Made by a program: the position numbers and the translations under genes | Shown: piece by piece, positions 1 through 46,310 of the stretch | How the letters are laid out: each line of letters starts with the position of its first letter | Numbering within the stretch: position 1 is the first letter of the stretch | DNA from: Cladochytrium replicatum | Lineage: Eukaryota > Chytridiomycota > Chytridiomycetes > Cladochytriales > Cladochytriaceae | Assembly: GCA_025526935.1 (NCBI GenBank) | Contig: JAHLKD010000157.1 | Coordinates: 1-46,310, forward strand | Length of the DNA stretch: 46,310 nt | Reading direction: 5' to 3' | The notes under the pieces: model-generated | Databases searched by the model: none | What the model saw: only the letters and a program-made list of their open reading frames with translations | What the model was told of the DNA's origin: nothing

Positions 1-1707
1 CGCGAGTGAGTGGTTCAGTACGGATGACGATAGATCGAGTCATTTGGGTTGTTGTTGTATGTGGGCATGGTCGGATTTCGTGCTCTCTTTTTGACGTTTT
101 CGGGATTGTCTTTTCACAACACGGAATCTTTGCTGCGCAGATGCAGCAAATCTGATAACGGGAAACACAATTACATTTTGTTCGATGCATAAGATCGCAT
201 GGACGGGTGTCTTTGTCTACAGTTTCCTGTCCCATAATCTGGATCCGATTAAATTGTGGACTGGAATAGTGGATCCATCTGCAGTCACCCCCATCAAGCT
301 TTGATTCAATTCTACTTCCACTCAAAGATATGTCTTCTAGTCTCTGTCTTGTGTATTAATACGACATCTTGACAAACTGCACGAAAAAACTTCATGAGGT
401 AACTATTTAGCTTAGCAAAGGAAAAAAAGCAAAGTCCAAGAAAAGGATGAAAATAATCACATTTGACATGATTAATATTGATATTTCAAGGTAATCTTAT
501 TGACCCAAACCATCGCTCATTCTTTAATGCAATATGTTGAACTCAGTTTCTCTTATGTCAAAGTATGGTCGATGTACTAGAAGAGCAGTCTGGAATGACC
601 TCAACTGTTCAGGTGTACGTCCACACCATTGGGGGCTCGAGGTTCTGTTCGCAGACGGTGATGTAGATTGAGACAAGCAAGGGACTCTTGAGCTTTCCAA
701 GTTCTTTGCAGTCTGACCAGTTGAAGTGGTAGTACGTCCTATGGTTTGTTTAATGAATCCGCACTTCCTTGGACAGCTAGTAAAACCACTCTCGAATGTA
801 GCAGTCCCAACAAGGTCCTGTATTTATGTTCTCTCTGACTGTCATTATTGTGCTCCTTATTTTGTTGCGGACATGTTTCGCCATTCACAGGTTGTGGTCA
901 TCGACAGTGCAGAGGGGTAGTGGCTTGAACTCGGTCTCCAAATTTGCACCATATGCTTCTGCCCATAGCTTGGACTGTTCTGTGTACGTGAGAGGTAATC
1001 CTGAGGTCTTGCACCTCATGCTGCTGCCTGAGGCTCTTTGTTTGGTGCAAACAATTCAAATATACTGTCCCTTCAGCTGTTTTAATTATCCTGGGACTGT
1101 AGATTTATAGGAATAGAGAGATATAGATCCCAGAGATCGTTCACAATAATCATTGTGAGCAGAACATGAAGATTAGCTCTAATCTTGTCTACGCTAACAT
1201 GTTCTCAATGAGAAATAGGTATATATGCGAGATGTACTGAAGTATGATATAATTGTCTGCAGCAAACTGATTAGCATCACATTCTTTCTCAAACGCGTGA
1301 TCACTCACTCCCAGAGCTCAACAAGACTCCAATGAGTACAAGAGGATGTCTTCATGAGCAATACTTAGAATGCCAGTTCTCTCATGTAATTAATGTATGA
1401 TTACGTATGAGCTTGTCCCAGACTCTCTGGTAAGGTTATGTCCCCGCGGGTCCGTAGTAGATGAAGACTGGAGTAGCTAATTTCATTATGTGCATGTCCA
1501 GAAGCTGAAAGCTGAGATTGCAGAGGAAGTTTTTTAGCGGAGGAGTGCCCGTTAAAAGATAATTTTGCGCACTTCCCATCAGCTTTCCAACCGCATGAAC
1601 GTTTCATTAGAGCGTGAATAGTTCAAGCTGTCGTGTCAGGCACGTTCATATTCAAGTATCTCTCGCTAATTCGGGAGAAGTAAACAGTAATAATAAATCT
1701 GATGTCG
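1..1707. other. Intergenic region without a recognisable gene
   Basis: I find no convincing coding region. The reading frames are short, lack recognisable motifs and do not join through credible introns. The stretch is AT-leaning with scattered A/T runs. The only structure that stands out is the stem-loop cluster at 1141-1205, listed separately. An untranslated region of a gene lying to the left cannot be excluded. Confidence 0.5.
1141..1205. repeat. Cluster of perfect stem-loops
   Basis: Three perfect inverted repeats sit in 65 bp. TCACAAT (1141-1147) pairs with ATTGTGA (1152-1158) over a 4-nt loop. AGAACATG (1161-1168) pairs with CATGTTCT (1198-1205). Directly inside it AAGATTA (1169-1175) pairs with TAATCTT (1180-1186) over a 4-nt loop. 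The arms are visible directly in the sequence. A structured RNA, a small palindromic mobile element or chance are all possible. Confidence 0.4.
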
Positions 1708-1790
1708 TGAGGAGAGTGGGATTCGAACCCACGCTTCCGAAGAAACCACGGCCTTAACGTGGCGCCTTAGACCGACTCGGCCATCTCCCC
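1708..1790 (-). tRNA. tRNA-Leu (anticodon AAG)
   Basis: Read on the minus strand, this folds as a type II tRNA. It has a 7-bp acceptor stem (GGGGAGA with TCTCCTC, one G-U pair), the anticodon stem CCACG/CGTGG around loop TTAAGGC, which gives anticodon AAG, a long variable arm with a TTCG loop, the T arm GTGGG-TTCGAAT-CCCAC, and discriminator base A. There is no intron. It decodes CUU leucine codons. No run of four T follows within about 40 nt, so the terminator is unclear. A LINE fragment begins 7 bp upstream of its 5' end. Confidence 0.96.
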
Positions 1791-1797
1791 TGACAAA

Positions 1798-2292
1798 ATC
1801 GGCTTGGCCGCCTGTTTCCAAACCCCCGACCTTATTGTAGGAACTGTCATGATGCCCCTGAAGTGTCGCGTGCCCATGTCTCTGTGTGTCTACATTTGCG
1901 TGCTAGTTTGTCTGCTAGTTTTGATTTAGGCCCGCTGACGATCCCCGCCTACCTCTTGACATTGCAATTGATATGCTTTCACCACGGCCTTTTTATCCTT
2001 CCCCTGCTTTTTCCCAGTGGGTTCTTGTTCTTCGTGCACTTAACCGCATTGGTCAAACTGTCTTGGTTATGAGTTAGTTTGTCTCCAGCTCCTGATTGTA
2101 TCTTGTCTGCTTTTGTTGATTTGGATATGCCTTAGTGTTTTGAAACATTTTACTTTTCCTACGGCTCGCACGGCTCCCCATGTGCTGCCAATTTACGTGT
2201 ATTTTACACTTGTATTTGGATTTTGCACCAGCGGGTGATATGTATTGGTTGGACAATAAATACATATTATGAGGTTCAAAAAAAAAAAAAAA
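1798..2292 (+). mobile_element. LINE family A, 5'-truncated 3' end
   Basis: From 1798 the sequence matches the last ~480 bp of the full-length LINE A nearby (6812-7308). It includes the end of ORF2, the 3' UTR with the tail motif AATAAATACATATTATGA, and a poly(A) run at about 2278-2292. The truncated ORF2 remnant has indels that break its frame. The 5' junction lies only 7 bp from the tRNA-Leu 5' end, and the next LINE starts directly at the poly(A) run. The geometry is element 5' end beside the tRNA and poly(A) end away from it. Confidence 0.9.
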
Positions 2293-2369
2293 TCTCTCTC
2301 TCTCTCCTTCTCTCTGTCCTCTATCTCTCTCTCTCTCTCCTCTCTCCTCTCTCATCTCTCAAAAATCAA

Positions 2370-3775
2370 ATGCCGGCCTCCCTCGCGCTCCGCATGCGCA
2401 GCCGCATGATGCGCCGCATGCCGGACCGCCCGCCGCACCCCCCGCTGGGCCCCCTGATGGACTTTCTGGGTGGGCACCGTGATTTTGTGAAGGGCCCGTT
2501 CGCACCCCCCGTGCCTCCTCTGTTGAAAATTCCGCTCCACAGCTTCCATTCTCCGCTCCTGCCTCTCCAATTCACTGGGCTGATGATGTGAATATGGGGG
2601 AGGATGAAAATGCCGAATCACGTGACTTCCGATCACGTGACCGACGCGCCAAAAGACCTGCTGAACATGAATTGCCCCGTGTCGCTCCCGTTTCTCGTTC
2701 CCGATCACATCTGCCCGGTGTCCGGGTTCTTGCTGCTGTGGCTGCTCCCTCGAGTGTTGCATCTCTGGCCGATCTCCGTGTCGTTCTCACTCAGATGCGA
2801 TCTGTTTGTGCAACCTTTGATCCGTTGGCGATGCTGGATCCTATGCTTGCACATTTGCCGAGGGACACTCCTGCTGAATTTTTAGTGTTTGTCGTGATAT
2901 GGCCGAGGATCTGGTGGGTCGCTTTGGGAGGCCGCTGCCTTCGCCTTCACCTCCGGTTGCCCCTGTCTCCCGCCATGATGATGTGGCTGCGCCTGTGTGC
3001 CTTCCCCCTAGACAACTGCATGGTAATCCTCCAATTCAGGACGATCTTGGGAACTCTGGTGCTCCTGGCCCTCGCCCCCCGTCTAGTCGACCTGCCCCAC
3101 GTGGACCTCAGTGGTCCACGCACTTATGCCGCTGCTGCTGCCAATGCCCGTGCCCGTGTGCTTGAGAGTCTCCCCACACTGAGTGCTGAATCTCGTACAG
3201 AAGCTGTCAGGACTGCCCTTGCTGGTCGTGACCCCACTTCGAATGTCAGCCTTCGTGGCCCTCAGGCCTGTCGTATTCTATCCTCCGACCTCTCCGCTGC
3301 TGGTCTCCCCACCTGCTGATCTTCAGGCCCGTGTGGATGATTTGACCACTGTGTACATCAAGGACATCATGAGACAGCGGCTCGGCTTTGTGCGGACCAT
3401 GCTGAGGGCTCTCTTGGGCGATGAGGTGGTGCGTGGTATCCCCACATCAGTTTCGTTGGTCGCAACATTGCTTCCTTTATCTGTATTCGCTCAACCGCAA
3501 TTGCTCTCCGTGCGCACTTCTCCACCCAGGAAGCTTCCACTGACGAATCAAACCCTGACTTCCTTCGTCGAGCCTCTACTCTGCCTTTGGAGCAGCGGGA
3601 GGCTGCGGTCAGGGAAGTTGTCCACAAGAGATATGCACATATCCTCAGTTCAGTTACTGATCCTGCTATTTTCCTGTATGTCCGTGGTCAGCTCCCCATG
3701 GATGCTCAGGAAACTGTGCTGGACAGTGCCCGCGGGATTGCGCGTCAGCCTCGCTCAACCCATCTTCGTCAATGA
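2370..3775 (+). pseudogene. LINE A ORF1 (nucleic-acid-binding protein), frameshifted
   Basis: The start ATG at 2370 follows the motif CAAAAATCAA, which also precedes ORF1 of family B. The product would be the RNA-binding ORF1 protein of the retrotransposition particle. Recognisable segments are spread over all three forward frames, with breaks near 2580, 2885, 3115, 3300 and 3450. Its final ~60 codons (3587-3775) align with the ORF1 C-terminus of family B (shared VHKR-AH and DPA-F motifs). The N-terminal half is rich in Pro, Arg and Ala. It ends in TGA overlapping the ORF2 start. Either ORF1 has decayed while ORF2 stayed open, or the assembly holds indel errors; I cannot tell which. Confidence 0.75.
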
Positions 3776-6700
3776 TTAGTGTTCGAGTTGGTACCTTCAA
3801 TTGTCGAAATTTGAGCCTTGGAGTTCTTGATTCACTGTTTCGTTTTATGCGCGCAAATCACATTGTTTTTCTGCTCCTGACTGAAACACACCTTTTTCCT
3901 TTAGACCCGCTGCCTTCCCCAGATTTGATTTTTGACACTCGTTTTTCTCCTGGGTCATCGGGTACAAGACGGGCTGGTGTGGGAGTCTTGATCAATCGCA
4001 GTCTTTGTAGAGCTTCTGATTTCCGTCTCGTTTCTAGTTATGGTGGCACCTCTATATGGTTTACATTTCGTGGGCTTTTGGTTGGAGGGTATTATTTGCC
4101 TCCGTGTGGTATTGCTCTAGACCCCTTCCTTGAAGAGTTTATTGCTTCACTTCCTCAACATGTCCCGTCGTCTCCGTGCCCTGTTCTTTTGTTGGGCGAT
4201 TTCAATGCCCGTTTTTTAGCTACTGGTGATCATTCTTCAAATTGTAGGGGTAGGTTGTTTGAGCAATTTATTTCTGCCGCTAGTTTCTCTCTAGTTAAGC
4301 ACCCTTCCTGTCATAACCCCACATTTTCTTCTCGCAATGGTGACTCCATTATCGATTTGTTGTTTGTCAATCCTCTGCTTCAATGTGATCCTATTTCTTA
4401 CATAGTTCATAGTCGTCTAGCCGACGGCGAGTTTATGCCTTGGGCTTCTGACCATTTTCCGGTTACAGCTGTTTTTTCTTTTGCTCCTCCCAATGCCAGC
4501 GCTCCCTCTGCTGCACCTCCCCACAAGCGCTGGGCTGCTCATCTGTTGCGTGAACCTGCTGTCTTTCAAGCAATGGAGGATGTGGGACATTTGTTTTTTG
4601 ATCCCACCCTTGCTGATGTCAATGCTGCGCTCAGTCCAATTTTAGAAGCTCCCGCCTTTGCCCAAATGTCTGTGGATGTTGCACAGGGATGTATTGACTC
4701 TGCATTGGATATTATTTTGTCCTTTGTTACTTCGTGTGCTGCTTGTGTCATTGGACCCCCCCGTTTAGTTCGCCGTCGCCCTGCCCTGCCATTGTTGCCG
4801 CCGCATTTAGTGGCCTTGCGACGGAGCTACTTACTTGCTCATAAGCACTATTTAGCTGTTTCTTCCTGTGATGATCCTGATCCTGTTTTAGTTGAGTATT
4901 GCCGCTTGGAGCGTGACCGGCTATCGCGTGAGCGTGTCAAAGCTTTTCGTACTTGGTCTCTTTCTCTGCGAGCTCGAGAGGCTTCTGGCGACAATATGTT
5001 TAGTTCTTCTCCTAGTTCTTTAACCGAGGTTAGCAAAGTTCTTTCCACCGCGCGTAGGTGTCATCAACGGCGCTCAGCTGCAAGTGGTTTATTGTCTGAT
5101 CCTGCCTCTTTATCTCATTATCGCAATCACTTTGCCTCTGTTTATCAGACTCAGTTTGCACAATCCTCTGCCAGTGCAGAACACGTTCGTCTACATGCGC
5201 TGAATGATTCCGTGTCAGTTAGTGTTAGTGACTTTGTTTGTGCTATTCGTTCTTCCCCAAACAACTCTGCTCCTGGCCCAAACCATATTCCAGCTGAGTT
5301 ATTTAAGCCGTTAGCTTCTGATGTTGCTATCCTTTTTGTTCAACTTTCAAACGCTATTTTCCGTTCAGGTTTGTCGCCCTCTGCCTGGAATGCTGGCTTG
5401 TTGTTACCTGTTTGGAAGAATAAGGGCTCCATTGGTGATATTAGTCAGTACCGCCCCATTACTTTAACCAATGTTGATAGAAAAATCTTTGAGCGTACCC
5501 TGCTTCCTATGCTTGTAGCTCATGTTGGTAAACTTGATCCCGCCCAAGCTGGTTTCCAGGCCAATCGTTCAGGTGTTGAGTGTGTTTTTGCATTAGATGC
5601 TACGCTTCGACGGGCTTCCCGCACTGCTCTGCCTTATTGTGTTACTTTCTTAGATATTAAAGCAGCGTATGATACTGTGTATAGGCCTCTTTTGTGGGAA
5701 CGTCTTCATCAATTTCCCAGAATTCCAAACCGTTTGATCTCTGTTTTGATGAGTATGTTTGATCGTTGTTCTTCTCAGGTTGTTATAGAGAATCGTTCTT
5801 CTGATTTGTTTTCGCTTCCACGAGGTCTTTTTCAAGGTTCTGTTTTGTCTCCGTTCTTGTACTCAGTTTTCATCAATCCTTTAGCACAGCTCCTTCGTCG
5901 TGAATCTTCTCATCTTGCTAGGTTTTCTTATAATACTCCTGTTTTCAATTCGTTGTTTTTGGCTGATGACATAGCTTTGCTTTCTGCCACCCCTGAGCAG
6001 GCCCAACGTGCATTGAAACTTTGTGAAGATTTTGCTTTAGCTTCTCATTTTGTGTTTTCACCTTCAAAGTGTGCTGTGTTATCTTCTCAACGGTTACCCA
6101 CCCCCTTGAAGCTTCATGGCTCTGCCCTCCCTGTAGAGGTTTCATTTAGATACCTTGGTCACTATTTTACTATTGAAGGGTTTGATCTTGCTGCAACTAT
6201 TGATCATCGCTTAGAGAAAGCTCGTGCCTCATTGTATCTTTTTGCACCTTATGTCTCGTACTTTGGTGGGTCTGCTCCTCGTGTTGCCAGGTTGTTGTTT
6301 TTGTCTTTTATTAGACCTTCACTTGAGTTTGGTTTAGCACTTATTCGGCCTTCCACTGCTCAGCTTCAGGTACTCGAGCGTTTTTGTTATCATGCACTGT
6401 GTCGTCTGTTTTCGCTAGCCCATACGACGTCGCGTGTTGGTTTGTTGCTGTTAGCGCAAATTCCTACTTTTGAGTTCAGGCTGAAGTACCTTCAGGCACG
6501 TATGTTTGCTCGCTGGTATAGTGATTCCAGCCCTCTGTTACCAGCTACTGTGTTGCAATTCTATCAGTCATCTCCAGTAGGTTATGGTTCATCTCCTTAT
6601 TTTTCCGCTTGTCACAATGATCTCATTGTTCCTATGCCTGTTGTGCCCCCACTTCATCCGTTGATGTTGCATTTTCAGTCTTTAGCTGTTGCACATAATG

Positions 6701-7152
6701 GACCAATTGCAGTTTCGTTTGCCCCTGTCCGCAATTTGAAACTTCGCCACCCTTTGTTGCTACCCCCACACCAACATCTCCCAACAGTATGTCTTCGTTT
6801 GTTCCTGCTATATCGGCTTGGCCGCCTGTTTCCAAACCCCCGACCTTATTGTAGGAACTGTGATGATGCCCCTGAAGTGTCGCGTGCCCATGTCTCTGTG
6901 TGTCTATATTTGCGTGCTAGTTTGTCTGCTAGTTTTGATCTAGGCCCGCCTGACGATCCCCGCCTACCTCTTGACATTGCAATTGATATGCTTTCACAAC
7001 GGCCTTTTTATCCTTCCCCTGCTTTTTCCCAGTGGGTTCTTGTTCTTCGTGCACTTAACCGCATTTGGTCAAACTGTCTTGGTTATGAGTTAGTTTTGTC
7101 TCCAGCTCCTGATTGTATCTTGTCTGCTTTTGTTGATTTGGATATGCCTTAG
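3772..7152 (+). CDS. LINE A ORF2: APE endonuclease-reverse transcriptase
   Basis: This is an uninterrupted 1126-codon frame. Residues ~1-235 form an exonuclease/endonuclease/phosphatase domain with TFNCR near residue 8, TETHL near 38, LLGDFNAR near 140 and catalytic SDHF near 226. The reverse transcriptase follows (~500-800): YRPITLTNVDRKIFER near 561, AQAGF near 592, FLDIKAAYDT near 626, and the FLADD catalytic box near 729. A C-terminal CX2CX9HX3C motif (from residue 1027) resembles the zinc-binding tail of L1-type ORF2 proteins. The enzyme would nick target DNA and prime reverse transcription there. All key residues are present, so this copy may be competent. The ATG overlaps the ORF1 stop. 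Confidence 0.95.
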   Translation: MISVRVGTFNCRNLSLGVLDSLFRFMRANHIVFLLLTETHLFPLDPLPSPDLIFDTRFSPGSSGTRRAGVGVLINRSLCRASDFRLVSSYGGTSIWFTFRGLLVGGYYLPPCGIALDPFLEEFIASLPQHVPSSPCPVLLLGDFNARFLATGDHSSNCRGRLFEQFISAASFSLVKHPSCHNPTFSSRNGDSIIDLLFVNPLLQCDPISYIVHSRLADGEFMPWASDHFPVTAVFSFAPPNASAPSAAPPHKRWAAHLLREPAVFQAMEDVGHLFFDPTLADVNAALSPILEAPAFAQMSVDVAQGCIDSALDIILSFVTSCAACVIGPPRLVRRRPALPLLPPHLVALRRSYLLAHKHYLAVSSCDDPDPVLVEYCRLERDRLSRERVKAFRTWSLSLRAREASGDNMFSSSPSSLTEVSKVLSTARRCHQRRSAASGLLSDPASLSHYRNHFASVYQTQFAQSSASAEHVRLHALNDSVSVSVSDFVCAIRSSPNNSAPGPNHIPAELFKPLASDVAILFVQLSNAIFRSGLSPSAWNAGLLLPVWKNKGSIGDISQYRPITLTNVDRKIFERTLLPMLVAHVGKLDPAQAGFQANRSGVECVFALDATLRRASRTALPYCVTFLDIKAAYDTVYRPLLWERLHQFPRIPNRLISVLMSMFDRCSSQVVIENRSSDLFSLPRGLFQGSVLSPFLYSVFINPLAQLLRRESSHLARFSYNTPVFNSLFLADDIALLSATPEQAQRALKLCEDFALASHFVFSPSKCAVLSSQRLPTPLKLHGSALPVEVSFRYLGHYFTIEGFDLAATIDHRLEKARASLYLFAPYVSYFGGSAPRVARLLFLSFIRPSLEFGLALIRPSTAQLQVLERFCYHALCRLFSLAHTTSRVGLLLLAQIPTFEFRLKYLQARMFARWYSDSSPLLPATVLQFYQSSPVGYGSSPYFSACHNDLIVPMPVVPPLHPLMLHFQSLAVAHNGPIAVSFAPVRNLKLRHPLLLPPHQHLPTVCLRLFLLYRLGRLFPNPRPYCRNCDDAPEVSRAHVSVCLYLRASLSASFDLGPPDDPRLPLDIAIDMLSQRPFYPSPAFSQWVLVLRALNRIWSNCLGYELVLSPAPDCILSAFVDLDMP

Positions 7153-7308
7153 TGTTTTGAAACGTTTTACTTTTCCTACGGCTCGCACGGCTCCCCATGT
7201 GCTGCCAATTTACGTGTATATTTACACTTGTATTTGGATTTTGCACCAGCGGGTGATATGTATTGGTTGGACAATAAATACATATTATGAAGTTCAAAAA
7301 AAAAAAGC

Positions 7309-7710
7309 AATTGATAGCCTTTGTCCACTTCAAATTGTCAACCCAGCGAATCTTGCACCGTGTCATCTAGTTTTTCGTTGTCTCCATAAGATTTGGCTTC
7401 ACTGTATGGGTCTGCCATTAGAAGTTTCTCCTCCAGACTCCCTCTTTGGCCCTGCATTTGTGGATCTTTAACGTTTTCTTTTCTCATTATTTATTACTCA
7501 CCTGTTTTTTTGGCACCTTAGCAGTATCTGACAGGTAGCCACAGGTTTGAGTTTACATTCTCTGTTTTGCTTTGTTGCTTTTCCTTATGCTGCGCGCGCT
7601 TCCCTATGTGCTGGTCCATGACCATCTTGTAAGGCACTTTGGGTGTTGTTTTTTGTTATGCATTGTATGTGCAAAATAAATAAAAATATTGTTAAAATTT
7701 TTTTTTTAGA
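7309..7710 (+). mobile_element. LINE family B, 5'-truncated 3' end
   Basis: It starts directly after the poly(A) of the full-length A copy with sequence matching 34765 onward of the full-length B copy. It covers the last ~50 ORF2 codons, the 3' UTR with the GGCACTTTGGGTGTTG motif, the AATAAATAAAAATATTGTT tail and a short A run, followed by a run of T. It is oriented like its neighbours and forms the third member of the tandem stack beside tRNA-Leu. Confidence 0.88.
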
Positions 7711-7762
7711 TTTTGATATTAGTTAAACCGGATTTCTGTCAATGCCATGCTCAGACAAATTT

Positions 7763-8163
7763 GAGAAGCTACTGCCCTTGCCCAAATGTCTGTGGATGTT
7801 GCACAGGGATGTATTGAGATATTATTTTGTCCTTTGTTACTTCATGCGCTGCTTGTGTCATTGGACCTCGCAGTTTAGTTTGTGATCACCCTGCCCTGCC
7901 ATTGTTGCCGCCGCATTTCATGGCCTTGCGACGGAGCTACTTACTTGCTCATAAGCACCTTTTAACTATTTCTTCCTGTGATGATCCTGATCCTGCTTTA
8001 GTTGAGTATTTTGCTTCGAGCGTGACCAGCTATCGCGTGAGAGTGTCAAAGCTTTTCGTACTTGGTCTCTTTCTCAGCGAGCTCGAGAGGCTTCTAGCCA
8101 CAATGTGTTCAGTTCTTCTCCTGGTTCTTTAACTGAGGTTAGCAAAGTTCTTCCCACTGCGCT
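7763..8163 (+). mobile_element. LINE family A internal fragment
   Basis: This matches about 4647-5052 of the full-length A copy, the linker between endonuclease and reverse transcriptase. Small deletions and substitutions break the frame (one visible at about 7818). Neither a 5' nor a poly(A) end remains. It is the member of this stack furthest from tRNA-Leu and is more degraded than the others. It abuts the gypsy-derived region. Confidence 0.8.
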
Positions 8164-8540
8164 GTCGACCTGTCTACTGAAAGTAAAATAACCTTCAAGT
8201 AACTGTCCTTGCTTCTACAGCAATCCGCAAGGCTAAGTCCGAACACTAGGAGCAAGTGAACCAACCTACTTCTTCTGAATCATCTTCAGGTCACTCAGTA
8301 GTCTGTCTAGGATGATCAGTTGCTATTTGCAACACGCACTTAGATCTGTGGTCACGTGTTCTTTTTTCTAAGCCATTAACATAAATCTGAACAAGTAAAT
8401 AATTAATTAAATTCTAAACAAAAGAAAGGAAATCCCATTCCCCCAACTCTTTCCCCAAATCTCTTTCTATGCCACATTTGTGGTGCACACCACGACAGTC
8501 TCCCCAAACTGCGAAACAGCTGAAACAGCATGAAGCAGTT

Positions 8541-9700
8541 TCAAAGAGTGTGTGTGCTATTATGTCTGGTTTCGGTATCTTCAACAGCAAGAAGATTCTT
8601 CTTCACGGCAATCTTATGAGTGATATCATCAAGAGAATCTGCACGCTGTTTGAAAAACACTAAACGAGTCAAAGAGATTGGATTTGCCAAAGGAGAACCA
8701 TCTAATTCCACAAGCCACGCAAATCCTTTGTCTCCAAGTCTCAAGATAATATACGGTCCTCTAAAAGTATCTGCTAATTTGCGTGACCATTGTTTTTCTA
8801 ATACAGAATCCCATAAAAGAACAAGATCTCCTACTGATAAAGGAATTTTACAAAGACGTTTCATTTCATTATAGGACAAAGCAGATTTCTCACGACTGGA
8901 ATTAAGATTATCTGCCACTTCAGTAGTATATATCCTTCGTAGTCAGAAATTTGATTAAGTCGTAGCTGTAACAATTCATTTCGACCCATACGAAATGACC
9001 ATTCATATTGACGCCAGCTAGTGATATCAAATTCAATAGGCATGATACAAGCACACCCATACAATAGTTCAAACGGAGTATAACCAGTAGTAGAGTTAAA
9101 CTGTAACATTGAAAGACAATAAACCCATTCGGAGATATGAATGCTGAAAATTGCCTTCAGCTTCAGTATACCATTTGGAATTGTTTTACAACTTGGAGAC
9201 CAATGATGTTCAATTAAATTAGCACGAGGATTTGCAACTGAAGTAAAAGCATAAACGAAACCAATAGAATCTAAATAATCTTTAACAGATTGATTATTGA
9301 ATTCTGGACCTAGGTCAAAAACAATTTATGACCAGGAATAGACCATAAGTAGTTATGCATTGTTGTAAAAATGTAAGAACTGCCTGATGAGTAATTTTCT
9401 TGACAGGGTCTGCATCAAGATAACCACACATACCACAAACCCCTCCAATAACTGATTTAGTTTAACCATGATAACGATATGCATCAATAGACAATAGCAT
9501 TGACCTTTTCAATAAGTGTAGGAAATCTTTGTTCATTTGCTTTACTGTTTGATTGTTTTTCACATCACTCACATGTACTACACCACTTTCAACATATTTC
9601 CAAAGATTAGGCCACTAATATCTGCTAGATATCTTTTTGAAGGTTGCTTCTCTACCTCTATGACCGCCAACAACTCCTTCATATAAAGATTATAAAACTG
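8541..9700 (-). pseudogene. Gypsy integrase remnant
   Basis: Minus-strand fragments show the typical integrase segments in order. Near 9500-9690 is the N-terminal zinc-binding region (GGHRGREATFKK, WPNLWKYVES). Near 8990-9109 is the core motif TGYTPFELLYG. At 8600-8918 is the C-terminal domain (SVGDLVLLWDS, FRGPYIIL). Stops and frame changes separate them. The protein would insert the element cDNA into the genome. The C-terminal part has a close relative on the plus strand at 15570-16025. Confidence 0.85.
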
Positions 9701-10039
9701 CCTGTCTTAATTTTTCTGTACCAATAACTCTACCAGGTATCTGAAAATAATGCTTAGGACATTCAAATAAATGACTTTTTCGAAGTAAAAATTGTTTAGC
9801 AAGTGTCCAAGCTTTTATCCATGCAGAATCACTCAATTCTTCCCAGCATTCACCAGTAGCCAAATAATGACATAAACCCCACGATTCTCTGTCATAATTG
9901 TCAACACTGAAATCTAAAGGAGAAATAGTAGAAGTAATTGAAGAGATGGAATTAGAACTGAAGAGGAAATCATCAAACTCTACTTCAGCATCAGTAGAAT
10001 CAGGAACAACATGACCAGGTAAGGCAATTCGAGACATTG

Positions 10040-11212
10040 AATCTGCAATTCCATTTTCTTCTCAAATGACTCTTAGAATAATAAAATGAAACAATTTTGT
10101 AAAAGCTAACCATCGAGAAATTGTAGGATCAATAATTGAAAACGAATTCAATAAACCAACTAAACCAGAAGAATCAATTCGAAGAATACACTGACGACCG
10201 AAAAAGTAATATCGAAAGTTTTTGAGATTCTTACAAACAGCTAAGAGTTCACCTTTGATAGTAGCATGAGCAGAATTAGCAGTTCTACCAGCAAAGCTAG
10301 TTGATCTTTAATTAATTTTTTCAAGTGAACCTCTGCGTTGAAGTAAATGACCACCCTATCCTAAATTTGACTGGTCACTTTCGACAACAAACATCTATTT
10401 GTTGCTTATCAAAACCTTCTTGCTAATTCTGAATTGTAAGAACATTCTTAGGATTAGGTGCATAGCCTTCAAAAGAACATAAAAATCCTAGAACAACTGC
10501 CTTGGGAACACAAATTTGGGACTTAACGTCAGAAGCAGTCAAATTTGCTTGTTCTAAAGTATCCAAAACATCATCCACATCGTCTAAATGGTCTGATGAA
10601 GTTACGAATGCCATCTGATCCTAAAGTTAAATCTGCAACACTAGTTTTAGATCCTAAAATAGGGATATCATCTAAGTAAATTGCAATTTTATCCGATAGG
10701 AATTTTCGTAGAACCACTGTCATCATTCGTTGATAGACTGCAATAGCATTTGTCCAACCTTGAGGAACAACCATCATTTGCATTAATCCAAGCCGAGTAT
10801 GAATAGCTAAAAGATGTCGATTCTCTGATCAACACCCATTTTATCATATCCAGAGAAAGATCAACTAATGTTTATACCATCCAGCCACCACACCATGTTA
10901 CAACTCAATATTAGGGACTGTACCTACATCTCTCACTGTATATTTATTCAAGGTCTGCATATCTTGAATGAAGCGATAAAAACCTCCACTTTTCTTTTCA
11001 AGGACAAACCATCTACAAGCATAAGCTGAATTCGAAAATTCAACAACATGAGCAGCCATTTTTTCTTGTAACATGTTAGCAGCAATTTCTTCTTCTTTCT
11101 GAGCATATTGAGGAGGTCGTTCATACCATGGTTGATGATCAACTGTAACTATTCTTGCAGGTGGGACAATCTTAGGATCAATCCTAACTCGTTCAGACAA
11201 AAGCTTTATCAT
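10040..11212 (-). pseudogene. Gypsy reverse transcriptase / RNase H remnant
   Basis: At 10898-11212 a minus-strand frame carries the N-terminal part of a gypsy reverse transcriptase (FVLEKKSGGFYRFIQDMQTL). At 10571-10783 it carries the catalytic box YLDDI preceded by VVPQGWTNA. From about 10614 downwards the frame changes and is interrupted several times; this interval should hold the connection and RNase H domains. No functional polymerase can be produced. Confidence 0.85.
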
Positions 11213-11709
11213 TTTTTCTTCATTATTTCAATAGCACATGCACATTCTGCTTCTAACAAAAATTCTTCATCTCCAATTTGAACTTTTTATATTCGTTATT
11301 CAGTTAATCCACATCCTTCAGTTTTCTTCTTTTCTCTAATCTGGTCCACAATTTGTTCTTCACTTAAAGATTCTGTTAGTTGTTCTGGTGATATTCCAGG
11401 TTTTGCGACTGGTCTAACTTTCTTTCCAACTGGTTTATGTTTTCTCTTTGCTGCTTCAGGTCTTATCTCAAAATTCATACTTCTTTCTCATTTTGCTGAC
11501 TGATTCAATCCAAACCCTTCTTTTGCTCTTTTTTCTTCTCCTTTGCCTTGCTTTATTCCCTCTTGCAATGGAATATATTCACCAATTGCATGAAGTTCAT
11601 ATCCACCATCTGTTTCATATTGTCTTCTATCAACTATAAAATACCTATCTCCAATCTCTATGTTCATAATTGTTGTTCGCCTTCTTAGTTCTTTGGTGCT
11701 CTGAGCTCT

Positions 11710-12345
11710 TTATTCTCTTCTTAAGTTTTTCGGCATTAGATGGGCCTGTCTTTTCCCACTCGTGCGGTAACGTCGCCGACACATTACCGCTGTCCTCAAA
11801 ATCCTGTTTGATTTCAGCAAACACAACTTCCTAGAACTATCTTGTTTGTGTTCAGAAAATACAAATTTCCTAGAACATTTATCAAATATGTCGTTCATGT
11901 CAGTGTTGCGCTCGATTAATATTTTACTAGATCTTAATTGATTCTCAAATGGAGGTTGAACTCCACCATCATCTCTACTTCTTTCTTCATTACCATCTAA
12001 CACTTGAGCCCCAATTCTTTTTCCACTACCATCAGGATTAGCGTTGAAGTAAATCCAAGTAGTACAATCAACTTGATCAACAAATGTCATTGCAAATTGT
12101 CTTTGGGCAGGTCTACTAATAGTAATAGCATCTGTATCGGCATCTCTAACCCACATAGGAGAGTATTGTTTCACTCCCCCAATTTCTATCTGAATATCAT
12201 GAACTACTGCAACAAGTTGCTGTCTTTCATATGAAGCTGGAACCATTGCCCAACTCATGTTTATATCCACTATTAACTTAAGCTTCTTTGCAACTTTAGT
12301 AGTTTTTAAATTCAACTCACTTCCATTGTCAAACAAAGTGTTCAT
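11710..12345 (-). pseudogene. Gypsy aspartic protease region
   Basis: This is a 211-codon minus-strand frame. It opens with LFDNGSELNL, which fits the D-x-G-S active-site strand of retrotransposon aspartic proteases in the first 15 residues. The segment up to about residue 120 resembles the pepsin-like fold of gypsy proteases. The C-terminal part is unrelated-looking and ends in an R-rich tail. It lies between the gag-like region and the reverse transcriptase, as expected for a gypsy polyprotein. It is broken off from both by stops or frameshifts. Confidence 0.65.
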
Positions 12346-13269
12346 AGGTGGATTTTGGAGTTTCCATATTTGACATCAAAATAAACATGACAGAAGCATA
12401 TTTCCTTTTCAAATTCTGGAGAATTCTCTGAAGATGCTGAAGATACTCTATAAGTGCCATCTCCAAGTTCATTATCAGTAATTAACAATTTCTTTAACAT
12501 TAATGTATTGCATGCCCAAATTGTGCTCTTGGCTTTGTTTGGAAGTGATTCCTCTACACTCGCTGAGATTGTATTCACAATCTCTTCAATTTTTTCAAGA
12601 GGAATTCTCTTTTGCATCATTTTATTCAGAAGTTTGCTTCTGAGGTCCGGAATGAGCAAATGTTTCTCGACTAGATAAAGGAGATTTCACGTCAAGTATA
12701 CAATCAAGATGTGCATCAAGATCATCTTCTAATTCATCTTCTATTTCAGATGATCTACGAAATTGTCGAGGTTTTTTAATTTTTGCATCAGTTTGAGTTT
12801 CTCCATCAACAAAGTCATGATCAGAATCAATGGGATCTGAAACTTCATTAATAACAGGAGAATTCTTCTCATCTGAAGCAATCTTGATAATCTTATCCTC
12901 ATTGGGTATGGTTTTCGACCTTAGAATCCGTTTAGGTGCAATTTTTCGGCCTTATCTTTTTCATCTACAAGAACTTCTGGGTTTTGTATACCTTCTTTGT
13001 TTTTCATCTTGTTTATTGGTTTGTGAAGTGTCTTCATTTGGGTCATCACGTTGACGCCAAGTACGTTTCGAATCAACTTCTCCCCAATGTATTTCCTTTC
13101 TGACTTTAACTGAATTTACATTTCCCTCGTACTTATTTTGAATAGAAATTGATGTGATACTGCTTAATCCAGTATTAGTAATTCCATATCTTGCATCTAT
13201 TAATACTTCTATGCCACAATGTGTTAAATTCTGTGTACCCTTGGAGGGCTTACCCATTGTTTTGTGCAA
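12342..13269 (-). pseudogene. Gypsy gag-like region
   Basis: Minus-strand frames at 12961-13269 and 12342-12659, joined through about 12660-12960, encode a charged, Lys/Glu/Asp-rich protein without a visible zinc knuckle. A likely initiation region lies near 13260 (short frame beginning MHKTMGKPSK). The position upstream of the protease suggests a gag product, but I recognise no specific domain. At least one stop and one frame change interrupt it. Confidence 0.45.
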
Positions 13270-13416
13270 TAGGCTTTTCTCTTGGGCTTGAGAAGTTTTT
13301 ATGCTATTGCTCGATTTATGTTTTGGGCAGTCATGCTGTTTATTTTCTTTATTGTAATTGTTGAATATTCTTCTGTGTGGGAATATTTATTGCGGTGTGA
13401 GGGTGGCTGGTTCCTT

Positions 13417-13502
13417 GAGACAGTGGAACAAACCAAACACTCACACACCACAGGTATAAATAAAGGAGACAGTGGAACAAACCAAACACTCACACACCAC
13501 AG
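13417..13502 (+). repeat. 37-bp direct repeat in tandem, two copies
   Basis: The unit runs from 13417 to 13453 and again from 13466 to 13502, period 49. It begins GAGACAGTGGAACAAACC and ends CACACACCACAG. The copies are identical by eye. They lie between the gypsy gag end and the first 95-bp repeat of the possible TRIM-like element. Confidence 0.9.
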
Positions 13503-13595
13503 TCTTCCTGGTTAGCAATCCCAGCCTTGATTTGTATTAGCCACAGAGTGCTTGTGTGCAACAAGGGAATTTGCTTTATCATCACCCCATATTCA

Positions 13596-13690
13596 ACTGG
13601 GCCAAGAGACGGAACCTGGAGCTGTTGTGCTAGCTAAAGTACAGCTAAACACGCCCTACCGCTGCCAGGAGAAGCCCTTGGTTTTTAACA
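13596..13690 (+). repeat. 95-bp direct repeat, left copy
   Basis: This 95-bp segment recurs at 15475-15569 with only two differences that I can see. From 13598 the repeat runs TG...CA, the termini typical of LTRs. It contains an open frame without stop but no domain I recognise. It could be a short LTR of a TRIM-like element, or one of two copies of a duplicated segment. Confidence 0.85.
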
Positions 13691-15297
13691 GGTGGTGGTT
13701 TCATCCAGGAACTATTACCTTCTTGTCTCAGTCGGTGTGGAACGACACATGGAACTACAGATACGGAGGATTCTCAGGATCGATTCTCACCTCCTACGCG
13801 AACGGGTTTTGCTCCTTATGTATCTCGAGCATCCCTGGTGGTTTCAACCTTCTTTTTGCTCTGGGGACTCTGGCACACTTTTTTGAGAGGAATTCCGACA
13901 GACCATCGCTTTCCTCGCTTTCTGATGTTGCTATCTTTGCTCCTGAGCCTTTTGACCAACTTCACTACCTTTGGTCTGCTCCAGAGGTCTTCGATTTTTG
14001 ATTTCGCCAATTCTTGTCTGATCGTCGCGAACAGTACCTCAGAAGAACCGTCTCATCAAGCCGGATTGATTGGTGCCCAGCTCGCGTCATTTGGCGGAGG
14101 ATTCATGGAGCTACAGCATTTCGAAGCTTTCAGCTTTGATCCGTCAGTTCTCGCTGGACCACGGCAAGTGCCTATCAAAACCATCGCCTACGCATTGCGA
14201 ATCGATTCGTGTATTGCTCGCTCGGTTTCGTTGGCTGCCTGCAGAGTTATGGTGACATGTCCGTATGCATGCATCATGAACTTTGTTTCCTTCAACAACT
14301 CCATTGTTTCTTGAGATGGCACCTCCATTGCCTGTGGATGCATCGCGCGCAACGCGGATACATGAAGTTTGCGGGACTTTTCTGGGCTTGGAGATTGGGG
14401 TCTACTTCACGTTGACGAGTTTCCATCAAATTCGGGCATGTGGCGCAGCACGTGACGCGTTTTGTTTCCCACGGTTGTCTTCACATAGACATCACCTTGG
14501 TTTCTGGACACAGCATACCATGAAGAGGTTTCCTTTCGATCTGTTACAGACCAACATGTGTCAACGGCTTTTGAAGAAACCACCTGCGCCAGTTGAATCT
14601 GGATTTTTTGTGTTATATACCCCTATCGTAGCTGGTGTTGCTAGTGCACAAGCTTCCACTCTTTTGTCTTTGGGTTTTGTCATGGAGGATCCCTGATTTT
14701 TGCATTCATCAGCTTGCACTCTCAGTTCCTTGACACTTACCATTAGAACGTTGCTAGTTAGTCTCGTTCACCGCTTCTGCACTTGCATTGTTGTTTAGCT
14801 TTGCACCTGCGCTTTTGCTTGCGATTCCACCACACTGGGGTTTCGTATGTTATGGGCCCATTGTGGTCTACCTTGATCTTTGATCTAGAATGCCTGAAAT
14901 GGTACGAGCAGAGTACTCTATCCCTTTGGTCCTTTCTAAATTTCGAAGTCAGTCATATTGGATTGGGGGTTGTGTAAGTTTAGTTGTGAACTCCACACAC
15001 ATTCCTTCTGTTTCTCTATCGTATGTTTTCTTTTTTGTCTTTTTTGACGAGCGATACACGGTGACCCAGTGTATCGTCTTCGAGGCGGCATCTGTTAAAA
15101 ACTAGCATATCAGACTGTTTGCTATATGGGTTATCCTTTGGGTTGTCTTTTTTCTCTTTGACCTGAGAGTTTTTTTGTCAATCCCTCTTCATTCTTATTT
15201 ATGGACTTGTATTTCATGTATTTATATCCATGTTTGGCAGGTCCTGTGTGGAGTGATCTTGGCATTTAGTGGGGAATGTGGTGTGGCTTGGTCCTTT

Positions 15298-15391
15298 GAG
15301 TTGATGTGACCAATGTCTTTGACCACAGGTATGCCCACACGCACTGTTCACTTGAATATAGGAGTTGATGTGACCAATGTCTTTGACCACA
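15298..15391 (+). repeat. Short direct repeat, two copies
   Basis: A ~30-bp unit, GTTGATGTGACCAATGTC followed by TTTGACCACAG, occurs at 15299-15328 and again at 15362-15391. The spacing is 63 bp. Like the 13417-13502 repeat, it lies shortly before one of the 95-bp direct repeats. Confidence 0.85.
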
Positions 15392-15474
15392 GCATTCCCT
15401 GGTTGCCTGACCAGCTTGGGTGTAGTGTACAGCCTGTCGGAGTATTAGGCATATACACACCTGGGAGAACAGGT

Positions 15475-15569
15475 ACTGGGCCAAGAGACGGAACCTGGAG
15501 CTGTTGTGCTAGCTACAGTACAGCTAAAGACGCCCTACCGCTGCCAGGAGAAGCCCTTGGTTTTTAACA
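15475..15569 (+). repeat. 95-bp direct repeat, right copy
   Basis: This is the second copy of the 13596-13690 repeat, with about 93 of 95 positions the same. Gypsy integrase sequence in plus orientation starts immediately after it, so the junction at about 15570 is a sharp boundary between two repeats. Confidence 0.85.
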
Positions 15570-16025
15570 CAATGTTTCCGGTTAGGATTAACTTTTTCTC
15601 CAACATAGTCACCTTCTCCAGGGTAATAAATATGATTATCTTCTCCAATGGCAATCTTTCCTTCATTCTTATATCTGAATTAGATAGTTCTCCTTTCGCA
15701 AATCCTGTCTCATTAACTCCTTTAGTGTTTTTTGAACAACATGCTAATTCTGACAATTTCACAAACATTGTTCGTGTTATTATCACTCAGACAATTGAAG
15801 TGGAAAGGAAAACTCTTTCTATTGAAGATACTGAAAATCAGACTACATCACACACCCACTCTTTGAAACTGCTTCCTGCTGTTTCAGCTGTTTTCGTAAT
15901 TTGGGGGTGGTGTGTGCTGCTAATGTGGCGCAGAGAGAGATTTGTGGAAGAGTTGGGTGAATGGGACTTCCTTTCTTTTATTTAAAATTGGTTCTTTATC
16001 GAAAGTTCAATTATGTTGATTTATT
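15570..16025 (+). mobile_element. Gypsy integrase C-terminal fragment, plus orientation
   Basis: The translated segment around 15660-15750 (SELDSSPFANP, LVFFEQ) corresponds to the integrase C-terminus of the minus-strand element at 8600-8720 (VELDGSPLANP, LVFFKQ). Similarity continues through ~150 bp of downstream sequence (15860-16020 against 8390-8560 reversed). It is a second, 5'-truncated copy of the same family in opposite orientation. It is diverged and cannot encode a functional protein. Confidence 0.8.
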
Positions 16026-16080
16026 CAGAATAGGCAGCACTGCCTAGCCAGGGCGAAGTTCGTGCCACAGATTCAAAGTT

Positions 16081-17520
16081 GTTTTGGCGGATGTAAGCTG
16101 TCATGAGGAACAACAATGAGAAAGGTTTGAGAATCAACCTCAACCACCTTCCAAGCTTCCGCTGGGAAGCATATGACAAAATGTCAGAAGAATGGAAACT
16201 CAAACTTGGACGATGTGAACCGTTTCAGGTGCCATGGTCTCTAAAGTTGCTGATATATCACTGGAAGAAATGTACCAGGGGTATCCAGCTGTCGAGTATG
16301 TGCAGTTACCTTTTCGTAAATGCATTTAGTTAATCATTGGATTGTAAAATTTATTCACGTGATTGACTCACAGTCGATGTAGGCTCCGTGGCCCTTGGTG
16401 CCATACGATTAGTCTTCCTCTTTGAAGTCATATTTACCAATTGATTTTATAAATCGGTTACTGATCACATAAACGTTGCTGCCGATAATCAGCAGTCGTT
16501 GATAGCAAAGGAGCACGACATCGCCCTTGTGAAACTAGGAAAACTTCTTGGTTTCTCCCTCGCTCAGGATACCTCAACTTTCCAATTCACCCTGGAATTT
16601 TTGTATATGTGGCCAAGCAAATGGAAGGAATGGTTCCACTCCTATTGAAATCGGAATTCTTGCGACTTGCTTGGGATAAGGGAAAGAGCCTCCTTTATGA
16701 TGTTATAAGCCAAAAGGCTGTTGCAGGGGAAGATTTGGTAATGACCACATACTCCGGTGTACTGCTTGCAGAGGTTTGTGCAGTCTTTGTCTCTCATGAT
16801 GATCAGTCTGACAAGCATACTTATTTCAGTACCAGCAAGGACAAAATGCCTCTGTTACGCTGGAAGATCTGGGGTGCTCCGTAGAAGAGCTGCAACAGAA
16901 AGTAATTGAAGTTGTGTTTGTTCAACCTCACGTCCCCGACCCACATGACCGCCACTGTGTCGATTACCTCTCCGCACAGCTCGCTGAGCGTGTGTACACA
17001 GATCTTTGACAGCCTGCACATTGTGTCGATGGAGATCCCCAAGCACGCAAGGGGATGTACTATGTCCACAGGAGCAACACGGGATCATGCTCAAGCTCAT
17101 CACAAGCGGGGTGCTGAACGTCCCCGCAATGGTCCATGCGCTTATCGTGCACACGCACGCACAGTCCAAGATCACGATGGACTTGATGGACATGGCAGAC
17201 GGGGGGCAGGACTCTTACACCTCGCCGCAGTTCCACCTGGCATGATGATTGGGGACTCAGTCCACCCAATCACGACGAATGCGCATAACGGGAGCTGGGC
17301 TTGCCGTCGCAGACGGAGCGTTGTTGGCAGGACAGCTTGCAAAGTACTTTGCGCCTGTGGCAGCGGGCGTGAATGGACGCAAAGGGGAAGTTGTGATTTT
17401 GCTTGCATCCGAGCTGAGCAGGAGGCAAGCAAGGCAAATGTGAAGATGGCGACATTGGCAGATGCAGAGGCGGGCGGTGCTGGGCAGGCGACTTTGCCGG
17501 GGTCGCCTGAGACGAGTGGG
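16081..17520 (+). pseudogene. Unrecognised coding-like region, frames interrupted
   Basis: Several plus-strand frames look protein-like but do not join simply. At 16103-16320 a frame beginning MRNNNEKGLRINLNHLPSF continues after a frame change into ISLEEMYQGYPAVEYVQLPF. At 16500-16890 amphipathic segments occur in two frames. At 17080-17440 a GC-rich part includes a segment reading VADGALLAGQLAKYFAPVAA. I recognise no family. The 16930-17520 part is clearly more GC-rich than its surroundings and ends at a LINE B fragment. It could be a host gene with undetected introns, or a gene eroded by nearby insertions. No function is proposed. Confidence 0.3.
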
Positions 17521-17523
17521 TTG

Positions 17524-18375
17524 TATGTTGGACATAAACATTGGTGAATAAAAGTCCGAACTGGTTTGCAAACAGCAACAGAGGGAAGAATAAAATATAA
17601 ACCAAATTCAGGCGTGTCGAATAAAAGACAAAAACAAATGACGAACTACAACCAGAGAATGAGAACCAAACATCCTTGAAAAAGAAAGCAAAGCAAAATA
17701 AGCTGCACGTGCTTTAGCAAGTCGATGGGAAACAGTCAGTGAAACATCAAATCCAGTATTTCCAAAAAAGCAACCCAAATAACTAAATGAAGGCTTGACG
17801 GGCAGGGTTTGACATGAAGAAGCAAAGGCAAATTAGCAGGAACAGGAATTCTTGTGAGAATTACACACTTCAAAGGAGCAAAATAAAAACCATGAGCTTG
17901 GGCAAACTGTTCACAAACAGAGAGAAGAAGAACCTGCATAGCTTCCAAAGTAAGTGCAAACAAAGCCAAATCATCTGCAAATAAAAAAGAATTGTATCGT
18001 GATTTGGCAGGGTGAAAGAGCATTATAGGAGGGGCAAACAGTCAGAGGAGCACAGACATAGGATCAAGAAAAGTGATATAGAGAAGTGGACTGAGAACAG
18101 AACCTTGAAACAAACCTCTAAACAAATCAAAAAGGATCTGAAAAGCAATTGCAACAACCTCTCTGGAAGAACAAAAGTCAAACAGAGACTTCAAAACAAC
18201 AACATATAGGGTACTCTCCTAGAAAGAAGCTCAGCCCAAAGAATTGCATGATTTGTGGTGTCATAAGCTGCTTGAATATCTAAAAAACCAGCAACCCAAG
18301 GAACCTTGGCATTAGACGCACGGGAGATACATACCTGAAGACCACAATGACATTCTATCATAAAGGGGTGTAACT
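17524..18375 (-). mobile_element. LINE family B internal fragment
   Basis: On the minus strand this matches about 33400-34215 of the full-length B copy, the core of the reverse transcriptase. The catalytic box FLFADDLALF is visible at about 17950-18000, as is the segment FSDIQAAYDTTN (here FLDIQAAYDTTN) near 18270. Indels break the frame. It lacks both element ends and is the member of the tRNA-Trp stack furthest from the tRNA gene. Confidence 0.88.
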
Positions 18376-18404
18376 GAATAACCAATTCTATTTTCTCCTT
18401 TTCT

Positions 18405-18520
18405 TTGAACTTAATAATATGTATTTATTTTCCAACCATTTCCATATCACCCGCTGGTCCTTAGTTTGGCAGCAGATATACACTCTTATAATATATATAT
18501 AAAATAAAATGTTTTTAAAG
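18405..18520 (-). mobile_element. LINE family A 3' tail, degraded
   Basis: The reverse complement of the A tail (AATATGTATTTATT, then ATATCACCCGCTGGT) is visible with several substitutions, followed by TTGGCAGCAG and AT-rich filler. It is shorter and more diverged than the two A tails closer to tRNA-Trp. Confidence 0.7.
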
Positions 18521-18655
18521 TTTTTTTTTTTGAACTTCATAATATGTATTTATTGTCCAACCAATAAATATCACCCGCTGGTGCAAAATCCAAATACAAG
18601 TGTAAAATTACACGTAAATTGGCAGCACATGGGTGTACCTGCAAGCCGTAGAAAA
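18521..18655 (-). mobile_element. LINE family A 3' UTR fragment with poly(A)
   Basis: A minus-strand poly(A) (the T run at 18521-18531) is followed by the A 3' UTR up to about 18655, with a few substitutions. It is 5'-truncated within the 3' UTR. It lies between a degraded A tail and a longer A copy in the same orientation. Confidence 0.85.
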
Positions 18656-18688
18656 AGTTTTTTTTATAAAGTTTTTAATATGTAAAGT

Positions 18689-19413
18689 TTTTTTTTTTTG
18701 AACTTCATAATATGTATTTATTGTCCAACCAATACATATCACCCGCTGGTGCAAAATCCAAATACAAGTGTAAATATACACGTAAATTGGCAGCACATGG
18801 GGAGCCGTGCGAGCCGTAGGAAAAGTAAAACGTTTCAAAACACTAAGGCATATCCAAATCAACAAAAGCAGACAAGATACAATCAGGAGCTGGAGACAAA
18901 ACTAACTCATAACCAAGACAGTTTGACCAAATGCGGTTAAGTGCACGAAGAACAAGAACCCACTGGGAAAAAGCAGGGGAAGGATAAAAAGGCCGTGGTG
19001 AAAGCATATCAATTGCAATGTCAAGAGGTAGGCGGGGATCGTCAGGCGGGCCTAGATCAAAACTAGCAGACAAACTAGCACGCAAATATAGACACACAGA
19101 GACATGGGCACGCGACACTTCAGGGGCATCATCCCAGTTCCTACAATAAGGTCGGGGGTTTGGAAACAGGCGGCCAAGCCGATATAGCAGGAACAAACGA
19201 AGACATACTGTTGGGAGATGTTGGTGTGGGGGTAGCAACAAAGGGTGGCGAAGTTGCAAATTGCGGACAGGGGCAAACGAAATTGCAATTGGTCCATTAT
19301 GCGCAACAGCTAAAGACTGAAAATGCAACATCAACAGATGAAGTGGGAGCACAACAGGCATAGGAACAATGAGATCATTGCGACAAGCGGAAAAATAAGG
19401 AGATGAACCGTAA
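18689..19413 (-). mobile_element. LINE family A, 5'-truncated copy beside tRNA-Trp
   Basis: The minus strand matches about 6583-7306 of the full-length A copy: the last ~190 codons of ORF2 with the Cys/His tail, the 3' UTR and poly(A). One zinc-motif Cys is changed (NCDD to NWDD). The remaining frame is open (18843-19418 region). Similarity to A stops at about 19412-19414, roughly 40 bp upstream of the tRNA-Trp 5' end. The element points away from the tRNA gene. Confidence 0.92.
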
Positions 19414-19452
19414 GTCACTGGACATCACCGATAGAATTTGGCTCCTGGCTCA

Positions 19453-19524
19453 GATCCCTTGGCGCAACGGTAGCGCGTCTGACTCCAGATCAGAAGGTTA
19501 AGTGTTCAAATCACTTAGGGGTCA
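19453..19524 (+). tRNA. tRNA-Trp (anticodon CCA)
   Basis: The acceptor stem is GATCCCT with AGGGGTC (one G-U pair). The D arm contains GGCGCAACGGTAGCGC, the anticodon stem TCTGA/TCAGA encloses loop CTCCAGA (anticodon CCA), the T arm is TAAGT-GTTCAAATC-ACTTA, and the discriminator is A. No intron. It reads the UGG codon. TTTT at 19551-19554 is a likely Pol III terminator. A stack of LINE A and B copies lies immediately upstream on the opposite strand. Confidence 0.96.
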
Positions 19525-19550
19525 TGTCAGGATTATGAAATTATAAACCC

Positions 19551-19554
19551 TTTT
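19551..19554 (+). terminator. Likely Pol III terminator of tRNA-Trp
   Basis: This is the first run of four T downstream of the tRNA, 27 nt past its 3' end. RNA polymerase III ends transcription at T4 or longer. Confidence 0.55.
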
Positions 19555-19857
19555 AAGATCTAATGTTCTTGGGAATTTAATTTAAGTATTTGATGTAAAT
19601 GTAGTATTTTTTGTATTTATCTATAATTCCACCACCAAAGCCACGGTCCGAGCCTGACAAGTGCGGGTCCAGTGTTCCAAGCACAACGATCCAGCCAGTG
19701 ATGGACAACCGAGTTGTCACCCAGTCGGTCGTGCGCACTCCTGCTGCGTTGAGTACCAGCTCTGGTAGTGTACATATGGTGTGCCTTGTGCTTCCTTATT
19801 TTTAGTATTGATGTTTCCCTTCATGAAGGCACTCCTCGCCCTACTCCTTCTGCAAGT

Positions 19858-21703
19858 ATGACCCCTGCGGCTGCCGCTGCCATGGCCAGCTTTTCTGGAT
19901 GGAGACCTCCTGCTCAAGGTGCCATGCCAAAGAGGAAGCGTGAGCGTCCTGGGCGGCCGCCTGGCTCCTCCAGTTTCAGGGCCGTGCCAACTACCAGCAG
20001 TACCCCGCTCAATTCCGGGCCAACCGCATCATCTGTCCGTAATATTACCGCCAGCAGTACAGGATCCGGTGCCATCACTGGAAATAGCTCTTCGTCCAGC
20101 GGAGTCGTGCAAGTGAAGAAAAGGCTGCCGCCGTATGTGAACAGATACTTGGCCCGAATCAAGAAACACTCCAATGCCCTCCTCGTGTCGACCGCTGCAC
20201 CAACGATTCCTGCCTTACCTGGTGTCCCAGGACTCAAGGACGATGCCGAGTCGCAGTCGTCATCGGAGAGCGACGATAGCTCGTTTCACAGCGAAGATGC
20301 AAATTCTGATTCGGATGGAGGGAGCATTAGAAAGTCGAGAAGGGTGGCGGCGTACTCGATGCCTACGCTTGCAGCAGTGTCAACCAGCGCTGTGGCTATG
20401 GGGTCAGCTGCGGGTGCGCTAAGCAAAGCAGATAAAGAATTAATGGAGCAACCACCTGCTGGGGCCGTCGAGGTTACTCTGGGGACTGAGGAGAAAGTCC
20501 AGTCCATCACGGCGATACCCAAGACGAAACACCGTGGGATGGATCGAGCATTATTGCATCAGATTGCAGAGTTAGAAGAAGTGCTCGTGCCACTACGACT
20601 GGACTTGGAACTAGATGGTTACAAGCTGCAGGACTCTTTCATGTGGAATCTTTACGGTGGGCTAAAATTTGGAAGCTTTCACCGCTGCGGTACTTAACTA
20701 TTATCATAGAACCGTTCATCACCCCGGAAAAGTTTGCAGAACACCTTTGTGACGACCTCAACCTCGCACACGACGTTTACATTGCTCCCATTGCCAAAGC
20801 GATCCGAAACCAGATCACAGAGTTTGCACAGGTGCGAGCGCTACTGGACGTCGATGTGGCCGAAACGCTCACAGAGATGACACGTCCGCCACCAGCACCA
20901 GCACCAGCGGCAACAACATCCGCAAATGGAGCCAATTCGTCGCCTGCACCAGGTAAAAAGGATGACGAGAGCTCGTCGAATATTGGTACACCGAGGACGA
21001 TGGCCATCAATGAGAAAAAGAAACGAATAGAGAAGAAGGAGCGGTATGGAGGTGGGCAGAGCGTCATCGGGGAAGAGACGAGGGTGGTAATCAAGCTGGA
21101 TCTGTATGTCGGGAAGTTCCACATCCGCGATCAGTTTGAATGGGATCTTGACCCTCGCGAGCAACTCATTACACCGGAAGAGTTTGCGAGAATCCTTACC
21201 GCTGATTTGGGGCTGGGGGGCGAGTGTGTTTCTGTAATCTCACACAGGTGAGTTGGTAAGCAAACTCAGGGCATTGACATATGGCTCATCTTTTGAACAG
21301 CATCCACGAGCAGCTGTTCAAGCACCAGCACGGACTCATCGATGCTATAGAATCGCGGGGCCTCAACTACATCTTTGAGGGACTCGCGAGCGGCCTGCGG
21401 CAGAACGAGGAGGTTAACTTTGACACAGGCGGACCTGGACAAAGGAGCAAAGCGTACCAAGCGATGCTGGCGGCGGGCAACCCCGAGCACTGGAGCGCGA
21501 GCGTGGAGGAGATGACTGCTGAGGAGCTTGAGAAGATGGCGGTGGGTCGGGACCGTGGCAACAGGAGGATCAGGAGGGAGATGAGGATGCAGGGTGGGAT
21601 GTCGACGGTTGTTGTTGGGGGTGGGATTGGAGGTGCGCAAACAACAACAACCAGCGGGCGGCAACCGAGCACAAGATACCGGTACCGAGACCGGGGGGAC
21701 TGA
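19858..21703 (+). CDS. SNF5: SNF5/INI1 family chromatin-remodelling subunit
   Basis: Three exons give a 579-codon protein: 19858-20656, 20710-21247 and 21301-21703. Both introns are 53 nt with GT-AG ends and keep the frame. SNF5 proteins are core subunits of SWI/SNF and RSC nucleosome-remodelling complexes and act in the nucleus. The N-terminal ~230 residues are Ala/Ser/Pro-rich with a basic KRKRER cluster. SNF5 repeat 1 starts near residue 242 (VLVPLRLDLELDGYKLQDSF, then ITPEKFAEHLCDDLNL). Repeat 2 starts near residue 390 (RVVIKLDLYVGKFHIRDQFEWDL, cut here by intron 2 after GGE..VISH). A Glu/Arg-rich tail ends in a basic segment. The start is the first in-frame ATG; an upstream noncoding exon is possible. 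Whether it is the SNF5 or the shorter SFH1 paralogue is not settled. Confidence 0.9.
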
Positions 21704-21824
21704 GTTTAAAGTTATATTTAAGATAAACATTAACAGCCACAATTGCTCGAAATTGGTAAGGGGCACTGGGTTGCCCCTTAATTCATAACAGGTCCCACCA
21801 CAGCAAAAAACGCCTGCCCAACCG

Positions 21825-24800
21825 ATGCGCGTTCTGGTTTGTTGCTGACGCTAAAGAGAACACAACAGCCGCAGGGCTAATTCAAACTGGATCACGGGTC
21901 CTTTGTGCTCAACTAGGCTGTTGTGCTCGTTCATGGCATCAGATCCTCAGAAGTGTGCTGGGGCCAGTTCGACGAAGCTCTTCATCTACAATTCAAAGAA
22001 CTCGTATCCACATCGTATCCGAACGATGCACTTCACATCTTAAAGTCCACTTCGAACGTGGGTGTCATTGAAGGCGGAACATCAGCTTCTGGATGCAGGC
22101 TCGCGAAAGAGGTCGCAGAATGGATGGAGGCGGAGGTAATTCCGGGTGCGGCACGGATTGCGGCGCATCGGGGTATTCTTAACGACGTTCCGATCTACTT
22201 TTGTGTGATTGGGCACTCCTTTGGTACGAACCCGAGAAACTCTTGCGTTCCTGTGTCTGACGAAATACATCTGCTAGGTGGAATTGTGAGTCGTTACGCG
22301 CTGAGGACGCTACTGGGAGAAGATGTGGGTGCGGGGATGGTTCTGGATGATGCGCGGGCCAACGATGTTGCACCCGACACACCGTCACTGTGGAACATCG
22401 TGGACGAGTGGAACGCAGCGAGCGATACATTGCCAAGGATAAGGCTCGTACCACATCAGTTTATGAGCGTTGCTTCTCCGCACTGCGGCGTCGTGCGGCA
22501 GTTGTCACGTTCTGCAAAATCAAAGGTGAGAGGCCGTAGAGAAAAACGTGTTGCAATGCCTGGTCTTGATTTTTTTTTAAGCTAAGTGTGCAGATGAGGA
22601 CGTTTATCGCAAACTTCGCTGCGAAAGCGTTGCTTGGAAAGTCGGGGAGGGAGCTCATGTTGCTGGATGACACGGGCGAATCAGAGTCGAAGGATGAATA
22701 CTCGGCATCTGGAATCGAGAATACTATGCTCTGGAAGTTGGCACTGGCAGATGGTCCGTTCATGAAGGTAAATATGCAGACCTTACACATTTTAGAAGGG
22801 CGGTCGGTTCTCACGCTGTTCAATAGGCGATGCGGCAATTCCAGACTGCGACGTTGAGCTCGATTTTGGTCGGAGATGTGTTCCAAGGTTACCGGACCGC
22901 GGCAATATGTGACACTCATCCACATCCGGAAATGCTCCGATACCCGTCGAGTTCTGTTGACCCGGAACTACGACTTGTGAGCGCCTCTGGATTTCAGGTT
23001 TCAGATGGTTACGACAACCGTCCACACGACGAGTTGATGTACTGGCGACTCCTGTTCAGCGGATCAAAATTCTTGCCAGCCGAGTTCCAGGCGATCAACT
23101 GCGAAGGCCTCCATTCTATACCACATCCACGCTTGAATATGAAAATGCAATCACCAGAGACAGAGTTTTCTGGTTCCCTTTCGACAGAACCGATCAGATA
23201 TTCCCCAGACGAGCAAGATACGACTTCGCACGAAATGGCGAGAATGAACAGAAGGAAGAGTAGCATTGTACGACCCTCAACGCTGTTCGGAGGTGAGCTG
23301 AGCGGATCACCAAAATATCTCCGATCACTGTGGCCCCGTCGTAGCAGTGTCGTGGAGAGTGTGTCCAGCAGTGAATCCAGCGATGGGGACGCTGTCCCGC
23401 TTGAATGGTTCGAGTCCGAGATCAACGAGAAGCTCGTATCAGAGCTGCAAAAGACCACATGGAGCTGGCGACGCCTCAACATCGACATGAACCTACCGCC
23501 TGCGACCCGGTGGGTCTCGCACCAATTCGTTATCGGGAAAGCGTATAGTATCTTTCCTGAGGAGATGCAGTACGTCGCGCGGCAGTCTGCGTTCCTACAC
23601 TCGCGGATCGTCGTGCTGGATTTCCTGCTTGCGATAGAAAAGTATGCGAGAGTGACTGAGACGAATTTTGTTGCGGAGCGGGCGTGTGTCGCCACACGTG
23701 TGCATGGGACCTCGAGCGAGTTTGGGATGGGCTTGAAGGTCGGGGACCGGGTGCTGGGATCGGTGTTGTTGGGGGATGGAAGTGGGATGGCGGCTGGGAA
23801 GAATTTGGGGACAGGGGTGGAGGGGCAGTTTCCTTTGGAGGTTGAGCTGACGGAGGAGAGGATGTGGGCGGATCCGTTTGATGGGGGCGTGGTCAATGAT
23901 GGCGTCCCGGTCGATGATGGGGTTCTGCCACCTTATAGCTTCGGGAAGAAACAATCGCTGTCATTGGGTGGGCAAGAGGCGAGATCTCAGCGAGATTTTG
24001 CACCTATTGTGGGAGACGAGAAGGATGGGTTGAATAGACCAGGAGGTGGTAGTGGGGGTCCACCAGATGAGGCGAGACTCTCGCAATTGCTCGATGAAGA
24101 CTTGACAATTCTATTCGAGGTGAGATCAAGAGAGCAAGTGAATACACTTTTCGTGCCTCAACGCGATCTCACGCTAGCATGGAAACATGCAGATGATAGA
24201 GTCTTGCATGGAAGTTCTTGCAAAGCTTGGGAAACTGAATGCGAAGGAGAACGACATGGTGAGCATCATCTGTACCGGGGACATTCATTTTGACGATCGA
24301 GCGAGCTGATGTCATTTGAACTGATAACCTAGAATCTGGTGATCATGCGCGAGCTGATCCAAACTCTGTCACGTTCAACTCTGAACGTTGATGGAGTGGA
24401 CACCACTCTTCAAGTGAGTGTATCCTCCCTCGTTGAGGCATTCGGTTAAAGTTTTGACAGGTCGGAGCTGAATCTGTACCCCCCGGGTATTCGGGCGATT
24501 CAGTGGAATCTGATACTGAGCCGGACAGCACACTGGTCAGTGCTGTTCCATCTTTGGCCGCAGTTCCACACTGACTCGCCGCTTTCTCTTGTTCCTAATG
24601 GATAAACCCGAAAGACGGACGTTGTATCGTCGGCATCACGACAATTCGTGGAATCGTTTGATGCAGTGGACAGCGCACGCACGGCGATGACGTTGTTTCT
24701 ATTTTCTGATTGCATCCTTGTTGCCGAACCTATCAAGCAGAAACGTATCGTAGCGATCAATACGGTTGTGCAGCCGCACACCCATGATTTCTTGGGGAAG

Positions 24801-25088
24801 CTGCTGTTGCGAGACGTGGTTGTATCGCAGCAAGATAGCAACAACAATGGTATGGATGTAGCGTAACAGTCTTGAGATTTTCGTGTTGAAAATCATTCGG
24901 CAGATGGAAAGAAGGTTACTATGATGCTCGTAGTGAGGCAAGCGAATGAAAGGGGTTCAAGTGGGGGGGTTGTGGATGGCGATGCTGGTGTAGATACACA
25001 CGAGTTTGAGGTGACGATGGAAACGGAAAGAGAGAGCGCGAGGTTTGTTGGATTGGTGCGTTCGTTGAAGCAGAAGATCAGAGGTTGA
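21825..25088 (+). CDS. DUF676-type serine hydrolase with C-terminal PH-like domain
   Basis: Ten exons can be read: 21825-21836, 21917-22223, 22278-22525, 22594-22767, 22827-24119, 24178-24258, 24333-24413, 24461-24535, 24615-24849, 24904-25088. They total 2691 nt (896 codons). The N-terminal half is an alpha/beta hydrolase of the DUF676/ROG1 type, presumably acting on lipids. It has VVLVHG (residues 6-11), the nucleophile elbow GHSFGG (Ser near 105) followed by VSRYAL, and the family motif SVASPH. A long Ser/Gly-rich linker follows. The last ~140 residues (TLFLFSDCILVAEP, LLLRDVVV, ESARFVGLV) look like a PH domain. The tiny first exon is the weakest part. The hydrolase and the PH part could instead be two genes, but the phase-0 intron 24120-24177 with perfect splice sites favours one. 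Confidence 0.7.
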
Positions 25089-25517
25089 GGAACACGGCAG
25101 TCACGTGTGGAAGTGGGGCAGCACGTGAGCAGTTTGATATGTATTGCTATATTGGTTTCAACTATCATCATCTCTCCCAGCTCCTCTCCACATCTCCACT
25201 TTGTGTCCAATTTCTGCCCATTGCCTCGCTGCCAATTCCCATGTGACACTGCACTGCACTCTTTTTCTGCTCTTGTATTTGTGTTCCTGCCTAACAAATA
25301 TAAATCTGCCCTGCTTCCTCCTTCCCTCCGGTCATTGCTTACCGCCCCTCATTGTTGTCTCTTTCTGGCTCTACGTTGCAGCCATCGTATTCTTCTCTGT
25401 AAGTAGAGTGATACAGCAGATCTGTCCCTCTTACTGTATTTCTAATTGTTTGACAGTCTTATAGACAGTGCCTCTCTCGCCTAAACTATCTTACTTTCTA
25501 ATTTTACCCTTTTAATC
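25089..25517 (+). promoter_or_regulatory. Region upstream of the eEF3-like copy
   Basis: This 430-bp stretch separates the hydrolase stop from the ATG of the broken eEF3 copy. It is pyrimidine-rich on the plus strand (many CTCT and TCCTC tracts). That would fit a duplicated promoter or 5' UTR of a highly expressed gene. I see no unambiguous TATA box. Confidence 0.3.
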
Positions 25518-26585
25518 ATGTCGGCTACTGAAGGTGGGTCTTCAAGGAGTGCATGCCTTTCTCAGTGGCAGTTTTCTGATTTTTTCTGTCCACACCCTTT
25601 CAGCCCACGGTGGTGACCGTGGTCAGGAACTTCTCCAGCACCTTGTTGAAATTGCTGCTACTGATGTTGACTGTAAAGTCGCTGCCAATGACCTAGCTCG
25701 CCAGGTCAAGTCTGATGGTATGATACCTCCCCACTTACAAGATTCTCGACACCGTTGGCAAGCCTACTGAGCTGCACTTGATTCCCATTCTCCCGAAGGT
25801 CTTGGAATTGTACTCTGACAAGGACAAGACTGTTTGCCAGACTGCCGCCACCACCGGCAACGCCATTATCTCTCTTCTCTGCACCTGCAGCATTACGGTC
25901 ATCCTCCCTCACCTGTTTGAAGGTCTTGTCAACAGAAAGTGGCAGACCAAGCTGGCCATCTGCCACATCTGCAGCAAACTCGCTGAGACTGCTCCCTGCC
26001 AGGTTGCCTCCAGCCTTCCGGACATCATCCCCTGCGTTCAGACTAGATATGGAACACAAAGGTCAATGTTTGGGGCCCAGATGGCGAGATGATACAGTCA
26101 CAGTCTCAGGGCCTAGATGGCGAGATGAGTGTATCCCAATGCACAGATATCCAGATAGCAATGGCTGAGTGTCAAGATGCCCAGACGCCACTGCCACTGA
26201 GCCAAGATGACAGTACGCCCAATGCCTTCCTCCACTGCACAGGGGCGCTCCGCCGCATCGTCATGCATGGCCAAGAACGCCATAGCGGACGTATGCTTGG
26301 CCATCGGAAATGTTTACATAGAGCCTTTCATCCCAGCTCTCATCAGCTGCATTCAAAGCGTGAGGAGGTTCCAGAGTGCACATACAAACTCGTTTCCGCC
26401 ACCTTTGTTGCCCAAGTCCAAGCTCCTGCCCTTGCAATCATGTTGCCCTCAGACTCTGGGCGTAAGCCCGCTATCGTGTGTCAGGCTGCTGTGATCATTG
26501 ACAACATGTGCAAGCTTGTTGAGAACCCACTTGACATCGAGCAGTCTTGCCCAATATCCTCCCCCTGTAACCCTCATCCTGGTCA
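25518..26585 (+). pseudogene. Broken N-terminal copy of translation elongation factor 3 (eEF3)
   Basis: Elongation factor 3 is a fungal ribosome-associated ABC ATPase. Only its N-terminal HEAT-repeat part is visible. The ATG at 25518 opens a 16-nt exon, a 70-nt intron (25534-25603) is still present, and the next exon reads HGGDRGQELLQHLVEIA. After a frame break near 25720-25735 come PTELHLIPILPKVLELY and VILPHLFEGL (to about 26045). An unrelated ~170-bp stretch with a GATGGCGAGATGA repeat intervenes, and then NVYIEPFIPALISCIQ and AAVIIDNMCKLVE appear in different frames. No ABC cassettes follow. Retention of the intron points to a DNA-level duplication, not a retrocopy. It cannot make functional eEF3. 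Confidence 0.88.
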
Positions 26586-26805
26586 GTGGTGGTGACGAGC
26601 GCCACCGCACAAGATAGATCGGTTCAAAGAGTAGAATGTCATCGACATGTACTGTTGTATGTTCTCATACTCCTTTTTACCAGGAATCTTTTGCCAAATG
26701 ACAGACATGTGATAGTTGTGTGTATTTTTCCGACAAAGTGATATATCATTCTCAGGTCAGCTTGATGCAAACCATACAAGCCTTGATCAGTTTACAAACA
26801 ATCTC
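26586..26805. other. Noncoding spacer
   Basis: I see no gene or repeat between the eEF3 remnant and the copia fragment. Confidence 0.5.
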
Positions 26806-27560
26806 CTAGAGTTGCTCCTTAAACTTCTCGAACCCATCGGGCATTTCAAGATACTTTTTTTTCGGTATATACAATATAACTACTGTTGATAATGCAACAA
26901 GCATACTGATAGAAGTAGTCTTTGTGACTGGAGAATAGACTTCCTTGAAGTACTCACCTTTGATCTGAGAAAAATCTCTTGCAACCTCTAGCTTTGAATC
27001 AAATAATGTTTCCATTCTTGTCAAGCTTGTAATCAATTCCCATTTCTCTGATAGGAGATTCTTGCCTTTTGGTATGATTCTTCTTCCAATATGTTAGTTT
27101 GAACAAGCTACCTGTTCTCTTCACACTACGACCAGCCAGTATCCTACTTCATCAGGTCGCAAAATCGCTTCCTTTAAATTCATTGGAACTGTTCTGTATT
27201 GCCCCAATGGAATAGGTGTTGATAGAGTTGATGATTCCTTCTTTAAATGCCACTGTAACACTGGTTTGTTCCGTTTATGGTTTTGGATGTTCAAATTGCC
27301 ATTAAACTTGTGTGTTACCTTTCATCCTCTAAGCATATAAGGTTCTTGTGGCAGGTGAATTGGAGGTTGTCAAGCAGATGGAACATAAGGTTCAATTGGA
27401 GATTGCCTAGGTCTTCTATGAGGTGGGTCCAATTGAGGAGGAGGTAGTTGAGGTGGATCCTGTTGAGGTAATTGGGTTGATCCGGCTGATCCACACGTAA
27501 CAGTGCTGCTGTTGGAGAGGTATATTCAAAGTGATAGTACAGAACTAACCCTAAACTAAC
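26806..27560 (-). mobile_element. Ty1/copia pol fragment
   Basis: The minus strand at 26806-27060 encodes the start of a copia reverse transcriptase: EVARDFSQIKGEYFKEVYSPV and TTSISMLVALST, then YLEMPDGFEKF. Before it (27300-27560) is a Pro/Gln/Leu-rich segment like the linker between copia integrase and reverse transcriptase. Frames are broken, and the catalytic part and the integrase core are missing. It is dead. Confidence 0.8.
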
Positions 27561-28837
27561 CCTAGTCATGTATAAGGACACAAGTGTACTGAGAAAATTG
27601 CAATGATATGAGTAACAATCAAATTACCAAACACTTGGATACTCGAGAAAAGTTCTGTTGGATTATGAACATTACAGGACTCTATTACTAAATTAACAAC
27701 CAAACACATAACACACTACTACATAACAGATGGACTGGAGACGTCCAGGAGTTCTCTATGTGGGATGCAGAGAGACCTGTCGGCTATGATTAAGGCGATA
27801 ACAATTGTTTACTCTGGAAGAAGCGATACTACTCTATTAGAGTATGCAACGATGATTGAATGGCGTGTGTGAGTCTCAGGATCGACTCTACTCAATCACG
27901 TTCAAACAGAGTATACCCTGCTCTGACTAGGCAGATTCACCACAGAATTCTACACCTTTAATGTGCCTGGTGTAGAATGTTTAGTTGACTGACGTAAGGG
28001 GAATAGGGTAACTATAAAAAACATACCCTTGATCTCAATCATTTGGATTCCACTGTATTGACATTTATCATTTTTGAATTGCTTTAAAAACTGTGGGACA
28101 AGCTGAGGGAATTCCACTGGGTATGACACAGCAACATTTCCTGCTGTTTCAACTTTTCTGTCATAGTCTTTGTCGTCTCTTCTGGACAAATTGTTATTTC
28201 TGAAGTCCATACATAACAAAAACTCTTTTGGTAAAAGTGAAAGTTCTTTGTTCTAAATGGAAGTGATCAGGTGAACTTGTTTACCAATTAAGTATGGTAT
28301 CACTGACAGGTCAGTACAGTCCAGTGGATATCTATAGTCCATTGCAGAAGGAAAGCTGTTATTAATGTGACTGTAGAACATTCATTCATGCAATCCAATA
28401 TAATTTGGCTTCAGGGAGTCACAACTTTGCCTCACTCACTACTAGACGATTGAAAAGACATTGGGTTCAGCATCAGTGCAGACTGCACAAGTACTATTTA
28501 TTCAGTGTCGGGACTCTTGACAGGAATATTCAGTTCATAGACCCTAAACACAAGACACTTTTGAAACACATTTTGGTAGAATAGAGTGCACATTTAGCCA
28601 ATTGAGAACACATCCCAGCTAAGTTATTTGGAAGGGAAACACAATTTTATGTATATTATGTGGAAAAGATAGGGCTCACGTGACATGCCACAGATTTTTG
28701 ATTGCAACAGACACAGCTGACGTTTTATATATGAATACAATCTAATATGTGTTTGACCCAACTGCATGGCGTTACAAAGTGAAAGGCAGTGCTCAGAAGA
28801 TCGCGCATGGCCAACTGTCAATTTCTAAAACTATCAC
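27561..28837. other. AT-rich region, possibly copia-derived
   Basis: Nothing is firmly identified. A 90-codon minus-strand frame (27950-28219, beginning MLCMDFRNNNLSRRDDKD) is protein-like but matches no family I know. Given the copia fragment next to it, it may be part of the same dead element. I found no matching terminal repeats. Confidence 0.3.
28827..28830 (-). terminator. Likely Pol III terminator of tRNA-Asp
   Basis: AAAA on the plus strand is TTTT in the transcript, 7 nt beyond the tRNA-Asp 3' end. Confidence 0.6.
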
Positions 28838-28909
28838 CTCTCAGTCCGGGAATCGAACCCGGGTCTTCTCCGTGACAGGGAGAGATACTAGCCACTATAC
28901 TAACTGAGA
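28838..28909 (-). tRNA. tRNA-Asp (anticodon GTC)
   Basis: On the minus strand the acceptor stem TCTCAGT/ACTGAGA is perfectly paired. The D arm contains TAGTATAGTGGCTAGTA, the anticodon stem TCTCC/GGAGA encloses loop CTGTCAC (anticodon GTC), the T arm is CCCGG-GTTCGATT-CCCGG, and the discriminator is G. No intron. It decodes GAC/GAU. A LINE-derived element starts directly upstream on the opposite strand. Confidence 0.96.
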
Positions 28910-30190
28910 TTTCAATGACGTGAGTCTCTGCCATGATCATTTGCACCTCACCTCCGGTTATCCATCGCAACTGTGAGCCTTGTACCCCTGCTGCCCTTCT
29001 TTTCACCTCTGCTCCTCTCTCCCTTAGCTCTCCATTGACCCTCTCACCTGCTTCTCTTCTGAGCAGTCTGCTGACTAGCAGGGGCTACTCCTCTGCTCAT
29101 CCCTTATCTCTCTCACTTGCCTCTGCTCTGCCTTCTGACTTTGCAAGTTCCCTGACCTTCCTAAAGTGCTCTGCACTTCTATTGCGCTCCATTTCTGCTC
29201 TCTCCCCTGCTACCCTCAACCCTGATCTGCTTCCAACTCTCCCTGCTTCTCCTCCACATTTACACGTCGCTGCCACCTGTGCCCTTGGTGCCACCAACAC
29301 TGCCACCAGCACTGCCCCTGGTGCCACCCACACTGCCACCACCACTCTTGACAGTTCAGCCACCTGCTCAGCCCCATCTCCAGCCTCATCACCTGCCACC
29401 AATGATTCCATGAATGAGCTTACTTGTTCGCACTTCCTCTTGGACGACCTGCCGACCTCGCATAGAAGCTTCAAATTTGTCAAAGAATGTGCCGAATCCT
29501 TCACTACTCTCCGATTTTCTGGTTTTACTCGTCGCCCAATCAGGGACCTTCGTGTGTTGCTTCGCAAAGATCTTCCGTATACCGCTTACCATGGCATCCG
29601 CTACATCTCATTTCTCGGCTCTGATTCTGTTGAATTTCTTTGTCGTTCTTATGCTGCTGATCTGATCCGCAAACACATACCTGGTCGAGAAATCACTGAT
29701 TTGGATGTGTCCCCTCCTTCGTATTCTGACAGTTCCGACTCTCTGCAACGCTATGACTCTCTGCTCCATCGAAGTGCCAAGGCGATTGCTACTACGTCTG
29801 AGCCAGCTGTTGCATTGTTCTACCGCAATCTTGTTGATCCGTCTCATCTTTCTACGCTGTTGCATCTCGCTCGATCATATGCCCCTTCGATGACCTCAGC
29901 TTCTGACCTTCGTTTGACCCAGTGATTTGCTCTTTGCTGTTATATTCTTCACATTGTTGAGTGTTCTTTCTTTTCTTTATCCCTCACCTGTATTTGACAC
30001 CTGAGCAGAGCCTGACGGGTTGTCACAGGAATGAGTTTTTTAAGATCTCAGATTTCTATTTCGCTTCGTCCTCCGACTTGTGCGCATCCCTATGTGCTGG
30101 TCCACGACCATCTTGTAAGGCACTTTGGGTGTTGTTTATTGTTATGCATTGTATGTGCAAATAAATAAATAATATTGTTAAAAAAAAAAA
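28910..30190 (+). mobile_element. ORF1-only LINE-derived element with a family B 3' end
   Basis: It contains one open frame homologous to LINE ORF1 (28933-29925). The frame is followed directly by ~265 bp of 3' UTR related to family B (CTCACCTGT, CTGACGGGT, GGCACTTTGGGTGTTG, AATAAATAATATTGTTAAAA) and poly(A) at 30180-30191. There is no trace of ORF2. It is a candidate non-autonomous element that uses the family B machinery through its shared tail. The 5' boundary is not visible; the copy may be truncated next to tRNA-Asp. Confidence 0.8.
28933..29925 (+). CDS. LINE ORF1-like protein
   Basis: This is an intact 330-codon frame. The N-terminal ~150 residues are Ser/Thr/Ala/Pro-rich, low complexity and probably disordered. 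The C-terminal ~170 residues align with the C-terminal domain of the family B ORF1: RFSGFTRRPIRDLRVLL, HGIRYISFLGS, VEFLCRSYAADLIRKHIPG, and a DSLLHRSAKAI segment. ORF1 proteins of LINEs bind their RNA in the particle. No zinc knuckle or RRM is recognisable by eye. The frame is open even though there is no ORF2, which suggests selection or recent origin. The first ATG (28933) lies 23 bp from tRNA-Asp; the true start may have been lost. Confidence 0.75.
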   Translation: MIICTSPPVIHRNCEPCTPAALLFTSAPLSLSSPLTLSPASLLSSLLTSRGYSSAHPLSLSLASALPSDFASSLTFLKCSALLLRSISALSPATLNPDLLPTLPASPPHLHVAATCALGATNTATSTAPGATHTATTTLDSSATCSAPSPASSPATNDSMNELTCSHFLLDDLPTSHRSFKFVKECAESFTTLRFSGFTRRPIRDLRVLLRKDLPYTAYHGIRYISFLGSDSVEFLCRSYAADLIRKHIPGREITDLDVSPPSYSDSSDSLQRYDSLLHRSAKAIATTSEPAVALFYRNLVDPSHLSTLLHLARSYAPSMTSASDLRLTQ

Positions 30191-30234
30191 AGCTCTCTCT
30201 CTCTCTCTCTCTCTCTCCTCTCTCTCAAAAATCA

Positions 30235-31644
30235 ATGCCGCCTCCCAGCGCTCCGCCTGCGCAGCTGCCTGACGCGCCGCATTCCGCGCCGCCCGCCGCA
30301 CCCCCCTCCAAAATTTTCATCGCTTCTGGCTGTGCTCGCTCCCGTGCTCCCTCTGTGTCCCACCCTCGCGCCCCTCAGGAAAATATTCCTGACTCTCAGC
30401 CCAGCAACTTTGATGGAGAAAATTTTCTGTGGGCAGATGAAGTGAATTCTCCTCTCGAATCACGTGACCGCCGATCACATGACCAAGCATCATCCACTTC
30501 AGAACTGGCTCGAATTAGAGGACGGTCCCCCGCAAGTGTCGTTGATGTTCACATGAATGATACAGTCGAAATGTCACTTACCATTGCTGATGCTGATCCC
30601 AAAGGGAAACGTCGAGCCTCAAAATCACCCCCGACTTGCCGACCTCCTTCTCGTGCCAGGGTCGAGAAGAATGCATCTGCAGCTGATCATGCTACCTCTC
30701 CCTTGCCTACTCCTCGTGACCGATTCTTGGATGCTCTGCATATGCTGGGCCCTGCTCAAACTTCTGGATCTCATCCATTAGTGATGTCTGCTTTCACTCG
30801 TGCAATACAATTTCTCCCAGTATTGGAACCAGAAACTGAGGCTGCCTTCTTTGCTGCATTGACTATTGCTGTAGTTCCGTTGGTTGAAACTATCAGCTGC
30901 CTTCCTGCTGCTGTCTCTGCCGTGCCTTCCTATGCTCAAGTTGCGAGTGCTAGCCGAACGCCACCTGCCCCTGCTACTCACAATCCTGGGCCTTTCTGCA
31001 CTGCAAAATTTGCCTCTCGTGCATCAAATGCTATTGTTCGTATTGAAGCTGCCGAAGCTGATGCTCAATCCGCCCTTTATCGCTCAGTGGTTGCTGGAGT
31101 GGACCCCCTATCTCGCAGATCACTACGGCCACCCAGATTGGTGATTGATTACCCGGCTGAGTCACCAATTCTGATCAATCCTCCTCAGCCTGTTCGTGAT
31201 CGTGCTGCTGGTTTTGCTACTGTGAGGTTTAAGGAAATTAGTCGTCAGCCACTTAATCAGCTCCGCACTCTGATTAATCGAATTTCTGGAAACCCTCAAT
31301 TTTCGCGTGACATTCGCCATATTAGTTTTATTGGGCGTAACACTGCTGAGTTTATTTGTACTTCTGACTATGCTGACAAGCTCCGCAAGGATATTTTTCC
31401 AGGTGATGAGGTGCTGGTTGATCTTTTTGCCCCTGGGCAGCTTCGTTCTGGGTCTGTTCAATCACTTGAGCAACGTCAAGTTGCTGTAGCAAAGGCTGTT
31501 CACAAAAGATTTGCTCACCTCTTGCAAATTACTCATGATCCTGCAGTTTTTCATTATCTTTGTTCTAATCTTCCTGGTGCAGACTTTGAAGCTACTGTTT
31601 CTTTAGCCCGTTCTTCGCGTTCTGAACCTACATCTCGCAATTAA
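30235..31644 (+). CDS. LINE B ORF1 protein
   Basis: An intact 469-codon frame begins at the ATG after CAAAAATCA. Residues ~1-45 are Pro/Ala-rich. Residues ~45-330 are Ser/Pro/Arg-rich with several disordered stretches. The conserved C-terminal domain (~320-460) contains ATVRFKEISRQPLNQLRTL, IRHISFIGRNTAEFIC and VAKAVHKRFAHLL, shared with family A ORF1 and the ORF1-only element. By analogy with other LINEs it binds element RNA. It ends in TAA, whose last base is the A of the ORF2 ATG. Confidence 0.85.
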   Translation: MPPPSAPPAQLPDAPHSAPPAAPPSKIFIASGCARSRAPSVSHPRAPQENIPDSQPSNFDGENFLWADEVNSPLESRDRRSHDQASSTSELARIRGRSPASVVDVHMNDTVEMSLTIADADPKGKRRASKSPPTCRPPSRARVEKNASAADHATSPLPTPRDRFLDALHMLGPAQTSGSHPLVMSAFTRAIQFLPVLEPETEAAFFAALTIAVVPLVETISCLPAAVSAVPSYAQVASASRTPPAPATHNPGPFCTAKFASRASNAIVRIEAAEADAQSALYRSVVAGVDPLSRRSLRPPRLVIDYPAESPILINPPQPVRDRAAGFATVRFKEISRQPLNQLRTLINRISGNPQFSRDIRHISFIGRNTAEFICTSDYADKLRKDIFPGDEVLVDLFAPGQLRSGSVQSLEQRQVAVAKAVHKRFAHLLQITHDPAVFHYLCSNLPGADFEATVSLARSSRSEPTSRN

Positions 31645-34600
31645 TGTGGACTTTTCGTTCTGGAACCTTCAACTGTAGAGGTTTGCCTCTGGATTTTTCA
31701 GATTTACTTGCTTGGCTTGTTACTCATCAGCTTGATTTTTTAGTTTTAACAGAAACTCACCAGTTAACTTTAGACAGTATTTCTTCAGAGTATTTGTTGT
31801 TTGATTCTCGTCCTCCACCAGATGCTCCTTTGGCACCTGGTGTTGCTCTTCTTATTAACCCACATCGTTGCAGTACTTATCAATTTAGGTTGATTGCATC
31901 AGTTCCTTCTGGGTTTGGTTTGTGGTTTAGGTTTCGTCAGGTCGTGATTGGTGGATTTTATTTTCCCCCACGTTGGACTGCGGAAGACTGTTTGGGTGCA
32001 TTATCTGATTTTCCTCAATTTGTTTCGAATTCGGATACACCAGTAGTTTTGATGGGTGACTTCAATTTTAGAACTCAGAGCACTGGTGATCATGTTACTA
32101 ATGCCCATGCCAGAGCACTTCTTCCTTTTTTTACAGCCCACTCACTTTCGTTGGTTGTCCCAGCTTCTTCTTCAGCTCGTCGCCCAACTTTTCGTTCCCA
32201 CTTAGGGACTTCAATTATTGATTTGTTTTTTGCTTCTACTTATGTTACAGCTTCCTCTTATTTAGTGCATGATCAACCCCAGTCTATGGCTCCCCATCCT
32301 TCAGACTATTTTGCAGTGACCTGTTCATTTTCTTTAGCTGGCCCAGATCCTCAGGCCACTGTGCCTCCTCCTCTACCTTCTTGGAATGTCCGATTGTTAA
32401 AGGATGAAGTTATTCGTAAGTCGCACAGAGAAACTGCTAAGATTCTGCTTCCTCCAACATCAGAGGCGCTAACAGCAGCATTGGAACCACTTCAGGTCCC
32501 TGTGGGGACTTCACTTTCTCGTGCAGTGGCCCAGGGAGCAATTGATTCCGCATTTCAAATTATAGTTGATTTTGTTGAGGCAGCAGCAGTTCTGACATTG
32601 GGACCACCAACACCTCGTCGTAGAGCACCAGCGACCACTCCTTTGCCCCCTGAGATTGCTTTGTTGCGTAGTAAGGCTCGTTCAGCATTCCGTGACTATT
32701 ATTCCCTCTTTCACCACAATTCTTCTGACCCTCTTCTTCCTTTTCTAAGAACTCGCCAACGTGATAGTCACAAAGCATTCAAATCAGCTCTGAGATCACA
32801 CAGGCGTAAGACAAAAGCAAAGTTTTTTGATGACCCTAGTTCTTCATCAGTGCCTTCTCTTCTGAAACATGTGTCTCATGCTCAGCGCTATGCTACCTTT
32901 CGTACTTCAGCTAATGGTTTAGATTTTGATACTCAGTCTTTAGCCACATATTCTGATCATTTTGCTAGTGTCTACAATGCTCAGGCTGCTGACCCAGTTT
33001 CACCTTCAATTGTTCTGTATGATTTTCAGCTGCTATTGGATGTTGAAGCTTTTGTTCTAGCTATTAGGGACTGCCCTTTGCAGTCTGCCCCGGGTCATAA
33101 TCGTCTGCCTGCAGAACTTTATCGCCCAATTTCAGCTATTCTTGCTCCATTGTTCTTGCAAGTTTCTCAGTCCATTTTTCGCAGTAGTCTTACACCCACT
33201 TCATGAATCTTGGGCTTTTGCACCCAGTTTGGAAGCACGTGGTACACTTGGTGACATTACTAATTATCGCTCAACCACTCTTTCGTGTGCTGCCCAAAAA
33301 GTTTTCGAGCGAGCTTTGTTGCCACATCTTTATTCTGCTATCACGTCTCAACGCCTACTTGATGATGCCCAAGCTGGATTTCAGTCACACCGCTCGGGAA
33401 TGGAATGTTGTTTTGGTCTTCAGGCATGTATCTCCCGTGCGTCTAATGCCAAGGTTCCTTGGGTTGCTGGTTTTTCAGATATTCAAGCAGCTTATGACAC
33501 CACAAATCGTGCAATTCTTTGGGCTGAGCTTCTTTCTTGGGGAGTACCGTTGCCATTTGTTTTTGTTTTGAAGTCTGTTCGATTTTTGTTCTTCCAGAGT
33601 GGTTGTTGCAAATTGTTTTTCAGATGCTTTTGATTTGTTTAGAGGTTTGTTTCAAGGTTCTGTTCTCAGTCCACTTCTCTATATCACTTTTTTTGATCCT
33701 CTATCCGACCATTTGCCCCACCTATAACACTCTTTCATCCTGCCAAACCACGATATAATTCTTTTTTATTTGCAGATGATTTGGCCTTGTTTGCACTTAC
33801 TTTGGATGCTATGCAGGTTCTTCTCTCTGTTTGTGACCAGTTTGCCCAAGCTCGTGGTTTTTCTTTTGCTCCTTTGAAGTCTGTGATTCTCACAAGAATT
33901 CCTATTCCTGCTCATTCGCCTTTGCTTCTTCATGGTCAAACTCTGCCTGTCAAGCCTTTATTTCGTTATCTGGGTTGCTTTTTTGGAGATACTGGATTTA
34001 ATGTTTCACTGACTATTTCCCATCGACTTGCCAAAGCGTGCGCAGCTTCTTTTGCTTTGCTTTCTTTTTCAAGGATGTTTGGTTCTCATTCTCTGGTTGT
34101 GGTTTGTCATTTGTTTTTGTCTTTTATTCGACCTACGCTTGAATTTGGTTTATATTTTATTCTTCCATCTGTTGCTGTTTGCAAACCAGTTCAGACTTTT
34201 ATTCACCAATGTTTGTGTCGATTTTTTCTCCTTTCATTTTCCACTTCAATTGCTGGGGTTTTAATGTTTTTTAAGTTTCCTGACCTTCAGTTTCGGCTTC
34301 AATATCTACAGTTTCAGATGTTTCAACGTTGGCTGGATGATGACACCCCTGATATGGTTCACTCTATGTTGTCATTCTTTCTTCACCAGGGAAAGCACTT
34401 TCGTTGTTCTCCTGTCCCTTTCAACAATCACTTCCTCTTCCCGGCTGCAAATGTTGTAGTTCCCAAATCTTCTGATGTTATCGCAAATCACTTTCACCAA
34501 GTAGCCTCATCTGCCTATGGTTCTATAGATGCTAGCTTTGCTCCCCTTGCATCTGCACACCCTCATGCGCTAGCAATTGCTCCTCCATGCTTCCCTATTT

Positions 34601-34930
34601 CGTTAATCTTGAGGCTTCTGCAGGAGTTTGTTTTATCACCCCCGCAAGCAGTGTTGTCGCTGCCGTACTGCAACTCTCTCTAGATCTCATGTTTCAGAAT
34701 GTTTGCGTCTTGACCTATTGTTGCCTCCTGTTCCTGTTCCTGTTTTACAACTTCCGCTTGACGTTGCAATTGATAGCCTTTGTCCACTTCGCATTGTCAA
34801 CCCAGCGAATCTTGCACCGTGGTATCTAGTTTTTCGTTGTCTCCATAAGATTTGGCTTTACTGTATGGGTCTGCCATTAGAAGTTTCTCCTCCAGACTCC
34901 CTCTTTGGCCCTGCATTTGTGGATCTTTAA
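31644..34930 (+). pseudogene. LINE B ORF2, endonuclease-reverse transcriptase, broken
   Basis: The endonuclease and start of the reverse transcriptase are open (31644-33206, 520 codons): TFNCRGL, VLTETH, LMGDFNFR. In the last catalytic motif the expected SDH reads SDYF, so the catalytic His is replaced by Tyr. The frame then breaks near 33195, 33620, 33720 and 34650. Reverse transcriptase motifs remain readable across frames: DAQAGFQ and DIQAAYDTT near 33370-33500, and FLFADDLALF at 33760-33790. The C-terminal CX2CX8HX3C motif lies near 34645-34695 and the end GPAFVDL at 34930. It is about as long as the intact family A ORF2 (1126 codons). Confidence 0.9.
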
Positions 34931-35165
34931 CGGTTTCTTTTTTCATTATTTATTACTCACCTGTTTTTTTGGCACCTTAGCAGTATCTGACGGGTAGCCA
35001 CTGGTTTGAGTTTACATTCTCTGTTTTGCTTTTGTTGCTTTTCCTTATGCTGCGCGCACTTCCCTATGTACTGGTCCATGACCATCTTGTAAGGCACTTT
35101 GGGTGTTGTTTTTTGTTATGCATTGTATGTGCAAAATAAATAATAATATTGTTAAAAAAAAAATT

Positions 35166-35298
35166 AGTCTCTCTTTTGTTTTTTATCCTTATGCTGCGCG
35201 CGCTTCCCTATGTGCTGGTCCATGACCATCTTGTAAGGCACTTTGGGTGTTGTTTATTGTTATGCATTGTATGTGCAAATAAATAAATAATATTGTTC
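35166..35298 (+). mobile_element. LINE family B 3' UTR fragment
   Basis: From about 35185 it repeats the last ~115 bp of the B 3' UTR (CTTATGCTGCGCGCGC to AATAAATAATATTGTT). It begins right after the A run of the full-length B copy. Its tail matches that of the ORF1-only element better than that of the full-length B copy. Confidence 0.85.
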
Positions 35299-35374
35299 CA
35301 AAATATAAAAAAGATTATTTTTGTTCTGCATTTTATCATCAAAAGATGTGTGCTAAAAAATGGAAGAAACAAAA

Positions 35375-35455
35375 GTTTTATACTTGTATTTTAATTCTGC
35401 ACCAGCGGGTGATATGTATTGGTTGGAAATGAATACATATTATGAAGATTTTCAA
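35375..35455 (+). mobile_element. LINE family A 3' tail, degraded
   Basis: ACTTGTATTTTAATTCTGCACC is followed by AGCGGGTGATATGTATTGG and GAATACATATTATGAAG, the A 3' end with substitutions and a small deletion. It is the most distal and most diverged member of the tRNA-Asp stack. Confidence 0.75.
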
Positions 35456-36028
35456 AGAATCAATATGCTGAAATAATTATAATAATTATATTTAGAAATA
35501 TGTTCAAGAATATAACGTTTAAATCAGGTTTTACCAGAGACTACAGCAAAGACCGAGATTATGTTCATCACAATGGTTAAAAGTTGTGTTCGTAATTAGA
35601 CAGAAGCTCTGATCTTTCATTCAGTGATGGATGCAGCCGTCCACCACAAATGCTAAAAGTTCTGTCCATCTCTATGGTTGAAGTTCTGTTCCTCACTATG
35701 GTGTAAAACTGGACGGTGGTCTTAGAGTAGCTCACATTCAGCAAAATTTACTTGATCGATATAGTTTTGCAAACAAGACTCTGCTTTTCAAATTTCAGTC
35801 TGTTCGCAATTGGAAACCAAAAATAGCTCTCTTTATTAAATCTCAATAATTTCAACCAACAGATCTTAATGAGTAGGTCAATATCATTTTACGCTCACTG
35901 TATGAAGATCATTTTCCCGTCAGGTTCTCAGCCCCGTCCCACACCGTACTTCCTCAGATTCGATACCAAACATTTCCACCAAATTGTCCTCATTACAGAA
36001 CCCTCATCTGCGACCTGCACAGACCATC
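35456..36028. other. Noncoding AT-rich region
   Basis: No gene is seen. A loosely repeated phrase built around GGTT(A/G)AAGTT(G/C)TGTTC occurs near 35575, 35655 and 35680, too diverged to define a repeat family. Confidence 0.4.
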
Positions 36029-37534
36029 TTAATCCACTAATGCCCTGAACATGCGATAGATAGTGGCAGACGTACTTAGCGAATTATTGTGCCGTATCCA
36101 GTTTCCGAGCAAAATGTGCACCCTAAGAAGAGTAAGGCTGCTCCGAGCACTGCTACTTGAAGTTGATATTCGGCTTGAGCGGTCGTCTGATTCAACAAAT
36201 ATGGGCCGTAAGAACTCATTTCGGGAGAGGACTTCGTAGTTAACGTTGACCAACTTGATTGATGGTGGAAGAGACGGCAATTTAAGGTCATAAATAACCT
36301 CATTGATCTTATGCATCTGGAAGGAGATACCCTGGATGACCTCTTTCACCAAAAGGATAGCCGTACAATGGTGCTGCTGCAGGCTAAGCAATGCAAGGGA
36401 ACTCGTTGGAGAACTGGTTCAATGTACCTTTGGAATTCTACCAATCCCCTTGATAGCCGACGATATGCTTATTGGGCCGCCTGTTGATGTTGGCGCTGCA
36501 GGTGCTGCAGCTTCTGAATGACCAGCCTGTCGTTTCAGAGCAGCAAGCTCTCCCTCCAGGCGGTCACACGTGATTTCCATTGTGAAATCTCCTGGGAAGC
36601 TGCCTGCTTCTCCCTTTCCATTGCAGCGGTGATCTCCCTGAATCTTGCTAGCTCTTTGTGCTCGCCGTGCTGAATCAATGCACCCGCCCTGCCCAATTCA
36701 TCAATGAGAGCCTTCTCTCGCACTTCTGCTGCCATGCGGGTCCTTCTCTCATTCATTGCAGTCTCTTCAAGATCTTTTGTCATGTTCAACAGTCGTTCTG
36801 ACTGTTTGAGGACATGTTTTGTCCTTTCACGGTCCTCATCTGCTCGTTTGATGGTCACTTGGAACTCTTCAACCTTTGCAGTGACAGGCATTCCTCTGTA
36901 AATGCCGTACTTGTGTCCCTGCCGCCTGTAAAAGTCCAGAAATGTTGTTTCCTTCTGAAAGGAAGAGCTTTTCAAGCACTCCATACGATAGGCGTTTGCT
37001 GCTTTTATGAACTCCGTTCGTCTACTGCATTCATTGTGAATTTCATTCAGGGCTTGACGAACTAGCTTGCTGTCAGAGTTAAGTCAGTCGATCAACCCTT
37101 GAAGAACAAATCTTGGGCCGCATTCATCACGATTTGTTTGGCAGTTGCTGATGAAGTCCTCCGAGTCGTAGCTGTGGCGCTTGCTTTGATTTTTGATACG
37201 AAAGTCGTATGTCTGAAGCAGGACAGAGTCTGTCGATGAGCAAATAGTCAGCATCCCCTTTAGTACCACGTCGTGCCGGTTTCTTTGAAGGAGCTGTCGA
37301 TTTGACATCAAGGCCTACTGCTGCTTCTTCCACTTCAGAACCCGATCCCAGAGATGTTTCAGGTGCAGTCACCAGTTCTGCACTTGATTCTCTTTCAGAT
37401 GATGGTTTGGATTGTTTCAACGCTCGCTTCTTGTAGTTCAAGGTATGGTGTTTGTACTGTTTGTCGTGGGAAGATACAGGGGTGTTCTTAGCCGGAATGT
37501 TACAGGAATGTATGTGATAATATTTCCCTGACAC
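36029..37534 (-). CDS. Unrecognised coiled-coil protein with hydrophobic C-terminus, several exons
   Basis: The minus strand holds a multi-part gene I cannot name. From 37534 a Ser/Lys-rich segment precedes a likely intron near 37200-37270. The segment YDFRIKNQSKRHSYDSEDF follows, then an intron ending CTGACAG near 37075. Then comes a strongly alpha-helical part (36535-37070) that includes ERTKHVLKQSERLL and REKALIDELGRAGAL, typical coiled-coil heptads. After a one-base frame change near 36560 the helix continues (RLEGELAALKRQ). An exon at about 36380 onwards carries VKEVIQGISFQMHKINEVI. A hydrophobic stretch near 36110-36165 (LQVAVLGAALLFLGCTF) could be a membrane segment. Exact exons are uncertain; frame changes may mean decay or sequence errors. 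Confidence 0.5.
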
Positions 37535-37652
37535 TATAGTCCTCTACCCGATCTGAAAATAATAATAAGCTAGGGAAGAAACTGGCTAGTAACATTGATA
37601 GAGAGGATTCTGTCCACCCGGACACTTTCTCAACTCATTGACGGTACTTGAG

Positions 37653-37818
37653 TCAGGTTTTACTCGGGTCTGATTTTTGACCCGAGAAGGGTTTTCCTAC
37701 TGGACCCGATACCTGACCCGGATCTGACCAGAATATTTTCCATGAAAATCCGGCACTCGGGTCGGGTATATTTGGCGAATGGACTTGGACCCGACCCGAA
37801 AGACCCTAAAACCCGCCG
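37653..37818. repeat. GGGTC-rich MITE, copy 1
   Basis: A 166-bp segment is rich in GGGTC and GACCC words. Its left end (CAGGTTTTACTCGGGTCT) is an imperfect inverted match of its right end (AGACCCTAAAACCCGCCG). A perfect internal hairpin, CTCGGGTC...GACCCGAG, lies at 37663-37686. It resembles the cleaner copy at 40425-40581 in composition, size and right end (CCCGCCG). It is probably an old copy of the same family. Confidence 0.6.
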
Positions 37819-37844
37819 ATCCTTACTGTCTGCAACACCAGGGT

Positions 37845-38515
37845 CAGAAGCAACCGATTTAATTCCAGCAAATGTCCCCCTACAAGAGCGTCGCATTGCC
37901 TTGTTCAAGTTGCTGGAAATGCACGTGGAGTACGCAATAGAGTACATGCAAGCTATTGAACGAGATATTGCTGCTTGGGACACTGTCGGTATCAGTGCCA
38001 GCTTACAGCAGTGTCGCCAAAACTGGATCTTTGGGGCGACCACGGAAGGAGGTGCCACTCGGACTGGTGTATGCCCATCAGAGCCAAGGGTACAGCATGA
38101 CGTAGATATCAGATTTGCTTGGTGTGAGTCGGAACACCATTCACAACCATTTACGCTACACAACCCCCTGACTCCAGCTTCGGCAGTATCAGACAGAGAG
38201 CTTGACAGAATGATTCGTTACGCACGATCAGCAGTGGGGTATTGCTCACACTTCGGTGCAAGCATGATTCAAAGTAAGTTCTTGACTTGAACATAGCTTT
38301 CGAAAATAATACTAACAAGCATTCAAGGTATTTGGCTGGAACATTCCGCATTCGTGTTCCTGTGAAAGGATCAAAGTCTCGAACCGCGGTGTAGACCCTG
38401 AGGCAACTGCAGCACATCAACACAGGGCAATTTTAAGCCGAGTGTACCGAGTGAAAGAAGTCATGTCACTTTGGCATGTTGATAGGAATCACAAGCTTAA
38501 GTGTTGGCGATTTGT
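37845..38515 (+). pseudogene. Integrase-core-domain transposase fragment
   Basis: The plus strand encodes a helical segment (VPLQERRIALFKLLEMHVEY), then RSAVGYCSHFGASMIQ. A 55-nt intron with branch site ACTAAC (38273-38327) follows, and after a frame change VDPEATAAHQHRAIL and LWHVDRNHKLKCWRFVIH. The last motif matches the start of the integrase core (first catalytic Asp in LWHxDxNHKL) in a protein family common in basidiomycete genomes. Coding similarity ends at about 38515, just before a small tandem repeat and an inverted LINE A fragment. The other catalytic residues are therefore missing. Confidence 0.65.
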
Positions 38516-38571
38516 AATTCACTGCTGTATTGTTGGATATTCAATTCACTGCTGTATTGATAGATATTCCA
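38513..38571 (+). repeat. Tandem repeat of about 29 bp, two copies
   Basis: AATTCACTGCTGTATTG followed by (T/A)(T/A)(G/A)GATATTC occurs at about 38516 and again at about 38545. It sits exactly at the junction between the transposase fragment and the LINE A fragment. Confidence 0.8.
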
Positions 38572-38574
38572 ACA

Positions 38575-40045
38575 CTCAAAGAATTTTCTATCGATGTTGG
38601 TTAAAGTGATGGGGCGGTACTGACTAATATTACCAATGGAACCATTATTCTTCCAAACAGGTAACAACAAGCCAGCATTCCAGGCAGAGGCTGACAAACC
38701 TGAACGGAAAATAGCATTTGAAAGTTGAACAAAAAGAATAGCAACGTCAGAAGCTAACGGCTTAAACAACTCAGCTTGGGCTAGGAGCAGAGTTGTTTGG
38801 GGAAGAACGAATAGCACAAACAAAGTCACTAAAACCAACTGACGAAGAATCATTCAGTGCATGTAGACGAACGTGTTCTGCAGTGGCGGAGGATTGTGCA
38901 AACTGAGTCTGGTAAACGGAAGGAAAGTGATTGCAATAATGAGATAAAGAGGCAGGATCAGACAATAAACCACTTGCAGCAGAATGCCGTTGATGACACC
39001 TGCACGCAGTGGAAAGAACTTTGCTAACCTCGGTTAAAGAACTAGGAGAAGAACTAAACATATTGTCACCAGAAGCCTCTCAAGCTCGCTGAGAAAGAGA
39101 CCAAGTACAAAAAGCTTTGAAGTGCTCACGCGATAGCCGGTCACACTCCAATTGACAATACTCAACTAAAACTGGGTCAGGATCATCACAGGAAGAAACA
39201 ACTAACCCTAATTGCTTATGAGCAAGTAAGTAGCTCCGTCGCAAGGCCACGAAATGCGGCGGCAACAATGGCAGGGCAGGGCGACGATGAACTAAACTGG
39301 GAGGTCCATGACACAAGCAGTGCACAAAGTAACAAAGGACAAAATAATATTTAATGCAGAATCAATACATCCCTGTGCAACATCCACAGACATTTGGGGA
39401 AGGGTGGGAGCTTCTAAAATTGGACTGAGCGCAGCATTGACATCAGCAAGGGTGGGATCAAAAAACAAATGTCCCACTTCCTCCATTGCTTGAAAGACAG
39501 CAGGTTGACGCAACAGATGAGCAGCCCAACACTTGTAGATGGGAGCAGCAGAGGGAGCGCCGGCATTGGGAGGAGCAAAAGAAGAAACAGTGGTAACCGG
39601 AAAATGGTCAGAAGCCCAAGGCATAAACTCGCCGTCGGCAAGACGACTATGAACAATGTAAGAAATAGGATCACATTGAAGCAGAGGATTGACAAACAAC
39701 AAATCGAAAATGGAGTCACCATTGCGAGTAGAAAATGTGGGGTTGTGACAGGAAAGGTGCTTAACTAGAGAGAAACTAGCAGCAGAAATAAATTGCTTAA
39801 ACAACCTACCCTACCATTTGAAGAATGATCACCAGTAGCTAAAAAACAGGAATTGAAATCGCCCAACAAAAGAGCAGGGCACGGAGACGACGGGACATGT
39901 TGAGGAAGCAAAGCAATAAACCTTCAAGGAAGGGGTCCTGAGCAATGCCACACGGAGGCAAATAATACCCTCCAACCAAAAGCCCACAAAATTTAAACCA
40001 TAGAGAGGTGCCACCAGAACTAGAAAGCACTTGGACAAGCATATC
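38575..40045 (-). mobile_element. LINE family A internal fragment
   Basis: The minus strand matches about 4030-5490 of the full-length A copy: late endonuclease (LLVGGYYLPPCG, SDHFPVT), linker, and the start of the reverse transcriptase (YRPITLTNIDRK). It lacks both element ends and carries frameshifts and deletions. No tRNA gene is adjacent, in contrast to the other LINE clusters. It follows the transposase fragment, so it may have arrived by rearrangement. Confidence 0.9.
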
Positions 40046-40424
40046 CTTCTGAGTGGCTAAGGTTCTGGACGGCATACATCAGGCATCTTTCGTCCATAAC
40101 GCTCCCTGAGGTGGATTGGAATCCTTGGAAGACAGGTTTAGCCAAGGATTTCATGCTTTCAAATGACGACATTGATCGGTTCATCAGGACTGGGTTGGCG
40201 AAGGACGTAACCAGTGGTGGATGGGACCTCTGACGATATGAACCAGATACAGAAGCTGATTTGGGCTGTTCCACCTATCAACTTGTGATTGTTCAGTGGA
40301 GTTTTGTTTCTTTTTACGATAGTGTTTCTAAATAACACACTGTCCACACAGACGCAAAGTGTTCATGTAAATATCCGTGGTCTAACTCAACGTTCAATCA
40401 ATCCTCTCCTGGGCAGCAAAAACC
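40046..40424 (+). other. Short unrecognised coding-like piece
   Basis: A plus-strand frame at about 40090-40232 reads VDWNPWKTGLAKDF, then DDIDRFIRTGLAKD, before a stop. It could be the far side of the interrupted transposase or an unrelated exon. I cannot assign it. The rest up to the MITE shows nothing. Confidence 0.25.
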
Positions 40425-40581
40425 CGGCGGGTCAGGGTCGGGTACGGGTTTCTACCACTTCGGGTCAGGGTATTCCATTTGTACCCGTCAGTGACCCGGC
40501 GGGTCCGCTGGAAAACACGACCCGACACAAAGGGTTTGATGTGGGTCGCCACTGAAACCCGGACCCGACCCGGACCCGCCG
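40425..40581. repeat. GGGTC-rich MITE, copy 2, with 28-bp terminal inverted repeats
   Basis: The left end CGGCGGGTCAGGGTCGGGTA and following bases (40425-40452) are the inverted match of 40554-40581, with 26 of 28 positions pairing. The element is 157 bp and encodes nothing. AACC occurs directly outside both ends (40421-40424 and 40582-40585) and may be a 4-bp target duplication. The GGGTC-rich ends recall terminal repeats of fungal DNA transposons; assignment to a superfamily is not possible here. Confidence 0.8.
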
Positions 40582-40599
40582 AACCTTAGCAGACAGTGT

Positions 40600-40886
40600 G
40601 ATGGCATTGTCCCTAAGCTTTCCAATGAGCGTAATATGTGCATCAACAATCATGTCGAGATTGTTCAGATTTGAAAGTCGTCTGACAACAACACTGTTTA
40701 TCAACACAGTGTGCTGTGCAAACATGGTGTCAAAATCCATTGAGACTTCGCACTAAGCTCGTCGTATGGATCTCCGCCTGCTTCGTAGATATTAGCACCG
40801 ATCATTGGCGTATTCGAATCTGGTGCAAGTTGAGCAACCAGTTCAGCAATCAAGGCAACTCCTCTGACAGTGCTGGCGATTTGCAT
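40600..40886 (-). pseudogene. Coding-like fragment next to the MITE
   Basis: The minus strand from 40886 reads STVRGVALIAELVAQLAPDS and NIYEAGGDPYDEL. After a one-base frame change near 40743 it continues MDFDTMFAQHTVLINSVV and LDMIVDAHITLIGKLRDNA, ending at the MITE. It is helical in character with no family recognised. It has the same strand and style as the coiled-coil gene at 36.0-37.5 kb and might be its separated N-terminal part. Confidence 0.35.
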
Positions 40887-41434
40887 GGGGCTGTGTGGTG
40901 TGAAGTCATGTGCTTTTGTGATTGATAAGACCTAGCATCATGATTCAGAGTTGTCCATGGTGACTTTTTATAATATACAGAAGTTAAATCCAACACACGT
41001 TCGTGCGTGGCGTTAAAGACACATGTGATAAATAAAACACACATTCTTGTGCATCCCAAATAAAGTGGATGTGGCAAGGTATGGACAACGTTTTGTTAAA
41101 TTGAGAATCTCATTAACACAAACAAAGAGCTAACATAGGACATAGGGCCTGTTCAATTTTTGGTGCGAGAAAGCTGCCATAGTGGCTATCGCATTAGCAG
41201 GCAATGATCTCGAAAGGTCTATCAGTGTAAAGACTACGTTTCTCTATAGCACTTCTTCGTTGCCATTTATCTTTTGACCCTTTTAACGTATTCAGACATC
41301 ATTTAATCAGAAATATGTAAGTCGAATCTTGAGACAGATATTCAGGCAAATGCATTCAACGTCTGTATTTACTACAAGAGTGTTCTGTAGGAGCCTAAAC
41401 TACCAAATTCTGAGTAAATTTGGCAAGAACGGAA
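40887..41434. other. Noncoding region
   Basis: AT-rich intergenic DNA downstream of the kinase gene, with no gene or repeat recognised. Confidence 0.5.
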
Positions 41435-42959
41435 CTAAGTACTGTTGCTTTCGTATATACAAAGGGGTATGCCGTACCAGATTGGGTTCTGGCAAGAAGG
41501 TGAAATGAAAAACAAAAATCTTAAATGTCTACTCTCTGCCCCAAGAAACAAAAGATGCTCCCACACCTTCTCAATGTCCCAGCGCTTCGCAGCATCTACC
41601 TCCAAACACCCTTTCAAGAGCTCGTCCACGTTCCTCACACCACCGGCAGCATCCGCACCCAGTGCGTTCTTTGCAGCTGCGATCAGCCCTTCGACGTCCC
41701 ACCGTCCCTTCAGTATTGACATCTGAAGCCTGGGAAAGTACTCGTCCTCAAACGGCAATCCACCGGTGATGATGGCGTGGAGAACACATCCTAGCGCCCA
41801 CACGTCGGCTTTCGTCCAAAAGCGCCGTTGCGCCGTCCGGATCTTCTGACGACCTCGGGCGGACAGTAATGCAACGATCCAGCAAAGATATCTGTATCCT
41901 CGTCCTCGACTTCCAGTACGGACCCATATGTCATGTCGAGGTTCTGCTGCTGCTGCTGCTGTTGGGGCGATGAATCCAAGCCGACGAGTTCATCGAGTTC
42001 CGCTACCCGCGCCGAAAGCCCGAAATCCCCAAGCTTGGCCACAGCCTCCCCACCCGCCCACTTCAGCAGCACATTCTCGAGCTTCAAGTCGCGATGCACG
42101 ACCCCGTTCTCATGCATGTATTTAACCCCCTCCACGATCTGCGCGAAAATTTTCGAGGCTTGTTTCAGACTCATGGGGTTATCCGTGGCCTCGCTGAGAA
42201 GCGAAAACAGCGATCCGCCCTCGCAGAGTTCCGAAACGATCATGACGACGTCGGGGAGGTCCATGACTTCGATCATGCGCGCGATGTTGGGGTGGTCCAA
42301 TGTGCGCCAGATTGCACATTCGTGGCCCAGGATCCTCCAGACGCGTTCGCCCGAGACACCCCTCCTTACGCTTTCGGACGCGGTGGCCATGGACGGTGTG
42401 GGCGTCGCCGGAGGAAACGTGAAGGACACCGTGCTGCCGGCCATGATCCCGAGACCCTCGCTTCCACCTGTCGATGGATCACCGCTGGGCCCACTCCCGA
42501 TGTTGTCGAGGAAATCTTTGCGGACGATTTTGACCGCGACGCGCTCGTTGGATTCGAGAGTTACTGGGGTCACTGAAATCCGGCATTTCGAGGGGTGCGC
42601 CGGGATCTCCACCAGGCCTGAAAATGTCAGAGGTACTGCTGGCCCAGGTCTGATCTAAAGGTGTTTCTTCTCCGCTACGCAAGTTCAGACTGTCCGTCGA
42701 GTCGTCCGGGTACTGGATCCCCGTCATTCGCAGACTGAGTGCCAGTTGCGATTCCGTGAGCACGGCAGCTGAATAAACCTTTGAAAACGCTCCAGACCCG
42801 ATGAGCCTGTCGATCACGTAGCGACCGATCTGGTCCCCCTTTGCATATTCTCCGTATACTAGACAAAGCCCATCGGAATCAGACATTTTTCAATTTGAAA
42901 AGGAAATTCTTCGAAATCTTACCGATGGCGTCTGGGTTTGTCCTGTCTGCTATGGCCAT
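41435..42959 (-). CDS. Ser/Thr protein kinase with an apparent frameshift
   Basis: Minus-strand exons: 42959-42923, 42858-42679 and 42617 onward, separated by 64-nt and 61-nt introns (one donor is GTAAG). Kinase landmarks are in order: glycine loop IGSGAFSKVYSA, VAVKIV lysine, HRDLKLENVLL catalytic loop, DFGLS, SLHYCPPEVV, and DVWALGCVLHAI. A polyGln run lies in the insert after DFGLS. The domain resembles CAMK/SNF1-type kinases and is probably cytoplasmic or nuclear; the substrate is unknown. Between PPEVV and DVWALG one extra T in the T-run at 41818-41821 would restore the frame, so this is either an inactivating mutation or a base-calling error. The gene may start further upstream (see 42960-44029). 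The stop is at 41435. Confidence 0.85.
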
Positions 42960-44029
42960 CAGAAAGAAACGGCAGGTGAGGGAGCAACATCCCTGTAGCT
43001 TTCTGCGTTGACTGGGCTTCCACCACCAGGGGAAAGTGGCCCGCTCATAAAGGGAGATGTAGCTGATGGGGAGCGCATCATTTTCGGGGACGAAGGACCA
43101 GGGCCGACGGTGAACGTCACTCTGGAAGGCGATGTGGCGATCATGGAGTTTCTGCGCGATGTACTGTGACGGATCCGAATGGGAGATGTTGCGGAGTGGT
43201 GTGCATGGCGTGGAGAAGATGCATTTGAAGGGTCGATCGGCATGCCTGGATATGAAGGAGTTCGGCGTGGGGCAACGGTAGCAGGCATGATGGGGTACGA
43301 TTGGACCCTGTGAGGCGGGATCACGGTTGCGGCAGACTGTGAAGTGGAAGGCGAGTGTGACAAATGGAGAGCCTCCGGACGAGGACGAGAGTGATGATGA
43401 TGATGATGATATGAGATAGTGTGTGTTGGGGCAGTAAACGGAGATGTTAGCACACTCGATTCAGTTTAAGGATATCCTGTGGCAGACTGGTGGGCTGGTT
43501 TTCCTCGTGAGGGTCTACAATAATCGATGGAGGTGGAGAGGCGACTTTACTTTCAACAGCTGTGTCGTATGACTCGGTTTGTTTAGCCTCGACTTCGTGC
43601 CGAACGGGTGGGACCGCTGGAGCAGACTTAGCGAAAGATTCAGGACCATTTTCAGTGTTGCTGTTCGCACTGATGGTTCGTCCCCCACACCTGGAGAGCT
43701 GGTGCTCCGGGGAAAGAATCGCTGCCATATGTGGGGCTGAGTTTCACCTTCGCTGCTGCTGCGAAGAGCGAATGGGGACGAAGAAGCGGCGACGGAGGAG
43801 TCTTCTGCGAACTCTGGGAATTTTCAGCCTGTCGTCTCTTCGAGGTCAGGAACGGGAAGAGCGAGGCGAGAGTAACTGCGGGCTGGTGAGAGGTAGGGAG
43901 TGAGCGGGGCGACTCCGAGAGCGAAGCAGACGAGCGAGACAGGTCAGTTTGAGACGAGCGCTGCAGCATGGCATGCTGCCCCTGTGGATTAGCAGGTTCG
44001 GTGGCCCTCATGCGATTCGTTTGCAACAC
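42960..44029 (-). CDS. Low-complexity Ser/Pro/Arg-rich frames, probably the disordered N-terminus of the kinase
   Basis: Minus-strand frames at 43652-44029, 43447-43728 and 42959-43453 encode Ser/Pro-rich, disordered sequence such as SSQTDLSRSSASLSESPRS and ATSPFMSGPLSPGGG, with a poly-His run at 43392-43409. A 119-nt intron (43337-43455) would join two of them in phase and remove the His run. A 64-nt intron ending GGCCATAG would lead in phase toward the kinase exon beginning GDQIGRYV. Such long disordered N-termini are common in fungal kinases. An ATG at 44029 is a possible start. Exon joints are inference, and a separate gene is possible. Confidence 0.4.
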
Positions 44030-44228
44030 GGATATAAGAGATCAATCAGCGCGTAGCGAAAATTTGATTTTTGAAAGAGTTTATTGTTGTTTATGGGCTA
44101 TTGATCGGAACGGGGCGAGAATCTGTCCCGCCGGATGGTTGGAGATTCTCACTTGTTGGAGGACTCGAGTGCTGGCATGTCTAGATTATTAAATTATTAT
44201 TAGGACCGGGCTGTACTACCCAAACAAC
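44030..44228. other. Short intergenic spacer
   Basis: The 200-bp gap between the likely kinase start and the p23 stop contains an A/T-rich stretch near 44060-44100 and no gene. Confidence 0.4.
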
Positions 44229-45198
44229 TCATGTCTCACCTTCGTCGTCGCTGTCCTTCTCATCGTCCTAGAGCGAACGTCAAATTGATTAGAACACCAC
44301 ATGATCTGATCTTGGATCACTTACAAAGTTCTGACCGGCCATCATGCTGTCAAAGTCCATGCCGCCCATACCTCCCATGCCGCCCATACCGCCCATACCG
44401 CCCATTCCACCCATTCCCCCCATGCCGCCCATGTCTCCACCGCCGAACTGTGAGAAGTCCATGTCGCCGAAGGGACTGGCTCCACCAGCACCAGCAGCGG
44501 CGTCATCGTCTTCATCCTCGTCCTTCCACTTTGCAAAGTCGGTCTTGAGCCAGTGCACTTTGCCGCTGTTCTTAAGCAGCCTTGGCCAGTAGCTCTGGTC
44601 TTTTTCCTTCTTCACAATCACAAAGTATATGCTGCGTGCAGTCACAGACTTTTTGGACTCCTGTTGTTTGGTTATCAGCCTTCCAAATTCAAATTATTTT
44701 CAGTATTTGTAGTTACCTCTGGGCTGACTTCCTTGAAGAAATCGATGGTCACGGCGTACTCTTTGCCTTCCGACGTTCCGCTGAAAGTGAGCGCGTCGGC
44801 AGTGAGATTGAGAACGGGGTTCTCCACGTCCGGGACGTTGAACGTCAGGTAGATCTCGTCGGTGCGCTGGGCCCAAAGGACCTCGGGGAAACGTGTCGTT
44901 TGTCTGTAGCAACAGAGATCAAGAAGAATCAATCGGTCAATTGCGAACCAACAAAAAAAAATGCTTGTGATTCTGAGCTCAAACAATTGGGTGGCGATTT
45001 TCAACAGGAGGCAAGAGAGAGCAACAGAGCAGAAGAAAACCGTTTACGTTGCAAACACCGACCCACCAGCATGGGAGTGGCAACCAACAGCCGGCACGAC
45101 ATGGCGTTAATGGACCAAAAGGCCGTAAAGATGAACGACGATGAAAGACGACGATAAGGAGCGGAACAGAGAGATTGTACGTACGCTGCAGTCATCAT
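44229..45198 (-). CDS. p23/Sba1-type Hsp90 co-chaperone
   Basis: Four exons on the minus strand encode 191 residues: 45198-45185, 44903-44717, 44660-44325 and 44267-44229. The three introns are 281, 56 and 57 nt; the last donor is GTAAGT. p23 binds ATP-closed Hsp90 and stabilises client complexes in cytosol and nucleus. The CS domain shows RFPEVLWAQRTDEIYLTF, AVTIDFFKEV, then RSIYFVIVKKE and the p23 signature YWPRLLKNSGKVHWLKTDF..W. The C-terminal tail holds about eight GGM repeats and ends DDEKDSDDEGET, the acidic tail typical of the family. The first exon is only 14 nt and begins with two consecutive ATGs. Length is near the family norm. Confidence 0.93.
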
Positions 45199-45295
45199 CG
45201 CTCTGTGGTGATTGCCGATTTGTCGTCTGCCAGAAAGTCCAACAATTTCAATATTCAATCCAAGCCCGTTGAAGAAAGCGCGCGCCGTCAAGAGT

Positions 45296-45313
45296 TTCTA
45301 ACACGTTCCAGAA
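45296..45313 (-). promoter_or_regulatory. Candidate heat-shock element upstream of p23
   Basis: The plus strand reads TTC-TA-ACA-CG-TTC-CA-GAA, i.e. three of four 5-bp units match the alternating TTC/GAA pattern of HSF binding sites, centred about 105 bp upstream of the p23 ATG. The neighbouring gene encodes an Hsp90 co-chaperone, so heat-shock control would make sense. Functional relevance is inference. Confidence 0.45.
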
Positions 45314-46273
45314 CCTTTTTCGCTATTTTGTAGAAAAATAAGGTCCCGGCTCGGCTCAGTGTTCAGTGTGCATCGGTCGTGCTTTGTGCATGCATCTCTC
45401 CATTGACGATGTGATTGTCGCCAATCGCTCGATCATACTAAATTGACCCGTACCCAACTTTAACCCCACACACAATGAGTCCATGAGTTGTCCTTCAAAC
45501 GTTTCCGATGCGTTCGTACCCTGAACAGCTCTGGTGAACGGCGGCCCCAACGGGTGTCACCGCAGATCTATCCACTTTTCCGGAAGAAGAGTTGACAACA
45601 ACGATGTCACAAACGTCCACCGTTGATCTCGCCTTCGTTGGTGTATTTACATTGCTTGTTGGACTGGTGAGAGATACAAAACACACACCTAGTTCATGCC
45701 CGTTGAAATTGACGGCCATGCAGTGAAATAGGGCGTGTGGCTGTCTGGACTCTGGTTTGCGAATTTGAAGATTCCTGGTACATGTTCGCAGTGTAGCGTT
45801 CTAGTGATGGCGGGAATGATGTCTTGAGACAGGCATTTCTGGAGGCACCGACGTCGTGCTTGTCCGCTGTTTCGCTCTCGTCGTGTCGTCGCTTCGATCA
45901 TGGGTGTGTTGGCAGGGTAAAGTGCGCCAACGAACCTCATATGGGGAATCCTCATCTCGTCATGATGAAAATCAGAAACAGCTGTGCGACAAAATCAACA
46001 GCGTTGTCCTCTGTATGATCGCTGTGTTTGGAGCTGTCCGACTCCTTGCGTTTGGAGCTGCGGAGATGGAAATGGGAGCGATGACTATGCTGACGCGATC
46101 GATGCGCTTGGCATGGCTGAGGTGACTCTCATGGCGGGGTACTGAGGGGACGCTGAACTGTGGATCGTGATTCCGTGAGATGCGGGTTTTAGTCTTTCAC
46201 TTGCCGAACTTGCTTGTGTTCTGGAGTGGCTGGGCTGCCTTATGATTCGTATATGATCTGCACATGATACATG
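45314..46273. other. Region without an assignable gene
   Basis: Short frames occur on both strands (for example minus 45689-45955 and 45495-45719). They show no recognisable motif, and I could not join them by good splice sites. A gene continuing beyond the window is possible. Confidence 0.4.
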
Positions 46274-46309
46274 AGCAGCAGCAGCATAGCAAGAGCAGCA
46301 GCAGCAGCA
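46274..46309 (+). repeat. (CAG)n/(AGC)n microsatellite
   Basis: A run of AGC triplets, interrupted once by ATAGCAAG, extends to the last bases of the window. Confidence 0.9.
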
Positions 46310-46310
46310 A

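Follow-up and report, generated by a model that had tools for sequence, protein, structure and literature searches.

LINE copies stacked outward from tRNA genes in Cladochytrium replicatum suggest guidance to RNA polymerase III promoters

Introduction

Why should LINE retrotransposons line up one behind another directly beside a tRNA gene, all pointing away from it? The question is raised by a stretch of 46,310 nucleotides from the chytrid Cladochytrium replicatum (contig JAHLKD010000157.1; hereafter the window), in which a stack of LINE pieces begins a few base pairs upstream of a tRNA-Leu gene. The original prediction for this locus held that the elements are guided to the initiation region of RNA polymerase III (Pol III) and that the locus is a candidate for an undescribed targeting system. 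The window was annotated, and tRNA genes and elements elsewhere in the genome were then sampled from both sides, from the genes to the elements and from the elements to their targets.

Results

LINE stacks at three tRNA genes of the window

The presence of four LINE pieces (A, A, B, A) upstream of tRNA-Leu, all running away from the gene, was confirmed by blastn (Table 1). The reference copy of LINE A starts with a (CT)n tract and ends in poly(A), and the internal A piece is both the outermost and the most diverged member of the stack. Two details of the prediction were revised. The expected boundaries of poly(A) to the next element were found at two of the three junctions, a clean poly(A) being absent from 7698-7736, and the start of the outer A piece was moved by blastn from 7763 to 7737.

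The arrangement had also been noted at the other two tRNA loci of the window, and the blastn matches bore this out. At tRNA-Trp the innermost element is A at 19438-18689(−), with older pieces beyond it out to 17531; the stack contains A4265-5014 (98%), A4877-5014 (93%), A4953-5011 (90%) and B3191-4030 (90%). The reference LINE B at tRNA-Asp has an ORF1 frame at 30169-31641 and a broken ORF2, of which the APE part lies at 31626-33203. One exception is unexplained: the LINE A fragment at 38572-40026, beside which no recognisable tRNA was found in the window.

Table 1. Positions of tRNA genes and retroelement copies in the window.
Feature	Position	Strand	Evidence
tRNA-Leu(aag), target gene	1707..1790	-	ARAGORN; Rfam RF00005 56.3 bits
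7-bp spacer, tRNA-Leu 5′ end to innermost LINE	1791..1797	.	sequence
LINE A, 5′-truncated, A4520-5014 at 98%	1798..2288, poly(A) to 2292	+	blastn
LINE A with complete 5′ end, reference copy	2293..7306	+	blastn
LINE A ORF2, APE endonuclease and reverse transcriptase	3775..7152	+	Pfam PF14529, PF03372, PF00078
LINE B 3′ piece, B4577-4968 = 7307-7697, 97%	7307..7710	+	blastn
LINE A internal piece, A2325-2761, 88%	7737..8162	+	blastn
tRNA-Trp stack	17531..19438	-	blastn
tRNA-Trp(cca), target gene	19453..19524	+	ARAGORN; Rfam
tRNA-Asp(gtc), target gene	28838..28909	-	ARAGORN; Rfam
Element C at tRNA-Asp	28924..30183	+	blastn
LINE B, reference copy	30190..35157	+	blastn
Older B (or C) tail and A tail, outer end of tRNA-Asp stack	35173..35459	+	blastn
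LINE A internal fragment, A1739-3204, 92%, without tail	38572..40026	-	blastn

Two related LINEs and the elements that accompany them

Both A and B belong to the APE-type LINEs and are related to each other. The A ORF2 matches Pfam PF14529, PF03372 and RVT_1 as well as L1 ORF2p and R2 in PDB, and B has the APE domain; no match to RNase H was obtained in LINE A ORF2 (Pfam, E ≤ 0.001). The copies show the non-LTR features of 5′ truncation and 3′ poly(A), and have no LTR. A match to the 5′ region of LINE A was present at all 40 places scored, a first look having given 197 candidates. Three further sequences accompany the LINEs: element C, an ORF1-only, non-autonomous element with a 3′ tail ~80% like that of LINE B; S, a tRNA-derived SINE whose 3′ part is common to S and LINE A; and a U6-like copy that adjoins a truncated A at locus L020. 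Among the 40 SINE heads listed, 19 (the query counted in) were 100% identical over 110 bp. Human LINE-1 and Alu offer the familiar counterpart, with APE and reverse transcriptase, 5′ truncation, poly(A), a trans-mobilised SINE and a U6 chimera-like copy, all as here; to our knowledge, L1 has no tRNA-gene target.

Elements lie upstream of tRNA genes and point outward

The tRNA sample comprised 62 distinct upstream regions, the top-scoring of 2278 loose candidates, chosen by Rfam alone without reference to LINEs. An outward element junction was found within 35 bp upstream of 50 of the 62 tRNAs, within 110 bp of 57 and within 400 bp of 61, and an inward junction within 400 bp upstream was found at none (0/62). 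The spacer between tRNA and element had a median of 9 bp, a middle half of 6-12 bp and a range of 0-33 bp (50 tRNAs within 35 bp). When equal flanks of 95 bp were compared, an element was present in 52/62 upstream flanks, outward in 52/52, and in 0/62 downstream flanks; Fisher's test of outward elements within 35 bp upstream (50/62) against the first 95 bp downstream (0/62) gave P ~3 × 10−23. At least two elements were stacked at 28/62 tRNAs, with up to 1.6 kb covered per tRNA. The 62 tRNAs represent 15 anticodons, with further ones in the element-side samples. No element lay within 35 bp at 12/62 tRNAs, and a single tRNA (L012; 1/62) had none across 1.5 kb.

The sample taken from the element side gave the same picture. 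Of 80 element 5′ ends, 21 faced a tRNA gene and 49 the tail of another stacked element, and 4 were SINE heads carrying a divergent LINE; the remainder faced the Copia LTR (3) or degenerate tRNAs (2, judged by eye), or was unexplained (1, L113). The 20 sampled SINE heads faced tRNAs, tails, a divergent LINE or the LTR. Some stacked copies are ~40-105 bp apart with other sequence between them (L083, L096, L111, L157), and no tRNA was reached at the L157 stack within the DNA covered. The predicted enrichment upstream of tRNA genes held in samples taken from either side, and orientation was outward in all 52 upstream flanks with an element within 95 bp.

Inner copies as a rule look younger

Scored against single reference copies with the families mixed, the inner copy was closer to the reference than the outer in 34 pairs, the reverse was found in 12 and a tie in 1 (P = 0.0016); for same-family pairs the inner copy was closer in 13/16 (P = 0.02). 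Left out were the L001 pair, in which the reference serves as outer copy, the L056 near-duplicate and two second tRNAs. In the count of 34 versus 12, C was defined with its own tail; an earlier test with the C tail lumped with B had given 32 versus 19 (P = 0.09). These comparisons suggest that newer copies as a rule lie nearer the tRNA gene. One stack contains a diverged 5′ part of a tRNA-Arg inside and the intact gene of the same tRNA-Arg at its base. L096 was considered as a second case of a duplicated tRNA piece and rejected: its stack base is tRNA-Tyr, and the piece looks like tRNA-Ile.

Internal boxes in SINE heads and a Copia LTR

A and B boxes are common to tRNA genes, SINE heads and the Copia LTR. 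In the LTR, the A box deviates at 1 position and the B box at 2, and the distance of 44 bp between them is that found in S; these tRNA-like boxes make up a putative Pol III promoter. Five insertions in the LTR cluster within a few bases of one site, and 18/20 sampled LTR flanks were empty, showing the empty site. Target duplications could be read exactly at two sites, both in the LTR, and were 3 bp and 0 bp; one duplication ~60 bp long was also encountered. Estimates at 29 innermost elements beside tRNAs ranged from 0 to 5 bp, near chance level because the method takes the best of three alignments. No A, B, C or S element was found upstream of eight 5S genes or two U6 genes, a small sample. 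Searches for SRP and RNase P RNAs gave no hit, nor did their controls, so these genes may still be present.

Proposed guidance to Pol III promoters and its alternatives

Guidance of A and B to type-2 Pol III promoters, giving outward stacks and moving S, C and U6 in trans, is the best explanation of these data and in our judgement a highly probable one. The original prediction that these LINEs are guided to where Pol III initiates is supported as the best reading, since tRNA genes, SINE heads and the Copia LTR, all with A/B boxes, show similar junction geometry. Position, orientation, stacking, order, duplications and the use of SINE heads and LTR can be read directly from the genomic copies. 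On this basis, an A/B integration complex would be guided to an assembled type-2 (A-box/B-box) Pol III promoter, with TFIIIC/TFIIIB or Pol III as the feature presumably recognised and the ORF1 or ORF2 protein perhaps making contact with the Pol III machinery. The predicted cut lies close to the Pol III start, ~9 bp before the 5′ end of the mature tRNA and ~16 bp before the A box, and the element would be written in pointing away from the tRNA gene. The cut may be nearly blunt, because the duplications at the two exact sites are 3 and 0 bp. Lying within the gene, the promoter would outlast each insertion, and the next copy would therefore enter between the gene and the previous copy, yielding a stack that ages outward. 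The same machinery would probably also move in trans S, with its 3′ part as in A, C, with its B-like tail, and rarely U6 RNA; S and the Copia LTR, having A/B boxes, would serve as targets too.

In another version, the elements would recognise not the TFIIIB/TFIIIC proteins but the open Pol III bubble or the nascent tRNA transcript. The junction does fall where transcription is expected to start, 7 + 9 bp ahead of the A box, and single-stranded DNA should be accessible there, but the LTR site is used as well and no transcript is known for the LTR; we regard this version as unlikely.

A LINE endonuclease reading a DNA motif upstream of tRNA genes is very unlikely and was rejected. APE-type enzymes can have site preferences, as is textbook knowledge, and short T/A runs occur near some junctions. 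The T+A content of the new upstream flank, in 8-bp bins, reached 0.63 in the first 8 bp and 0.61 at 25-32 bp, but its range of 0.49-0.63 against 0.51-0.55 in the elements gives no clear signal. No common motif was seen in the spacers by eye, and the flank becomes LINE or SINE sequence after each insertion, yet the next junction arises at a similar distance; what tRNA genes, SINE heads and LTR have in common are the internal boxes.

Still less probable, and likewise rejected, is selection among random insertions kept only where they are harmless. Regions upstream of tRNA genes are known from textbooks as generally tolerant sites; against this reading stand a fixed orientation without an inward junction, a spacer whose middle half spans 6-12 bp at 50 tRNAs, nearly empty downstream flanks, and young copies, such as the 19 identical SINE heads among the 40 listed, that fit the same pattern. 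That the tRNAs are parts of the elements, joined to LINE 5′ ends through template switching and co-mobilised, is scarcely credible and was rejected: LINE reverse transcriptases make 5′ chimeras (textbook background) and the U6-like copy abuts its truncated A at L020, but tRNA and LINE stand head to head, the wrong orientation, many anticodons are involved (15 among 62 tRNAs), and multiple elements are stacked at 28/62.

Discussion

Guidance of LINEs to Pol III promoters is not undescribed as a kind of system, as dictyostelid TRE5-A and NLTR-A are of the same kind (PMC5911963, PMC5006619, PMC5391098). In the part of Table 1 of PMC5911963 that was consulted, dictyostelids are the sole group listed with non-LTR retrotransposons that target tRNA genes. 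TRE5-A of Dictyostelium discoideum is, like A, a two-ORF LINE with APE and reverse transcriptase, inserted upstream of tRNA genes in opposite orientation (PMC5911963, PMC5391098), and it also uses A/B-box loci without tRNA context, as SINE heads and the Copia LTR (its promoter being putative) are used here. The match is not exact, because TRE5-A uses 5S genes, whereas none of the 8 examined here (a small sample) was used. TRE5-A lies ~44-54 bp upstream of the tRNA, within the ~40-54 bp given for TRE5 as a group, compared with a median of 9 bp here, and occupies ~24% of tRNA genes, with 61% for any TRE (PMC5911963, PMC5391098), compared with 50/62 tRNAs within 35 bp. Stacks, and a SINE and an ORF1-only element on the same sites, are features of the chytrid that the cited accounts, as far as consulted, do not mention for TRE5-A.

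Among the accounts consulted, the nearest reported position is that of NLTR-A, a non-LTR element of Dictyostelium purpureum, which leaves 2-6 bp between itself and the tRNA coding sequence downstream of it (PMC5006619); 12 of the 50 spacers here fall at 2-6 bp. NLTR-A carries an RNase H domain (PMC5006619), to which LINE A ORF2 gave no match. Ty3 and other Ty3/gypsy elements likewise insert at the Pol III start site, with A/B-box dependence, but they are LTR retrotransposons with an integrase, and Ty3 inserts in both orientations where the orientation here is fixed (PMC5911963). The Yarrowia LINE Ylli, from a yeast, resembles A and B in having poly(A), and no target duplications were identified for it; tRNA targeting is not stated in the account cited (PMC5014426).

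What is unusual in C. replicatum is the near-saturation, the stacking and the SINE as both passenger and landing pad. On balance we lean towards the wider view that, outside the dictyostelids, a consortium of LINEs, an ORF1-only element and a SINE recognises any Pol III promoter with A/B boxes and has overwritten practically every tRNA upstream region, with SINE copies as fresh landing pads and stacks recording the order of insertion. A near-saturated system in which empty and filled sites occur naturally is well suited to testing how LINEs locate Pol III promoters, and its stacks preserve the sequence of insertions in time at one locus. Should the tRNA genes remain functional with LINE sequence right in front of them, they can have little need of their upstream region. 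A SINE serving as passenger and target at once would be a landing pad that feeds itself.

The elements and the tRNA loci of the window

LINE A is about 5.0 kb long and starts with a (CT)n tract; its ORF2 contains APE endonuclease and reverse transcriptase domains and matched human L1 ORF2p and R2 in a PDB search, and a domain search of it found no RNase H. LINE B, also about 5.0 kb, is 37% identical to A across the first half of ORF2. Element C (1.26 kb) has a 333-aa ORF1 frame, and its 3′ tail is about 80% similar to that of B. A, B and C have ORF1 proteins with a common C-terminal region, which had no significant match in Pfam. The 283-bp SINE S joins a tRNA-derived head to a 3′ part common with A; the A and B boxes of the head show 0 mismatches to the consensus applied and are spaced 44 bp from each other. 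The (CT)n tract at A and B 5′ ends differed among copies, from tens to about 200 bp (loci L082-L121 and L142-L161), possibly by template slippage as cDNA synthesis ends.

A loose first look at the genome gave 197 candidates for the A 5′ region, 146 for the B 5′ region and 135 for the S head, and 40/40 scored candidates matched for each; these copy counts are top-ranked matches sampled, not totals. Of the 40 S heads listed, 19 (the query among them) were 100% identical over 110 bp, so that S has probably been mobile recently.

The window is contig C157 of the 50.5-Mb assembly and contains three tRNA genes. The original prediction placed LINE pieces head-to-tail upstream of tRNA-Leu, guided to the Pol III initiation region. 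Four outward pieces were indeed found there; the outermost starts earlier than proposed, and the third boundary lacks a clean poly(A) junction. The same layout was observed at tRNA-Trp (innermost element A) and tRNA-Asp (innermost element C). No tRNA was found for the LINE A fragment at 38572-40026 of the window.

Features of the tRNA loci in the window
Feature	Position or length	Strand or orientation
tRNA-Leu gene	1707-1790	-
tRNA-Trp gene	19453-19524	+
tRNA-Asp gene	28838-28909	-
Spacer, tRNA-Leu gene to innermost LINE	7 bp	
LINE A, truncated	1798-2288	outward from tRNA-Leu, innermost
LINE A with complete 5′ end	2293-7306	outward from tRNA-Leu
LINE B 3′ piece	from 7307	outward from tRNA-Leu
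Older LINE A piece	7737-8162	outward from tRNA-Leu, outermost of four

Over C20:1700-2300, the stretch compared, the start of contig C20 was identical (100%) to the window, with coordinates that coincide in both, and contig C111 carries a 99% copy of that stretch; judged by these matches, the three are probably duplicated or allelic contigs. Past the tRNA-Leu stack, low GC and integrase-like ORF text at 8861-12375 suggested an LTR element; Pfam gave no match for the two ORFs tried.

Elements upstream of tRNA genes face outward

Rfam alone listed 62 tRNA matches genome-wide, 63 top-ranked of 2278 loose candidates having been scored. Flanks were fetched for 62/62; one was cut by a contig end (L081) and one duplicated another (L070). 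The remaining 60 and two second tRNAs met in their flanks made up 62 distinct upstreams, excluding three further upstreams reached via LINEs or the window.

The number of upstreams, out of 62, with an outward element starting near the gene rose from 28 within 10 bp to 46 within 20 bp, 50 within 35 bp, 57 within 110 bp and 61 within 400 bp; inward elements within 400 bp numbered 0/62. In the 50 upstreams with an element within 35 bp, the median spacer was 9 bp and the middle half spanned 6-12 bp; spacers were measured to where the alignment or CT tract begins, with an uncertainty of a few bases. Among the 12 beyond 35 bp, another tRNA gene intervened in three (L009, L074, L077), and several held decayed outward LINEs that protein comparison traced nearer the gene (from about 45 bp at L050 and L052). 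L012 was the sole tRNA of the 62 with no element in its upstream flank. When equal 95-bp flanks were compared, elements were present in 52/62 upstreams, all 52 outward, and in 0/62 downstreams. Two old element matches turned up in longer downstream flanks, of which 34 of 65 extended to about 1.5 kb; the nearest lay at 167 bp.

Element 5′ ends mostly face tRNA genes or other elements

The reverse survey took 35 A, 25 B and 20 S copies, following list order from 40 listed of each, and looked at what their 5′ ends face. The window's own copies, copies already covered, the bottom parts of the B and S lists, an A on contig C111 (likely a copy of the window stack), a B at C19:441185 and an S at C76:9960 were left out. 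Of the 80 ends, 21 faced a tRNA gene and 49 the 3′ tail of a further element running in the same direction. Others faced a degenerate tRNA recognized by eye (two; L087, L120) or a Copia LTR (three; L094, L121, L130); four faced a divergent LINE inserted at the SINE head (L127, L133, L134, L138), L133 and L134 being copies of each other. The last faced an inverted A piece, for which no explanation was found (L113); at this locus (C6:346967-347587) an A copy with a complete 5′ end is fused to an inverted stretch from the interior of A, like a twin-priming 5′ inversion.

In a few of the 49 tail cases, 40-105 bp of other sequence intervened. In L083, L096 and L157 it was judged by eye to be a tRNA 5′ piece; in L111 it was of no recognised kind. 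The piece in L096 (C4:7633-8253), also seen in L186, is a tRNA-Ile-like 5′ fragment within a stack based on tRNA-Tyr, perhaps from recombination between stacks.

Stacks probably grow from the gene side

At least two stacked elements were present at 28/62 tRNAs within the up to 1.6 kb fetched. Reuse of the site would require each new copy to land between the gene and older copies, and three observations are consistent with this. Stacked copies mostly lay close together, with a median gap of 20 bp when poly(A) is counted in (range −2 to 148, n = 47 pairs). Divergence from the reference was lower for the inner copy in 34 pairs and for the outer in 12, with one tie (P = 0.0016); among same-family pairs the inner copy was the less diverged in 13/16 (P = 0.02). 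Finally, in the tRNA-Arg(cct) stack of L083/L188, which has at its base an intact gene with B adjoining, a diverged partial tRNA copy has A on its outer side and S on its inner side. It consists of the last spacer bases and about 50-58 bp of the same tRNA-Arg; the most plausible reading is a long target duplication from a later, inner insertion.

A Copia LTR is also hit

The LTR hit by A and S insertions is that of a Copia element (gag, integrase, RVT_2) with repeats 4824 bp apart. Antisense to the ORF, it carries an A box (1 mismatch) and a B box (2 mismatches) 44 bp apart, spaced as in S; such motifs with tRNA spacing were seen in the copy at L185 (C39:390400-396100). Boxes of this quality spaced 43-46 bp occurred only twice in the 46-kb window, in the Trp and Asp tRNA genes. 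The LTR motifs are possibly a Pol III promoter or TFIIIC site.

Twenty of 40 listed LTR flanks were sampled; 18 were empty and nearly identical, and two were filled (L171, L174). With three more filled sites met from the element side, five junctions were obtained, a few bases apart and in one orientation. In the two exactly placeable sites the junction read from the sequences lay 12-15 bp upstream of the A box; at tRNA genes the median is 7 + 9 = 16 bp. Compared with the empty site, the A copy in L171 had a 3-bp target duplication, and the S copy in L130/L182 had no duplication and about one base lost. No A, B, C or S element was found upstream of two U6 or eight 5S genes; elements at 5S loci L042 and L046 were more than 500 bp off, on the side opposite upstream.

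A proposed promoter-guided mechanism and its relation to known systems

In the simplest account, an A or B ribonucleoprotein would be drawn to a type-2 promoter loaded with TFIIIC/TFIIIB, a nick would be made just upstream, in the start region, and target-primed reverse transcription would be completed with nearly opposed nicks. Because the internal promoter would be left intact, the site would remain live. The transcription-factor contacts are inferred from TRE5-A, whose ORF1 protein is reported to bind TFIIIB and whose integration is reported to be abolished by B-box mutation (PMC5911963, PMC5391098). Since S has no protein of its own, target choice is suggested to be borne by proteins acting in trans on the shared 3′ tail. 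At L020 (contig C66, upstream of tRNA-Lys), a U6-like sequence (1891-1979; 34.5 bits, below the family cut-off) is flanked in the stack by a B tail and by a truncated A starting at A position 4265 (A4265). The arrangement resembles a U6-LINE chimera or retrocopy and would fit the A/B machinery. The same start was also seen in the window's A copy at tRNA-Trp.

The A/B system appears to work like TRE5-A. Its position 9 bp upstream differs from the 44-54 bp of TRE5-A and is nearer the 2-6 bp of NLTR-A; TRE5-A uses 5S genes, and no such use was seen here on eight genes; NLTR-A has an RNase H, which was not found in A. The elements are not TRE5 by position or, on eight genes, by 5S use, and not NLTR-A by domain content. 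In a literature search that covered a minority of subscription journals, no title or abstract opening among the papers listed described a tRNA-gene-targeting LINE outside dictyostelids.
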